64,000 bases of DNA, taken from contig SCTZ01000023.1 of NCBI GenBank assembly GCA_004297765.1, positions 42,072 through 106,071 on the forward strand, written 5' to 3'. The translations under genes and the position numbers were made by a program. The stretch is from Chloroflexota bacterium (GTDB taxonomy: Bacteria; Chloroflexota; Dehalococcoidia; FW602-bin16). Below, piece after piece: positions 1-64,000 of the stretch; positions within the stretch are counted from its first letter, which is position 1; each line of letters begins with the position of its first letter. Below the pieces are notes generated by a model. The model did not search any database. It had not been told where the DNA came from and saw only the letters and a program-made list of their open reading frames with translations.

Positions 1-202
1 ACCGGGCGTCATGAATGCCGCCCCTACGGCGTGCGGTGCCTCGTAGGGGCGCAATTCTATTGCGCCCTGCGTGGGGGGAACAAAGGGCGGATGCTGTACC
101 ATCTTATTTCGTTAAACACCATCAATATCGCGACCAGACTCTCGCCCTACGACCAGGCCTATAATGCAGGATTCTGACGCCTGGACGGCGGTGACCGGCG
201 GA
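1..202. other. Intergenic stretch at left edge with a palindromic repeat
   Basis: No coding signal was found on either strand. The first 70 bases hold a short palindromic repeat listed separately. The rest, up to the stop codon of the 2136-residue CARDB protein, shows no promoter, terminator or RNA that can be supported. Confidence 0.5.
20..70. repeat. Short palindromic repeat, GTAGGGGC family
   Basis: GCCCCTACG at 20-28 pairs with CGTAGGGGC at 42-50. The second arm runs on into a further small palindrome (GGGCGCAAT..ATTGCGCCC). The same GTAGGGGC plus GC-rich palindrome design recurs at 39444-39512 and inside the MITE at 42481-42632, so this is a dispersed intergenic repeat family. Its function is unknown. 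Confidence 0.6.
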
Positions 203-3200
203 TTAAGATCCCGCCGTCACCGCGAGCGGCACAGCAGCCGTGTTGTTCGCCTCACTGTTCTCGAAGAGCACATTGTCCGCATCGCTGCGCAGGATCAGGA
301 AGTAGTTCCCCGCCGCCACGCTCGGCACTGTGATCGTCAGGCTGGCCGTGTAGCTCCCGCCTGCGCTCACTGCCACGCTGTGGCTGACGCTTCCCACTAG
401 CGTGTCTCCGCTATCCCACGTCCCGTTCGTGGACAGGTACACCTTGTCCGCCCAGTCGCCAAAGGTCGTCAGCGCGTCCCCGTTGCCCTGGTTCTTTACT
501 GTCCAACTGATCGTCAGCGACTGCCCCACCTTGCCTGTCCCAGCGTACGTCAGGCTTGTCGGCACCAGGTCAGGAACCCGAATCTCCACCGGCACCACCC
601 GTATGTTGTTCGTCTCGTCTGTCTCGCCAACACTGTTCCCAGTGTCCGTACGCACGATCACCCAGTAGCTCCCGGCTGCCACCTTCGGCAGGTACGCCGT
701 ACGCTTTACCGTATAGCTGCTGCCAGCCGCCTGCGTCACGCCGCGCGTTACGCTGGTCATGAGCCGGTCCGCGCTGTCCCACACCGCGTCCGTCGACAGG
801 TACACCTGGTCGTACCAACTCGGCTCCGCGTCCCCATTCCCCTGGTTCTTCACCGTCCACGTCACCGGTATCGTCTGATATGCGATCCCAACGGCAGGCG
901 CCGTCAGCGCCGTCGGCGTCAGGTCAGGAGCCTCTACCACCAGCGATACCACCCGCTCGTTGTTCGCTTCGTCCGACTCCGCCACTCCGTTGTACATGTC
1001 CGTCCGCAGGATCAAGGAGTAGCTGCCCGCCGTCTTCGGGAGCGTCACGCTCTGCGTCTCGGTGTAGCTGCTGCCAGCCGCGAGCGTGACACCGCGCGTC
1101 ACCAGCGTCAGGAAGCTATCCCCGCTGTCCCACTTGTCGTCCGTCGAAAGGTAAACCCGATCCTGCCAGGACGGCGCCGCATCCCCGTTACCCTTGTTCT
1201 TGACCGTCCAACTGATCGGCACCATCTGCCCCGGCATAGCCGTGCTCGGCGTTGTGAACTCCGTCGGCGCCAGGTCCGGCGCCTGCACCACCAGCGGCAC
1301 CACCCGCTCGTTGTTGGTCTCGTCCGACTCCTTCACCGCGTCGTACATGTCCGTGCGCAGGATCAACTGGTAGCTGCCCGGCGCCACCTTGGGCACGCTC
1401 ACGCTCTGCGTCACCGTGTAGCTGCTGCCAGCCGCCTGAGTGACACCGCGCGAGACCAACGTCACGTAGGTATCTCCGCTGTCCAAACTCCCATCCGTGG
1501 ACAGATAGATTCGATCTTGCCAGGACGCCGCCGCATCCCCATCACCCTGGTTCTTCACCGTCCACGTCAGCACGATCGTCTGCCCAGGCAGCGCCGTGCC
1601 CGGACTTGTGAGCTCCGTCGGAGTCAGATCCGACCAGCCCAACACGCTGAACGACACCGCGTTCGAAGTCCCGCCGCCCGGCGTTGGGTTCACCACCGTG
1701 ATCTGCGCCGTCCGCGCCGTCGTTATCAGACTCGCCGGGACCGTAGCCGCCAGCCGGTTCTCCATGATGTAGACCGTGGTCAGCGGTGTGCCGTCCCAGC
1801 TCACCACAGCGTTCGAAGTAAAGCCCGTGCCAGTCACCACCACGCTCGCCGCAGGCCCGCCCGCCTTCGCCGACTGCGGACCAATGGTCGTGATGCTCGG
1901 TAGCGGGTTGGCCGTGTATCCGATCGCGTAGGTTGTGGTAGCTCCCACACCCCCCTTGGGCGTGTCCACCACGTACACCTTGTTGCCCTGCGGATCTTTG
2001 CCCCGCCACACCAGACCGCTCCCAGTGTACAGCTCCGCGCTGCTCTCGCCCGGATAGCTGGCCCGCACAGACTTCAAGGCGATCCCAGGCAACGGATCTG
2101 GCACCACCGCCAGCACCCAGCCTCCGTTGGCCGCTACCCCGTACGTCGTGGTTGGCACAGCCATGGTCGCCAGGGTCGCGTTCGTCACGTACACCGTCGT
2201 CAGTGGCGTGGCGATGGCCGTGTTCAGATCCATCAGCACGTCCGGGTCGACGTCCATGCTCGGGGCCACCACCTGCAGCGACTGACCTCCGCTGGGTACC
2301 ACGTCCCCTTGCACGATTATGTTGGTGTGCACCCCCACGATCAACGGACTCAACGTGGCGCCCTTGTAGTCCCGCTGGCTGTACGTGGCCGTGAAGCCCG
2401 TCACCTGCCCGTCCACGTCCGTCCCTAGCACCCAGTAACCCCACGTCTGCCCCCCCGCAGGCAGATCCCCAAAGCTCAAGGTCAAGTTGCTCGCCGGGAC
2501 ACTCGCACCCTTCAGGCTGGCTCCCAGCAAGCCAAACGTAATCAGCAGACCACTCTTATTGTCCACGATCTGCGGCTGCCCACTGATAATGGTCAGGTTC
2601 TTGGCCGGACCCGCCCCCACGTTGCGCACTACCACCCCTAGCTTCACCGGATGGTTGGCCTGGATATCGCGCGGCACGTAGTAGTCGATCAACAACTGCG
2701 GCATCGGGTAGATCGTGATCTCCACCGCGCTGGTCGTGACACTCTGCGGGGTTCCGACCAAGTTGTAGGCGTAGATGGCCGACACCGCGTATTTCTGTCC
2801 GGCGGGATCCGTGCCCCCCAGACCCGCCGCAGGGATCAGCGTCCATTCGCTGGTTGCTGTCTGCCCGTCCAGGATGGAATGGTTGACCCCATAGCCGCTC
2901 TCCGTGGGCGGCGTGATGGCGAACAGATCCACGTAGCGCTGCCCCGACGCGTTGGTCTCCGAGCCCGCCAGGTCTGTCACCTTGATCGTCACCTGGAAGT
3001 TCTCCAGCGTGGCCCCGGCAGTGTTGGTCGTCTGCAGCGTGGCCTCGAAGGCCTGCCGCTCCAGCGTGGCCTTCTGCGGGATGTCCAACTGCACGACCTC
3101 GTGGGCCGTCTGCTGTGGCAGCGGCGGCGGCGTGATGTTGGGCGGCACCCCGCCCGACGGATACGTGAACACGACCCCGCCGCCCGGCGTGTAGGTCACC

Positions 3201-6200
3201 GACGGCACCGAGACCCCACCGCCGCCTCCTCCGCCGCCACCACCACCTCCGCCGGAGCCCGCCGTCGGACAGGTGTAAACGATCACCGGCACCTTCGTCT
3301 GAATATTCCCCGTCGACGCCGCCACGCTCCCGGCCGTGTAGCTCCCCTGGAACGTGAAGCTGCCGTCCGCGGCGACCACCACCGTCAGCACCAGATGGTT
3401 TTCCGGTGTGCTGTTCCCGGCCGTGATCAACAGATCCTCGGTGTACGTCCCCGCCGCTAGACCTGCCGGAGGATTCACCACGATCGGGAAGGCCGCCGTG
3501 TTCCCGATCCCTAGATTCCCCAGCAGATGCGGCACCGTGATCCAGCTTCGGCTCGGCGCACTCACCGTGACGTCCGTCGCCACGTTGTAGCCCGTGTTGC
3601 TCAGCGTCAGGTTCTTGGTCGCCCCAGCACCCGCGGCGACCGCCATGCTCCAGTTGTTCTCGCTCAGCGACAGAGCCGGCGTGATCTTGAAGTAGGTGTA
3701 CTCCCCGCTCACCCGGATCTCGCTATTGAGCTGACTGCTCGGACAGTACGCGCTAGTGTCGTAGTGCACCTGCATACTGCTCTGGGGCGGAATGCTGGGA
3801 ATCGTGACCTTGTTGGCCGTCACTCCGCCGTATGTCAGCAGCACGCTTACTCCGTTCACAAACGACGCGTCCACCACCACGTTGCTCACCGCGATGCGGC
3901 TCGGGTTGTAGACCGTCATTTGCCCGGACGTGGCCGAGCTGTTGTTCAACAGCATCGGTCCCGACGGATTGGCCGGGTCCTTGGTGTAGGCGAACAGGGC
4001 CGGATCAACCGCTAGCTGCGGGATCGGCACATCTACCTGATAGGTGATCTGCAGGTTGATGTCGTAGACGTCCACGATGGTGGTCGGGACCACCGTCCAG
4101 GTGGTCTGCACCGCTTGTACCTGCAGCACCACCGGCACCGTCTCCGCGTAATCCTCCTGCCCCGTGAAGAAACCCGTGGCGTTGTCGTGGTGCAGGGCCG
4201 TGACCTCATAGCTGTATGGCACACCCATGCTCAGGTTGGTGAAGGTCACCACCCCGTGCACGTCCACCGCCTTCGTCTCGCTGTGGTAGGGCGCCACTGT
4301 AGACGTCAGCTTCACCTGCCCATCAGTCACCGCCTGGCCCGTGTTGTCGCTCACCGCGAATAGCGCGCTGGTATGCAGCATGGTGTCTACGTACACCGTC
4401 AGCGGCACCTGCAGGCTCCCACCGTTGTCCGTATCGACCTGCACCGCCGTGTCCTGGTACGCGTTCGGCACCACACTCGCCCCCGGCGCGACGTTGACCG
4501 TGAAGGCGCTGCTCTGGTTATAGCCCAGATCCGCCAGGCTGCTGGCGCTCAGGCTCACCCACGGATAGGGCGTGCCACCCGAGCGCGACACCAGGCGCAT
4601 GCGAATGCCGGTCAGGATGCTCCCCTGCCCGTTGTTCTTGACCGTGATGCTCTGGCTGGTCGCGCTCCCGGCCTGAACCGAGAGGGTGGGCGCCAAGGGA
4701 TTGACGCTCATCCGGGGCTGCGGCGCCACGATGGTGACCGTCCCGCTCACCTGCGTCACCGCTCCCTCTGCCTGTCCTGCCGGAAGCTTCGTCAGGCTCA
4801 CCTGCAGGCTGTGCGACCCCAGGTCCAGCCCCGCCGCACTGAAGCCAAGGTTGTACGTGTTCAGCGTGCGGGCCGCCGCGCTGGGCTCGAGCGAGGCCAG
4901 CAGCACCGGCGATCCGCCGGTGATGTCGGTTAGCTCCAGCCGGGTCAGCTCAGGGACGTAGGCCTCGTTCCACACGTTCACGGTAACCGTGCCGTTGTCA
5001 CTCTGTCTGAGAGAGGTCGGAAAGCTCTGGTTGCCCGCGAAGGTCAGCTTGTGCCCCGTGATGGTTACTCCGACCGTGGCCATGGCCGTCAGCCCATCCG
5101 GCGTCCCAGCCGTTAGGTACAGCGTGCCAACGCCCGTCGTGCTGCCCACAGATAGTGCGCCCGTATACACGTTCCCGGAGCCGCCGTTGCTCAGCGTGAT
5201 CAATTGCTGGACCCCGTCCGGGGCCACGTAGCGGGCCTGGACGCTGGCGTTGGCGATCGGGTTCCCGCCCTGCGTGACGGTCCCTGTGACCACCAGTGTG
5301 TCGCCGGGGTCGTACAGGCCTTTGTCCGTACTCGCCTGCAGACCTATCGGGATCACCGGCGGCGGGTTCACCTGCAAGTTGACTGGGATCTGCCGCGGAC
5401 TCGTGGTAGTCCCTGCTTCTCCCGCGATGGTGAGCATACCCGTGTAGTTGCCCGCGGCGAGACCGGCTGTGCTCATGTGGACAGTGGCCGTGTTGCTGGT
5501 TCCACCGATAGCCGACCCGCTGGTTGGGCTCATCGACAGCCAGCTCCCCCCGTCGGTGGTGCTGGACGTTGCATTCCAGTTTAGAGTGGTGAGATTGCTG
5601 CCGTAGTTGGTGATCTGCAGATTCTGATCGGGCGGATTCGCGCCGCCCTGCGTGGCCACGAAGCTGAGCTGCGTCGGCAGCACCTGCAGACCCGGCAGGG
5701 GCGGCGGCGTAATGGTCAGGCTGAAGGCTTTGGACACGGTGCTTGCAGCGGCATCGCTGACTTGAGCCGTGAAGCTGAAAGTACCGGTCGCGCCGGGTGT
5801 GCCGTTGATCTGGCCAGTAATGGGATCCAGCGACAGCCCGTCGGGCAATGTCCCCGAGGCGACAGACCAACTGTACGGCGACATCCCGCCGGAAGCGGCG
5901 AGCGTGGCCGAGTAGGAGCTTTCCTGGGTGCCATCGGGTAATGGCGAGCTCGTTGTAATCGCGAGCGTAGGCACGGCCGGTGTTATTTGCACCTGCACAT
6001 TGTCCAGCCCCCAACTCTCATCGGAAATACCTTGGAGCCCCGACCCGGAGAAGTTCAACTGGAGGGAGTTGGCCGTGTGCGCAATAGTGTAGCTTAAGTG
6101 GTAGACGGTGTCGCCATAGAAAGAATAGCCGAGCGAATTGCTCTCTTCAGCACCGGTGCGAGGGCTATAGCTTCCGCCAGGATATGTACCAGGATAAGCC

Positions 6201-6613
6201 TGTGGGTAACCGGTGTTGGTAAAGGTAGTGTGCAACAGCGTCGGACCGCCGGTCACTCTCAGATCAAAGACGTCAGGCCCGTAGCCCGTATGGTTGCCAT
6301 CCCATGACTTCAGGGCGTAAAAGTCCAGCGTCACTGTGACATCCGTATGTGCGGCCAGATCGTTCAGGGTTAGCCTCACCATCGTATTGCCGAACTCGCC
6401 CAGGAACCGGCGGCCCCCTTTCGGCGTGGTGGACCTCGACGAGCTTGACCACTCGGACCCAACCGGTGTCTCGAAACCCGTGCTGTACACGGTAATCGGC
6501 TCTGGCCCTGTGGCAACTACTCTCGTTGCAGCCGGCAGCAAAGTTGCCAATCCAAGGACCAAACTAACCAGACTCCACAGGGCGAGCCACCTAGTCCGTG
6601 CAACTAGTCGCAT
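203..6613 (-). CDS. Secreted Ig/BACON/IPT protein with four C-terminal CARDB domains
   Basis: Very large exported protein of about 2136 residues, with no enzymatic motif visible. The ATG at 6613 was chosen because GGGGGA lies upstream and a signal peptide follows at once (MRLVARTRW, then a hydrophobic stretch). Order from the N-terminus: lectin/jelly-roll-like region to about residue 220, putative Ig (He_PIG) about 225-310, BACON about 312-414, a long conserved core 414-1565, an IPT/TIG domain about 1566-1655, then four CARDB repeats each with WTVKNQG-type and YLSTD motifs. A glycine run lies near residues 1119-1135. The core is paralogous to residues 3873-5030 of the upstream 6099-residue protein. 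It is the last gene of three same-strand giants, 133 bases after its neighbour. No LPXTG motif, S-layer domain or terminal membrane helix is seen, so the mode of attachment is unclear. An adhesin or matrix role is inference. Confidence 0.85.
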   Translation of the reverse strand: MRLVARTRWLALWSLVSLVLGLATLLPAATRVVATGPEPITVYSTGFETPVGSEWSSSSRSTTPKGGRRFLGEFGNTMVRLTLNDLAAHTDVTVTLDFYALKSWDGNHTGYGPDVFDLRVTGGPTLLHTTFTNTGYPQAYPGTYPGGSYSPRTGAEESNSLGYSFYGDTVYHLSYTIAHTANSLQLNFSGSGLQGISDESWGLDNVQVQITPAVPTLAITTSSPLPDGTQESSYSATLAASGGMSPYSWSVASGTLPDGLSLDPITGQINGTPGATGTFSFTAQVSDAAASTVSKAFSLTITPPPLPGLQVLPTQLSFVATQGGANPPDQNLQITNYGSNLTTLNWNATSSTTDGGSWLSMSPTSGSAIGGTSNTATVHMSTAGLAAGNYTGMLTIAGEAGTTTSPRQIPVNLQVNPPPVIPIGLQASTDKGLYDPGDTLVVTGTVTQGGNPIANASVQARYVAPDGVQQLITLSNGGSGNVYTGALSVGSTTGVGTLYLTAGTPDGLTAMATVGVTITGHKLTFAGNQSFPTSLRQSDNGTVTVNVWNEAYVPELTRLELTDITGGSPVLLASLEPSAAARTLNTYNLGFSAAGLDLGSHSLQVSLTKLPAGQAEGAVTQVSGTVTIVAPQPRMSVNPLAPTLSVQAGSATSQSITVKNNGQGSILTGIRMRLVSRSGGTPYPWVSLSASSLADLGYNQSSAFTVNVAPGASVVPNAYQDTAVQVDTDNGGSLQVPLTVYVDTMLHTSALFAVSDNTGQAVTDGQVKLTSTVAPYHSETKAVDVHGVVTFTNLSMGVPYSYEVTALHHDNATGFFTGQEDYAETVPVVLQVQAVQTTWTVVPTTIVDVYDINLQITYQVDVPIPQLAVDPALFAYTKDPANPSGPMLLNNSSATSGQMTVYNPSRIAVSNVVVDASFVNGVSVLLTYGGVTANKVTIPSIPPQSSMQVHYDTSAYCPSSQLNSEIRVSGEYTYFKITPALSLSENNWSMAVAAGAGATKNLTLSNTGYNVATDVTVSAPSRSWITVPHLLGNLGIGNTAAFPIVVNPPAGLAAGTYTEDLLITAGNSTPENHLVLTVVVAADGSFTFQGSYTAGSVAASTGNIQTKVPVIVYTCPTAGSGGGGGGGGGGGGGVSVPSVTYTPGGGVVFTYPSGGVPPNITPPPLPQQTAHEVVQLDIPQKATLERQAFEATLQTTNTAGATLENFQVTIKVTDLAGSETNASGQRYVDLFAITPPTESGYGVNHSILDGQTATSEWTLIPAAGLGGTDPAGQKYAVSAIYAYNLVGTPQSVTTSAVEITIYPMPQLLIDYYVPRDIQANHPVKLGVVVRNVGAGPAKNLTIISGQPQIVDNKSGLLITFGLLGASLKGASVPASNLTLSFGDLPAGGQTWGYWVLGTDVDGQVTGFTATYSQRDYKGATLSPLIVGVHTNIIVQGDVVPSGGQSLQVVAPSMDVDPDVLMDLNTAIATPLTTVYVTNATLATMAVPTTTYGVAANGGWVLAVVPDPLPGIALKSVRASYPGESSAELYTGSGLVWRGKDPQGNKVYVVDTPKGGVGATTTYAIGYTANPLPSITTIGPQSAKAGGPAASVVVTGTGFTSNAVVSWDGTPLTTVYIMENRLAATVPASLITTARTAQITVVNPTPGGGTSNAVSFSVLGWSDLTPTELTSPGTALPGQTIVLTWTVKNQGDGDAAASWQDRIYLSTDGSLDSGDTYVTLVSRGVTQAAGSSYTVTQSVSVPKVAPGSYQLILRTDMYDAVKESDETNNERVVPLVVQAPDLAPTEFTTPSTAMPGQMVPISWTVKNKGNGDAAPSWQDRVYLSTDDKWDSGDSFLTLVTRGVTLAAGSSYTETQSVTLPKTAGSYSLILRTDMYNGVAESDEANNERVVSLVVEAPDLTPTALTAPAVGIAYQTIPVTWTVKNQGNGDAEPSWYDQVYLSTDAVWDSADRLMTSVTRGVTQAAGSSYTVKRTAYLPKVAAGSYWVIVRTDTGNSVGETDETNNIRVVPVEIRVPDLVPTSLTYAGTGKVGQSLTISWTVKNQGNGDALTTFGDWADKVYLSTNGTWDSGDTLVGSVSHSVAVSAGGSYTASLTITVPSVAAGNYFLILRSDADNVLFENSEANNTAAVPLAVTAGS
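3209..3256 (-). repeat. GGN triplet run encoding polyglycine linker
   Basis: An in-frame GGN-type run encodes about 13 consecutive glycines flanked by SG and VS in the 2136-residue protein. The paralogous position in the 6099-residue protein has only a short Gly/Ser/Tyr/Thr linker. This marks a length-variable linker inside the duplicated core. Confidence 0.7.
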
Positions 6614-6689
6614 ATAACGTATATCCCCCACTCATTAGATGTTCCACCACCCCACGCCAGCTGCAGACAAACAGATTATCCTACTGCTA

Positions 6690-6731
6690 GCCGTAGCGCG
6701 TGCCGCCGGTCGCATCTGCAAGCGCTACGGC
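6690..6731. repeat. Inverted repeat between two giant genes
   Basis: A perfect 10-bp stem (GCCGTAGCGC / GCGCTACGGC) with a 22-nt loop lies between the stop of the 6099-residue gene and the start of the 2136-residue gene. There is no T-run on the minus-strand side, so it is not a standard intrinsic terminator. It could be a processing site, a partial attenuator or a simple repeat. Confidence 0.45.
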
Positions 6732-6746
6732 ATGTTGCCAAGGTGC

Positions 6747-9700
6747 TTAAGGCGTCACCGCGATAGGCACGGCCGAGCTGTTGTTGGTCTCGGCCAACTC
6801 CTTGACCCCGTTGAAGTGATCTGTCAGCAGAACCAGATAGTAGTTGCCAGCCGCCACCTTGGGCAGCGTCACGCTCCGCGTCACCGTGTAGCTGCTCCCC
6901 GCCGTCGCCGTCACGCTCTGCGTGACGCTGGTCACGTAGGTATCCCCGCCGTCGTAGCTGTTATCCGTCGACAGGTACACTCGATCTTGCCAGGACGGGG
7001 CCGCATCGCTCGTCCCCTGGTTCGTGATCGTCCAGGTGAGTGTGATCGTCTGCCCCCCGATCCCCGCGCTAGAGGCTGTGAAGTCAGTCGGCACCAGATC
7101 CGGTCCCGGCTTCACCATCAGCGTCAGCGGCACCGCGTAGCTGTTGTTGCTCTCGTCCGACTCCTTCACCCCGTCGAACACGTCCGTCCGCACGATCAGG
7201 TAGTAGCTCCCCGACAGGTTGGGTAGCGTCACCCCTGCCGTCACGCTGTAGCTGCTGCCCACCGGCAGGGCCACCCCCCGCGTGGCGTTGGCCAGGTAGG
7301 TGTCCCCACTGTCGTAGACGTTGTCCGTCGAGAGGTAGACCCGATCCTGCCAGGACGGCGCGGCATCGCCGTTGCCCTGGTTCTTCACAGTCCAGGTCAC
7401 GCTGATGGCCTGCCCCGGACTGGCCGTGCCCGGCGCACTCAGAGCCGTCGGCACGAGCTCCGGCTTCGTCACCAGCGTCAGCGACTCCACCAGGCTGTTG
7501 TTGCTCTCGTCCAGCTCCTTGACCCCGTCGTACATGTCCGTCCGGAAGATCAGGTAGTAGCTCCCCACCGCCACCTTGGGCAGCACCACGTTCTGGTTCA
7601 CGGTGTAGCTGCCACCCACCGGCACAACCACGCTCCGCGTGACACTCGCCAGGTAGGTATCCCCGCTATCGTAGACGTCGTTCGTCGACAGGTAGACCCG
7701 ATCCTGCCACGAGGAGGACGTGTCCCCGTTGCCCTGGTTCTTCACGGTCCAACTGATGGGCACCGTCTGCCCAGGTACGGCCGTGCTCGGCGTGCTGAAG
7801 TTGGTCGGCACCAGATCCGGCTTGGTGTACAGCGTGATAGGCACGCTCACCGTATTGTTGTCCTCGTCCAGCTCCTTGACCGTGTTGTACATGTCCGTGC
7901 GGAAGAGCAGGTAGTAGCTCCCAGCTCCCACCTTCGGCAGCACTACGTTCTGCGTCACGCTGTAGCTGCCGCCCATCGCCACCGTCAGGCTCCGCGTGAC
8001 GCTCGCCAGGTAGGTATCCCCACTATCGTAGACGGTATCCGTCGATAGGTAGACCCGGTCCTGCCAGGACGGCGCGGCGTCCTCATTCCCCTGGTTTCTG
8101 ACGGTCCAGGCCAGCGGCACCGTCTGCCCCGGCATGGCCGTGCTCGGCGCCCCGTAGCTGGTCAGGACCAGGTCCGGCTTGGTGATCAGGGTAACGGGAA
8201 TAGCCGAGCTATTGTTGTTCTCGTCCGCCTCGCTCACCCCGCCGTACATGTCGCTGAGCAAGATAAGATAGTAGTTGCCCGCCACCACCTTAGGCAGCAG
8301 CGCGCTCTGCGTCACCGTGTAGCTGTTCCCCGCCGTGAGGGGCGTCTCGCGCGTGAACAGCGTCACGTATGCGTCCCCGCTGTCGTAGACGTTGTCTGTC
8401 GACAGGTAGACTCGATCCTGCCAGGACGGTGTGGACTCCTGGTTGCCCTGGTTCTTAACCGTCCACGTCAGGGGCAGGCTCTGTCCCGGCATGGCCGTGC
8501 TCGGTCCACTGAAGGCGGTCGGCGTCAGGTCTGGCGCCTGGATCAGGAGCGGCACCACCGAGGTGTTGTTGCTCTCGTCCAGCTCTTTCACCACGTTGTA
8601 CATGTCGCTGCGGAAGATCAAGTAGTAGCTCCCCAGCACCTTCGGCAGAGACACGTTCTGGGTCAGCGTGTAGCTGCTGCCCGCCGTGAGCATGGCGCTC
8701 TGCGTGGCGCTAGTCAGGAAGCTATCCCCGCTGTCGTAGGTCGTATCCGTGGACAAGTAGACCCGATCCTGCCAGGAGGGCAAGACGTCCTGGTTGCCCG
8801 CGTTCTTGACGGTCCAGCTGAGTGGCACCATCTGCCCCGGCAGGGCCGTGCTCGGCGCGGTGAAGGTCAGCGGAGTCAGGTCTGGCGCCTGGATCGTGAG
8901 CGGCGTCACCCACGTGTTGTTGGTCTCATCCGCCTCGTCCAGCACGTCATACATGTCCGTGCGCAGGAGCAGGTAGTAGCTCCCCACCACCTTGGGCAGC
9001 GTCACGTTCTGGGTCAGTGTGTAGCTGTTGCCAGCCGTGAGGATAACGCTCCGCGTGACGCTGGTCAGGTAGGTATCTCCGCTATCGTAGGTCGTATCCG
9101 TCGACAGATAGACCCGATCCTGCCAGGACGGGGTCGCGTCTCCGTGACCCTGGTTCTTCACCGTCCAGGTGAGCGGGACGGTTTGACCTGGCGTGGCCAA
9201 GCTCAGCGCCACAAGCTCGGTCGGCACCAGATCGGGTGTGGGCATGGCGCCTGCCCCGAAGGGCGTGCCCGTCAACTGACTCAGGCTGGGTACCGTGGTA
9301 TCCGTGATGGTGATGGTCACACACTTGCTGACCGGGTCGTAGATCTGGTTGGAGGCCAGGACCCAGTTGGACCCATCGTACCAGTAGACCTGCGTGCCAC
9401 CGTTGAGGTTGCAATCCACGATGGTCAGAGACGTGAAGCTGCTCCCCGGCGCGACGTAGACGTCGATGTAGCCTCCGGTCGCCGCGAAGCTGGGATCCTG
9501 GCCAGGGTTGGTGGCGTAGGTCGCCACCGCGACCGTTCCACTACCCGACGCATCGACCGAGACGCTGCCTGGTGTTCCGACACCGGTTCCACCCACGGTC
9601 GCGCTGGCCGTACCGCCGGGGTTAGTACTCGTCCCCACGCTGCTGGCGGTCACCACCGCTCCTGTATCCGTCACGTAGAACGGCAGCATGTTCGAGGTCC

Positions 9701-12700
9701 CGCCGCCCGGCGCCGGGTTGACCACCGTAATCTGGCCGGTGCCCCAACTGGTGATGTTAGAGGCCGGCAGCATCGCGGTTAGATGCGTGCTATCAATGTA
9801 GGTGGTGGCCAGCGGGATGTTGAGCCACTTCACCACCGAGCTGCTCACGAAACCCGTTCCCGTCACGGCAAGCGTGATGGCCGGATCACCCGGAGTGGCC
9901 GTCTTGGCCGACATAGGGCTGATGCCCATCAGGGTCGGCACCGGGTTGACGTCGTACGCGATCGCGTAGCAGGTATCACCACCGGCCCTGGGGGTATCCA
10001 CAACGTAGACCTTCTTGCCCTGTGGATCGCTCCCCCGCCATACCAGTCCGCTGCCGTTGTAGAGCTCCGCGCTGGTGCCATCCGGGTAATTCGCCAATAC
10101 CGACTTCAACCCAACGGCCGGCAGTGCATCCGGCACCACCGAGAGCACCCAGCCGCCATTGGGCGCCACACACCAGGTCGTGGTTGGCACGCTCGAGGTG
10201 GCCGGCGACGAGTTGGTCACATACTCCGTCAAGAGCGGCGTCGAGATGCCGGTGGTCAGATTCATCAAGGCGTTGGGGTCGACGCCCTGGCTGGGGGAGA
10301 CAAGCTCCAGCGATTGGCCGCCGCTGGGGACGATATCACCCTGCACTATGATGTTGGTGTGCACCGCCAGGATCAGCGGACTCAGCGTCGCCCCCTTGTA
10401 GTCCTGCTGCGTGTAAGTGGCCGTGAAGGCCGTGACCTGTCCGTCCAGGTCGGTCCCCAGCACCCAGTAGCCCCAGGTCTGACCGCCGGCCGGCACGTCC
10501 CCGAAGCTCAAGGTCAGGCTATTGGCTGGAATACTCGCCCCCTTCAGGCTCGCTCCCAGCAAGGCGAACGTAATCAACAGCCCGCTCTGGTTTTCCTTGA
10601 TCTGCGGCTGCCCGCTCACGATAGTCAGGTTCTTGGCCGGTCCTGCCCCCACGTTCCGCACCACTACCCCGAGCTTCACCGGCTGGTTAGCCTTGATGTC
10701 CCGCGGCACGTAGTAGTCGAGCAATAGCTGCGGCATCGGGTAGATCGTGATGTCCACAGCCTCGGTCGTCACGCGCACGGTGCTCGGGAACTCGCTGCCG
10801 CCAGTGAAGATCTCGTAGGAGTACGTGGCCGAAACCTTGTAGTGGGTTCCGTTGGGATTCGATCCGCCCAGTCCCTCCGACGGGATCAGCGTCCACTCGC
10901 TTGTGGCCGTCTGACCGTCGCCTATAGAATGGCCTGAGCCGTAGCCGCTCTCAGTGGGTGGCGTGATGGCGAACAGATCCACGTAGCGCTGTCCGGACGA
11001 ATTGGTCGCTGATCCCTGCTCGTCCATGACGTTGATGGTCACCTGGAAGTTGCCCAGGGTGGTCCCCGAGGTATTGGTCGTCTGCAGCGCGGCCTCGAAG
11101 GCCTGGCGCTCCAGGGTGGCCTTCTGCGGAATCTCCAGCTTTATGATCTCGTGGGCCATCGGCGTCGGCGGCGGTGGTGGCGTGATGTTCGGCGGCGTCG
11201 TCCCCGAAGGATATGTAAAGATGACTCCGCCGCCAGACGTGAACGAGAGCGTTGGCGCGCCGCCGCCCGTTGAATACCCGCCCGACCCCGGCAGCGGGTC
11301 AGCACAACTGTAGACCCTGACGGGCACGATAGTCTGAATGTGGCCGGTGGAAGGCGGCACGCTGCCGGCAGTGTAGGCGCCCTGGAACGTGAAGCTCCCG
11401 TCCGTGGCCACTTCCACGGTCAGCACGAGGTGATTGTCCGGCGTGCTGTTGCCGGCCGTGATCAACAGATCCTCCGAGTAGGTTCCCGCTGGCGTGCCCA
11501 CCGGCGGATTCACCACGATCGGGAATGGAGCCATCGCTCCGATCCCCAGATCGCCCAGCAGATGCGGCACCGTGATCCAGTTGTAGCTCGGATTGCTCAC
11601 CGTAATGCCGGTCGCCACGTTATAGCCCGTGTTGCTGACCGTCATGGGCTTGGTCACACCGATGCCCGCGGTACCGGACATGCTCCAGTTGTTCTCGTTG
11701 AGCGAGATAGTCGGCGTGATCTTGAAGTAGGTGTAGTCGGCCGACACGTAGATGTTGCTGCTCAGCGTGCTAACCGGGCAATAGGCGCTGGTATCGTAGC
11801 GAAGCGTCACGTTGCTCAGGGGCGGAATGGACGAAATGGTCACCTTGTTGCCCACCTGGCCGTCATAAGCCAGTGTGACGTTGACCCCGTTCACGAAGGA
11901 GGCATCCACCACCACGTTATTGACAGTGATACGGCTCGGGTTGTAGATGGTCATCTGTCCGGATGTGGACGAGCTGTTATTCAGCAGCATAGGACCGCCT
12001 GGATTGGCCGGATCCTTGGTGTAGTTGAACAAGGCTGGATCCACCGCCAGTTGCGGGATCGGCACGTCCACCTCATAGGTGATCTGTAGGTTGATGTCGT
12101 AGACGTCCTCGATGGTGGTCGGCACCACCGTCCAGGTGGTCTGGATGGCCTGCACCGCCAGCACCACCGGCACGGTCTTCGTATCCAGGCTATCGGCCGT
12201 GACATAGCCGACCGCGTTATCATGATGCGGTGCAGTGGCGTTGTAGCTGTACGGGATGCCCACGCTGACGTTGTCGAAGAAGGCCAGTCCGTGACCGTCC
12301 GGAGTCAAGTTGACCGTTCGGCTCGTGTACGGCGCCACTGTCGAGGTGAGCGTCACTTTGCCATCAGTCACCGCCTGACCCGTGTCGTCGCTCACCGCGA
12401 AGACCACGGTCGTGTGCTGATTGCTATCGACGTACACTGTCAGCGGCAACTGGAGGCTACCGCCGTTGTCGGTATTGATCTGGATGGCCGTGTCCTGATA
12501 GCCGTTGGGCACGGTGTCCGCCGGCGGGCTGGCAATGACCCTGAACGAGCTGCTGCCACCGTAGCCCAGCGGGCTTATGCTGGTGACGCTGAGGCTGACC
12601 CACGGATAGACCGTCCCACCCGTGCGCGACACCAGGCTCATCGTGATCCCGGTCAGTGAGCTGCCCTGCCCTTTGTTTTCGATGGTGATGGTCTGGCTGA

Positions 12701-15700
12701 CCGATCCGCCGGCCTGCACGGAGACGGTCGGGGCCAGAGGATTGACGCTCATCTGGGGCCGCGGCTCGACGATGGTGACCGTACGTGTGATCTCGGTCAC
12801 GGCATCCGGGTCCTGGACTGCCGGCAGCTTCGTGATCGTCGCACGCAGCGTGTGCGGTCCCAGAGCCAGGCCAGCCGCGCTGAAGCCCAGGTTGTAGCTG
12901 TTCAGGCTGCGCGGGAGCGCCGTAACGGGGTCCAGGGTAGCCAGGATCACCGGCGTCGGGCCCGTGACGTCCGCCAACTCCAACGCAGTCTTCTCTTTAA
13001 CGTAGGCCTCGTTCCAGACGTTCACGTTGACCGTGCCGTTGTCGCTCTGCCGCAGTGAGGTCGGGAAGGTCTGGTTCCCCGCGAATTCCAGGGTGTGCGC
13101 GCTGATGATAATAGAGACAGTACCCGTGGCGGTCAGACCCTCGGGCGTCCCAGCCGTCACGTACACCACGCCAGTCCCCAGCGCGGAGCCGAGTGTGATC
13201 GAGCCAGTGTAGACGTTGCTCGCCCCAACCTGGCTCAGAGCCACCAACTGCTGCGTGCCATCCGGCTCGACCAAGCGCGCCTGGGCGGCAGCGTTGGTGA
13301 TCGGCGTGCCACCCTGCGTAACGGTGGCTGAGATCACAGCCGTCTCGCCCGGGGCGTAGGAACTGTCAGGAGGCATCTTATCCGCGCTCACCTGGACGTA
13401 CAGCGGTATCGGTGGGGCCGGATTCACGTGCAGGCTAACGGGGATCTCCCGCGGACTATCGGTCGTTCCCGCCGCACCCGTGATCGTGACTGTTCCGGAG
13501 TACACACCGGTCGTCAGACCGGCGATACTCACATGGACGTTGGCCGTATTCTTATTCCCGCCGACGGCCGAGCCGTGGTCAGGATTGATGGTCAGCCAGT
13601 TTCCACCATCGATGGTGCTGACCGTGGCATTCCAGATCAACATCTGGCCACCGCTGTTGGTGACCTGTAGCTGCTGATCCAGCGGATTAACCCCGCCCTG
13701 TGTGGCGACGAAGGTCAGCAAGCTTGGCGAGACCTGCAGCCCGGGCGGTGGCGGCGCACCCATGGTCAGGGTAGCCGTCACGACTTGCGGGCTGTGGAGA
13801 GCGTTGGCATCGCTCAGGGTGATGGTAGCCGTGTAGACCCCGGCGAACAGACCAACCGTGTTCACATTGACCCCAACCACCTGCTTGCCACCTGCCGCGG
13901 CCACGTTGCCGCTGGACGGGCTGAGAGTCAGCCATGGCGTGTTGTTGGAGGTCGCGACGCTGCTGCTCCAGCTCAGAGCCGTGCCGCCCGTGTTGCTGAT
14001 CGTTAACGAGGACGACGGGTTGGACGGCACACCTTCTTGCCCGTTGAAGCTAAACGTCTGCGGCGACACGGCCATGTCTGCCTGGGTCGGCCGCTCGTTG
14101 GTGTGCAGTGTCACCTGGATGGTCTTGGGACTGTTTAGCGTGGCCGGGTCGCCGGTCACAGTAATCGTGCCGGTATACGTATCGGCCGCCAGACCGGTGC
14201 TCGTGATTACCACGCTGACATCTACCTGCCCACCGGCATTCAGCGAGCCGCCAGTGGTGGACAGATCCAGCCAGTTGCCGCCATCGCTGGTCATAGTGCT
14301 TGCGGTCCAGGTCATACCCGTTCCGCCCGTATTGCTCACCCTGAAGCTCTGCGGATCGGGGTTCGTATCCGTATAGGTCGTGAACGTGAGCTGGCTCTTG
14401 TTCAGCGTCAACTGCGCGGCCGGCGAGGCCACGTCCAGACGCACGTTGACGACTTTGTACCCGTTGGTCGTGCCGGCCCCGCCGTCGACCACGATCTGTC
14501 CCGAGTAGCTGCCGGCGCTCAGACCGGCCGAGTCGGCGCGGACGGTAACAGACGACGCGCTGTTCCAGGCTGCCGTGCCGCTATTGCTGCTGAGCGACAG
14601 CCAGTTGCCACCGATCGTATTGCTCACCGTAGCGGTCCAGCTCAGCGTGGTGCCCTGGCTGGAGTTGCCGATGGTGAGAGACTGGTCCGCTGGTACGCCC
14701 GCGCCCTCGACCGCCCCGAAGGTGAGACTCGACGGGCTCACGCTCATGAACGGCGCGCCGGGCGCCACGACCTGGAAGTCAGCGCTGTTCTGGTAGCCGC
14801 TGGATTGTCCGGTGAACACGACCTGGTATTGGCCGGGCGCCGCGTCGATCCGCGTCGTCAAGGATGCATACTTGTTTCCATACGCATCGGCCGTGATGGT
14901 GGTCGGGTCAAACAGGCCGGTGGGAGACGAGCTCACGGAAATGGTCTCGCCGGACTTGAAACCGTAGCCATAGGCGTAGAAACCAGTCGCGACAGTCGCC
15001 GTGGAAGAGCTCTTGCTCAGCCAAACGTAGGTCTGATAGAGGGTCACCCGCTGGACCACCCCGCTTTGCGCACCGGTTAGCGTCAGCGTCCACTGCTGAT
15101 AGTTGCCGGTGGAGGTCACGCGACGCGTCGTGTTGACCGCGCCGGTCACGTCGGCCATGACGGCGAAATCGCCGAACGGTCCTCCGGTAATCGACACCTG
15201 TTCCTCGGGCTGGAAGCCCAGGGCGCTGATGGTGAGCGTCGGGCTCTCATAGGTCAGCCACTGGTTAGGTGTAACGCTGGCACTGCCCACGCCGAGCTGT
15301 TTGGACGACGAAGTGTATCCGCTGACGTCGCCGCTGGCCGTGAGAGAGTAGGTGCCGGCCGTGGCCGAGATGGGCACGGTCAACTGCCAGTCTCCAGCCG
15401 ATGAGGCGGTCGCGATAGTCTGTCCATTGAGAATGGCCGTATCCCCGCTCAGCGTGACGCCCTCGCCCGGCTGGAAGCCCCAGCCTCGTAGGACAACGGT
15501 CGTGGTCGTCCCGGCGGGAATCAACGCGACGTGATTGCTGCCGCCGGAATCGTGGAAGTCGAAGTCGGTCTGAAAGATGCGGGTGTGGAAGTCCATCCCG
15601 CTGACACGCCCCTTGGCACGTAGGTCGTAGTCGCCCGACCAGATGTTGGGATTGATCTGGACCGTCACTCCGAAGTGCCCGAACGCATCGGTGAGAACCG

Positions 15701-18700
15701 GGAAGTCAGTGAAAGCCGCTCCCCCCCAGTAGTCCAGGTTATTCACGCGCCGCGCCCACAGATCTACCCACTCGTTGGGCGCGTAGCCGCTTCCCTCGAC
15801 GAACAACTGAGGAGTCTGGCCGTTGTTGTAAGACCACTGCAGCGGGTTGACGCTGACCTGGGACGCGCTGAACTGTCGCTGCAGATCCGACCCCGAGCTC
15901 TCGCCCACAGCGTGGACGACGTACGTTCCCACCGGTGCGGTGGCCAGCGTGCTGAACGTCGCGTGGACGTAGCCAGAACTGTTGGCCGTCGCCGCGAACG
16001 GTGTGAAGAGGTCACCGGGTGTGGCCGTAAAGGTGATCGTCTCGCTCGGCGCCATGCCCCATACGTCCGCCGTGAGGGTTGCGGCCTGTCCGGCCACCGC
16101 GGAGGCGGGCGTGAGATCGAAACGCTGCAGCCCGTAGTAGGTGGTTGCGGAGAGTTCGCTCGACACGCCGGTCAAGGTGACAGACTGTCGACCCGCGTAG
16201 CCGGCACTGGAGTAGGTCACGAAGCGCTCGAGCGAGACCTGCCCGCCGGCGTCGGCCGTGGTCCGGCTGCGATCGAAGATTCCGCTCGTCACGTCCACCG
16301 ACTCGCCCGGATTAAAGCCAGCGCCGATGATAACCAGCCGCTGGGGCACGTTAATGGACCCAAAGGCCGGCGAGACCGCGGCCGTGGGGCCGCCCACCGG
16401 CTGGATGCTCAGGCGGACCTCCAGCGACTGCGGAGAAGCGTCAGCGCCCGGCGCGCTCAAAGTCACGGTTCCGGTGTAGACGCCTACCGTCAATCCGGTT
16501 GGGTTGATCCGAGCGTAGTAGTAGCCGCAGGACCCAGCGTTGAGACCGCTGCCGCTATCGGCGCTCAGCCAGCTTCCGCCGGAGCCGGTGGAGGACGACG
16601 ACGTGAAGCTCAACGTTCCGCCGCCCTTGTTGCACACGCGGAATGATTGTGACTGCAAGCTTGTGCTGCCTACGGTGGCCACGAAGGCGGGCGAGCTAGG
16701 ATCGACGTTCAAGATCGGATTGCCCGGCGCGGCCAACAGGACATCCATACTGGCACTGAAGCTGCTGGCGACATCGGTCGCCACTACCTGGTACATGCCA
16801 GCGGGGGACAGGGTATTCAGCGTCACCGGGAAGTCCAGGGCCCCGGTGTCATCGGTGGCCGAGATGGCCGGGTCGAACAGTCCAGCAGGATTCGAGCTCA
16901 GCGTAACCGTCACGCGCGGCCGGAACCCGCGCAGGGAGAAGGTCGGCGTGGCTGTCTGTCCGGCGATGAGCTGACCGGGAGCAGGACCGGACACCTGGGA
17001 CACGTACAGCGTCGCGTAGCTGGTGATGCCGCTGACGGTGCCGTACGCGCGCAGCTTGTGGATGAGAGCCGTCGAGGCCGTCGGCTGGAACGAGGTGGAG
17101 TAGACGCCATTGGCATCAGCCACCGTGCCGAACCCCTCGGGGAAGACGCAGCTGGAACAGGAATCGTCGTACAACCGCACCAATTCGCCCGGCTGGAAAC
17201 CCTGCTCGGTGATCGTCAGAAGCGGTGATTCACCCGCCCGGTACTGGTTAGGGCTGATAAGCAACGCGCCTACCATGAAAAGGAAGCTCGCGCTAGATCC
17301 GCTGGTTTGTCCTATGGCAGTGATGGTGTAGTCGCCGGCCGCGGCGTTGGTGATCTGCACGCTCGGGCTGGTGTTGCCGGCGCTATCGGCGACTGGCGAG
17401 ATCGGGGCAAACAGCCCGGCTGGGCTGGATTGGAAGGTGACGCTCTCCCCCGGCAGGAAGCCAGCCCCGTTCAACACGACACCGCCCGTGAAACCGATCT
17501 GAACGCCCGGCGGGTTGCTCCAAGCGTCGATTTGCGCATAGGTCGCGTAGGCGTCGATGCCACTGACGCGACCGCGGGCGTACGGTGTCCAGCGCTGGGC
17601 ATAATTCGTCGTGCTCTGGACAGTGGTAGTGATGGCGCCGCTGTTGTCGGCCTGCATTGTGAAGTAGTCGTACGGACCGCTGCCGAAGTCCACGAGCTCG
17701 CCCGGGGCGAACCCACGAGCGCTTAGCGTCAGAATAGGATAGCTTCCCGCCGGAGCCACGCTCGGCGTGATGGAAAAGCCGGTCGTGCCCTCGACATTGA
17801 GCACGGCCTGCGCCTGGCGTCCACTTTGGCTGCCCGTTGCCGTGAGCGTGTGCACGCCGTTCGGCGTGGTAGGCCGCGATCGGAAGTAAGTATTGCTGAA
17901 GTTGCCCGCGCTGTTGGCGTTGAGTGTGAAGTCGTCGATGCCGTCCGATGGCGTAACCTGGACGTCTATCTGCTCGTAGGGCAAAAAGCCGCCGCCCGAT
18001 AGGTAGTTGTAATCACCGCCGCTACTCATGTAGCTCCAATGCAATGACACACCGACCAGGTTGAGAGGAGCAGTGGTGAACGCGCCGCTGGCATTATCCG
18101 TAGCTTTCACGGAATACGAGCTAGCGGTGGTGAGATAGACTGGCTCCTGTGCGCTGATGGTGCCGGAGCCGCTAGCCGTAACTACGAACGTGCCAAAAGG
18201 ACCATTGCTGATGGTGACGTCGCCGCCCGGCGTGAAGCCGTACCCGGCAATGGTCAACACGGGATGCTCGCCGGCCTGGATCGTCACCGGCGTGATGCTG
18301 AGCTGCATCATATGGAAGGGTACGCTCATCTGCATGCCACTGCTCTGGCCGGTTACCCTCACGGTGTAGACGCCGGCCGGCGCGCCCAGGTTAGTGGGCA
18401 GCGACCAGTTCCAGATGTTGCCGCCGCTGTCGGCGACCCCCACCGTATCGGAGATGAGCCCTGACGGCGTGACACTAACGCTCACCGCCTCATAGGGCTG
18501 CCAGGCGCGCACGTGAAATGTGAGCGGGCTCCCGCTGCCGGCCGTGACTCCTGCCGTCAACAACTGCAGCCAGGTCAGATTGAACGGAGCGTAGTAGTCA
18601 ACGCTACTGGAGTTGCCATGGGCCCGAATATTCCAGGCGTTGGAATCCCAATTTGGCAAGACCTGCTGCGTGGCCATGAAGGCGCCCGTGTCATCGGCCG

Positions 18701-21700
18701 TGACAGTGAAGTTACTGAACGGGCCGCTCGAGATGGACACCTGCTCGTTGGGCGCGTAGCCAGCGCCCGCCAGTGTCAGCATGGGCGTCGTGCCGTGTAG
18801 CGCCTGGCGCGGGCTGACCGTGAGACCGGTCTGCCCCTGGCTCACCACCATTGCGACGGCCACCGGCGCCGGGTTGCCCCCTGTGCCGCCCGATGGGCTG
18901 ATAGTGACCGTGCCGCCGTAAGTGGAAGCATCCAGCTTGAACGGAGTCAGGGTAATCGTCAAGACCTGGCTGGCGCCAACGTCGAGGGTGCCCGAGGTCG
19001 GGCTGACCGACATCCAGCTACCACCATCGTTGGTCGCTTTGCTGGCGGTCCAGGTAACCGGCGCCACACCGCTGTTGGTAAAGGTGATCGCCTGGGTGAT
19101 GGCCGGCGAGGTGTTGGTCGTGTTCACGGAAAGGTCGTCCGGAACGACGCTCACGAATGGCGTGGCCGTCCCGCTGCCGATCGAGAACGGTGCGCTGGCC
19201 GTGTACCCATCGGACCCCGCGGCCACGATAGTGTAGCTGCTCGTCGGCGCGGACGGATCGGTATTGACGTCCACCGACCAAGCGCCGTCGGTGCCCACCA
19301 GCACCGTACGTGGGTCGAACAGACCGGCCGGTCCGGCGCTGACAGTGACCAGATCACCGGACGCATAGCCAGCGCCCGTGATAGTAAGGTTGTTGGCAAT
19401 GGAAGCCAGCCCACTGCTGGGAGAAACCGTCACTCCGGTCAGATTGAATGGCGTATACTTGTCCGTTCCATCGTCATAGCTGTAGGCCCGCAGGTTGTAA
19501 CGTCCGGCGGCCTTGCTGGGATCGATGGTCAACGTCTGAGTGAACAACCCGTTGGCGTCTACGGTCGTCGGATTATCTGCCCACGGTCCATTCCAGAAAT
19601 GCACAGTGCCACCAGGCTTGTAGCCCGAGCCAGTGAGTGTTACTCCGCCCGGCGTTCCGCGCGTCACGTGGCTGGGCGATGCACTGAACGACCCGATCGC
19701 GAAGCCGGTCGAGGCACTGTAGCCGGTGCGCGTGCCGGTCAGAGTGATCGTATAGGAGCCCTTGGCCGCGGTAGGATCGATGCTCCCAACCAGGCCCACG
19801 TTACCATTGGGATCCGTCTTCGCCGGTAGAGTGGAGGAGAACAGTCCGGCTGGCTGCACACTCAGGCTCACCGGCTCGTTTTCGCCGAAGCCGGCGCCGT
19901 ACACGAACAGGTTGCCATTATAGCCCGTGGTGACCTGCCCCGTGCTCAGCGAGACGCCGGTCAAGTAGAACGTCGCGCGTCCCATCGCGCCGCTATCGCC
20001 CGTGGCCATGACTACGTAGCGGCCGGCCGTGTTAGTGTAGATATCCTGCGTCGTGGAGATGACGCCCGAGGCATTGGCTGGAATCCAGAAGTCGTTCCAG
20101 GGGCCATCGGTGAGATGGACCCGCTCGTTGGGCGCGTAGCCATTGCCCTGCATCTGGACGGCCGGGCGCTGTCCCGCGACAGCCTGCACCGGAGAAACGC
20201 TGAACGATCCAACGTGGTAGTTCAGGGTAGTGGCAAAGCCGCTATTCACCCCGCGCACGGTCAGGATGTAGCCGCCGGCCGGTGCGGAGGCAAGAGTGGT
20301 GATAGCGTACTGGAAGTTGCCGCTCCCGTTAGCATAAAACGAGACTGGGGCAAACAAGCTCGGGTCATTCGATGAGACCTGAATGGTCTCGTTCTCCATA
20401 TAGCCATTGCCGTTCACGTTGAAGGTGTTGGCCTGACCCAACGTGCCATTAACGCTATCGAGCCAGCTACTGACCTGATAATAGGGGACGGTGCTGATCG
20501 CGCCACGATCGTCCCAGACCTGGACGTCGAAGCGCTGAGCACTGCCGTTCGTGGCACGGCGAGTTACGGTCAGCACGCCGCTCGCGTCCACCGCGCGGTC
20601 GAAGTTCTCGAACGGGGCAGTTGTTCCGGTATTGCGCCCAATGTGCACGGTGTCATTGGCAGCGTAGCCCGACGACTGAATCAACAGTGGGGTCGATCCA
20701 CCTGCAACTTGCCAAGAGGGCGTGACGGACAGGGTACCGACGTGTAGATCGATAGCGCCACTGTAGCCGCTGGAGGCGCCCGTGGCCACCACGTGGTAGA
20801 AGCCGGCCGGAGCGTTGATAGTCAGGTTCACCGAGAAATTGCCGTTGACATCCGTTGACACTGGCGGCGCACTGAACAGTCCAGACGGGCTGGCGGCCAG
20901 GTTAATGACCTCGCCTTGATGAAAACCGCTGCCGGACAGCACCACCGAGCTCGGCATGTTGGCCGGCACGAGAGCCACGTTGAAACCGATACCGGTTTGG
21001 AAGAACGAAGCGGTATTCTGCACGCCGCTGCTGTTGCCCTTGGCGTTGGCCACGTACCAGCCGTTGCCAGCATCCGGCGGCAAGGTCACGGTTGCAGTGA
21101 ACACGCCGGCACCATCCGCTGCCAGCGTGGTGTCGACCAGCTTGCTATATGGCCAGTAGGGCAAGGACATCCAGAGATGTACCTGCTCACTGGGCTGATA
21201 TCCAGACGCGCTTGCCACTAGCTGTATTCCAGGCTGAGCTGTCTGAGCGGGCGTCACGCTCAGGATGCTCAGATTGAAGGTCGTCTGGGCCGTGTAGCCA
21301 CTGGCGCCCGTCGCGACGATTAGGTACTGCCCGGTGGGCGCTGAGGCGGGGATGGTGCCCGCGAAGTTGAAAGCCCCGTTGGCATCGGCCGTGGCCGTCG
21401 CAGCGGGAAACAGACCGGACGGGGACGAGCTGAGGGAGACCGTCTCTCCGCCAATGTACCCTACGCCGGAGACGCGCAGGACCGTGCTCTGCTGCGCACG
21501 CGCACCCGTGGGATTGGCGGTGATGGCGGTGAGTGAGAAGAGAGCAGTGGACTGCAGCCCCGAGCTGCGCCCCTTGATGGTCACGGTGTATTGGCCAGCG
21601 TTGTACGTGCTGACCTGCACATCGCGGGAGAGGTTGCCCGTGGCGTCGGTCTTGTCCACGATGCTTGCCCATGGACCGCCCGTGATGTCCACAGTCTCGT

Positions 21701-24700
21701 TCGGGCCAAAGCCTGTGGCGGTGAGCGTCACCGTGGGATAGCTGCCCGCCGCGACATGGTTGGGCGACAGCGCCAGTGTCGTCGCGCCCTGGATGCCCAG
21801 TGTGACAGTCAAGCTCTGCGGACTGTTGATCGGGGTCACCAAACCGGAGCAGACCGCTCCGTTTTCGGCGTTGCACAAGCCCTCGACCTCGACAGAGGAA
21901 AGCGCATGATCGTAGACCCGTACTTCGTCCATCTGTCCGTTGAAATATCGCCCCCCACCACCCCAGCGAGACAGCCGCAGAAACTGCGTGCCATCGTAGT
22001 TGATGGGCGAGCCAACCGCACCAGTGCCGACGAGGGCCCCATTGAGGTACACTCTGTTGACATTATTCGAGTCCCGCGTCAGGACCAGGTGTTGCCACAC
22101 ACCCGGAGTCAGCGTGAAGTTTACACCCGAGCCGGCCGCACCCCAGTTGAAGAGGCTACCGCTATTCTGGTACTGAGCTACGAAACTCCGATAGTCTGTA
22201 TGGTTGTTGTCGATGATGTCGGCCCAGGTGATCTGAGATGCTCCGGGCTTGATCCACATCGAGAAGCTGAACGTTTGCAGGTTGAACCAGCTCCCCAGAT
22301 CGACGTAGCCACTGCTGCCATCGAAGCTGAAAGCCTGGCCAGCCTTGCCCGGAACGAAGCTGACTCCACCCTGCGTTGTGCCTGGATGACTGCCCACTGC
22401 GTCACTAGCGTCGCCATCGGCCGGCCAGTAGTCAAGCAGCCCGATCGGCAAACCGGTCGCGCCGGTTCCCTGACCACTGACCGTGACCGTTCCGGTGTAA
22501 ATGCCGGAGGATAGCCCGGTTGGGTTGACGCTGAGCGAGAAGGAGCCACTACCATTGGGGCTGATCGTCCCGGTGCTGGGGTTCAGGCTGAGCCAGGCGC
22601 CACCACTGACGGTCGTTGTGATAGCCTGCCAGTTCAGATTGGCGCCGCCGCCCTGATTATCCAGCGCCACGTTGACCGATTGTGTTTGGGTCGACCCCGC
22701 ATTGGCGTTGAAGAGACGCGGCGTGGTGTCCACGTGTAGCACTGGGTTGCCGGCCGCGGACGGCTCGATGGTGAACGTAGCGCTGGCCGAGAAGCCGTTG
22801 CCCGTGTCCTGAGCCAGAACCGTGTAGGTGCCGACGGGAGCCGTGGCGAGCAGCGTGGCGCTCACGTCGGCGTTCCCACTGGAATTCAGAGTGACGTCCT
22901 TCTCCGTGAACAGTCCCGGCGGCGAGCTGGACAAGTGCACAGAGCCCGACTGAGCGAAGGCACGCACGTAGAATGTCACCGCCGAAGTCGAGCCGGCGAC
23001 CGCACGAGAAAGATTAGCGGATAGGCTCAACGGATGAATCTGCTGATCCTGCTGAATGCCACTCACGCGACCTTTCGCGTGCACCCAAGTCCAACCGTTA
23101 TTCCATCCGTTTCCGCTGGTACTGCGAGTGGCACTGAAGGCGCCGTTGCTATCCGCCGTGACCGAGAAGTCGGCGAACACGTTTCCATGCTGATCGTTCC
23201 ATAGGTCGATCGGCTCGTTGGGAGTAAAGCCTGCGCCGCTGAACGTGACGCTCGATGGGCTCCCCGCGGGCACGGCATTCGGGCTGAGAGCGAAGCTGCC
23301 GACATAATACAACGCCGTCCCGACGTACCCACTGGTCTGCCCAGTGGCGATGATCTGGTAGTCACCGCCCGCTACGGCGGCGATGGGAGCCGTATATGTG
23401 AAATTGCCATAACTGTTCACGGTGACAGTGGCGGTCGGGAAAAGCCCCGCCGGATTCGAGGACAACTGGACAGTCTCGCCAGCCCAGAAGCCATAGCCCT
23501 CGAAATACTGGGACTTGGCGGTGTTCGCCTTGGCCAGGTTGCCCCAGCCAAGGTTCAGCCCAGTGAGGTAGACCGACACGCTGTTGTCGACCCCACTCGA
23601 ACGCCCATTAGCACGAATAGTCTGCCTACCCGCACCCCCATTGCTCTGCAGCGTGGCCGTAATGACTCCACTGCCATCCGCTTGGAGCGTGAGGTCCAGG
23701 GCGTTGCCACTGCTAAAGCCATTGCTGTAGAACGGATCCCAGTAGTAGTTCGAATTGGTCACGTCGACATACTCGCCGGGAGCGAAACCCATTCCCGACA
23801 GAGTGAACTGCTGGCCGACGGCAGGTGCGGCGACCTGCTGGGGCGTCGCGCCCAGACCGGTTCCGGTGACACTCAGTTGGTCAGTTGACGTCCAGCCGCT
23901 GGTCAATCCAGTGGCCGTGAAGGTGTATTGCCCGGCCGGTACGCCGTTGATGGCCGAGTAGTATGCCGGTGTGGCGCCGACGCTATTGGCCGTGACGTCG
24001 AAGTGATCCGACCCGCTAAACTGGAAATAGCCGGGAGGCGAAACGGTGAACCGAACCACCTCGTTCGGCTGGAAACCTGCCGCGTAGTAGTACTGGCTAT
24101 TGGTCGACCCGCGCGGGTTGTAGGCGAACCAATTCCCCGTTAGGTAGAGCGGCACCCGTACGCGACCGCCAGTAGCTCCATCGGAGACGTAGATAAGATA
24201 GCGTCCCGCGGTGTTAGAGACGATGGGCTCTTGAATCGAGATCTCACCCGCAACGTCGGCTTTGACTACCGCCTTACCAAAGGGCCCACCGTAAACCGAG
24301 ATGTCGGCTCCAGGCGTGAGGCCCGAGGCGCTCACGGTCACGACCGGATGCTGTCCGGCCCGAAATTGCCCAGGAGAAACCTGAGCACTGATGACGTTGA
24401 ACGGCTGACTCGTTACGAAGCCGCTGGTGCCGCCGGTGGCGACGACCTTGTACACGCCGGCTGATGCGGCCGCGTTGGTATTCACATTCGAGACGTAGAA
24501 ATATCCGTTCGTGTCGGCAGTCTTGTTCACGTTGGCGAACAGACCGGGAGGATCCGAGCTGATCACGACCGCCTCGCCGCGGCCGAAGCCCCAGCCCTGG
24601 AAATTCAAGCTCGCGCTGGAACCCGCCGCAACAGCCGGGTTGCCCGAATCGGAGTTGTTGTAGAGTTCAAAGCGGGTAAGGAAGACGTCGGAGGAGTAGG

Positions 24701-25046
24701 TGGTGTTGCTGGTGAGACCCTGGGCTTTGATGTTGTAGACCCCGTAGCGCCCCGAGGGACTATCTGATTGGCGCGTTGTGGTAAACGCACCCGAGCTGTC
24801 AGCATCGACCTGGAAATCGCTGAAGGGACCACCGGTGATCTTGATGGGCTCGCCCGGCGCATAACCGGAACCACTCATTACCAGAGTGGGTTGACTACTG
24901 TAAACCGCCTGCACCGGCGTGACGACGAAGCCAACCTGGCCCGCCTGCGCGGGTGCGGCGGTCGTCGCCGAGGTGATCGTGGCCGCGAGAGCCACCATCA
25001 TGATGGTTACTACAAGGACTGTCGCGCGAAGTCCCCTCCAGCTCAT
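6747..25046 (-). CDS. Giant secreted protein (6099 aa) with Ig-like repeats, LamG, BACON and CARDB domains
   Basis: One uninterrupted frame. The ATG at 25046 has GGAGG five bases upstream and starts a signal peptide (ends near AAPAQAG). About residues 36-3400 hold 16 tandem pairs of Ig-like repeats. Type A has GxGYxPGE and GGPFxDF motifs; type B has GExVxLSSxPxGLF and a VVATGxSSGY end. They are broken by BACON domains near 763-1084, 1962-2070 and 2775-2885. A LamG/concanavalin-like domain (about 864-1065) sits inside the first BACON. Four BACON domains follow (about 3427-3870), then a core shared with the neighbouring giant (3873-5030), an IPT domain, a short unique segment and seven CARDB domains (about 5267-6099). 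No catalytic motif or anchor is visible. Giant adhesins are built this way, so surface binding is the likely role, but the ligand is unknown. It lies between the two other CARDB proteins. Confidence 0.88.
21850..22455 (-). other. LamG/concanavalin-like domain nested in a BACON domain
   Basis: Residues about 864-1065 of the giant protein carry LamG_3 hallmarks ([48 protein letters not shown]). The flanks are one BACON domain cut before its last strand: GTVTVSGQG lies before the insert and [12 protein letters not shown] after it. An intact BACON in the same protein reads [21 protein letters not shown]. LamG folds usually bind glycans, so this is a plausible carbohydrate-binding module. Confidence 0.75.
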
Positions 25047-25198
25047 ACCAGCCTCCGTTCTTTGCTTGCGAAATAGCGACGCGTAGTCTACGTCGATGGC
25101 AGCTCATGGATGGTAAGAAAGTACTAGCCAGCATAGGCTACGATGGTTGAGATTGGGTTGTGATAATCGGGAGTTTCTCTGGATAGTAGACCATCCGT
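25047..25198. other. Short intergenic gap between giant genes
   Basis: This 152-bp gap holds the GGAGG ribosome binding site of the 6099-residue gene. It has no convincing -35/-10 pair and no terminator hairpin with a T-run. Co-transcription of the three giant genes from the promoter near 32.3 kb is therefore possible, but not shown. Confidence 0.4.
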
Positions 25199-28100
25199 CT
25201 ACGGTTGCAAGGTGATCGGGACCACCGCCGTGTTGTTCGTCTCGTCGCTCTCGGTCACCGCGTTGAACATGTCCGTGCGCATGATCAGGAAGTAGCTCCC
25301 GACGGCGACGTTCGGCAGCCTTACGTCGGCCGTCACGGTATAGCTATCGTCAGCTATCACGGCAACGGCGCGCGTGACCAGGGTCACGTACGTATCCCCG
25401 CTGTCCCAGATGCCATTCGTCGACAGGTAGACCCGATCTTGCCAGGACGGAGAAGCATCGCTATCCCCCTGGTTCCTCACCGTCCACGTGATGGGCACCG
25501 TCTGCCCCGGACTGGCCGTGCTCGGCGCGGCTAAGGCCGTCGGGGTCAGGTCCGGCGCCTGGACGGCCTGGAGGGTGATGGGCACCGCCCGCACATTGTT
25601 CGTCTCGTCCTGCTCTTTCACCGCGTTGTACACGTCCGTCCGCAGGAGTAGATAGTAGCTCCCCGTCAGGTTGGGCAGGGTCACGCTCCGCGTCACGCTA
25701 TAGCTGCTGCCTACCGCCAGCGTCACCCCCTGCGTCGCGTTGACCAGGAAGGTATCGCCGCTATCATACGTGCCATCCGTCGACAGGTAGACCCGATCCT
25801 GCCACGACGGCGCAGCGTCCCCGTTCCCCTGGTTCTTTACCGTCCACGTCACGCTGATGGCCTGCCCCGGCTCCGCCGTGCCTGGCCCCATCAGCGCCGT
25901 CGGCACCAGCTCCGGCCTGGCGTACAGAGTGAGCGGCACCACCAGCGCATTGTTATTCTCGTCCAGCTCCTTGACCGCGTTGTACATGTCCGTTCGGAAG
26001 ATCAGGAAGTAGCTGCCCGCCGCCGTTTTGGGCAGCACCACGTTCTGTGACACCGTGTAGCCGCTGCCGGAGGTGACCGTCAGGCTCTGCGTGGTGCTGG
26101 TCAGGTAGTAGTCGTTGCCGACGCCATCCATCGACAGATACACTCGATCCTGCCAGGAGGGAGCAGCATCGCCGTTCCCCTGGTTCCTGACCGTCCAACT
26201 GATCGGCACCGTCTGCCCCGGCATGGCCGTGCTCGGCGTACTCTGGCTGGTAACATCCAGATCCGGCTTGGTGACCAGGATCAGGGGCACGACCGCGCTG
26301 TTGTTGTTCTCGTTCAGCTCCTTGACCACGTTGAAGTGATCCGTGCGGAAGATCAGGAAGTAGCTACCCGCCGCAAGCTTCGGCAGGACCGCACTCTGCG
26401 TCAGCGTGTAGCTGCCGCCGGCCGTCAGCGTTACGCTCTGGGTGACGGTCGCCAGGAAAGCGTCCCCGCCGTCCCACCTGGTGTCCGTGGAGAGGTAGAC
26501 CCGATCCTGCCAGCTCGGGACGGCATCCGTGTTGCCCTGGTTAGTGACGGTCCAGGTCAGCGGCACCGTCTGCCCCGGCATAGCCGTGCTCGGCCCGCTG
26601 AAGGCGGTGGGCGCCAGGTCCGGGGTCTGCACCAGGATCGGTCTCGGCCGCGTGTTGTTGGTCTCGTCTGATTCCTTGACCGCGTTGTACATGTCGGTCT
26701 TGACGATCAGGTAGTAGCTCCCAGTCACCTTCGGTACCGTCACGCTCTGGGTTACGCTGTAGCTGCCGCCCACCGTGAGCGTCAGACCCCGGGTGACGCT
26801 GGCCAGGAACGTATCCCCGCTATCCCAGATGTCGTCCGTCGAGAGGAAGATCCGATCCTGCCAGAACGGCGCGGCGTCCGCCGTCCCCTGATTCGCGGCC
26901 GTCCACGAAACGTTGAGCGCCTGCCCCGCCGAACCGGTATCCGGAGCTGTGACATCAGCCACCGTCAGATCCGGCCGTGGCAGGACGGTTATCTGGAAGC
27001 TGCCCGCGGCCGTGTTGCCCGCCGTATCCGTCGCCGAGCAGCTCACCAGGGTCGTCCCCACGGGGAAGGTCGAGCCGGAGGGCGGATCGCACGCGAAGGC
27101 GGACACACCGGAGAGAGTGTCGATCGCGCTGGCGCTGTAGCTGACGAGCGCGCCCGCGGTGGTATTGGCCAGTACCGTCATATCGGCCGGCAGTGAGAGC
27201 ACCGGCGCCGTCGTATCGATCATGATGGTGACCGAGCCCGTGGTGCTCAGATCGGCCGCGTTGAGGGCCGAACAACTCACCACGGTGCCGGCGGTGTCGG
27301 TCGAGAGCGTCACCGTATCGCAGCTAGAGGAAGACACGATCCCCGATTCGGGATCGGCGACAGTCCAGGCGATGGATACGGAGCTGGTGTACCAGCCGCT
27401 GCTGCCGAGCGTGCCCGTGACGATGGGCGTGACGACGGGAGGCGTGCTATCGAGCGGCAAACCCACCTCAAGCGTCGCGGTAACTGTTGCCCCGATCATG
27501 CTGTTCATGGCGGTGAACGTGCCCGTCCCGAGGGTGACCGTCAGCGGAATGGTAACGCTCGTGGAGAATTGCCCATCGCCCCAACGATTCTCGGTCCAGA
27601 CGACCGGGTAGAGCGTCTTCGCCCCGTCGTGATCGGTGAAGCTGAGCAGGACAGAGGTGTCCATGGGAGGCCAGCCGATTTCATCGGGAGCGGGCCAGCC
27701 CGTGCCAGTGAGCGTCAGCGAGGCGCCACGCACCCCCGTCGGGGAAGACGGCGTTACCGTCGGCCGCTGCACATGGGCGCTGAAGCCGAAGCGACGGCTG
27801 TATTTAGGCACGAAATATAGCCCGCTGTCGCCGAGTGTCCCGCTTTCTACGGTATCAAACCGACCTTCGGTCGACGACGCTCTGCTGGGATCCGATGGAT
27901 TGGTGCTGGCATCCATAACAAAGGAGAAGCTCGTCCCATCGGCAGGCGCGTAACCCGGGGCCAGCACCGGCTCCAACGTCCCTGCGAGCGTCCCACCGCT
28001 CCACGCCCAGAGAATACCGTAGTTTGTGCCGCTCAAGACGTGTGACTGCAGAGCGCCGGCGGATGTCGGATAATACGATCCGACCTCGAGGCGCGAGCCT

Positions 28101-31100
28101 GTGTCCGCAAAAACGGTCCCGCTGTTGATGAGATTGGACGTTATGTAGCGATACCCACCGACGGCGGTCAGGGTCCGGATAGTGCCCGTGTTCGTCAGGA
28201 ACCCATCCGCGGTGCCGAACATGATGCCGTAGGGACAACTGTCGCCGTTGGTCAGCACGATAACTCCGGCGTTGTTATAGCTTGCTGGCGCTCCCACGAT
28301 GGCGTCGTACCTGGTACAGCTACTCTCGAGCCTCAAGGTCTGGCCCGGGAAGTTCTGCCCCTGCAGCGTGCTTGCCCCACGCAGCGCAAGCGTGCTCTCG
28401 CCGGACCCGGTGTAATTGAGGGTCAGGTCCTGCAGGATCACGGGCCGCACACCGGACGTGGTGCCGGCACCCTGGGCAAAGCTGCCTCCGGTCTGAAATA
28501 GGTAGCCGTTTCCAAGCGAACCCGACGCGACGATCGATCCGTCCGCGTCGTTGGTAATCGACGGAGCGTTCGGCGCCGTCAGGGCGACCCCATCGGCCAT
28601 CGAGATCGTGCCCTGGTTGAGAAGCGTGTTGGCCCCCAGGTAGCTCGTGTTCGCGTTGACCAGAACGTTGCCGGTATTGGTCAGGTTGCCCTGGAAGGTC
28701 GTGGCCGCGTCGAACCGGAGGATACCGGTATTGATGATATTGGCCACCAGCTTCCGCGCCCCGCCGGCCCCCGGCAGGGTCCGGATGGTGCCAGTGTTGG
28801 TCAGCGTCCCGGACGACAGGGTGAGGTAGGCGCTGTAATCGTACGCATCGCCGTTGGTCAGCACGATGGTTCCCGCGTTGGTGAAGCTCGCGACGGCCGT
28901 TACGTCGGCAGTGAGGTTGTACCCCCCACCCAGGTAGAGGCTCTCGAGGACCAGGGTCTGATCTGCGGTCAGGTTGCCGCTGAGCGTGCTGGCTCCACGC
29001 AGGGCGATGCTGCTCGCCCCGCCGCCAGTATAGCTGAGAGCAACGGCTCGCAGAATGACGGGCTTAGTGCCGGGAATGGTGCCGTCCCCCTGGGTGAACG
29101 CACCGCCGGTCTGATTCAACTGCCCCGTCCCGGTGGGAGAAGTAGCCCCCGTCGATCCGCCCGCGTTGACGAACGAGGCGCCGCCCGAGAGGCTCAGCAC
29201 GATCCCGTCCGCGATGGCCACCGCGCCGCTGTTCGTGAGCGTCGTGCCCGCCAGGTTGTAACTGGTGTTAGCGTCGATCAGCAGGCTGCCATTGTTGATC
29301 ACGCTGCCCTGGATGACCCGCCCACCACCCACGCCCGGCAGGGTCTGCAGGACGCCGCTGTTCGTCAACATGCCGGATGAAGCGACCAATGTGACGCTGT
29401 AGCCGTAGCTATCGCCGTCGGTTAACACGATGGTCCCCGCGTTCGTGAAACCGGCGTCCACCGTCACGTTGCTGCTAAGGCCATAAGCGCTCTCGATCCG
29501 TAGCGTCTGGCCGGCGGCCGTGGCTCCACTCAACGTGCTCGTGCCGCGCAGGGCGATGCTGCTCGCCCCGCTCCCGGTATAGCGCAGAGCCCCGTTGACC
29601 ACATAGACCGGCTTCGTTCCGACGGTGGTGCCATCCCCCTGCGTGAACGTTCCGGCGGTCTGGTACAGGTAACCGCTGCCTGTCGACGTGGTGGCGCCCA
29701 CCACCCCGCCCGCGTTGGTGAGCGACGCCCCACCCGCGATACTCAGGTTGACCCCGTCCGCGATGGCGACCGTCCCGCTATTCAGGAGCGCCGTGCCAGC
29801 CTTGTTATAGCTCGTATTCGCGTTGATCAGCAGGCTGCCGCTATTGGTCAGGTTGCCCTGGAGGGTCGTGAGCGCGTCGAGCTGAAGGGTGCCGCTATTC
29901 GCGAGATCGCCCTGGATGACCCGCGCCCCGCCGGCGGCCGGCACGGTCTGGATGGTGCCGATGTTGGTTAGCACTCCCGACGAGACGACCAGCGTCACGC
30001 CGTAGCCGTTGCCATCGCCGTTGGTCAGCACAATGGTGCCCCTGTTGGTGAAACCCACGGCCGCCGTAATTTCCGTGTTCAGGTTATAGACGCTCTCGAT
30101 CCTCAGCGTCTGGCCAGTGGCCATGGATCCGCTCAGCGTGCTCGTGCCGCGCAGGGCAATCTTGCTCGCCCCGCTCCCGGTGTAGCGCAAAGCCCCGTTG
30201 GCCAGGTAGATGGGGTTGGTGCCAGTCGTGGTACCGTCTCCCTGCGTGAGGGTACCACCGCTCTGGTACAGGTAGCCGGTGCCTGTCGACGTCGTGGCGC
30301 CGACCACCCCGCCCGCGTTGGTGAGCGAAGCGCCACTGGCCAGACTGAGGTAGAACCCGTCCGCGATGGCGATCGTCCCGCTGTTGAGAAGCGTCATGCC
30401 AGCCAGGCTAAAACTCGTGTTCGTGTTGACCAGCAGGCTACCACTGTTGGTCAGATTGCTCTGGAGATACCGCCCACCGCCATTGGCCCGCTCAATCCGG
30501 AGCGTGCCCGTGTTGGTCATGGTCCCGGACGAAACGATGAGACCGATAGTGTTGCCGCAGCTATCGCCGTCGGTCAACGTGATGGTCCCCGCGTTGGTGA
30601 AGCTCGCTCCAGCCGTCACGGTGGCGTTGATGCTGCAGAGACTCTCGATGCTCAACGTCTGTCCGGCAGCAATACTGCCGGTCAGCGTGCTGGTTTGACG
30701 GAGCGTGATGTTGCTCGCCCCGCTCCCGGTGTAGCTGAGGGTCGCGTTGTCCACGTAGACGGGCTTCGTCCCGGTGGTCGTGCCCTCGCCCTGCGTAAAC
30801 GTGCCGCCCGCCTCGTATATCAGGCCACTGCCGCCTGCGCTGGTGGCACCGACCGACCCGCCTGCGTTGGTGAACGAGGCGCCCCCGAGGACAAGCAAGC
30901 CCATCCCGTCGGCAATCGCCACCGTGCCGCCGTTCTGGAACAGCTTGCCGTTCCAGTCAAAGTTGGTCGTCTGGTTGACGATGAAACTGCCGTTGTTGGT
31001 CACGCTCCCCCTGAGGTAGCGTCCGCCTCCATGCGCCAACTCGCTCCGGATCGTGCCGGTGTTGGTCATCGTCCCGGACGAGACGGTGAACATGATGGTG

Positions 31101-32113
31101 CAACCGCAGCTATCGCCGTTGGTGAACACTATCGTGCCGGCGTTCGTAAAGCTCGACGCCGCGGTCACACTGGCGGTAGCCGTGCTGATGCTCTCGATGC
31201 TCAACGTCTGTCCGGCAGCAATATTGCCGGTCAGCGTGCTCGTTTGACGCAGCGTGATGCTACTCGCCCCGCTCCCCGTGTAGCTGAGGGTCGCGTTGTC
31301 CACGTAGACGGGCTTTGCTCCGGTGGTCGTGCCCTCGCCCTGTGTGAACGTGCCACCTATCTGGTAGACGTAGCCGCTGCCGGTCGGTGTCGTCGCACCG
31401 ATCACGCCGCCCGCATTGGTGAACGAGGCGCCATTCTGCATGTTCAGCCCGACCCCATCCCCGACTGTCACCGTGCCAAAGTTCTGCAGGACCGTACCAT
31501 TCCCGTTGAAGTTAGTGAACTGATCGATCAGTAGAGCGCCGCTGTTGGTCAAATTCCCCTGGAGGAAGCGCGTTCCTCCGGCCCCCGCACTGCTCAGGAT
31601 GGTTCCCGCGTTGTTGACTGGACCCGCCAGCCACGCGTTGTTGCCAGCGCCGTCGCTATTGGTCAGTTCTACCTCGCCCTGGCTGCCGACCGACATTCCG
31701 CCCGTGGTCGTCAGGTACGCGTGTGCGGCTCCCGTGCTGCCGATCTTGAGGCGCTGTGTGCCCGTCGCTCCGCCAATGGTGAGTGATTTCACCGTAACCG
31801 CCGCGCCGTAGGCCGTCACGGTGTACGTGCCGTCCTGGATGATACACACGTCGTCGGACGTCCCGGGCACCAGCCCGGTGCTCCAGTTCGAGCCGGTGAG
31901 CCACGAGCCCCCCGACGCGTTAATCCAGGAGGTGGTGCAGACCACGGTGTCCCCGTCCGTTGCGCCACTCGAGCGCCCCTGCGCTTTGGACACGCTCGCA
32001 CTCGCCTCGGCCGTCGACGAGGCCAGCAGTATGGTGGCGGCGAGGACCAGCACGAGCATGGACAGCCAGCCGACTACCGGGACGAGTTTCCTCAGACGCG
32101 CGGTAGGTGTCAT
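25199..32113 (-). CDS. Secreted beta-helix repeat protein with HYR and five CARDB domains
   Basis: About 2304 residues. The ATG at 32113 is preferred over an in-frame upstream ATG at 32176. It follows GAGAGAGGAG and begins MTPTARLRKL plus a hydrophobic signal segment, whereas the longer form has unlikely extra residues. Residues about 60-1420 hold six imperfect repeats of roughly 200 residues rich in LTNSGTI, YTGSGASSI and TLSG motifs, typical of right-handed beta-helix or autotransporter-passenger-like proteins. A cysteine-bearing Ig-like segment (about 1545-1625) and an HYR domain (about 1626-1708, motif CDPPSGSTFPVGTT) follow, then five CARDB domains to the end. No beta-barrel or anchor is present. 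It is first of three tandem CARDB giants and sits behind the leader RNA at 32177-32279. An adhesin or extracellular matrix role is inferred. Confidence 0.85.
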   Translation of the reverse strand: MTPTARLRKLVPVVGWLSMLVLVLAATILLASSTAEASASVSKAQGRSSGATDGDTVVCTTSWINASGGSWLTGSNWSTGLVPGTSDDVCIIQDGTYTVTAYGAAVTVKSLTIGGATGTQRLKIGSTGAAHAYLTTTGGMSVGSQGEVELTNSDGAGNNAWLAGPVNNAGTILSSAGAGGTRFLQGNLTNSGALLIDQFTNFNGNGTVLQNFGTVTVGDGVGLNMQNGASFTNAGGVIGATTPTGSGYVYQIGGTFTQGEGTTTGAKPVYVDNATLSYTGSGASSITLRQTSTLTGNIAAGQTLSIESISTATASVTAASSFTNAGTIVFTNGDSCGCTIMFTVSSGTMTNTGTIRSELAHGGGRYLRGSVTNNGSFIVNQTTNFDWNGKLFQNGGTVAIADGMGLLVLGGASFTNAGGSVGATSAGGSGLIYEAGGTFTQGEGTTTGTKPVYVDNATLSYTGSGASNITLRQTSTLTGSIAAGQTLSIESLCSINATVTAGASFTNAGTITLTDGDSCGNTIGLIVSSGTMTNTGTLRIERANGGGRYLQSNLTNSGSLLVNTNTSFSLAGMTLLNSGTIAIADGFYLSLASGASLTNAGGVVGATTSTGTGYLYQSGGTLTQGDGTTTGTNPIYLANGALRYTGSGASKIALRGTSTLSGSMATGQTLRIESVYNLNTEITAAVGFTNRGTIVLTNGDGNGYGVTLVVSSGVLTNIGTIQTVPAAGGARVIQGDLANSGTLQLDALTTLQGNLTNSGSLLINANTSYNKAGTALLNSGTVAIADGVNLSIAGGASLTNAGGVVGATTSTGSGYLYQTAGTFTQGDGTTVGTKPVYVVNGALRYTGSGASSIALRGTSTLSGATAAGQTLRIESAYGLSSNVTVDAGFTNAGTIVLTDGDSYGYSVTLVASSGMLTNSGVLQTLPGVGGGRVIQGSVINNGSLLIDANTSYNLAGTTLTNSGAVAIADGIVLSLSGGASFVNAGGSTGATSPTGTGQLNQTGGAFTQGDGTIPGTKPVILRAVALSYTGGGASSIALRGASTLSGNLTADQTLVLESLYLGGGYNLTADVTAVASFTNAGTIVLTNGDAYDYSAYLTLSSGTLTNTGTIRTLPGAGGARKLVANIINTGILRFDAATTFQGNLTNTGNVLVNANTSYLGANTLLNQGTISMADGVALTAPNAPSITNDADGSIVASGSLGNGYLFQTGGSFAQGAGTTSGVRPVILQDLTLNYTGSGESTLALRGASTLQGQNFPGQTLRLESSCTRYDAIVGAPASYNNAGVIVLTNGDSCPYGIMFGTADGFLTNTGTIRTLTAVGGYRYITSNLINSGTVFADTGSRLEVGSYYPTSAGALQSHVLSGTNYGILWAWSGGTLAGTLEPVLAPGYAPADGTSFSFVMDASTNPSDPSRASSTEGRFDTVESGTLGDSGLYFVPKYSRRFGFSAHVQRPTVTPSSPTGVRGASLTLTGTGWPAPDEIGWPPMDTSVLLSFTDHDGAKTLYPVVWTENRWGDGQFSTSVTIPLTVTLGTGTFTAMNSMIGATVTATLEVGLPLDSTPPVVTPIVTGTLGSSGWYTSSVSIAWTVADPESGIVSSSSCDTVTLSTDTAGTVVSCSALNAADLSTTGSVTIMIDTTAPVLSLPADMTVLANTTAGALVSYSASAIDTLSGVSAFACDPPSGSTFPVGTTLVSCSATDTAGNTAAGSFQITVLPRPDLTVADVTAPDTGSAGQALNVSWTAANQGTADAAPFWQDRIFLSTDDIWDSGDTFLASVTRGLTLTVGGSYSVTQSVTVPKVTGSYYLIVKTDMYNAVKESDETNNTRPRPILVQTPDLAPTAFSGPSTAMPGQTVPLTWTVTNQGNTDAVPSWQDRVYLSTDTRWDGGDAFLATVTQSVTLTAGGSYTLTQSAVLPKLAAGSYFLIFRTDHFNVVKELNENNNSAVVPLILVTKPDLDVTSQSTPSTAMPGQTVPISWTVRNQGNGDAAPSWQDRVYLSMDGVGNDYYLTSTTQSLTVTSGSGYTVSQNVVLPKTAAGSYFLIFRTDMYNAVKELDENNNALVVPLTLYARPELVPTALMGPGTAEPGQAISVTWTVKNQGNGDAAPSWQDRVYLSTDGTYDSGDTFLVNATQGVTLAVGSSYSVTRSVTLPNLTGSYYLLLRTDVYNAVKEQDETNNVRAVPITLQAVQAPDLTPTALAAPSTASPGQTVPITWTVRNQGDSDASPSWQDRVYLSTNGIWDSGDTYVTLVTRAVAVIADDSYTVTADVRLPNVAVGSYFLIMRTDMFNAVTESDETNNTAVVPITLQP

Positions 32114-32176
32114 CCCCAAGTCTCCTCTCTCAAATCCTCCGATCATGCTGCTGCCCAACGCGTCGGTCGCAGACAA

Positions 32177-32279
32177 ACAAAAACCGACCCATACCTAACT
32201 AGTAGGGTCGGTTTCACCAGTAGCTCCCCCAAGGCCGAGGCGACCAGATTACGGGCCTGGGATCAGCGCTTCCCCTTTG
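32177..32279 (-). ncRNA. Structured leader element, copy 1 (candidate cis-regulatory RNA)
   Basis: On the minus strand, between the promoter and the 2304-residue gene, lies a conserved block. It has AAAGGGG, then TGATCCCAGGC, a stem partner (CCTTGGG), GGGGGA, GGTGAAACCGACCC, and a terminator hairpin (AAACCGACCC 32181-32190 / GGGTCGGTTT 32205-32214) followed by TTTTTG. A second copy at 45385-45478 keeps the same motifs with compensatory changes in the CCCAGGC stem. Copy 1 pairs CCCA/TGGG and GGC/GCC around a bulge; copy 2 pairs CCCAGGC with GTCTGGG. The layout is that of an attenuator or riboswitch. The family was not recognised. Confidence 0.65.
32181..32214 (-). terminator. Intrinsic terminator inside leader copy 1
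   Basis: A perfect 10-bp stem with a 14-nt loop ends in GGTTTTTG on the minus strand, about 65 bases before the start codon of the 2304-residue gene. A terminator between a promoter and its own gene implies conditional read-through. Confidence 0.75.
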
Positions 32280-32303
32280 TGATTGTGCCAGCAGAACAAG
32301 AAC

Positions 32304-32332
32304 ATATTAGGAAGCCAGGCTGTTACTGTCAA
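32304..32332 (-). promoter_or_regulatory. Sigma70-type promoter for the giant-protein cluster
   Basis: TTGACA at 32327-32332 and TAATAT at 32304-32309, separated by exactly 17 bases, read on the minus strand. The predicted transcript starts near 32297 and runs through the structured leader into the 2304-residue gene. Confidence 0.7.
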
Positions 32333-32511
32333 TAGCTATGAGGCATCCAGTGGGCTGGATCGCTATTCCTTTACCATTTCTTCACGTACGGGGCCAGTTG
32401 TTGCTCGACCAGACGGGAGAAGACGATAGAAGTGCGCCACTATCGCATGGCAAGCTACCACAAACGCTCATTTGATGAGCCCGGAGAGGAACTGGTAGAC
32501 GGGAGGAAGTA
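32333..32511. other. Intergenic stretch beside histidine kinase gene
   Basis: No gene could be supported. A minus-strand stretch ending at 32390 reads like a protein C-terminus (EQQLAPYVKKW then stop) but is closed off upstream by another stop after about 22 codons. It may be a small gene relic. Confidence 0.35.
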
Positions 32512-34455
32512 CTACTGCGCAAGCGGCAGCGCTAAAGAGAAAGTGCTTCCCTCGCCTTCCTTGCTATGGAACCACAGTCTGCCGCCATGGCGGGTGATGA
32601 TTTCCTTGGAGATGTATAGGTCCACGCCCATGCCGCCATAGTCATAGGGCGTGCCGGTGTGAGCCCGGTAGAAGCGCTGGAAGATGCGAGCTTGCTTGTC
32701 GATGGGGATGCCTACGCCCTGATCCGCGACGGATACGACCGCCTCGTGCTCGGTCCTGGCTATCGCCACGTCGATCTCGCCGCCCTTGGGTGAGTACCTT
32801 ATCGCGTTGTCGAGCAGGTTAGCCACTACCTCGTCTAGCCTCACCCTGTCTCCTTGAACCACCACTGGCTCCGCCTGTATCACTTGAATTCGGTGCCTGG
32901 CTGTGGTGAGGGCGATCCGATCGATCACCTCCTGGACGAGCGCGGGAAGATCGATGCTCTCAATGGCTAGCTCCAGTTGGCCCGTTTGGAGCTGTGAGAT
33001 ATCCAACAAGTCGTTGACAAGTCCGGTGATCCGGTTGGCCTGGCGATCGATGGCCTGCAGAGCCTTGAGTCCCAGCGGGCTGATTCCCTCGTGCTCACGC
33101 TGGAGCAGCAACTGGGCAAAGCCCTTGATGCCGGTCACCGGCGTCTTGAGCTCATGAGCGGCGACGAGAATGAACTGGTCCTTGAGCTGGTCGAGCTCGA
33201 TCAACTCGGTCACGTCCCTGACCACCGACACCGCGCCGATAACCGCTCCGCGTTCGTCTCGGATGGGAGACGCACTGACTCGGATGTATACGTCCCGCCG
33301 GGTTGTTAGGTTCGATAGAATCTCGTCATCCTGGATGACCGTCTCCCCCATTAGTGCGCGGCTCTGCGGCAGTTCCTCTATCTCCATCGGTCTGCCGTCA
33401 ATGTGCCGGAGCTTGAATCGCTCGAGCAGTCTCTGGAACGAGCCACGGAGATCTTCGGCACTGCGCGCTCCCAGTAGCCTCGAAACAGCCTTGTTCAGAA
33501 GGATGACACGCCCTTTTGCATCACAAACGTAGACAGCGTCGACCATATTGTCGAGGATGGTCTCGAGCTGGGCAGCCCTCTGTTGCGCTATCTCTGCAAT
33601 CTCCTCGATCTTCTTGCGAGACACCACTTGCTCGGTGATCTCGATGGCTAGGACCATAAGATCGGGGATCCCGCCGCCTTCAGGAGCCAATGGCAACAAC
33701 ACCCAGTTCCAGTAGGTGATGCCCCGCGCGAAACCAGTGCCCTTCCACTCCGGATCAATATGCGGCTGACCGGTGGCCGCGACCTGACGAAAAATGTCAG
33801 CCAGTCCGTTCTCTTCGGCTCGGGGGATGAACTCCTGCAGGCGCAGGCCCGTGAGATCCATGCCGCGATAGGGCTCCTCCAGGAACTCACGGTAGACCTG
33901 GTTGCACCATTTCACCCGAAACTCCCTGCCGTCAAGAACGGCGATGCCAGCGGGGGCATTGTCGATGACCATCTGGAAAAGACGCCGCTGCGTCTCAGTC
34001 TCTCTGAGTAGACGCTCACGTTCCTCCCCAGCCCGCTTGCGCTCGGTGATATCCCTGGAGGCACAGACCACGGCCACGATGCTACCGTCCACGCTATGGA
34101 TCGGGGTGAGGATGTATTCGTAGTCTCTGTCGCCGCAGGTCGTCGGGAAGCCAGTTATGCCAACTACCGGTTGGCTTGTGGCAAATACCTGTTCCCGCTG
34201 GACATCGAACGACTCCATGATCTCGGCAGGAAAACCTAGCTCTCGCCAGGTCTTGCCGACCATCTCGGTCCGCTCGAATCCCAAGGCCCGGGCCCCCGCC
34301 AGGCTCACGTAGATGTACCGACCGGCCCTGTCATACACGTAGATATGGTCAGCCGATGCCGAGAGGACCTCGTCTAGCATCCTCGCTTGCTGCTCAGCCG
34401 GAGCCGATAGCAGAGGCTCTATCTCATTGGCTTCTCGATTCTCCCTGGCAGGCAT
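32512..34455 (-). CDS. Multi-PAS sensor histidine kinase
   Basis: Cytoplasmic sensor kinase of 647 residues with no membrane helix. Three PAS/PAC modules occupy about 20-140, 150-275 and 290-405; the first ends in a classic ITERKRA PAC motif. The HisKA phosphoacceptor follows (H-box VAAHELKTPVTG, near residue 430), then a HATPase domain with N-box NLLDNAIRYSP and G1 box DQGVGIP. The last glycine box reads GGMGVDLY, with Asp where Gly is usual (GxGxGL). The frame is intact, so this is probably tolerated. The ATG at 34455 has AAAGG upstream. No response regulator is adjacent, so it is an orphan kinase of unknown partner. It is transcribed away from the divergent leader region and may form a unit with tsaD, which lies upstream on the same strand. 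Confidence 0.93.
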   Translation of the reverse strand: MPARENREANEIEPLLSAPAEQQARMLDEVLSASADHIYVYDRAGRYIYVSLAGARALGFERTEMVGKTWRELGFPAEIMESFDVQREQVFATSQPVVGITGFPTTCGDRDYEYILTPIHSVDGSIVAVVCASRDITERKRAGEERERLLRETETQRRLFQMVIDNAPAGIAVLDGREFRVKWCNQVYREFLEEPYRGMDLTGLRLQEFIPRAEENGLADIFRQVAATGQPHIDPEWKGTGFARGITYWNWVLLPLAPEGGGIPDLMVLAIEITEQVVSRKKIEEIAEIAQQRAAQLETILDNMVDAVYVCDAKGRVILLNKAVSRLLGARSAEDLRGSFQRLLERFKLRHIDGRPMEIEELPQSRALMGETVIQDDEILSNLTTRRDVYIRVSASPIRDERGAVIGAVSVVRDVTELIELDQLKDQFILVAAHELKTPVTGIKGFAQLLLQREHEGISPLGLKALQAIDRQANRITGLVNDLLDISQLQTGQLELAIESIDLPALVQEVIDRIALTTARHRIQVIQAEPVVVQGDRVRLDEVVANLLDNAIRYSPKGGEIDVAIARTEHEAVVSVADQGVGIPIDKQARIFQRFYRAHTGTPYDYGGMGVDLYISKEIITRHGGRLWFHSKEGEGSTFSLALPLAQ

Positions 34456-34548
34456 AGTTGCCTTTCGTCTAGCTGATATCTAGTTGACGTCCCACAGCCC
34501 CCTAGGAGCAGCTACCTATCCTAGAGCGCATGATCGCCTGATGCTGTT

Positions 34549-35583
34549 CTATACCAACTTCAACGTGGTGGTGACGTCCAAGTCCCATCCGCTGCGCCGA
34601 CCCTCGCTCAGCTTGAAGTAGCCGGCCGAGGCGATCATGGCGGCGTTATCCGTGCAGTAGATCGGGCGCGGCACGTGCACTGGGATCGGCGAGGTCTGGA
34701 TGATACGCTCACGTAGCGGCTTGTTGGCTGCCACGCCACCGGCCAGCAATATCTCTTTTGCCCGGTGGCGCTTGGCGGCCGCGACCGTCTTGGTGGCCAA
34801 CACGTCCACCACCGACTCCTGAAAGGCCGCGGCGATCTCGGCCGCGATTCGCTCCGGTGCCCCTTCCGTCTGGGCGTCTTGGCGCGGCTCCGGCAGCTCC
34901 TTCTGAACCATGTGCAGAACGGCTGTCTTCAGCCCGCTGAAGCTGAAGTCGTAGGTGCCGCGCAGCCAGGCCCGCGGTAGGTGGAACGGCGTTGCCTCTG
35001 TGGAGGCCGCGACCCGTTGGATGGCGGGTCCGCCAGGATACCCTAACCCCAGCAAGCGCGATACCTTGTCAAAGGCCTCGCCCGCGGCATCGTCCAGACT
35101 GCGTCCCAGCAGCTGGTACTGCTCATGCTCGGTCATCAGCACCAGGTCAGAATGGGCTCCGCTGACCACAAGGCAAATGAGCGGAAATTGCGGCGGCGGG
35201 GGGCCCGGTCCCTGCTCGATGAGCCAGTTGGCGTAGATGTGACCCTCCAGATGGTTCACACCGATCAGCGGCAGTCCACGCTGGAAGGCCACTCCTTTGG
35301 CCACGTTAAGCCCCACCAATAGCGAGCCCACCAGGCCAGGGCCGCGGGTCACGGCCACCGCGTCAATCTCCGCCAGCCCCACTCCGGCATCGTCCAATGC
35401 TCGGCGCAGGATCGGGATGATGGAGAGAGTGTGCTGACGCGAAGCCACCTCAGGCACGACGCCCCCATACTGCGCATGGATCGCTATTTGGGAAAAGATC
35501 GCATTGGACAAGACCAGGCGACCGTCCACGACAACAGCGGCGGCGGTCTCGTCGCAGGATGATTCGATCCCGAGAACTTTCAT
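34549..35583 (-). CDS. tsaD: tRNA N6-adenosine threonylcarbamoyltransferase
   Basis: Transfers threonylcarbamoyl from TC-AMP to A37 of ANN-decoding tRNAs, giving t6A. It acts in the cytoplasm with TsaB and TsaE. It has 344 residues, the usual length. The start ATG at 35583 gives the canonical N-terminus [13 protein letters not shown]; an in-frame TTG three codons earlier is less likely. The metal-binding HxxxH is H111-L-E-G-H115. Other Kae1/TsaD landmarks are [33 protein letters not shown] and DNAAMIA near the C-terminus. The usual VSGGHT motif is VSGAHS here. tsaB and tsaE are not in the window. The divergent VOC gene begins 230 bases away. Confidence 0.97.
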
Positions 35584-35733
35584 CGTATTCAAATTCTAGC
35601 AGATCGCACCCAGGGCGTCATCCTGCCGATTCTCCCAGCCAAACAGCCTTAGATGCAGCCGGTGCTAGCTTACAGACGCAGAGAGCTAAGGTTTGGACTC
35701 TGGCGAAAGGCGGGAGTGTCAAGGCAACCATCC

Positions 35734-35764
35734 TTGACTTATCTCCGTAGGAGCGTGGTATAGT
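35734..35764 (+). promoter_or_regulatory. Candidate promoter for VOC gene
   Basis: TTGACT at 35734-35739 and an extended -10 (TGG then TATAGT at 35759-35764) face the VOC gene. The spacing is 19 bases, longer than ideal, which the extended -10 may offset. Confidence 0.5.
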
Positions 35765-35813
35765 ACCCTTGCCCGATGAGAAAGGGGCGTGACGTTGCAT
35801 TGGGGAGGATACC

Positions 35814-36689
35814 GTGATCAAAGTCAGAGGAATCGAGCGCGCCTCCATCGCGGTCAGGAATCTGGACGATGGTATCGCCTTCATGGAGAGAACCTTCGGC
35901 GCCAAGCTCAAGCAGATCGTTCCGCCGGGAAAGGACGGGTACAGCTATGCCCCGCTCTGGTTCGGAGATAGCACCCTGGAGTTGCTCTGTCCCGTGGTGT
36001 CCGACTCCCTCATCGATCGGTTCATTAGGAAGCGTGGTACGGGTCTGTACCACGTCTCATTGCGGGTGGACAGCTTGAAAGAGGCCATCCGCGGGCTGGC
36101 GGAAGAGGGTTACCAGATCGCGGGGGAGCACGTCGTCGGACCGTTGGAGAATTTCGCCCATTGGGAGGAGCAGTACATTCCCCCGCGCCTGAGTGCGGGC
36201 GTGCTCTACTCGGTGGTCGAGCACAGCGAGCCCGAGAACCCGCGTCCTATCGCACACGAAGTGCCGGCCGATATCCAGGTCAAGAACGTCCACGCCATCA
36301 GCATTGCGTGCGGCGACAAGGAAGGCGCCTGGCTATTCTACAGCCGCGTGCTGGGAGCGAAGCTGCTGTACGATTTGCATGACGAGGAGGAGCGCATCGA
36401 CAACCTGGCCTTCTCCCTCGGGGCCAACCGCATGGCGTTTCTGGTGCCCCACGACCAGGAATCGGTCACCGGCAAGCGTCTCGCAACCCGCGGGCCCGGG
36501 CTGCATCACCTCTCGCTGGAAGTCGAGGATCTGGACCAGGCCATGGCCTGGGTGGAGAAGCAAGGCGTGCGCACGCTGGGCAAGCGCGTGCTGCGGCCCT
36601 GGGGCGACTACTCCGTTTGGCAGGAGTGCTTCCTCCATCCCAAGGATACGCTGGGGGTCATGTTCTGCCTGCTGCAACTGACAAAGTAG
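35814..36689 (+). CDS. Two-domain VOC (glyoxalase/dioxygenase superfamily) protein
   Basis: 291-residue protein with two tandem VOC modules (about 1-135 and 150-290), each of the betaalphabetabetabeta type. The second half resembles methylmalonyl-CoA epimerase (GPGLHHLSLEVEDLDQA, FLHPKDTLGVMF). The pairing also recalls 4-hydroxyphenylpyruvate dioxygenase, which is longer. Several expected metal ligands differ: the first strand reads RASIAV, where a His is usual, and the last strand reads GVMFCLL, where a Glu is usual. H is kept in VHAISIA and HHLSLEV. The substrate is therefore uncertain. The GTG at 35814 is chosen because GGGGAGG lies seven bases upstream. It is convergent with ispH. Confidence 0.85.
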   Translation: MIKVRGIERASIAVRNLDDGIAFMERTFGAKLKQIVPPGKDGYSYAPLWFGDSTLELLCPVVSDSLIDRFIRKRGTGLYHVSLRVDSLKEAIRGLAEEGYQIAGEHVVGPLENFAHWEEQYIPPRLSAGVLYSVVEHSEPENPRPIAHEVPADIQVKNVHAISIACGDKEGAWLFYSRVLGAKLLYDLHDEEERIDNLAFSLGANRMAFLVPHDQESVTGKRLATRGPGLHHLSLEVEDLDQAMAWVEKQGVRTLGKRVLRPWGDYSVWQECFLHPKDTLGVMFCLLQLTK

Positions 36690-36699
36690 GAGCTACTGC

Positions 36700-37560
36700 T
36701 TACGAAGGAGAGGACAGCCGCCGCACCTGTTCGATGACGTCTTGGACGACCCAGTCCGGCGTGGAGGCTCCGGCCGTGATGCCAACGCGCTCGCGGCCGA
36801 CCAGCCAATCTGCGGCGATCTCGTCCGGGCTCTCGATATGGTACGTCTCCGAGCCAGCCGCCTGACATAGCTCGGCCAGCCGGCGCGTGTTGGCGCTGCT
36901 CTTGCCACCCACCACCAGCATCAGATCGACCTTTGTCGAGAGCTCAACAGCCGACGACTGGTGCTTGATCGTCGGCTGACAGATGGTGTTCACCACCCGC
37001 AACTCGCCCAGTCCCTCGCCCAGCAACCCGGCCAGAGCGGAGACGAAGGCGGCCAGGGCGGCCGGGCTCTGCGTGGTCTGGCAGACGACCCCAAGCTTGC
37101 GCCCAAGTCGCGCGCGCTCCTGCACGACAAGCTGCGGATCCGTCGTGGCGAGACATCTTGGTCCTGCCCAGCCCAGAATGCCCTGCACCTCCGCGTGTCC
37201 GGCCTCGCCGAAGACGACCACGCCGTAGCCATCCTGAGCCAGAGCCTGGGCCTTCTGGTGTACCTGGCGAACCAGCGGGCAAGTGGCGTCCACCATGGGC
37301 AGCCCGCGTGAAGCGATCTCCTGGTTCACGCTGGGGCCCGCGCCGTGCGAGGTGATGGCCACGGTAGACCCAGCAGCCTGGTCCAGACGCTCGATCACCT
37401 CGACCCCTTGCCGTCGAAGTCGCTCGACGACCTGCGGATTATGCACTATGGCGCCCAGGGTTCTGATCGGCCCTTTCTCCCGGGCCGCAGCCTCCATGAT
37501 CTCGATAGCCCGCCGCACCCCGACACAGAACCCCATCTCCTCGGCGCAGAGTATTTCCAT
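36700..37560 (-). CDS. ispH: 4-hydroxy-3-methylbut-2-enyl diphosphate reductase
   Basis: Last step of the MEP isoprenoid pathway: a [4Fe-4S] enzyme that reduces HMBPP to IPP and DMAPP. The ATG at 37560 (AAGGA three bases upstream) gives 286 residues and places the first cluster cysteine at C12 (EEMGFCVGV), as in the family. The other cluster cysteines are in VDATCPLV and NTICQPT. Substrate-site motifs IVHNPQVV, TSHGAGP, GHAEVQG, TTQS and GKSSANTRRL are all present. An in-frame ATG 16 codons upstream would add an atypical N-terminus. It stops 10 bases from the convergent VOC gene. No other MEP gene is nearby. Confidence 0.96.
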   Translation of the reverse strand: MEILCAEEMGFCVGVRRAIEIMEAAAREKGPIRTLGAIVHNPQVVERLRRQGVEVIERLDQAAGSTVAITSHGAGPSVNQEIASRGLPMVDATCPLVRQVHQKAQALAQDGYGVVVFGEAGHAEVQGILGWAGPRCLATTDPQLVVQERARLGRKLGVVCQTTQSPAALAAFVSALAGLLGEGLGELRVVNTICQPTIKHQSSAVELSTKVDLMLVVGGKSSANTRRLAELCQAAGSETYHIESPDEIAADWLVGRERVGITAGASTPDWVVQDVIEQVRRLSSPS

Positions 37561-37641
37561 GTATCCTTCCCCGATGCGTTGCTGCATCGATTCTAGCATA
37601 ACGGGCAAGGATAAGACACAAAACCAGTTCTGGCTCCGCGC

Positions 37642-39405
37642 TCAGGGAGCCCGCAGCATCACGACCACCACACCTCCGGGATCCATGATACGATTGTCGC
37701 TGGCATCCCAGATCCAGGTGGTTAGCTCTGCCGGCTGGTTGCTGATCGCGCTCCAATCCCAGGAGATACTCCACCCATCGGACCCATCGATGTCCGTGCC
37801 GAGATCGTGCCAAACGCCATCGTAGTAGGCCCAGAACCTAACCCGGTCGACGTTGCTCGTTGCGAACCAAATGGTGAGGGGCGCGGTCATGATAGTCGCG
37901 CCGCTGATGGGATCTATGATGCTCCAGGACGTCTGGAAAAGCACTACGTCGATGACACCGCCGGGATCCATGACCAGGTTGTCGCTGATGTCCCAGACCC
38001 AGGTGGTCAACTCTACCGACTGGTTGCTGATCCCGCTCCAATCCCAGGAGACGCTCCACCCATCAGCCCCATTGAAATCCGTGCCCAGGTCGTGCCAACG
38101 AGCGTCATAGTAGGCCCAGAACTGGACCCGGCTGACGTTGCTTCTGGCGAACTGAATGGTGAGGGGCGCGGTCGTGACACTCGCCCCGCTCAGGGGAGAG
38201 ATGATGCTCCAGGATGTCTGGAGCCTGACGGCGATGGTACCGCCGGGATCCATGATGAGGTTGTTGCTGGCATCCCATATCCAGGTGGTCAGCTCCACCG
38301 GCTGGTTGATGACGCCGGAGCAGTCCCATACGATGCTCCACCCATCCGACCCATCGATATCCGTACCCAGATCGTGCCAACGACCGTCGTAGTAGGCCCA
38401 GAACTCGACCCTGTTCAGGCCGCTGCCCGCGAACTGGATCGTCAGGGGCGCACTCGTGACGGTCGTGCCGTTGGCGGGAGAAACGATGCCCCGGGGCAAC
38501 TCGAGGGCCACATCTATGATACCGCCGGGATCCATGGTCAGGCGGTTGTAGGCATCCCAGACCCAGGCAGTCAACGCCACCGTTTGATTGCTAACGCGGG
38601 AGCAGTCCCACGAGATGCTCCAGCCGTCGCTCCCGTTGCTATCCTTGCCCAGGTCATGCCAATTACCACTGTAGAAGGCCCAAAACTGGGCCGCTCCGAC
38701 GGTGCCGCCCGTTACCTGAATGGTGATGGGGCAGGACGTGATCGTCGTGCCGTTCGCCGGGGCAACAATACGCCAGTTAGCAGGCGTAGCTGTTGGAGTT
38801 TGGGTTGTCGTCGGCGTCATGGTGGGAGTCTTGGTCGTCGTCGGTGTCAGGGTCAAAGTTCCGGTCGCGGTCGCCGTGGCCGTCGCGGTTGGGGTTTCGG
38901 TCACCATCGGCGTCCGGGTGGGACTGTTAGTAATCACTGAGGTCGGAGTAGCTGTGTTTGTCACCGCCGCGGCGGTCGAAGTGCTGGTCGCCGCCAAGGT
39001 CGGGGTTGAAGTGCTGGGCACAACCGCCGTCGCGGTCGATGTATTCGTCACTGCCGAGGGCGTGGTTGGGGTCTCCGTAGCCACTGACGTCGCGACAGGC
39101 GTCTTGGTGACCACCGACGTCGCTATTGGCGTACCCGTCGCCACGGATGTCATGACCGGCGTGTTGGTTACGACCGCGGTCGCTACTGGCGTGTTGGTCA
39201 CGGCCGCTGTCGCGATCGGCGTATTGCTCGGCGCCGGCGTTGCGGAAGCCCCTCCGTAGGCTTGCGCGATCACATCTCCTGGCTGTCCGAAGAAACTGAC
39301 CGCATTGTCGAGGAACTGCAGCGGGGCCACCAGCGCAGCAATGGTAAGAGCCACACCGACCAGGAAGATGGTCATCCGACTCCGAGCCAATCGCCCCCAC
39401 GACAT
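37642..39405 (-). CDS. Exported Ig-repeat protein with Thr/Pro-rich stalk
   Basis: 587-residue exported protein. The ATG at 39405 follows GGGAGG. An N-terminal signal or anchor helix (FLVGVALTIAALVAPLQ) is followed by FLDNAVSFFGQPGDVIAQAY, a motif shared with the secreted protein at 41294-42211. Next comes a stalk of about 150 residues almost wholly Thr, Pro, Ala, Ser and Val (VTNTPVAT-type repeats). The C-terminal 390 residues are four tandem repeats of about 95 residues, each with a PxxGxxxTxxPLTIQ start, FWAYYDGxWHDLGTD, GSDGWSISWD and a WIWDASNxxxMDPGG end. These look like Big/Ig-type folds with an aromatic face. The function is unknown; a surface-exposed binding protein on a flexible stalk is inferred. 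A palindromic repeat lies just upstream. Confidence 0.82.
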   Translation of the reverse strand: MSWGRLARSRMTIFLVGVALTIAALVAPLQFLDNAVSFFGQPGDVIAQAYGGASATPAPSNTPIATAAVTNTPVATAVVTNTPVMTSVATGTPIATSVVTKTPVATSVATETPTTPSAVTNTSTATAVVPSTSTPTLAATSTSTAAAVTNTATPTSVITNSPTRTPMVTETPTATATATATGTLTLTPTTTKTPTMTPTTTQTPTATPANWRIVAPANGTTITSCPITIQVTGGTVGAAQFWAFYSGNWHDLGKDSNGSDGWSISWDCSRVSNQTVALTAWVWDAYNRLTMDPGGIIDVALELPRGIVSPANGTTVTSAPLTIQFAGSGLNRVEFWAYYDGRWHDLGTDIDGSDGWSIVWDCSGVINQPVELTTWIWDASNNLIMDPGGTIAVRLQTSWSIISPLSGASVTTAPLTIQFARSNVSRVQFWAYYDARWHDLGTDFNGADGWSVSWDWSGISNQSVELTTWVWDISDNLVMDPGGVIDVVLFQTSWSIIDPISGATIMTAPLTIWFATSNVDRVRFWAYYDGVWHDLGTDIDGSDGWSISWDWSAISNQPAELTTWIWDASDNRIMDPGGVVVVMLRAP

Positions 39406-39443
39406 CTTTCGCCTCCCTTGGTGGTGCATCCGCTAATCGGTCT

Positions 39444-39512
39444 CGTAGGGGCGTGATTTATCACGCCCAGCGCTCCCCTCCCCGCCCGGCGCAATGAATT
39501 GCGCCCCTACGG
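39444..39512. repeat. Short palindromic repeat, GTAGGGGC family
   Basis: Outer arms CGTAGGGGCG and GCGCCCCTACG enclose two small palindromes, GGGCGTGAT..ATCACGCCC and GCGCAATGAATTGCGC. It is related to the repeats at 20-70 and within 42481-42632. It lies upstream of the Ig-repeat gene, where it could form a strong hairpin. Confidence 0.65.
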
Positions 39513-39691
39513 AAGGCAGGAGGACTTGCTGGATGAGTCACCTAGTCTACACGCTCAACGACAGCATGTGGACAGCTAGGGCTTTGCCGCCCACTACCTT
39601 TTAGCTTACCATGCGTAGCTTCGATCGGACCCGCGTCCTGCTGTCAGTTTGGCCATCCGGGATCCTTACAGTAATGTCACGAAACGTTTGG
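39513..39691. other. Divergent intergenic region
   Basis: Non-coding gap between the divergent Ig-repeat gene and the ligase-like gene. No strong consensus promoter facing left was seen. A rightward extended -10 is listed separately. Confidence 0.35.
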
Positions 39692-39697
39692 TATACT
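39689..39697 (+). promoter_or_regulatory. Extended -10 giving a possibly leaderless transcript
   Basis: TTGGTATACT carries TG-N-TATACT (-10 at 39692-39697). The first ATG of the ligase-like gene is at 39705, only seven bases on, with no ribosome binding site between. This predicts a leaderless mRNA, unless translation starts at the inner ATG at 39741. Confidence 0.4.
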
Positions 39698-39704
39698 TCC
39701 TCGT

Positions 39705-41006
39705 ATGGTAGCTGAGCACCAGGATTCGGGCGACGCAGTCATGCCTACCTCGTCCCGTCAGCCGACGAGCGTAGGGATCCTTATTGCCGTCGCGTACATC
39801 GTGGCAGTGCTGACCACCGCGGACTATCCGCGGCGTATCTGGGCCGGGGACGCTCCGGTTGGGTTGGCGGACACCTACAGGTGGACTCTCGTAGCGGGAG
39901 CCGGCCCACCGCTTCTGGCCGGGCTGCTGTTGCTCTCTCGTTCCTCCTGGACCTCGCGCCTGGCCATGGGTGTCTGGGGCGTCATGACCACCAACCTGCT
40001 CTTCGAGTTCATCTCAGTTCTGGGCTCCGCGGCTCCGCTCCGTGGCCTGGTTTTGTACGTAGCTCGCGACGCGGCCTTATGGCTCTTGCTGACCGCTCTG
40101 ATCCGTGGCAGGTCCCGCCGGCCATCAAGCTGGATTCTTGTGACCCTGATCGGAGTGGCGCTGCTGCAGGCCGTGATCGCATTGGTGCAGGGGCTTAGCG
40201 CTCTGCCCACCGGCTCGGCATGGCTGGCCGAGCGTTGGAGCTTCGCGACCCTGGCGGAGGGCGAGCGAGCCCAGGGGTTGACCGCCTATCCCACGCTGCT
40301 AGGAGCCCTCATCGCCACGATAGCTCCTCTGGTCGCTCTGACTTTCGCTCGCAAATGGTTGTGGGTATCCATCTGGGTACTGATGTGCGCCGCGGTCCTG
40401 GCCAGCGGAGCGCGCGCTAGTGGACTGGCAATGGCAGCGGGACTCGCGGTAGCAGTGGTGGTGGCGACGACGGCGCCCACGACACGCTCCAGGCGAACTC
40501 TGATTCTGGTGGTCCTCACGACTGCGCTGGTCGGAGCCGTGATCGGATGGCAGCCTGATGTGTTGATGCGGCTGGGCGGGACAGGTGGTCCTGAGCGCAT
40601 TACCACTCAGGAGATCGCATGGGAGCTCTGGCACCAGAACCCATGGTGGGGGGCGGGAAGCGGTAACTTCTCCTTCGCAGCCCGGCAGTTGCCCGACTAC
40701 GCGTCCTGGCAGTCGCGCATCGTTCCGGTGCATAACTGGCTACTACTGCGCCTGGCCGAGGGTGGAACGGCAGGTGGGATCACGGCGGTCCTGCTGTGGC
40801 TCGGGCCTGTCCTGTGGCTGCTGCTGCGAGGCTCCGGGCACAAGGATGCCGTGCTGGCGGCATCATTCACCGCGCTGGCGGTCAGCCAATGGTTCGACTA
40901 CGAGATGCTCTACTGGCTCGGCGGAGCGGTGATCCAGATTCTCTTGCTGGCACTGTGGGTCGGGCCATGGCATCCTGCTCCGCCTCGAACTCAGCCCAGT
41001 CTCTAA
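39705..41006 (+). CDS. O-antigen ligase/polymerase-like membrane protein (Wzy_C family)
   Basis: 433-residue polytopic membrane protein with about 10-12 hydrophobic helices from residue 20 to the end. A Wzy_C-type signature lies near residues 300-360: NPWWGAGSGNFSFAA, then VPVHNWLLLRLAEGG, matching the family pattern of NPxxGxGxGNF followed by HNxxL and ExGxxG. Such proteins ligate or polymerise lipid-linked glycans on the outer face of the membrane. The donor and acceptor cannot be told here. The start at 39705 lacks a ribosome binding site (see the extended -10); MPTSSRQ at 39741 is an alternative. Its 3' end overlaps the convergent ribbon-helix-helix gene. A GT39-family glycosyltransferase lies 5 kb away, so glycan assembly is a theme of the region. 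Confidence 0.8.
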   Translation: MVAEHQDSGDAVMPTSSRQPTSVGILIAVAYIVAVLTTADYPRRIWAGDAPVGLADTYRWTLVAGAGPPLLAGLLLLSRSSWTSRLAMGVWGVMTTNLLFEFISVLGSAAPLRGLVLYVARDAALWLLLTALIRGRSRRPSSWILVTLIGVALLQAVIALVQGLSALPTGSAWLAERWSFATLAEGERAQGLTAYPTLLGALIATIAPLVALTFARKWLWVSIWVLMCAAVLASGARASGLAMAAGLAVAVVVATTAPTTRSRRTLILVVLTTALVGAVIGWQPDVLMRLGGTGGPERITTQEIAWELWHQNPWWGAGSGNFSFAARQLPDYASWQSRIVPVHNWLLLRLAEGGTAGGITAVLLWLGPVLWLLLRGSGHKDAVLAASFTALAVSQWFDYEMLYWLGGAVIQILLLALWVGPWHPAPPRTQPSL

Positions 41007-41247
41007 CGCGAACTTTTCCCGCCGCCATCCGCGCTTCTATCTCATCGATGGCGCGAATATCGTCGGCCTCTTCCATTACCTCGGCGACGTAATCCTCGAG
41101 CGCCCGCCGAACAACGTCGCTGACGTGTTCGTTCCGCAACGCGGCCACGGATTTCGCGCGGCGCCGTAGATCCTCGGGAATCGAGATTGTTAGTTTGCTG
41201 GATGCCATTGTTGATGTCGAACCAGGCTGTGCTATAGAGGAGCCCAT
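40882..41247 (-). CDS. Ribbon-helix-helix (CopG/ParD-like) regulator, possible orphan antitoxin
   Basis: Small DNA-binding protein of up to 121 residues. The RHH core is SKLTISIPEDLRRRAK, SVAALRNEHVSDVVRRAL; an acidic helical tail follows, as in ParD/CopG antitoxins, where it binds the toxin. Two starts are possible. ATG 41247 has GAGGAG seven bases upstream, but that site is inside a 14-bp inverted repeat. ATG 41208 begins MASSKLTISIP but lacks a ribosome binding site. No toxin gene follows: the downstream DNA is the convergent ligase-like gene, which this frame overlaps by 125 bases. The last 25 or so residues are Arg/Ser-rich and may be read-through into that overlap. Confidence 0.65.
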   Translation of the reverse strand: MGSSIAQPGSTSTMASSKLTISIPEDLRRRAKSVAALRNEHVSDVVRRALEDYVAEVMEEADDIRAIDEIEARMAAGKVRVRDWAEFEAEQDAMARPTVPARESGSPLRRASRASRSRTIG

Positions 41248-41266
41248 CAGTAGGCTCCTCTATAGC
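41231..41266 (-). promoter_or_regulatory. Inverted repeat enclosing RBS and start codon of RHH gene
   Basis: A perfect 14-bp stem (GCTATAGAGGAGCC / GGCTCCTCTATAGC) has an 8-nt loop. On the minus strand the ascending arm contains the GAGGAG ribosome binding site and the loop (TACTGATG) contains the ATG at 41247. As RNA it would hide the site. As DNA it is a palindrome that an RHH dimer could bind. It also lies 3' of the gene ending at 41294, so it might act as a terminator, although no T-run follows. Confidence 0.55.
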
Positions 41267-41293
41267 GAGGGACACTCTCTAGCTGGGGTGAGA

Positions 41294-42211
41294 TCAGTGT
41301 GAGACGCCGGCCATCTTGCGGAGTTGTTCTATCGCTTCCTGGGACCATGGCTGTGCCTGCGCGGACTCGGCGTTGGATGCTCGTGGGGTCCACGGCACCA
41401 CCCCAAATCGTGTGACTCCGACATGCATCTGATTCGTGTTGCTCGGGTCCACCACCGCGACCACGAACAAGTAGTTGGGATGGTAGGGCACCACGTTCCC
41501 CGCGCCGTCCCTTCCATCCCAGATGTAACTGATCGGTCCGGAGGGGCTGACCTGCCAGGGGAATACCTTGACCTGGGTCCCTTGCGGACTGAGGATCAGG
41601 GCCGTGGTGAACGCCCAGTTCCCCTGGGACAGGTTGAAGCCAAGAGTGGCATTCCCCGACACAGGATCGTACGGCCCGGGCTGGACCGTCATGTTATAGA
41701 TGATCGGACTGATGTTAAGGAAATTCCAGCCCACACCCACGGTATTGCCTCCCGCATCGAGGCAGACGACATAGTAGGCGTAAAGTCCCTCTCCCAGAGT
41801 AACGCCGCTCGAGTTCTTGCCGTCCCACGGAATGCTCTGGTTGCCCGCCGCTAGTGCACCTAGCCCCCAGTACTTCAGGACACCGGCTCCATTCATATCG
41901 AAGATGGCGGCCAGGGTATTGCCACATGGGGCGCTGAGATTGAACTTCAGGGTCGTTCCGGACTGCAGCGGGTTGAATGGGTTGGGCGAAGCCCCCACGG
42001 CGACAATGCTGATCCCTTGTGGAGGCGGCGGCGTGGGCGTCGGAGTCGCGGTTGCTACAGCGTAGGCTTGCGCAATCACATCCCCTGGCGGTCCGAAATC
42101 GCCAACCGAGCTATCAAGAAACCGAAGCGGGATCAACAGCAGAGCCAGACCAAGTGTAGCGGCCGCCAGGAGGACCACTAAGTTACGTTGAGCCAGTTGT
42201 TTCCACGGCAT
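41294..42211 (-). CDS. Secreted protein with two FlgD-like Ig domains
   Basis: 305-residue exported protein. The ATG at 42211 has GGGAGGT five bases upstream. After the signal helix comes FLDSSVGDFGPPGDVIAQAY, shared with the Ig-repeat protein at 37642-39405, then a short Thr/Pro linker. The body is two FlgD_ig/CHU_C-type domains (about 75-175 and 180-275), the first with GNTLAAIFDMNGAGVLKYW and WDGKNSSGVTLGEGLYAYY. The same pair of domains closes the larger protein at 42679-45210. Both end in a similar tail (AQAQPWxxxAxxQLRK). The domains are binding or scaffold modules with no catalytic residues. A consensus promoter lies upstream. Confidence 0.8.
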   Translation of the reverse strand: MPWKQLAQRNLVVLLAAATLGLALLLIPLRFLDSSVGDFGPPGDVIAQAYAVATATPTPTPPPPQGISIVAVGASPNPFNPLQSGTTLKFNLSAPCGNTLAAIFDMNGAGVLKYWGLGALAAGNQSIPWDGKNSSGVTLGEGLYAYYVVCLDAGGNTVGVGWNFLNISPIIYNMTVQPGPYDPVSGNATLGFNLSQGNWAFTTALILSPQGTQVKVFPWQVSPSGPISYIWDGRDGAGNVVPYHPNYLFVVAVVDPSNTNQMHVGVTRFGVVPWTPRASNAESAQAQPWSQEAIEQLRKMAGVSH

Positions 42212-42305
42212 CGTCTACCTCCCTGTGGTTCCCAGTAGCGCACGGAAAACGCCCGCTGCCCGCTTGCGGTCTTAGCCCATACCAGGGCCCTTATCAGACG
42301 ATGAT

Positions 42306-42334
42306 ATTATATGCCGCCAGAAGTGCACTGTCAA
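42306..42334 (-). promoter_or_regulatory. Consensus sigma70 promoter
   Basis: TTGACA (42329-42334) and TATAAT (42306-42311), both exact consensus and 17 bases apart, read on the minus strand. This gives an untranslated leader of about 88 bases for the gene starting at 42211. The leader lacks the terminator hairpin seen at 32.2 and 45.4 kb. Confidence 0.8.
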
Positions 42335-42678
42335 CAGGTTGATAGTAAGCTCGCATGCGGTAAGGACCGCCGCGACAACGCGACTACAATAACTCTGACA
42401 GAACTCTGACAGACATTGACGGGACGGGTTATCTCACGTAGTGGCGGACGGAAAGCTGATCAAGCACAGTGCGAACTGCGCTAGAGGGTGTCTGAAAAGG
42501 CGGACCTCGCATCCCCACCCCCAGGGCACATACAATGTGCCCCTACGGGAGGCGCGCTGTAGGGGCACATTGCATGTGCCCTGGGGCAGGGACGGGGGAC
42601 ATCGGCACTATGGCTTCTCAGACACCCTCTAGTGATCGCGTACGAGTATGGGCCCTATCCCACCCCTTCCAAAGGAGG
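42335..42678. other. Intergenic region with MITE
   Basis: Non-coding. The middle is the MITE-like element at 42481-42632. The remainder lies 5' of the promoter and 3' of the beta-propeller protein stop. No other feature was seen. Confidence 0.5.
42481..42632. mobile_element. MITE-like element, 152 bp
   Basis: Terminal inverted repeats of about 20 bp match except at one base: CTAGAGGGTGTCTGAAAAG at the left and the complement of CTAGAGGGTGTCTGAGAAG at the right. TA or CTAG flanks could be the target duplication. The inside is another palindrome (GGCACATACAATGTGCCCCTAC facing its inverted copy) of the GTAGGGGC repeat family. There is no coding capacity, so any transposase is supplied in trans. 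The TIR resembles ends seen in some IS630/IS5-type elements, but that assignment is tentative. Confidence 0.7.
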
Positions 42679-45210
42679 CTACCGTGAGGCGCCGGACACC
42701 TTGCGTAGCTGGTCCGTCGCGCCCTCAACCCAGGGCTGTGCCTGCGCGGCGCCGGCGCTCAACGGCAGTCCCACGTCGAAGAGCACGACCCCGACGTGCA
42801 TCTGACTCATGTTGCCTGGGTCCACCGCCGCCACTATGTAGGTGTAGCGCCCGTTCGGCACCAGGTTCCCCCCGCCATCTCTGCCATCCCAACTGTAGCC
42901 AACTGCCCCGGACGGGCTGAGTTGCCAGGGGAACATCTTGACCTGGATACCCTGCGGATTGAGGATCACGGCCGTGGTGAACCCGCCGCTCGGCAGAGAG
43001 AGGTTGAAGCCCAGGCTGGCATTGCCCGCCTGCGGATAATAGGGCTTCGGATTGACCGTCATGTTGGCGATGAGCGGGCTGATGCTCAGGAAGTCGTAGC
43101 CCACGGCCAGGGCATTACCTCCCGTATCCAGGCAGACGGCATAGTAGGCGTAGAGCCCCTCCCCCAGCGTGGTGCCCCCCGCGTTCTTGCCGTCCCACGC
43201 AACGCTCTGAGTGCCCGCTGACCGTGCACCCAGCGTCCAGTACTTCAGCACCCCGGCCCCATTCATATCGAAGATGGCGGCCAGGGTGTTGCCACAGGAG
43301 GCGGTGAGCTCGAAGCTCAGGATAGTCCCGGACTGCAGCGGGTTGAAGGGATTGAGTGAGGCGTGCACGTTACGAATGGCGACGGTCGCCGCTGGCGTCG
43401 AGGTGGCCGTCGGTGTGCTCGTGGCGGTGACTGTGGGCGGTATTGGTGTCGCGGTGCGTGTGCTGGTCGGCGTAGGGGTGGCCGTTGGTCCCGCCGGATT
43501 GTCTCTCAGCCGGCCGAACCACACGAAACGTGGCACGACGTTGGCGCACTGCGAGGTAGACGTGCTCGTGCATGGGCCCTGTTGGGTGAACGTCGTCGCT
43601 GCCCAGGTATTGCCAATCACACCAGCGCTCTCGTAGGAACGAACCGTCAAGTAGTCGCCCCAACGGTTGCGTCCGGGGCCGTTGGTGCCCGCTCGCGTGT
43701 AAGCAGCTTGCCAGGTGCCACCGCTGAGGTCGTCCGAGACGAATAGCCTGCTACTCGGATAATCGGAGGGACCGGCGAAGGCGACGCTCATGGCCAGATG
43801 CCCACGACCGTTCACCCCGATGCCCGGATAGGCGTAAGCATAGCTCGAGCTCCAGAGAATCGGCTCATCGATCAGAGCCTTACTCGATTCGTTGATACGG
43901 ACCACGTGGATGTAGGGGTAGGGAAAGCTTCCCAACCCCCCGGTGCCCTGGTTTGCCGTCCAAGCGAAGCCGATCACGCCCCCGGCAACCCAGCCCGCCT
44001 GAATCCTGGCATCGATGTAGCCACACATGTTCGTCCCATCCGGGCTAAAGCAATACCCCGTGCCAATCGGGTAAGACGAGTGTATTACATCCGAGTAGGT
44101 CACGCCCGTAGCGTCGGTGGCGCTTTCCGGCCATGAGTACAGCCTGAGGGTCGATGAATTGTAATGTCGGCCGAAGTACATCGGTGTAGTTGCTCCGGAC
44201 ACCGGAGCGAAGGTGAAGCCACCGTTGACAAAACCCGTGAACTGTAGCGGAGTCGTCCCGGCCGCCAATGCGTCCAGCGAAAAGCGCACAACAAGCGACC
44301 TGTAGAAATATCCGGAGCTGTCGAAGGTGTTTGTCGTCAGGTAGAGGTAATTGGAGCTGAGTGCCAGGTTTGGGAAATCGAGCTCGTATCCGGAGCCGAC
44401 TCCGGCGTTTACCGCGGTGATGTCCCAATACGTCCAGGTACCACTCGCTACCCCGGCCTGACCGTGGGCCACGGCGATCCTCTGGGCGTTGTTGTTGGAG
44501 GAATCCGCGCTGTACTGAAGGAGCCAGATGGTCAAATCGCGGCTTCGGTCGTAGATCGTCCTCTGGTCGCAGCAAAAACCGCCGTACACGGATGGCAGCT
44601 CAGTATAGGGATCGATGTGGCTAAAGCTGTTCCCGCCGTCGGTTGAGACGGCCGCGTACCAGTTGCCCGTGTAGAAGACGGTGTTTCCGTTCATCGACAC
44701 GCTGGGCTCATCTGTCGTCGACATGCTCCCGGGCGCGATCGAGGCCAGCGAAGTGTCTCGGAAGGTCGTCAGGTCAGAGCCTGCGTTGAGACCCTGCCCA
44801 GCGCGTGGCTCGTGACCCACCTCGGGTGCTCGAGTTCCGGCCGTGGCGGGCACATCGGGAAGGGATGGCCCGGGTTTGTGCGATCTAGCGGTCGCGGCTT
44901 CGAGCCTGGCTACGTCGCTATCAGAGAGGGATGGAAGCCCAGGACGCATCGAGAGCCGTGCCGTCTGCGCAGGGCCCAGTGTTCCCGCGATGGGAAGTAA
45001 ATCGTCGTCACGAGCCGTGGTCGGCGAGACGACCGGAGCGGAGGCAGCGATCCGGGACGAGCCCGCGGTGGTCTTACCGCCGATTGACGTCACCGACCCG
45101 GCATCCACCGCTAGCCCGGACTGCGACACCGCGAGCAGCACCGCGAGAGCCGCAAGAACTGCGGCCCGACACCACCTGGACCGAGCAAGCGCACGCACCA
45201 CGGTTGACAT
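42679..45210 (-). CDS. Secreted sialidase-like beta-propeller protein with FlgD-like Ig domains
   Basis: About 843 residues. The ATG at 45210 is preceded by GAGAGGAG; a TTG two codons upstream is less likely. A signal peptide spans about 1-35. Residues about 150-600 hold BNR/sialidase-like features: EPSVSMNGN, AVSTDGGNSFSH, and repeated short beta segments with SDDLSGG. These suggest a beta-propeller, but a full set of sialidase arginines and Asp-boxes was not confirmed, so activity is not claimed. A Thr/Pro linker (about 600-640) leads to two FlgD_ig-like domains paralogous to the protein at 41294-42211 and a similar C-terminal tail. Transcription starts at the promoter near 45.5 kb and passes the structured leader copy 2. 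Confidence 0.78.
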   Translation of the reverse strand: MSTVVRALARSRWCRAAVLAALAVLLAVSQSGLAVDAGSVTSIGGKTTAGSSRIAASAPVVSPTTARDDDLLPIAGTLGPAQTARLSMRPGLPSLSDSDVARLEAATARSHKPGPSLPDVPATAGTRAPEVGHEPRAGQGLNAGSDLTTFRDTSLASIAPGSMSTTDEPSVSMNGNTVFYTGNWYAAVSTDGGNSFSHIDPYTELPSVYGGFCCDQRTIYDRSRDLTIWLLQYSADSSNNNAQRIAVAHGQAGVASGTWTYWDITAVNAGVGSGYELDFPNLALSSNYLYLTTNTFDSSGYFYRSLVVRFSLDALAAGTTPLQFTGFVNGGFTFAPVSGATTPMYFGRHYNSSTLRLYSWPESATDATGVTYSDVIHSSYPIGTGYCFSPDGTNMCGYIDARIQAGWVAGGVIGFAWTANQGTGGLGSFPYPYIHVVRINESSKALIDEPILWSSSYAYAYPGIGVNGRGHLAMSVAFAGPSDYPSSRLFVSDDLSGGTWQAAYTRAGTNGPGRNRWGDYLTVRSYESAGVIGNTWAATTFTQQGPCTSTSTSQCANVVPRFVWFGRLRDNPAGPTATPTPTSTRTATPIPPTVTATSTPTATSTPAATVAIRNVHASLNPFNPLQSGTILSFELTASCGNTLAAIFDMNGAGVLKYWTLGARSAGTQSVAWDGKNAGGTTLGEGLYAYYAVCLDTGGNALAVGYDFLSISPLIANMTVNPKPYYPQAGNASLGFNLSLPSGGFTTAVILNPQGIQVKMFPWQLSPSGAVGYSWDGRDGGGNLVPNGRYTYIVAAVDPGNMSQMHVGVVLFDVGLPLSAGAAQAQPWVEGATDQLRKVSGASR

Positions 45211-45384
45211 CCCCAAACTCCTCTCGGCTCGCTATACCCCCGGCCAGAGCCCGCGGTCGGAGGCACGCTTCCAATCGTCGATTTCACAGTACTGGCGTAC
45301 AGGGGGCACGGATCCGCTCTCCTCAGCGACCAGGAGCATGGCGGTCAGAAACCTCAGACCGCGGCGGATCGCCCGCGAGAGCAA
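45211..45384 (-). promoter_or_regulatory. Untranslated leader between RNA element and gene
   Basis: About 174 bases of 5' untranslated DNA downstream of leader copy 2. It ends in the ribosome binding site GAGAGGAG, followed by TTTGGGGATG. The same GAGAGGAG..TTGGGGATG context precedes the 2304-residue giant gene, so the two transcription units share translation signals as well as the RNA element. Confidence 0.5.
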
Positions 45385-45478
45385 TCAAAAACCGACCCGT
45401 CACCAGGGTCGGTTTCACCGGCCGTTCCCCCCAGACTGAGGTGACCACACAACGAGCCTGGGATCATTGCCCCTTTTT
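45385..45478 (-). ncRNA. Structured leader element, copy 2 (candidate cis-regulatory RNA)
   Basis: This copy has the same order of motifs as 32177-32279: AAAAGGGG, TGATCCCAGGC, CCTC, GTCTGGG, GGGGGAAC, CCGGTGAAACCGACCC, then a terminator hairpin with TTTTTG. The CCCAGGC/GTCTGGG stem pairs fully here. GAAACC may form a small GGT-GAA-ACC hairpin that competes with the terminator. Conserved loops with changed but paired stems argue for selection on RNA structure. The element precedes a different, non-homologous exported-protein gene. Confidence 0.65.
45389..45415 (-). terminator. Intrinsic terminator inside leader copy 2
   Basis: The stem AAACCGACCC / GGGTCGGTTT with a 7-nt loop is followed by TTTTTG on the minus strand, about 175 bases before the start codon. 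The stem sequence is identical to copy 1 but the loop differs in length and sequence. Confidence 0.75.
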
Positions 45479-45501
45479 CTATGTACCAGAAGAACAATGT
45501 T

Positions 45502-45530
45502 ATGGTAGCAAGAGCGGTAGCATGTGTCAA
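45502..45530 (-). promoter_or_regulatory. Sigma70-type promoter for the beta-propeller protein gene
   Basis: TTGACA (45525-45530) and TACCAT (45502-45507) are 17 bases apart on the minus strand, in the same position relative to the leader element as the promoter at 32304-32332. Confidence 0.65.
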
Positions 45531-45601
45531 TAGCCCTTTTGTGGCTACCTATTTATCGCACCTGCCCCTGGCCGGTCCTATGACTTTCGCGGGATTCTAA
45601 C

Positions 45602-48055
45602 CTACTTGATCGACACCTTCTCCGGCAGCCGGAAAGAACCGCTCTCAGCGGAGCCGAGGGCGTGCCCGTCCTTGTCGGTTACGGAAAGCTCGACCTGGAA
45701 GGTGCCGCGCGCCTCGGCGGGCACCTGGATGGCTCCGACGTGGCGCACGATCTGGTTCGGCTGCCATTGCCCGGTGGGATAGACGCCGTCGGTGGGGTCG
45801 TCCAGTTGCTCCGCGATGGTCTGGCCGCGCTCGTTCAGGAGGCGCAGGCGCAGCCTTCTGTTCTCCGAGGAGGTTCCGGCCTTCTGCCAGAGCAGCGTGT
45901 AGTGCAGATATCCGCCGGGCGGCAGCGTCGTGGGCTCGATGCCGTAGCCTTTCAGAGTCAGCTCATCCGTTAGGGCCAGGTCGAGAGGGTGCGGGATCAC
46001 TGGATCGGTCGGGGGCGACTGCGCCGGGGTCACCTGCACCTGGGTCAGAACCACGCGATCCGCCACGGGCTTTGCGGCCTCGTCCAGCACGGGCAGGCGC
46101 TCCATGGAGGGCGTGCGATAGACGCCTATCTCGAGCTCGTATTGACCGGGCGGTGTGCCAGGCAGGACCTGGAACGTGTAGGCATCCTCCATGCTCTCGC
46201 CCGACCGCCAGTGCGAGGTGGGGAAGTAGTCATTGATGGGATGCTTGTCGATCTGACCATAGATGTGGTTGCGCGGGTTCAGCAGGTGGATGAAGACCGT
46301 GTAGTCTTCCTCCATCTGCTTCGTCCCGTGCCAGAACAGCGTGACCCGCAGCGGCTGTCCGGACTGGACCACAGGAGGATCCACGGAGAAGCCCTCCAGG
46401 CTCATCTGATCGCCGAAGTTGGCCGCCAGGGCATGATCCATCTGCGTGGCGATCTTGAGTGGCGTGCAGCCGTCCAGGGAGAACAGCAGCAGGTTGAGGC
46501 CGTGGAAGAGCTGACCGACCTCCAGGCGCTGGCAATTTCTCATCAGTTGCTCCAGGACGATGCCACGCGGATCGACCAGCTGATCCTGCCACAGCACCAG
46601 CCAGAGGCGCTGTTTTCCGCGCGTGATGGCGTTGAGGTCGTCGATCACCTCGTTGCCCAGAGGCCGCGTCAGCGTCGGCAGCCGCTTGTCGGGGACGGGA
46701 CTGAGCGCCAAAGGCCCCCTATAGTAGTACTGAAAAGCCGGCGCCAGATGGCCGCCCAGCACCACCACTGTGTCGCCAGCTTGCTCATGCTGCCGGATGT
46801 AGGCCGCGACCGAGCGCAGATCATCCCGCGCGAAATCTTCCACGAAGTACGTGTTGCCCAGAGAGAACAGCGCGGGCCCGAGCGCGAGGCCTGCCAGCCC
46901 CAGGCCGACCGGGCGGGACAGGTAGGTCAACGGACGGCGCCGGACGGCCACCAGCAGACATACCAGACCCAGGGCCGCCAGAACGTAGAAGGCCAGGCTG
47001 GACGGCATCAAGTAGCGGGCCGCGAACTTCGGACGGTTGGCCACGATGCCATAGATGCCCAGGATGGGGACCGCCAGCCATAGCAGCAAGAAAAGCGATC
47101 GCACACGATCGATCAAGCGATTCGGGCGCAGGAGGATCCAAAGCAGCCCCAAGCCGGCCAGTCCGGCCCAAGCCAGGCTACCCCACGTGCCCCAGCTTCC
47201 CAGTAGCGTATCCCCGACGGCAAAGCTCTTTACCGTTTGCTCGACGACAGTGGAAAGCTCGATGGTTCCCCACCAGTAGGTGTCGTTCGCCTCGTAGGAC
47301 TTTCCCGTCTGAGCCAACCAGGGGCTGTACAGAAGCACGGCCACTATCTGGGATGGAACCCAGAACAGGAGCGGGCGCAGAGCTGCTCCGAGCGGCTCCC
47401 CGCGGCGAAACATCCGTGCCAGCAGCCATACCCCGAAGTAGACCCCCTCGAATAGCACCGCCAACGCGGCGTAGTAGTGGGCGTAGATAGCCAGAGCGCA
47501 GACCACACCGTAGACCAGCCACTCGATCCAGGAAGTCTTGCCCTGGGTTTCCAGACGATCGGTCAGACGCAGCAGCTGATAGGCGGAGAGCACTGCCAGG
47601 AAGGTCATCAGCGTGTACATGCGACTTTCCTGAGAGTACCAGACGAACATGGGGGAGAGCGCGGCCATGGCGACGGCCACGAGCCCAACCAGCCAGCCCG
47701 TGTGAGTAAACCGCCTGGCCACCTGATAGACCAAAGGAAGAGTGAGCACCCCGAAGAACACCGAGAGGTAGCGCAAGGCGTACTCCGACTCGCCGGCCAG
47801 CGGGTACCAGAAATGGACGAGAAGGAAGTAGAGCGGCGGATGATTGCCACCTACCAGGAGCGCAAAGAGCGCCGACAGCTCCGGTCGGGCGTAGAACATG
47901 CCCAAACCCTCATCGAGCCAGAAGCTCTGCTCGCCCAGCTTGTAGAGCCGCAGGACCACGCCTAGCAGCACGGCAGCCAGAACCACGAGCAATCCGGTGT
48001 TCGAGACCACTCGTCTTGCTGGATGGTCTGGCTGACTCTTGTTGTTGGCTGGCAT
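45602..48055 (-). CDS. GT39/ArnT-like membrane glycosyltransferase with two C-terminal beta domains
   Basis: 817 residues. The ATG at 48055 follows AAGGAG and gives MPANNKSQ; a longer in-frame start would run into repeat DNA. The N-terminal 430 residues are polytopic. They hold the GT-C luminal motif after the first helix (GEQSFWLDEG, with the acidic residues DE) and GGNHPPLYFLLVHFW, typical of PMT_2/ArnT-type enzymes. These use polyprenyl-phosphate sugars to glycosylate proteins or lipids outside the membrane. The rest is soluble: two similar beta-sandwich modules (about 575-700 and 705-817), each with a GY/GF start, VTLFWHG or YTLLWQK, and VYPTGQW-type motifs. The target is unknown; the nearby Ser/Thr-rich exported proteins are candidate substrates (inference). 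Confidence 0.85.
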   Translation of the reverse strand: MPANNKSQPDHPARRVVSNTGLLVVLAAVLLGVVLRLYKLGEQSFWLDEGLGMFYARPELSALFALLVGGNHPPLYFLLVHFWYPLAGESEYALRYLSVFFGVLTLPLVYQVARRFTHTGWLVGLVAVAMAALSPMFVWYSQESRMYTLMTFLAVLSAYQLLRLTDRLETQGKTSWIEWLVYGVVCALAIYAHYYAALAVLFEGVYFGVWLLARMFRRGEPLGAALRPLLFWVPSQIVAVLLYSPWLAQTGKSYEANDTYWWGTIELSTVVEQTVKSFAVGDTLLGSWGTWGSLAWAGLAGLGLLWILLRPNRLIDRVRSLFLLLWLAVPILGIYGIVANRPKFAARYLMPSSLAFYVLAALGLVCLLVAVRRRPLTYLSRPVGLGLAGLALGPALFSLGNTYFVEDFARDDLRSVAAYIRQHEQAGDTVVVLGGHLAPAFQYYYRGPLALSPVPDKRLPTLTRPLGNEVIDDLNAITRGKQRLWLVLWQDQLVDPRGIVLEQLMRNCQRLEVGQLFHGLNLLLFSLDGCTPLKIATQMDHALAANFGDQMSLEGFSVDPPVVQSGQPLRVTLFWHGTKQMEEDYTVFIHLLNPRNHIYGQIDKHPINDYFPTSHWRSGESMEDAYTFQVLPGTPPGQYELEIGVYRTPSMERLPVLDEAAKPVADRVVLTQVQVTPAQSPPTDPVIPHPLDLALTDELTLKGYGIEPTTLPPGGYLHYTLLWQKAGTSSENRRLRLRLLNERGQTIAEQLDDPTDGVYPTGQWQPNQIVRHVGAIQVPAEARGTFQVELSVTDKDGHALGSAESGSFRLPEKVSIK

Positions 48056-48163
48056 GGGGCTCTGTCTCCTTGAAATCGACCACGGAGAAAAACAAGGGTC
48101 GTCGTTCTCAGCCAGAGCCTCCCCCTGTCGTTCTGCGGGAGCCGCAGCCCCTATTCTGTCATG

Positions 48164-48322
48164 AGTCCACTGAAATAAGGTCAAGATCGCGGGTAGGGTC
48201 GATAGCAATCCCCACCTTGGCGCCCAGGGGGCACCGGAATAGGGAGGAGCGCCACGAATAATGGCGTTTTGCTGGGGACTTTCCCCACCGACTATTCGCG
48301 AGGGACCTTATTTCAGACGACT
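48164..48322. mobile_element. MITE-like element, 159 bp
   Basis: The left end AGTCCACTGAAATAAGGTC (48164-48182) is the inverted copy of GACCTTATTTCAGACGACT (48304-48322), matching at 17 of 19 positions. The interior has no reading frame. It sits just 5' of the glycosyltransferase gene and directly abuts the next inverted repeat, which suggests nested or serial insertion. Confidence 0.6.
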
Positions 48323-48323
48323 C

Positions 48324-48458
48324 CTGTCATTCTGAGCCGGAGCCGCAGCGGAGGCGAAGAATCTCCCCGTTGGTCGTCCCAATAAGGCCTTTCCCCTGGT
48401 TCAAAGGCCCGTCGCCCGTTCCTACGAGGAGATCCTTCGCTGCGGCTCAGGATGACAG
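48324..48458. repeat. Inverted repeat with CTGTCATTCTGAG ends
   Basis: The left arm CTGTCATTCTGAGC..GCGAAGAATCTC and the right arm GAGATCCTTCGC..GCTCAGGATGACAG face each other across about 60 bases. This end pair is common in intergenic DNA of many bacteria. A degenerate single arm (CTGTCGTTCTGCGGGAGCCGC) lies near 48125. It may be a non-autonomous mobile element. Confidence 0.6.
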
Positions 48459-48669
48459 ATGTGCGCCCTGCCCTATGAGAGGCGTCTGCGCAAGGTCAGG
48501 GCTCAGCAACAGATCAGAACTACCCCGGCAAAGCTCTGGCAGGTTGATTATACAGAGCGGACCAGGAATGGCAAGCGGAAAGATCAAGGATGGACACGCT
48601 TTGATCTCGATGACATCGGGATAGCTGACGTGCCATCCCCTCTCCTTTCGCAAAGGGAGAGGGCGAGGG

Positions 48670-48812
48670 TGAGGGTCCCCCGGGTCTTCATTGGCCCGGG
48701 GCGATGATCCATCGGCGTCAGGGGCTGAACCCTCACCCTGACCCTCTTCCTTTTGCGACAGGGCGAGGGAATATCGCCGTCCGCTCGCTGTACTTGAGGA
48801 ACGACGCCCTTA
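48670..48812 (+). repeat. Dispersed repeat, uninterrupted copy (143 bp)
   Basis: From TGAGGGTCCCCCGGG to TTGAGGAACGACGCCCTTAG this matches, with scattered changes, the inverted copy at 63776-63918. Its right end supplies the stop codon (TTA on the plus strand) of the macroglobulin gene. The upstream flank continues GAGGGCGAGGG, where the other copy has group II intron sequence. Confidence 0.7.
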
Positions 48813-51800
48813 GTTCCCCACCCCCACCACGATCTCTCCACCCAGGCTCTCCCCCTTCCACTCTGGCCGGTAGTAGGAGTAGGCCTGCGAGGCAACGGCT
48901 TTGGCGCGCACCGGGTAGAGGGCGCGGGTCTGGAAGCTGAACGCCAGCTTCTCGCCCGGCGTCATGTCCTCGATGTAGAAGATGACCTTGCGCCCGGCCA
49001 CGTCGTAGCGCTTGACCTTGGGCTGCTGCTTGGCCACGGCCGCGATGGACTCGCTCACCGGCGCGAAGCCGGTGGGCACCGAGACGTCCAGGACGACCAT
49101 GCCGGCCTGCATCGGCTCGGGCGGGTTGAACTGGACCGCCACTGTGACGTCCACGATGTCGTTGACCTGCACGTTGTCAGCTCCGTACTTGACGTCGATG
49201 GCGAAGGCAGAGCTATCCTTCTTCTCCGCGGCCGGGAGGTTGAAGCGCCGCACACCCTGCACCACGGCCTGACCCTTGCCGCGGGCCTCGATCGTCACTT
49301 CGGGACCCACCGGGACGTCTACCAACTGGAGCACGTCGGCGTTCCCCGCCCCCACGCGCACCTCCTTGCGAAAATCGCCGGCGCGCAGGGTGATGGTTAG
49401 ATCGACGTCGGAGCGGGCGTCGGTCGCGTAGCGGGTCAGAGCCTGGAGGCCGACCACCGTGTCCTGGGTCGACCCGAAGCCGCCATAGGCGTTGCGCTTC
49501 GAGACCAGCCAGCGCGCGGCCCGCGAGGCGTTGAGCCTGTCGCCCTGCTCCACCAGGGCCAGGGTGCCGTAGGCGGTGGCCTCGATGTCCGCGCTCTGAT
49601 TGTGCTGCGGCGGCATAGGCGCGACGGGAGCCGCCTCTCCGCGCCGCGGCATCGGCTGTAGCGGCCGGGGCTCCTCGCTGCCGGACTTCCAGTGCAAACC
49701 CTCGTCGTCCTGTACGGCCATGCCCATCAGCCGATCGTGGGCCGCGCCGGCTTGCGGGCTCTTCGCGAGCGCCAGCGCATAGGCTGTGATGGCCATGGTA
49801 TAAGAATCATCGATCTGGCTCAATCGCCCCTCCAGATAGCTGATGGCCTTGCCGGAGGCGGCCGTATCACCGCCCTCGCGCAGGGCGATGGCGGTGAAGG
49901 CCGTGAGCGCGTCCTTACCCTTCAGTCCACCTAGCAGCTCCTGGTGAGCGACGAAGCCCACCGATTCGAAGGAGCCATCGCCCTTCTGATGGCCGACGAT
50001 CCAGTTGCGGGCCGCGTCCAGCACGCTCTGGTCGATGTAGATCAGATCTTTGGCCTGGGCGAAGGTCTTCAGGACGAAGGCTGTCAGCCAAAGGCTACCT
50101 TCTTTATCATTGTTGCCGAAGGCCGAGAAGCTGCCGTCGTTGCGCCGATAGGTCAGCTGACGCTGGTAGCCGGTGATCATCAGTTGCTCGGCCTTGGCCA
50201 TAATCTCCGGCTTGGATTGATTGGTCGCTCGCAGGTAGCGCGAGATGAAGACGTCCGGCGCGAAGAGTAGCATGTTCTGCTCGCCGCAGCCGAACGGCAT
50301 TTGTAGGAGCTTCTCCAGCCCCTCGATGGTCTGGGTCAGATAGTTGCCCGTGACCGCCACGGAGGCGCGCGGGGAGCCCGCGATGGCCTCGGGCGGCGCG
50401 GCTGTGGTGATTGTACGAGCGGCTTCGGCCGAGAGGACCAGGTTCTCTACCTGCTCTCGCTGTACTCCCTCCGCCTCGACCAGCAACTCCTTGATAACGC
50501 CGTCTGCGGCCTCCTTGCTGCGGGCCGTCACCTCCAGCTTGCCCGTGCCCAGCTCGCGTGGGCGGATCTTGAACTCCAGGCCGCCCACCTCGTTGGGCGC
50601 CACCGTGACCGTCTTGACAGACTCGTCCAGCAGGGAGAACCAGTCGGCCTGCTTGACCTCCACGCTGATCTCCTGTGGAGTCGCCAGGTAGTTGTACAAC
50701 GCGATCTTGGCCGGCAGCTCCTCGCCGCGGATGGCCGAGTAGGGCAGGTCCGCCGACAGGAAGAAGGGCTGGAAGACCTTGAGCTGCGTTTCGCCGATGC
50801 CCAGCCCCTTGTCCCTGGAGAGCCCGACGGCGCGCACCATCCAGGTGGTGATGCTATCGGGAGCTTTCACCGGGAGCTTGGCCCGACCGCTGGCATCCGT
50901 GATGAGATCGGTCCACAGCCAGGTCTCCGGGAAGAACTGGCGCACCCGCTGCACCTCGGCCAACCCCGTCCCGGCCGACGCGGCTTGACTTGCCCGGCCC
51001 TCCGAGGGGGCTTGCGGGGCGGCCGCTATCTGAGGGGCGCCCGGCGCCATCTCCATCACGTCTCCGGCTCTTCCGAGCAGAGCGCCGTTCTTCTGCTGCA
51101 CCTCGTACTTCTTGCCCTCGGGGACCTGCTTGTTGCTGAGAACGACCACACCGGCGTCCTTGAACACGTCCCGCGCGCCCGGCGCATTCAGCGTGGGCAT
51201 CGAGACGCGCGCGTCGTGCAGCTCCACTTGCGGCTTCATGTACAGTCGCTCCAGCTCGTCGAAGACCTGCTGCAGGTTGAGCCGGTTCTCGGCCAGGATG
51301 TAAACGGAGCGGTCGACTGCCGCCAGGCCGACCTTGGCGGGTCCATCGGTCTGCACGCCAAGCTGAAGCTCCTCACCCGGCGCGGCCTCGCCCTTGGGGA
51401 AGGAGACCTGCACCTGACTGGGGTAGTCGCCCAGCACGGTGAACGGCAGGGAATCCGCCGCCACCTCGCTATTAGGGAGGATCTGATAGACCAGCAAGCG
51501 CGCCGACGGGGCCATCAGCGGCGAGAGCGGAACTTCGAGATCAGGCGAGCGCGACTGGTCGGAGAAGACCACCTTGCCCCGCGCCAACACCTCGTAATAG
51601 AAGCTGTTGGCCTCTCTGGTGGATGAGACCTTGAAGCGAGCCGTGCCGCCCACCTTGAGCTGAGGATCGCCCACCTGCTCCACGTGTACGAAATTGCCCG
51701 ACGGCGAGTAGCCGGCCTGGAGACTCAATGACGTCACGGCGTTGCCGGAGCGGGCCTGCAGGCTCAGCGAAACGGCGTCTTTGGGCACGTTGATCTGGAG

Positions 51801-53012
51801 CAGCCCCTTGCCATTCTTGGTGGAGACCTGACGATTCTCCAGGGTTAGCTGTTTGAAATCCTTGTCCTGGTAGGCCAGAGCCAGATCAACCTTGGCATCC
51901 ACCGGCTTCTTGTCCGGCGACTGGCTGAGGACCAGCAACGAGAACGGCAGCGTGGGCTTCAGCGCGCCGCTCTCCGGGATGACCTGCAGCGTCAGAGGAG
52001 CCGATGCCACCGTGAGGAGCTGCGTGGTTTTGCCCTCGTAGCCGGTGGACTGCTCGCGCACCGTGACCTCCAGGCTCACGTTGCCCATACCTCCGGCCGC
52101 CGGGACCCCGGCCACATAGCCGACGGCCGGCAACTGGAAGGTGGTCTTGCCGTCGAGCTGTCTGTTCAGGCTGGCGAACTGCTGCCACGTGCCCACGTAG
52201 CGCATGGCCTTTATCTGCACCTCGCCCTTGACCGGCTTGCCATAGCTATACTCGGCGCCGATGGTGCCGGTGATGGGCTGATCGGCCAGCACCCACTGGC
52301 GGGGCAGATCCACGTTAACCTCGAACTTGGGCAGGACGTACTCCTCCACCCGCACGTCGATCTGCGCTTTCCGCTTCCCGCTCTCGGCCGTCACCTTCCA
52401 GACGCCCAGGTTGGGCTCGGTGGAGAGGGGCAGATCCAGGCTGGCCATCCCGAGCTCGTCGGCGGAGGCGGTCTTCTTATAAACCTTGATGCCCTTGGCG
52501 TCCTGTACTTCCACCGAAGTATCGGCCTTGACCGGGCGCAGCTCGGCGTCCAGGGTCAGGACCCGGATGTGGACGGTCTGCCCCGGCTTATAGATCGGCT
52601 TGTCGGTCTCTACGAAGACGATGGTGCCGTCCTCGACCCGCACCGCGGCCTGATCGCGAAAGCCCTGCCCGGAGACCTCCAGCGTGTACTCCCCCTCGCT
52701 CACCCGCGGCACCGATAGAGAGACAGTCCCCTTGCCCTCCACGCGCCCGCCGCCCTCCGCGACAGCCCGCCCCTCCTGAAGCAGCCGCAGGCTCACGTCC
52801 CCCGCCACAGGCCTCTCGCCTCGCAGCAGAGACACGCCGATGCCCTCCACCTGCCCCGCACGCAGCACGCTAGGCACCGTGGCCACATACCCATCCGCCG
52901 GCTCCGTCGTGCCCCCCGACAGCGGAGGCAGCGACGGAACGCCACACCCTCCCAGCAATCCCAGCAGAACCGCGCCGGCCATCAGCCCGTACAGAATCCT
53001 ACTCTTGAACAC
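48810..53012 (-). CDS. Bacterial alpha-2-macroglobulin lipoprotein with intact thioester
   Basis: 1400 residues. The start is taken as GTG 53012, because GGAGGTG lies just upstream and a lipoprotein signal follows (LLGLLGGC, lipidated Cys23); upstream in-frame codons look non-coding. Bacterial A2Ms trap attacking proteases: cleavage in a bait region exposes a thioester that binds the protease. Here the thioester motif GCGEQN is complete, with Cys909. The order is: N-terminal MG domains (about 45-600, including an MG2 motif IVFVETDKPIYKPGQTVHIR), a Pro/Gln/Ala-rich bait-like segment (about 675-700), an A2M domain starting near FFPETWLW, the thioester domain (about 890-1190) and the receptor-binding-like C-terminal domain. 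The usual partner pbpC is not adjacent. The stop codon lies in a dispersed repeat. Confidence 0.93.
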   Translation of the reverse strand: MFKSRILYGLMAGAVLLGLLGGCGVPSLPPLSGGTTEPADGYVATVPSVLRAGQVEGIGVSLLRGERPVAGDVSLRLLQEGRAVAEGGGRVEGKGTVSLSVPRVSEGEYTLEVSGQGFRDQAAVRVEDGTIVFVETDKPIYKPGQTVHIRVLTLDAELRPVKADTSVEVQDAKGIKVYKKTASADELGMASLDLPLSTEPNLGVWKVTAESGKRKAQIDVRVEEYVLPKFEVNVDLPRQWVLADQPITGTIGAEYSYGKPVKGEVQIKAMRYVGTWQQFASLNRQLDGKTTFQLPAVGYVAGVPAAGGMGNVSLEVTVREQSTGYEGKTTQLLTVASAPLTLQVIPESGALKPTLPFSLLVLSQSPDKKPVDAKVDLALAYQDKDFKQLTLENRQVSTKNGKGLLQINVPKDAVSLSLQARSGNAVTSLSLQAGYSPSGNFVHVEQVGDPQLKVGGTARFKVSSTREANSFYYEVLARGKVVFSDQSRSPDLEVPLSPLMAPSARLLVYQILPNSEVAADSLPFTVLGDYPSQVQVSFPKGEAAPGEELQLGVQTDGPAKVGLAAVDRSVYILAENRLNLQQVFDELERLYMKPQVELHDARVSMPTLNAPGARDVFKDAGVVVLSNKQVPEGKKYEVQQKNGALLGRAGDVMEMAPGAPQIAAAPQAPSEGRASQAASAGTGLAEVQRVRQFFPETWLWTDLITDASGRAKLPVKAPDSITTWMVRAVGLSRDKGLGIGETQLKVFQPFFLSADLPYSAIRGEELPAKIALYNYLATPQEISVEVKQADWFSLLDESVKTVTVAPNEVGGLEFKIRPRELGTGKLEVTARSKEAADGVIKELLVEAEGVQREQVENLVLSAEAARTITTAAPPEAIAGSPRASVAVTGNYLTQTIEGLEKLLQMPFGCGEQNMLLFAPDVFISRYLRATNQSKPEIMAKAEQLMITGYQRQLTYRRNDGSFSAFGNNDKEGSLWLTAFVLKTFAQAKDLIYIDQSVLDAARNWIVGHQKGDGSFESVGFVAHQELLGGLKGKDALTAFTAIALREGGDTAASGKAISYLEGRLSQIDDSYTMAITAYALALAKSPQAGAAHDRLMGMAVQDDEGLHWKSGSEEPRPLQPMPRRGEAAPVAPMPPQHNQSADIEATAYGTLALVEQGDRLNASRAARWLVSKRNAYGGFGSTQDTVVGLQALTRYATDARSDVDLTITLRAGDFRKEVRVGAGNADVLQLVDVPVGPEVTIEARGKGQAVVQGVRRFNLPAAEKKDSSAFAIDVKYGADNVQVNDIVDVTVAVQFNPPEPMQAGMVVLDVSVPTGFAPVSESIAAVAKQQPKVKRYDVAGRKVIFYIEDMTPGEKLAFSFQTRALYPVRAKAVASQAYSYYRPEWKGESLGGEIVVGVGN

Positions 53013-53190
53013 GGTGCACCTCCGAGCCTCTCGTATTGTGTGGCGATCCAGCGCCGTGACACTGGAGCTTTTGGGCTTCTGGTTAATAGACGTTGGAGGG
53101 GTGGAAAAAGTTCCACGGGGTGGAGGGCGGATGTTTGATGCGTCATGGCTCGCGAGAGCGATCAATCTTTTCTGTTACCTGGCAGACGGG
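53013..53190. other. Divergent intergenic region before restriction genes
   Basis: Non-coding gap between the macroglobulin gene and the rightward restriction-modification pair. It has no obvious leftward consensus promoter. The rightward -10 is listed separately. Confidence 0.35.
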
Positions 53191-53196
53191 TATAAT
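53168..53196 (+). promoter_or_regulatory. Candidate promoter of restriction-modification operon
   Basis: A perfect TATAAT at 53191-53196 lies 58 bases before the nuclease start. The -35 region (TTTTCT at 53168-53173, 17-base spacing) is weak, which would fit a regulated or low-level promoter. Confidence 0.5.
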
Positions 53197-53253
53197 GGCC
53201 ACAGCGTTTACACAGGCGGACAATCAACCTGATAACAGGATTGGATAAGAGAA

Positions 53254-54075
53254 GTGCCAGATGGGTATCAGAGCCATGGAGACTACATCGAGTGGGTAAA
53301 GGAGTTGGCCGAAGCCCGGCAACAAACTATAGAAGCCGCATTGCGCGAGGCATTCGGCGCCTTCATCGAAACGCGCGAGGTAGAAGTGGTTGTCTTCACT
53401 GCCATGACTGCTCTCGACTTAGCCAATGCATTGGTAGCAAGGCCGGAGGTACTCAAGCCAATCCTGGCGTCCTGTAACATTGCTGCTCGGGCCATCGAAA
53501 GAGATCTTGGCATCAGGAACCTGAATACGTATGCACCGCGCTTGAGCGAGGACTACGCGAAAGTTATCGCCGGGTATATAAAGCCATTCCTGCCTCCGTA
53601 CCTCGAGATTCCGTCGATGAGTAACCTGGATCGGGTCTCCTACATCGATAAGGAGATTCGGAAGGAAAAGGGGAGATGGGAGCTACGCATCCTAGAGGCT
53701 CTTAGTCGACACGGACAAGGGCCGTTCCGAAAGCGATTGTTCAAGGTAGGGAGTGAGCAGTTCGAGCTAGACGCTGCCTTTCCCGAGCACGGACAGATTG
53801 AGATTGGCGTCGACATCAAGCGTATTGAGGCACGTCGTGATATCCACAAACGTTGCGATGAGATCGTCAACAAGGCAGATAAGCTGAAGGCGGCCTTTCC
53901 GGACTCGAAGTTCGGGGCCGTCATCTACTATCCGTTTATCGAGGAGCACATCAACATCCAGAACCGGCTGCGCTTGTCCAAAATCGACGATATAGTTTTC
54001 GCAGCCACTTCCGAGGAGTCTATCGATAGCGCCGTGCGACTCCTACTCGCGACACTAGAGGCGGTCAAAGAATGA
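53254..54075 (+). CDS. PD-(D/E)xK type II restriction endonuclease-like protein
   Basis: 273 residues, starting at GTG 53254 with a weak ribosome binding site. The first 110 residues are helical and may be the recognition or dimer part. The C-terminal half holds a PD-(D/E)xK-like core: D173 in FELDAAF, then 14 residues on D187-I-K189 in IGVDIKRI, followed by a basic helix (ARRDIHKRCDEIVNKADKLK) and a strand FGAVIYYPF. The stop overlaps the methyltransferase start by four bases (ATGA), the usual arrangement for a restriction-modification pair. Codon use and base composition look less GC-biased than the neighbouring genes, consistent with horizontal transfer. The recognition sequence cannot be inferred. 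Confidence 0.75.
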   Translation: MPDGYQSHGDYIEWVKELAEARQQTIEAALREAFGAFIETREVEVVVFTAMTALDLANALVARPEVLKPILASCNIAARAIERDLGIRNLNTYAPRLSEDYAKVIAGYIKPFLPPYLEIPSMSNLDRVSYIDKEIRKEKGRWELRILEALSRHGQGPFRKRLFKVGSEQFELDAAFPEHGQIEIGVDIKRIEARRDIHKRCDEIVNKADKLKAAFPDSKFGAVIYYPFIEEHINIQNRLRLSKIDDIVFAATSEESIDSAVRLLLATLEAVKE

Positions 54076-54974
54076 ATCAAGGCCCTTTTTGCCATCGATT
54101 AGTTCACGGAGACGCCCGTGACCTATCCTTTCTCGATGATGAAAGTATCCATCTCGTCGTAACTTCTCCTCCCTATTGGACACTCAAGAAGTACCGAGAA
54201 CATCCGGGGCAGATGGGCCATATTGCGGACTACGAGGAGTTTGTCGAGCAACTAGCTAGAGTGTGGCGGGAATGCTACCGCGTCCTAGTTCCTGGAGGTC
54301 GGCTGGTTTGCGTCGTGGGCGATGTGTGCTTGTCCAGAAGGCAACATGGTAGGCATGTCGTGGTTCCTCTCCATGCGGATATTGCCGTCACGTGTAGGCA
54401 CATAGGGTTTGACAACCTGAACCCGATCATCTGGCACAAAATCGCCAACGCGAACTACGAAGTCAGCAACGGTACGAAGTTCTTGGGCAAGCCCTATGAG
54501 CCCAACGCGATCATCAAGAACGACATCGAGTTCATCTTGATGCAGCGCAAGCCGGGAGGATACCGTAAGCCTACTCCCGAACAACGCCAGCTATCCATGA
54601 TAGACAAGAAAGACTACGACGAATGGTTTCAGCAATTTTGGAAGATAACGGGTGCCTCAACCAAAGACCATCCTGCTCCCTTCCCTGTAGAATTGGCGTA
54701 CAGACTCGTGCGCATGTTCTCATTTCACGGCGACACGGTGCTCGATCCGTTTTGTGGCACAGGTACAACCATGCTAGCCGCGACCAAAGGGAATCGAAAT
54801 AGCATTGGGGTCGAGATCGATCCCGCTTACTGCGATATGATCATGCAAAGACTACGGCAGCAGGCCTTCACGTTCTTTAGCAACATCACGTTGGAAATGT
54901 GCGATGCGAATGAACTAGGCGTAGCAGGCTGTACCACGCTGGCACGGAACACGTCGACAGTCTCCGCGCTGTGA
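54072..54974 (+). CDS. Beta-class DNA methyltransferase (TSPPYW, N4-cytosine type)
   Basis: 300 residues. Catalytic motif IV TSPPYW is at residues 31-36 and the AdoMet-binding motif I (DPFCGTGTT) at 225-233, so the order is catalytic-first, as in beta-class enzymes. The SPPYW form with preceding Thr is typical of N4-methylcytosine enzymes, though some m6A enzymes share it. Other N6_N4_Mtase features are LVPGGRLVCVVGD and GVEIDPAYCDMI. It overlaps the upstream nuclease by four bases and would protect host DNA. The last 30 residues (after QQAFTF) are not typical of the family and may be a replaced end. Confidence 0.9.
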   Translation: MNQGPFCHRLVHGDARDLSFLDDESIHLVVTSPPYWTLKKYREHPGQMGHIADYEEFVEQLARVWRECYRVLVPGGRLVCVVGDVCLSRRQHGRHVVVPLHADIAVTCRHIGFDNLNPIIWHKIANANYEVSNGTKFLGKPYEPNAIIKNDIEFILMQRKPGGYRKPTPEQRQLSMIDKKDYDEWFQQFWKITGASTKDHPAPFPVELAYRLVRMFSFHGDTVLDPFCGTGTTMLAATKGNRNSIGVEIDPAYCDMIMQRLRQQAFTFFSNITLEMCDANELGVAGCTTLARNTSTVSAL

Positions 54975-55386
54975 GACGATTGCTCGCATTATGCTGCCAC
55001 TCCAAGAGATCCCTTTGCACACACTGCCGAACCAGCGTAACCAGTATTCTAAGGCAGACAATCGGTGCAGGCCGTTTGGATCACGAAAGCGCCTGACCGC
55101 GCTTTGCCAACGAACCAGGCTGGCTCACTGAGACACCGCTTGGCTTCCCAAGCCAGGTCGCGAAACGGCGCGAAAAGGTGGACGGCGCGCGGTCCCACAT
55201 GTCTTCGCGTCTTTCGCGTTCTTTCGCGGCCGAGCGCGTCACTGGGACATTGGCTCGCCGGGCACAGCAGCCCGGACGGCTCCTCACAACCATACACGAG
55301 TATTCGTGATCCAGATGCCCCCAAACGCCCTCGACCGGCCCGAGGAAATCCTACCTGAAGCTCATCGCCGCAATCTATGTGAGAAC
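54975..55386. other. Intergenic stretch after restriction-modification pair
   Basis: No gene could be supported in these 412 bases. Around 55200-55235 the plus strand has three loose copies of a TTTCGCG unit (CTTCGCGTCTTTCGCGTTC). This is a simple degenerate repeat, not a CRISPR. The rest is unremarkable. Confidence 0.45.
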
Positions 55387-55671
55387 CTAAGCTCCACGCG
55401 CTCGATTCTCCCTCGTTTTGGTTAGCGACTCGGTTGCCTTGAGATCCTCAACAGCCTGACGGAATGCCGCCTGACGGATGTAGGTTTGATACGGCATGCC
55501 GTATCGCGCCGCGGCTCGCCTAATCGCATCTATCTGAAACTTGCCCCAGCGCATGTTGACACGTATTTCGCCCAGATCCTCCTCTGCCTGTTCGATCATA
55601 GCTCTAGCCTGCTCGTCCTGCTCTGGGCTCATCTCGTATGGCGTCGGTCCCTCGATCACACGCTTACTCAT
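55387..55671 (-). CDS. BrnA-like ribbon-helix-helix antitoxin
   Basis: 94 residues. The ATG at 55671 has GGGGGAA just upstream, directly after the toxin stop, with a 10-base gap. The N-terminal half is acidic (EQDEQARAMIEQAEEDLGE), probably the toxin-binding part. The C-terminal half has an RHH-like pattern ending in the MPYQTYIRQAAFRQAV helix, the form found in BrnA/CopG-type antitoxins (xPYQxxIR). The order is toxin first, antitoxin second, as in brnTA. It should bind the toxin and repress the pair. Confidence 0.75.
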   Translation of the reverse strand: MSKRVIEGPTPYEMSPEQDEQARAMIEQAEEDLGEIRVNMRWGKFQIDAIRRAAARYGMPYQTYIRQAAFRQAVEDLKATESLTKTRENRARGA

Positions 55672-55681
55672 CAGATTCCCC

Positions 55682-56029
55682 CTACAACTTGAAACACGTT
55701 ATTATCATCACTACCCTTCCCGGCTCGATCCAGTTCCAGAAGATCCCGTGTGTATCCGAGTAGGTTTCAAAGCGCCTATGTTTCTCGTCCCAGCTTGGTT
55801 CAGCAGCAAAGAAAGTCTCTATGGCCTCTTCAGGGTGCGTGGCATGGCGGACGAAGATGTGGAGCAATTCCGGGTCCAGGGAATCCCTTTTGAAGACGAA
55901 GCGAATGCCGCTCGCGCCGTCCGTGTAGCTCTCATACTGCACGCCGCGAGCCACCTTGCCGTTACTCTCTGTAGGACGTCGAGGATGATCAGATCCTCGG
56001 CCGCCGGAATGTCCCTGCCTTTTCGCCAT
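55682..56029 (-). CDS. BrnT/DUF4258-like putative toxin
   Basis: Up to 115 residues. The conserved part is the C-terminal 70: a HIFVRHATHPEEAIETFF segment, WDEKHRRFETY, then strands (GIFWNWIEPGRVVMIITCF), a pattern like the small RelE-fold proteins BrnT and DUF4258. The N-terminal 30 residues from ATG 56029 look poorly coding (SGGRGSDHPRRP); an in-frame GTG near 55955 (VARGVQYESY) may be the true start. It lies immediately upstream of the RHH antitoxin on the same strand, which is the main support for a toxin role. Activity, presumably mRNA cleavage, is inferred. Confidence 0.6.
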   Translation of the reverse strand: MAKRQGHSGGRGSDHPRRPTESNGKVARGVQYESYTDGASGIRFVFKRDSLDPELLHIFVRHATHPEEAIETFFAAEPSWDEKHRRFETYSDTHGIFWNWIEPGRVVMIITCFKL

Positions 56030-56320
56030 ACGATAATAGTAACGCTATGTGGGCCTTTTATCAACACATCTGCCACCGAGCCACCAACGCTTCGTTGGAA
56101 CCTACACGACTGGCAGGCACTATCGATCATAGTGCTGACAAAGCGAATACTCAGAGCAGCGAGACAAGGGCAGGATCTTTCGGTTTCCGAGAGAGTGTAG
56201 TATGCTGGTGGCAATTGATGAATAGAGGCAAGATACTCCAGAGAGACCACCTATGCCGCCGCAGAGCGGTCTATCGGTCGCACTAGCCTCTGCGAGTTCC
56301 TCCGACTGAAGGAGACAGGA
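56030..56320. other. Intergenic stretch before C39-like lipoprotein gene
   Basis: No gene could be supported. Longer frames on both strands here lack family motifs and conflict with each other. It contains the upstream region of the toxin gene (leftward) and, at its right end, the GGAG ribosome binding site of the lipoprotein gene. Confidence 0.4.
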
Positions 56321-57730
56321 TTGACGAAGGTAACCTCCCACAATCCCGACCTTACGACATCTCTAGCTGCCCTTCACCCGGCAGTGAGACCTTACCTGGT
56401 AGTGCTGCTCGCTCTGACCGTGGTGGCGTCGGCGCTCGTCGGCTGCTCCGGAATCCCGTCGACCGCACCTCTGACCTCGACGTCCGCGCCAACCGCGGTT
56501 GCGTCGCCGACAGGCCAGACCAGCGCCATAGTGCCTGGCGAGTCAGCTACACCGACGGCTTCTCCTCTGTCTAGTCCGAGCACCAATCCCAGCCCGACGG
56601 CCACGTCCCCAGCGCTGTCGCCGACGGCCACGGTGTCAGCGACGTCCCCGACGACGCCGCCCGCTCCCGCGACAGCTACCAGCGCACCGTCAGCAACACC
56701 ATCGCCGGCCCAGCCGGCCGCTTCTACCTCGACTGCAACCTGGCGTCAGAGCGGGGCTGATCTCGGTTCGGTGGATAGCGAAGGAGCAGCCTTCGACGGC
56801 ACGCGGCTGCAGCTCGCACGCGAGGGGGAGAGCTACGTGATGTCCGGCCAGGCCGTCTCCGTGGTTCGTGAGGCCGCCTTCGCGTTCGACACGGCCGTTA
56901 TCTCCTGGAACGCCGAGACGCCCGCCGGGACGAAGCTGAGCTTCGATCTGCGCGCTCGGACGCCCGACGGCTGGTCGAAGTGGTACACGATGGGGACCTG
57001 GGGACCGTCCGGCGGCAGCAGCGCGGGCACGCAGGGCGATGGCATGGGCAGCGTCAGCACCGACACGCTCAAGCTCAAGGCACGGGCCAACGCCCTTCAG
57101 TACCGCATCACCTTCAGCACGACGAACCCGGCCGTCACGCCCACGGTGCGACTCGTCGCCGTCAACTACGGGCAGGGCGCCGGAGCGCAGGGCGGTCCGA
57201 AGCTGGCCTCGGGTGCCGCGGCCGGACGCGACATCGATGTTCCGCGTCTCTCGCAGGTAGACCAGGATCCGTCGGTCGCTTCGTTAGTCTGCAGTCCGAC
57301 CTCGCTGACGATGGTACTCCGCTACTGGGGCATCGACCGTTCGGTGCCCGAGACGATCAAGGGAGTGCGCGACGCCGCGACGGGCATCTACGGCAACTGG
57401 ACGCTCAACACCGCCTACGCCGGCAGCCAGGGACTGGAAGCCTATGTCGATCGCTTTTACAGCGTCGAGCAACTGGAGGCCGAGATCGCGGCCGGACGGC
57501 CGGTGATCGCGAGCTTGACCTGGCTGGCAGGAGAGCTAGACAACGCCTCGGTGTCCTCGGTCCCGGGCGGACACCTGATCGTCGTGCGCGGCTTCACCGC
57601 GCAGGGAGACGTGATCGTGAACGACCCGGCCAGTCGGGGCGAGGGCGTCCGCCGCGTGTACAAACGCGCCCAGTTCGCCAACGTCTGGCTGAGAGAGGGA
57701 GGAATCGTCTACCTGGTCCGACCGAGGTAG
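56321..57730 (+). CDS. C39-like cysteine peptidase family lipoprotein
   Basis: 469 residues, starting at TTG 56321 with GGAG seven bases upstream. The lipoprotein signal ends LVG-C42. Residues about 45-140 are a Ser/Thr/Pro/Ala stalk. About 145-290 is a beta-rich domain (DLRARTPDGWSKW) often found before such peptidases. The C-terminal domain is Peptidase_C39_2: Cys324 in VCSPTSLTMVLRYWG, His418 in GGHLIVVRGF and Asn434-Asp435 in VNDPAS, giving a plausible catalytic set. Unlike bacteriocin-processing C39 domains, it has no ABC transporter fused. It acts on the cell surface; the substrate is unknown. Confidence 0.85.
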   Translation: MTKVTSHNPDLTTSLAALHPAVRPYLVVLLALTVVASALVGCSGIPSTAPLTSTSAPTAVASPTGQTSAIVPGESATPTASPLSSPSTNPSPTATSPALSPTATVSATSPTTPPAPATATSAPSATPSPAQPAASTSTATWRQSGADLGSVDSEGAAFDGTRLQLAREGESYVMSGQAVSVVREAAFAFDTAVISWNAETPAGTKLSFDLRARTPDGWSKWYTMGTWGPSGGSSAGTQGDGMGSVSTDTLKLKARANALQYRITFSTTNPAVTPTVRLVAVNYGQGAGAQGGPKLASGAAAGRDIDVPRLSQVDQDPSVASLVCSPTSLTMVLRYWGIDRSVPETIKGVRDAATGIYGNWTLNTAYAGSQGLEAYVDRFYSVEQLEAEIAAGRPVIASLTWLAGELDNASVSSVPGGHLIVVRGFTAQGDVIVNDPASRGEGVRRVYKRAQFANVWLREGGIVYLVRPR

Positions 57731-57791
57731 AGGTCCTGGCCGCACCCTCGCCATATCGTGCTCGATCCAGTCCCAAAAGGCGCTGAAGGCG

Positions 57792-57935
57792 TCAGGGCAA
57801 TGGAATGCCGACGGTGTTGTAGCCGCCGTTGCCTCCGCTGAAGTACATGGAGCGCTCGGCCGCGATAGGCGTGTCGCTCACGCCCCGGGTCGCGACGGCC
57901 GTCTGCGGCAGGAGCAGGTCGACGAAGATGGAGGT
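57792..57935 (-). pseudogene. C-terminal remnant of a surface protein domain
   Basis: The minus strand here reads VDLLLPQTAV, SDTPIAAERSMYF, GGYNTVGIPLP and then stop. AERxMYF followed by GG is typical of the end of repeat domains in some actinobacterial and Chloroflexi exported proteins. Upstream of this the frame loses coding character and runs into the opposite-strand nitroreductase. It is probably a gene remnant; confidence is limited because the stretch is short. Confidence 0.4.
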
Positions 57936-57941
57936 GTGGGC

Positions 57942-59072
57942 ATGGTGAGAAGGTGGGTTGACCTGGCGATTACCCTGGCCCTGTTGGGTGCGCTGCTCGG
58001 CGCAGGTGTCACGGGCGTGCTGGCCGAGGCGCTGGGCGTGGAGAGATCCATCTTTCACCGCGTCTTCAGCTACGCCCTCTTCGGCCTCGGCTGTGTGCAC
58101 ATGGCGTTCAGACGGCGGCAACTCTGGCAGCACGTGCGGCGAGCGATCGGCAGGGGCCGCCCGGATATCCCGGAGCGAGCCGCGCCGGCCGGGCCTCCTC
58201 ACCACCGCGTTCCCCTGCCCTCCCGGCGCAGCTTCCTCTTCGGTCTGGCTGCCGGAGCGGCCGGGTTCGTGGTCCGGCCCTGGCTGGTTCCCTCGGGGTC
58301 TGGACGATGGCCGCTCTCCGCAGTGCTACCTGAGCCGGCTTCTCCACCACAGGGCAGCGATCTGGGGACGCTGTACCATGAATGGAGCAAGCCCAGCTTC
58401 TCCGGGGTGCTAACCAAGCCCCTCGACTGGGGCGAGCGACCGCCACTCTATAAGGAGTATCCCGACACGCCGCGCGTGAGCTTGCCGGAGGTCACGGGGT
58501 ACGCAGGGTTGAGCGTTGAGGAAGCGATCAGACGGCGGCGCTCCAGCCGTGACTACACGGGGACGCCCCTGACTCCTGATCAGCTATCGCTGCTCCTCTT
58601 CGCGGCCGCGGGCGTCACCCGCCCCCACGAAGCTCTGCGGGCAGCCCCATCAGCGGGTGCACAGCACCCTCTCGAGCTATACGTGGTGGTCCACAATGTC
58701 GCGGATCTGTCCCCCGGCGTGTACCACTACCGACCCCTTGATCACGCCCTGGACGTGCTGAAGAAGGGCGACTTTCGCCTGGCCATGCTGGCGGCCTCCG
58801 GGGGACAGGACCAGGCGTCCACCGCGTGTGCCGTGCTTGTGGTCACGGGGGTCTTTCAGCGTTCCCGCTGGCGCTACAGGGACCGCGCGTATCGATATGT
58901 CCTGCTGGACGCCGGTCATCTGGGCGAAAACGTCTATCTGCAGGCCACCTCGCTGGGTCTGGGCGTGTGCGGTATAGGCGCCTTCTGGGACGACGACGTG
59001 AACGCCCTCGTCGGCGTGGACGGTCGAGAGGAGGCGGCGCTCTACCTGATATCCGTGGGGAGCGTCACATAG
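57942..59072 (+). CDS. SagB-type nitroreductase-like protein with membrane and Tat-like N-terminus
   Basis: 376 residues from ATG 57942, which has GGAGG seven bases upstream; a GTG two codons earlier is possible. The first 65 residues are two hydrophobic helices with His39 and His53 (FHRVFSYALFGLGCVHMAF), like DUF4405 cytochrome-b-type segments. A Tat-type motif SRRSFLF (94-100) and a second hydrophobic stretch follow. Residues about 170-376 are a SagB/McbC-type flavin oxidoreductase: RRRSSRDYTGTPLT, PSAGAQHPLELYVV, and GHLGENVYLQATSLGLG near the C-terminus. SagB enzymes oxidise azolines or act as stand-alone FMN reductases. No cyclodehydratase or peptide gene is near, so it is a stand-alone reductase, probably facing outward. 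Confidence 0.85.
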   Translation: MVRRWVDLAITLALLGALLGAGVTGVLAEALGVERSIFHRVFSYALFGLGCVHMAFRRRQLWQHVRRAIGRGRPDIPERAAPAGPPHHRVPLPSRRSFLFGLAAGAAGFVVRPWLVPSGSGRWPLSAVLPEPASPPQGSDLGTLYHEWSKPSFSGVLTKPLDWGERPPLYKEYPDTPRVSLPEVTGYAGLSVEEAIRRRRSSRDYTGTPLTPDQLSLLLFAAAGVTRPHEALRAAPSAGAQHPLELYVVVHNVADLSPGVYHYRPLDHALDVLKKGDFRLAMLAASGGQDQASTACAVLVVTGVFQRSRWRYRDRAYRYVLLDAGHLGENVYLQATSLGLGVCGIGAFWDDDVNALVGVDGREEAALYLISVGSVT

Positions 59073-59115
59073 CCAGTCCCTATCCGGACTTGTGCCCTGG
59101 CACGCCCCAATACGC

Positions 59116-60072
59116 TTAGCGCGGGCCAGGCAAGACGTCTGAAGACTGTCGACCGTCGCTTTTCTGGCGGATCACATTCATCGCCATGGCGATCATGGAC
59201 GCGACGTCGCTAAGCGTGGCCGGCACGATGAGTGTATTCCCCTCTTGCGCGAGATTGCCGAATTGGTCTATGTACTGCTCGGCCACGCGCAACTGCACTG
59301 CTTCGAAACCACCAGGCGCCTGGATTGCTTCCGCCACTCTGCGTATGCCATCAGCAGTCGCAGTAGCCACGGTTAGTATGGCGGCAGCCTGACCTTCAGC
59401 TTCGTTGATTTGCTGCTGTTTCTTGGCCTCAGATGCTTTGATGACCTGCTGCTTCTCGCCCTCCGCGCTGTTGATGGCGGCATCTCTCGTGCCTTCAGAG
59501 GTGAGCACCATGGCGCGCTTCTCGCGCTCGGCTCGCATTTGCTTCTCCATCGCAGCCAGGATGTCCACGGGAGGCGTGATGTTCTTGATCTCGTAGCGCA
59601 GCACCTTTACGCCCCAGGGCTCACTTGCCTTGTCAAGCTCACTCACGACCGCCGTGTTGATGTAGGTCCGCTCCTCGAACGTGCGGTCCAGGTCGATCTT
59701 GCCCACCTCGCTGCGCAGGGTGGTCTGGGCCAGTTGCGTGATCGCGAACTTGTAGTCGGTGATCCCGTAGGACGCACGCTCCGCGTTCAACACCTTCATG
59801 TACAGCACCCCGTCCACGGTCACCTGCACGTTGTCCTTGGTGATGCAGATTTGCTCCGGAATGTCGACGGCGATCTCCTTCAGCGAATGCTTGTAGCGGA
59901 TCGCATCGACGAACGGCACCAGGATGTGCAGTCCTGCCTCCAACGTGTTGCTGTACTTGCCCAGCCGTTCCACCACGAACACGCTTTGCTGAGGCACGAC
60001 GATGGCGGTCTTGATGACGATTATGACGATGATGACGGCCAGCGCAGCGACGACGATGAGACCTTCAGTCAT
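59116..60072 (-). CDS. SPFH/band 7 membrane protein (stomatin/paraslipin type)
   Basis: 318 residues with one N-terminal membrane helix (LIVVAALAVIIVIIVI). The SPFH domain (about 25-190) has QQSVFVVERLGKYS and the DKASEPWGVKVLRYEIKNI motif, and is followed by a long helical, Ala/Glu/Gln-rich coiled coil (AEGEKQQVIKASEAKKQQ). This is the QmcA/paraslipin class: oligomeric rings or cages that organise membrane microdomains and can regulate proteases. The ATG at 60072 follows GGGAG. It is 64 bases downstream of an NfeD gene on the same strand, the conserved partnership for this family. It converges with the nitroreductase gene, leaving 43 bases. Confidence 0.94.
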   Translation of the reverse strand: MTEGLIVVAALAVIIVIIVIKTAIVVPQQSVFVVERLGKYSNTLEAGLHILVPFVDAIRYKHSLKEIAVDIPEQICITKDNVQVTVDGVLYMKVLNAERASYGITDYKFAITQLAQTTLRSEVGKIDLDRTFEERTYINTAVVSELDKASEPWGVKVLRYEIKNITPPVDILAAMEKQMRAEREKRAMVLTSEGTRDAAINSAEGEKQQVIKASEAKKQQQINEAEGQAAAILTVATATADGIRRVAEAIQAPGGFEAVQLRVAEQYIDQFGNLAQEGNTLIVPATLSDVASMIAMAMNVIRQKSDGRQSSDVLPGPR

Positions 60073-60136
60073 TTCTTCTCCCCCTTGACTCCTCCATGAG
60101 CCCGAATAGCGGCTTGCACCAGAGCACTGCCGAGCA

Positions 60137-60568
60137 TCACTCCTCGTATATCCAGAGAGTGAGGCCCTCTACGCGCATGACCGTACACCGCTGGCCGCGC
60201 GACACGGGAGCCTCGCCGACGTTGCGAGCATTCCAGGTCGATCCACGCAACTCGGCTTTGCCCACACCATCCACGGCGATATCCTCCAAAGCGAGCGCGG
60301 TCTCTCCGACCAATCGATCAATCATTCTGTCCGGAAGCCGCAAGTGCAGCTTGGAAAGGAGCAGGCGGCGTAACGTGAAGAGTGCCGCCAGGGATAGCAG
60401 CGCAAAGAGCAGTATCTGCAGCCACAGCGGCCCTCCCAGGCCGATGGCCGACAGCAGCCCCACCGCAATTGCCCCGGCGCCGAAGAACACTAAGAACAGT
60501 GCCCCCGGCGTCAGCAACTCGAGCGCCAGTAATACGAGCCCTGTGAATAGCCAAACCCACCACTCCAT
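60137..60568 (-). CDS. NfeD-like membrane protein
   Basis: 143-residue short NfeD (the class lacking the ClpP-like protease domain). Two or three helices (about 1-65, starting MEWWVWLFTGLVLLALELL) are followed by the C-terminal OB-fold: VGETALALEDI, GKAELRGSTWNAR, RGQRCTVMRVEGLTLWI. Short NfeDs pair with stomatin-like proteins, and the SPFH gene follows in the same operon. The ATG at 60568 has GGAGGGAG upstream. Confidence 0.93.
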   Translation of the reverse strand: MEWWVWLFTGLVLLALELLTPGALFLVFFGAGAIAVGLLSAIGLGGPLWLQILLFALLSLAALFTLRRLLLSKLHLRLPDRMIDRLVGETALALEDIAVDGVGKAELRGSTWNARNVGEAPVSRGQRCTVMRVEGLTLWIYEE

Positions 60569-60713
60569 CCACTCCCTCCGAACGCAAGCGCTATTATTAG
60601 AACGCGCGATACTTGTCGAAAGGGACGGTCCTTCCTATCCGGCCTCAGCCGACAGCGTCGCAATCATGCTACTTCCCCCGTACTAGCCTGTCAATATGCT
60701 TTCAGAATGCGCC

Positions 60714-60742
60714 TTGACTCTTCGTCTTCATCGTCATACTCT
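60714..60742 (+). promoter_or_regulatory. Promoter of ABC exporter operon
   Basis: TTGACT (60714-60719) and TACTCT (60737-60742), 17 bases apart. The predicted transcript start is near 60749, upstream of the palindrome at 60772. Confidence 0.55.
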
Positions 60743-60771
60743 ATCATGGTACAGTGTTCTGGCCAGTTGCG

Positions 60772-60786
60772 TTTACTTGCAGTAAA
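60772..60786. promoter_or_regulatory. Operator-like palindrome
   Basis: TTTACT-TGC-AGTAAA is a perfect 6-bp inverted repeat between the predicted transcript start and the ATPase gene. Exporters of this kind are often controlled by a TetR-family repressor, and the site is of suitable form. No regulator gene is adjacent in the window. Confidence 0.4.
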
Positions 60787-60797
60787 GGTGGTGTGCG

Positions 60798-61718
60798 ATG
60801 TCACCGACGACAACCGCGATCTCAACGTCCGGACTGTTCAAGTCTTTCGGCCGGACCCGCGCGCTCAATGGGCTTGACCTGTCCGTCCGCACGGGTGAGG
60901 TGCACGGCTTCCTGGGACCGAATGGCGCGGGGAAAACGACGACCATACGCATCTTGCTCGGTCTGCTGCGGGCCGACGCCGGCGAAGCTCATCTGCTCGG
61001 CGGCGACCCGTGGCGCGACACCGTCGCGCTGCACCGTCGCCTGGCCTATGTGCCCGGCGATGTCGCCCTGTGGCCGGACCTCTCTGGTGGCGAGGTGATC
61101 GATCTGCTGGGACGGCTGCGGGGCGGACTCGACCCACGCCGGCGCGCCGATCTGCTGGAACGCTTCGATCTCGACCCGACCAGGAAATGCGGCGCCTATT
61201 CGAAGGGCAACCGACAGAAGGTCGCTCTTGTCGCGGCGCTCGCCTCCGATGTCGAGTTGCTGCTGCTGGACGAGCCGACCTCGGGACTTGACCCGTTGAT
61301 GGAGGCCGCGTTCCGTCAGTGCATCGAGACGGATCGGCTCAACGGACGCACTGTGCTGCTGTCCAGCCACATCCTGGCCGAGGTGGAGGCGCTCTGCGAC
61401 CGGGTGAGCATCATTCGCGACGGGCAGACGGTGGAAAGTGGCTCGCTGGCCGAGCTGCGCCACCTCACCCGGACCTCGATCTCCGCTGAGCTGTCGCGCC
61501 CGCCGTCCGGGCTGGACGAGTTGCCGGGCGTGCACAACCTGCACGTCGAGGGCACGCGGGTGCAGTGCCAGATAGAAACCGCCGAGCTGGACGGCGTGCT
61601 CCGCCATCTGACCTCGATCGGTCTACGCAGCCTTATCAGCCAGCCGCCGACCCTGGAGGAGTTGTTCCTGCGGCACTACCAGGACGCCTTGCCCACCACG
61701 CGCGAGGCATCCCGATGA
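60798..61718 (+). CDS. ABC exporter ATP-binding protein
   Basis: 306 residues, starting at ATG 60798 with AGGTGG upstream. Walker A is [10 protein letters not shown], the signature is YSKGNRQKV (a variant of LSGGQ), Walker B and D-loop are [12 protein letters not shown], and the H-loop is in [13 protein letters not shown]. The C-terminal 80 residues are the extra domain of drug-type (DrrA/CcmA-like) ATPases. It overlaps the permease by four bases (ATGA), so the two are translationally coupled. It probably powers export of a drug, lipid or polyketide-like molecule. Confidence 0.95.
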
Positions 61719-63316
61719 GCCCCCTGGTCGGAACCGGCGCGCTGATGCGACTGATCCTGCGGCGAGACCGGATTCTCATGCCGATCTGGATTGTGCTGCT
61801 AGCCCTCGTGGTGATCGGCGTCGCGAGCAGCTTCGCGCAACTCTACCCGACCCCCGAGTCGCGCCAGGGACTAGCTGGCACGATCGCAGCTAGCCCCGCG
61901 ATAACCGCGATGCTCGGTCCGTTGTTCGACCTGAGCATCGGCGGGCTCACCGCGTGGCGCGTGGGCGGTATCATGGCCGTGGTGGTCGCGCTGATCAGCC
62001 TGCTCACCGTTATCCGGCATACCCGCACCGAGGAGGAAGCGGGTCGACGCGAGCTGCTGGGCGCGACGGTAGTAGGCCGGCACGCCCCATTGTCCGCGGC
62101 CCTGACCATGACACTCGCCGCCAACCTGGTGTTTGCCGCGGTTGTCGCTGGTGGGTTGACTGTGCTCGGGTTGCCCGCCTCTGGGTCCGTCGCGCTGGGC
62201 CTCTCGTTTGCGGCCGCCGGTTGGGTCTTCGCCGCGATGGCCGGATTGGCCGCCCAGTTGACGGAGAGCGCCGGCAGGGCTAAGGGTATCTCCGTGGCCG
62301 TCCTCGGACTCTCCTACCTGTTGCGCTTCATCGGCGATTCGGGCGGCGAAAACGGTCGGCTGTCCTGGCTGTCGTGGCTATCGCCCATCGGCTGGGTACA
62401 GCGCACCCGTCCCTTCGCCGATGAAAGCTGGTGGATCTTGGCCCTTTTCGCCGGCACGAGCGTCGTTGTGGCGATCGCGGCCTACGCGCTGGCGTCGCGG
62501 AGAGACCTGGGCGCAGGCATCTTGCCGCCGCGGCTCGGCCCGGCAAGCGCATCGCCTTCTCTGCGCACCCCTCTGGCTCTGGCGTGGCGATTGCAGCGGG
62601 GTCCCCTGCGGGCCTGGACGATTGGCTTTGCCGTGGTCGGTCTCGTGATCGGCAGTGCCGCCCAGGGTATTGCGGACCTCCTGACTACCAGTCCACAGCT
62701 CGAAGCCATCTTCGCCCGGATCGGCGGCCAGGGAGTCCTGGTCGACACCTTCCTCTCTGCGATCATGAGTATAGCCGGACTGGTCGCCGCGGCATACGCT
62801 GTCCAGGCCGCGCTTCGGCTGCGGTCTGAGGAAGAGCGTATGCGCGCCGAGCCAGTGTTAGCAACCTCGGTCGGTCGGCTGCGCTGGGCGGCCAGCCATT
62901 TGGGCTTCGCGGCCTTCGGTCCGGCGATCTTGCTGGTGGTGGTCGGTGTGGCCGCCGGCCTGAGCTACGGTCTGAGCGCCGGGAACGTGGTCCAGGAGGT
63001 GCCGCGAGCGGTGGTCGCAGCGATCGTGCAATTGCCTGCCGTTTGGGTGCTGGTCGGAATCGCAGTAGGGCTGTTCGGTCTGCTGCCCCGGTTCACCGCC
63101 GTCACGTGGGCCTTGCTGGTGATCTTCCTGCTGCTCGGGCAACTGGGTCAGGTGCTGCAGCTTAGTCAGTGGATGCTGGACCTCTCTCCCTTCAGCCACG
63201 TTCCATGGGTCCTGGTCCGCCAGGTATCTCTGGCACCCCTATTCTGGCTGGTCGTCGTGGCCGCAGGGCTCACCGTCGCCGGGCTGGCCGGGTTGCGGCG
63301 ACGGGACGTGGGGTGA
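61715..63316 (+). CDS. ABC exporter permease (polyketide-antibiotic exporter family)
   Basis: 533 residues from ATG 61715. An upstream in-frame extension overlaps the ATPase and is rejected. About 12 membrane helices lie in two halves, each starting with a soluble loop and a helix such as [15 protein letters not shown]. The length and the paired six-helix layout match the TnrB/EfrB-type permeases (exporter of polyketide antibiotics), rather than the single six-helix ABC-2 subunits. It follows its ATPase with an ATGA overlap. The substrate is unknown. Confidence 0.9.
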
Positions 63317-63324
63317 TACCTGTC

Positions 63325-63450
63325 CTAATAGCACTCAATCCAGCCACTAGCCTGCATAAGCCTGGCGGTAAGGGCACGCAGCTCGGCCATCTCGTCTTTC
63401 GTCAACGGCCGATCGATCGCATGGAACTCGTAGTACTGGTATTCGCTCAT
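63325..63450 (-). pseudogene. Truncated small conserved protein (41 residues)
   Basis: The frame reads MSEYQYYEFHAIDRPLT, then EMAELRALTARLMQ, and a stop after 41 codons. The first 30 residues match, from memory, the start of an uncharacterised family whose members continue much further (SRAEITPT and beyond). Here the frame diverges after RALTARL and stops, so it is probably a decayed gene. The start overlaps the upstream stop as ATGA, which shows that the two were once translated together. Confidence 0.55.
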
Positions 63451-63685
63451 CCATCCAACTCCGCGATGTTGCCGAGAGGGGCGACAAAGTAGAAGTTGTC
63501 TGCGCCGACGGCACGTGTGAGCTGCTTGATCACACGCTCGGGATTATCGTACGGCCCGGCCACGAAGAACGGCTTGCCATCCTTGCCCAGGGGAATGCGA
63601 GCGTCGCAGGCGTCAGGATCGGCGTCGGACAGCAATAGTACGGCCCTTGCGGCGTTCCTCAAGTCCGGCGTCCTATCGGAGAAGA
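63447..63685 (-). pseudogene. Remnant of a conserved hypothetical gene, 5' end lost
   Basis: The last 75 or so codons look coding (VLLLSDADPDACDARIPLG, KPFFVAGPYDNPERVIKQL, then NFYFVAPLGNIAELDG). Upstream of about 63685 the frame passes into palindromic repeats and the dispersed repeat, with no plausible start. The stop overlaps the start of the next small gene. The family was not recognised. It is likely disrupted by repeat insertion. Confidence 0.5.
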
Positions 63686-63795
63686 CCGCCGCGGTTTCCG
63701 AAACCGTGACGGTCTCCGGCGTCGGTTCAATTGCACCGACGCCGCTATGCGGAACTGACTTGAGGAACGACGGGCTTAGTGCGTCGTTCCTCAAG
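63665..63795. repeat. Cluster of short palindromes
   Basis: Nested inverted repeats: GGTTTC/GAAACC near 63700, GGCGTCGGT/ACCGACGCC around 63718-63742, and ACTTGAGGAACGACG facing CGTCGTTCCTCAAGT around 63758-63796. The last is a palindromic version of the right end of the dispersed repeat, which suggests inverted insertion of a second partial copy. Confidence 0.6.
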
Positions 63796-63918
63796 TACAG
63801 CGAGCGGGCGGTGCTATTCCCTCTCCCTTGTGCGCAAGGGCGAGGGTCAGGGTGAGGGTTCAGCCCCTGACGCCGATGGATCGCCGTCCCGGACCAATGA
63901 AGACCCGGGGGACCCTCA
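63776..63918 (-). repeat. Dispersed repeat, copy next to group II intron
   Basis: The reverse complement matches 48670-48812 over the same 143-bp length, from TGAGGGTCCCCCGGG to ACGACGCACTAAG. At its left end (minus-strand sense) it is joined directly to the 3' end of a group II intron. Confidence 0.7.
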
Positions 63919-64000
63919 ATCGAGTAGCCGGGTGGGTCACCCCGCCCGGCTCTCACACCACCGGACATGCGGGTCCGCATCCGGCGGTTCGTCACACAAA
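63919..64000 (-). mobile_element. 3' end of a group II intron (domains V and VI), cut by window edge
   Basis: Read on the minus strand from 64000: GAACCGCCGGATGCGG, ACCC, GCATGTCCGGTGGTGTG forms domain V, with the CCGCCGGA/TCCGGTGG stem and a two-base bulge (TG). A GAGCCGGGCGGGG..CCACCCGGCTA hairpin follows as domain VI, and the end is CTACTCGAT. This arrangement and the GGTGGTGTGAGAG linker are typical of bacterial group II introns with a CGC-type catalytic triad. The boundary at 63919/63918 is set by comparison with the repeat copy at 48670. The intron body and any reverse transcriptase lie beyond the window. Confidence 0.75.

Follow-up and report, generated by a model that had tools for sequence, protein, structure and literature searches.

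Promoter leaders of a Chloroflexota bacterium belong to the class II cyclic di-GMP riboswitches and are predicted ON switches for large, probably exported proteins

Two promoter leaders on the minus strand of the analysed stretch of Chloroflexota DNA (64,000 nucleotides, hereafter the window) belong, judging from their sequences, to the class II cyclic di-GMP (c-di-GMP-II) riboswitches and are ordinary members of a known RNA switch family. Their intrinsic terminators are built in part from the aptamer's own 3′ strand, and the leaders would very probably act as ON switches. In this arrangement, giant and probably exported proteins of a Chloroflexota lineage would be under a c-di-GMP-type switch.

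Assignment of the leaders to the c-di-GMP-II clan

The repeated leader loci, their TTGACA promoters with 17-bp spacing and an intrinsic terminator ahead of each gene had been described in the initial annotation and were all recovered (Table 1); the conserved motifs listed there are present in both copies and can be aligned. That annotation took the element for a riboswitch or attenuator probably coregulating surface proteins, which stands, and for a new class of regulatory RNA, which does not. The claim of novelty was based on motif order, for which the c-di-GMP-I class was weighed and c-di-GMP-II was not named, and a confident Rfam match to a known class had been set as its refutation. Searching the whole window with cmscan (Rfam 15, gathering thresholds) returned two matches, one of which is copy A as RF03169 (c-di-GMP-II-GAG; 32282–32196, minus strand) with 59.5 bits at a cut-off of 40 (E 2.8e-9). 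This match rules out a new RNA class. Motifs that seem to fit no class are best compared with Rfam first.

Against RF01786, copy A scored 51.7 bits, 1.8 bits under the cut-off of 53.5. The curated covariance-model cut-off of the c-di-GMP-II clan (CL00127) is reached by copy A through RF03169. We place the element in this clan and set the GAG sub-label aside, since the label probably fits the binding pocket poorly. Copy B gave no match at the gathering thresholds in the scan of the whole window and does not reach the curated clan cut-off; its best score, from a separate scan of a 401-base stretch, was 24.7 bits to RF01786 (E 0.0047; cut-off 53.5). Copy B is a diverged relative that scores below the curated cut-offs.

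Table 1. Positions of the leader elements and adjacent genes in the window
Feature	Position	Strand	Remarks
Copy A promoter, sigma-70-type, TTGACA-17-TAATAT	32304..32332	-	10/12 consensus matches
Copy A aptamer of c-di-GMP-II type (P1-P3 and P4 pseudoknot; pocket GGUGAAACCG)	32196..32282	-	RF03169 59.5 bits; RF01786 51.7 bits
Copy A intrinsic terminator	32179..32215	-	5′ arm (32215-32205) within the aptamer; 3′ arm at 32190-32180; U tract ending at 32179
Copy A target gene, 2304-aa CARDB-repeat protein, probably exported	25199..32113	-	start codon ATG 32113
6099-aa giant protein, next co-directional gene 3′ of the copy A target	6747..25046	-	
2142-aa CARDB protein, third co-directional gene of the copy A series	203..6631	-	
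Copy B promoter, TTGACA-17-TACCAT	45502..45530	-	10/12 consensus matches
Copy B diverged aptamer	45398..45481	-	P3 and P4 kept, 3 nt lost beside P2, P2 pairing broken in usual register
Copy B intrinsic terminator, in overlap with the 3′ strand of the aptamer	45387..45416	-	5′ arm 45416-45406
Copy B target gene, 843-aa FlgD_ig-domain protein, probably exported	42679..45210	-	

Three features of the leaders were missing from the initial annotation, namely a 5-bp pseudoknot, about ten further copies in the genome, and the overlap of a terminator arm with the aptamer core. Some neighbouring elements of the window were also recorded. At the window edge (63919–63989, minus strand), the second Rfam match is to a group II intron (RF00029, 44.2 bits) and is unrelated to the leaders. 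A bacterial alpha-2-macroglobulin of 1451 aa with a TED domain is encoded at 48810–53165 (minus strand). Downstream of the copy B gene lies a MITE-like palindromic insert (42481–42632) with the terminal inverted repeats AGAGGGTGTCTGAGAAGCC ... CTTTTCAGACACCCTCT and the inner repeat GGGCACAT...ATGTGCCC, and a perfect TTGACA-17-TATAAT promoter (42306–42334, minus strand) precedes a gene for a 305-aa FlgD_ig protein; no Rfam riboswitch match was found there.

Structure and covariation

The c-di-GMP-II structure was evaluated in an alignment (A2) of 34 aptamers, eight from the own genome and 26 from relatives of the same class. It omits L003, which is copy A itself, L008 because of its long insert, and both L027 and L033; L028, L032, and L035 are represented as L011, L017, and L019, and L021 contributes one extra aptamer. 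The structure pairs in 85.5% of the cells, compared to 67.1% with shuffled partners, and pairing falls to 34.4–48.9% when the structure is slid by one to three columns. Double changes were found in 196 cells (71.8 in shuffles), 21 of the 24 pairs change on both sides (15.8 in shuffles), and the number of pair types was reached by 12 of 500 shuffles.

The best-paired helix is P4, the 5-bp pseudoknot (95.3% of cells; both-side changes in four of five pairs), followed by P3 (93.8%), each of whose eight pairs has a both-side change in at least one sequence, and P2 (89.2%), copy B's own P2 being broken. The stem that had been described as kept by different pairings in the two copies corresponds to P3. 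P1 is the weakest helix (69.9% of cells in the 34 aptamers, 60.4% in the second set of 62) and is short in the own-genome copies, mainly GGG/CCC. The minimum-energy fold of the whole copy A leader was no better than that of shuffled sequences (z 0.22), as computed with a program that cannot show pseudoknots.

The second set comprised 62 aptamers in 59 loci among 80 listed; 56 of these loci come from records titled Chloroflexi, Chloroflexota, or with a Dehalococcoid name, and two aptamers are common to the first set. The loci were picked by a pattern in the 3′ strand, for which reason P4 was left uncounted, and the aptamers were aligned to the model. The remaining helices paired in 79.8% of the cells (66.4% shuffled) with 212 double-change cells (92.7 shuffled); 14 of 500 shuffles attained the observed count of pairs with both-side changes.

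Copies in the genome and distribution

The assembly to which the window belongs comprises 5.6 Mb in 256 contigs, with a completeness of 99.89 and a contamination of 8.95. It contains eight matches to RF03169, seven of them over the cut-off, and seven to RF01786, of which five exceed it. The covariance model built in the present analysis (R1) found 13 places. Nine of them are the RF03169 matches and copy B, eight of which were in the training set and match by construction. The new places are a tandem pair (C121:17483, E 2.5e-6, and C121:17739, E 0.007), a copy with promoter and terminator and a damaged pseudoknot strand (C224:60944, E 0.012), and the doubtful place C46:5024 (E 0.029, 21.9 bits), which lacks a terminator and, although included in the 13, is probably not a riboswitch. 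A stricter R1 setting gave ten matches. According to these searches, the genome appears to carry about 12 such leaders.

A near-consensus promoter with 17-base spacing lies 20–25 bases before the aptamer in 6 of the 12 copies and is absent at this distance in the other six. Promoters alone are weak evidence, since the promoter scan yielded five promoter-like sites compared to 3.0 ± 1.6 in shuffles. The own-genome aptamers share a mean identity of 74% with each other and of 56% with those of relatives; from the former value and the promoter common to half of the copies, the promoter–aptamer–terminator cassette has probably been duplicated in this genome. L001, L005, L007, and copy A also share, loosely, an A-rich stretch (about AAATAGTAAACAAATAG) approximately 30–45 bases upstream of the −35 box, which may be an UP element or a regulator site.

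RF03169 matches were detected in 20 of 100 same-class relatives, in 18 over the cut-off. Among 301 genomes sampled from the phylum, the own genome included, 78 have an R1 match, with up to 14 per genome. A literature search by title found no study devoted to c-di-GMP-II in Chloroflexi; a riboswitch enrichment in Chloroflexota in general is described in PMC12452182.

Terminator overlap and predicted switching

Both leaders end in a terminator with the arms ACCGACCC/GGGTCGGT and a U tract, upstream of ATG 32113 in copy A and of ATG 45210 in copy B, and the terminator stretches fold far better than shuffled sequences (z −4.46 and −4.10, respectively). As its 5′ arm, the terminator uses ACCGACCC, the 3′ strand of the aptamer itself. 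This overlap was found in 12 of the 13 own-genome places and 19 of 27 relatives, under a rule that anchors the stem on the aptamer 3′ strand and demands at least six pairs and a T-rich tail; under the same rule, it was absent in 8 of the 27 relatives. With the downstream letters shuffled, overlapping terminators averaged 1.06 in the 40 cases and never exceeded 4. The counted rows include the weak matches L027 and L033, which have no stem, and L005, which was scored on a wrong anchor and whose true stem was seen in an earlier scan. That scan detected terminators in 22 of 36 cases (shuffled mean 0.24), a first one in 25 of 36.

Because they have this strand in common, the ligand-bound aptamer and the terminator should be mutually exclusive, and the ligand should favor read-through. 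Bound c-di-GMP, the presumed ligand, would hold the ACCGACCC strand in the P4/P1 core, the terminator would remain unformed, and RNA polymerase would continue into the likely surface-protein gene. The leader would thereby work as an ON switch, by which very large, probably exported proteins are made when cyclic di-GMP is high. In Clostridioides difficile, class II switches act as ON switches of adhesins and pili according to a review and data (PMC11477304 and PMC3649979); in the latter paper, one figure legend says "negatively", whereas the text says positively.

The pattern GTGAAACCGACC-N3-22-GGTCGGTTTT was rejected as a marker of the switch. Of the 80 loci listed among 90, 59 had an R1 match and 21 had none; the latter (Clostridia, Pseudomonas, and others) carry a terminator- or repeat-like hairpin. 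In records of Bacillota, Clostridia, and Oscillospiraceae (L061, L067, L069, L083, L086, L088, L091, L092, L101, L103, L109, L110, L112, L123, L124, and L128), a hairpin of the form AAAACA (or AAAATA) GTGAAACCGACC...GGTCGGTTTT occurs, in some of them several times, without an R1 aptamer match. This hairpin, which resembles the terminator of the leaders, is possibly the end of a mobile element.

Binding pocket

The ligand-pocket residues of c-di-GMP-II, which we take to be A61, A69, A70, and G73 in a numbering (61–73) that presumably follows the published aptamer and crystal structure, are all kept in copy A (columns 73, 81, 82, and 85), whereas copy B has a G at position 61. A69-A70, as in ordinary c-di-GMP-II, is present in all eight aligned own-genome copies, and columns 81–82 read A-A in 32 of the 34 rows, the others being the relatives L016 (G-A) and L024 (C-A). 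The G at position 69, which we regard as the hallmark of the GAG variant from its name and the model consensus GGCGAGACCG, is absent, with A in its place in all eight copies; when copy A is aligned to RF03169, the conserved G (69) of GGCGAGACCG faces an A and the match line is blank. Columns 80 and 47 form a U-A pair in 24 rows and an A-U pair in three, and are unpaired in seven. As the RF01786 consensus letters there read as C facing G, we read the own-genome "GAA" as a changed P4 pair beside an otherwise ordinary pocket.

Position 62 deviates from the ordinary pocket. C62 occurs in seven of the eight aligned own-genome copies and, outside this genome, in 16 aptamers, 15 of which have GAG- or GCG-like pockets. 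In other genomes, 15 of the 17 aptamers that have G69 or C70 carry it, compared to 1 of 110 with A69-A70 (alignments A2 and A3, which overlap by two aptamers; duplicates removed). C62 accompanies the G-C form of the neighboring P4 pair in 23 of 23 cases, and this form was seen in 19–20 of 115 aptamers without C62. The 42 aptamers of 40 further loci of the phylum comprise the pockets AAA (17), AGA (8), CAA (8), and AAC (4) as well as the rarer AGC (2), CAC, GGC, and TAA (one each). The natural series CAA, AAA, AGA, and AAC/AGC offers material for testing the ligands of the GAG and GCG variants.

Alternative explanations

Another ligand has been proposed for the GAG and GCG variants, which were reportedly defined by Weinberg in 2017, and the own-genome aptamers might sense another cyclic dinucleotide or a related signal by an otherwise unchanged mechanism. 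The best-scoring model for copy A is indeed GAG, and the distribution of C62 points in the same direction, but C62 may be structural, being tied to the G-C form of the P4 pair next to it. Since A69 and A70 are kept throughout the aligned own-genome copies and five copies exceed the cut-off of plain c-di-GMP-II, we consider a different ligand quite improbable. cGAMP made by Hypr GGDEF enzymes was discarded as the ligand: the residue of the GGDEF motif that presumably sets nucleotide specificity, with Ser in cGAMP synthases, is D in 10 and N in one of the 11 domains read (of 12), and Ser in none. There is likewise little probability, in our estimate, that the hybrid pocket, with the C62 of GAG/GCG and the A69-A70 of ordinary c-di-GMP-II, is an evolutionary step that changes or broadens the signal in a switch controlling what may be a 32-kb operon for giant surface proteins.

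A repeated unit that is a mere promoter and terminator on a mobile or duplicated element, without any sensing, would account for the 74% mean identity of the own-genome aptamers and the promoter shared by half of them, and similar GTGAAACCGACC...GGTCGG hairpins without an aptamer match exist in Clostridia and others. However, the cross-genome covariation of the helices and the occurrence of the aptamer in 78 of 301 genomes require selection on the RNA fold, which makes this explanation highly implausible. Loss of sensing in single copies is another matter. Copy B, in which part of the P2 region is lost, may respond poorly or not at all to the ligand, and the chances are about even that this copy, and perhaps weaker ones, are decayed aptamers whose terminator is now a fixed attenuator without ligand control. 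The missing three nucleotides and the P2 pairing gone from copy B argue for decay, as does the C224:60944 copy, which has lost its pseudoknot strand and yet keeps promoter and terminator; on the other hand, P3, the five P4 pairs, the pocket strand AACCG, and the terminator are retained in copy B, and its P2 strand is paired in a shifted register when the leader is folded.

Regulated genes and c-di-GMP signaling

The proteins encoded downstream of the own-genome leaders are mostly large, and several have signal-like starts; their domains include CARDB, NHL or PD40 propellers, SdrD_B, PKD, beta-helix, and FlgD_ig. Most of the targets are large and probably exported. The initial view of the controlled genes as unrelated mostly applies at full length, but several share FlgD_ig or CARDB modules. 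Exceptions to the pattern are the Wzz protein after the tandem pair (C121:17483/C121:17739) and a DnaJ-domain protein. Tandem leaders upstream of a Wzz chain-length gene fit c-di-GMP biology. The leader of the DnaJ-domain protein gene (L008, G000:C126:49060-49168), outside the surface-protein pattern, has an insert of approximately 24 bases in the P3/P4 loop.

In the copy A series, the three co-directional genes (2304, 6099, and 2142 aa) are separated by gaps of 152 and 115 bases. Consensus scans found no minus-strand promoter in either gap, and a single weak hairpin (25140–25125) was detected. A transcription unit of 32 kb from the copy A promoter, including the genes of the 6099-aa and 2142-aa proteins, is therefore possible.

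For the second set of aptamers, a downstream ORF was obtained mechanically in 56 of 62 cases. A signal-peptide-like start, as defined by a rough rule of our own, was present in 33 of these 56 compared to 44 of 190 other ORFs of the same loci (Fisher p 1.1e-6); it was absent in 23 of the 56, partly as a result of the mechanical ORF choice. The Pfam families of the 56 ORFs are diverse, the commonest being DUF5658 (4 of 56).

Since the own genome contains three c-di-GMP-I aptamers over the cut-off and 12 GGDEF domains, c-di-GMP signaling is probably present. The three aptamers (G000:C120, C202, and C180) score best as RF03167 (c-di-GMP-I-GGC), and one of them precedes a subtilase gene.

Comparison with known riboswitches

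The own leaders resemble RF01786 in their helices, the P4 pseudoknot, the GGA and AACCG core, and the residues A69, A70, and G73 of the assumed numbering. The predicted ON-type control of surface proteins is also similar to that described for C. difficile (PMC11477304 and PMC3649979). In contrast to RF01786, position 68 is an A facing mostly U instead of the C facing G of the Rfam consensus, C62 is present, P1 is short, the pocket strand itself serves as terminator arm, and the copy A score stays below the cut-off. RF03169 is the best model for copy A, and C62 together with the GC form of a P4 pair is shared with GAG-type relatives, but the conserved G of GGCGAGACCG is A in the own copies. RF03170 (c-di-GMP-II-GCG) belongs to the same clan, CL00127, and is the best model for 5 of 21 clan matches in 20 phylum relatives scanned; pocket residue 70 is C in the matches of these relatives, whereas it is A in the own genome.
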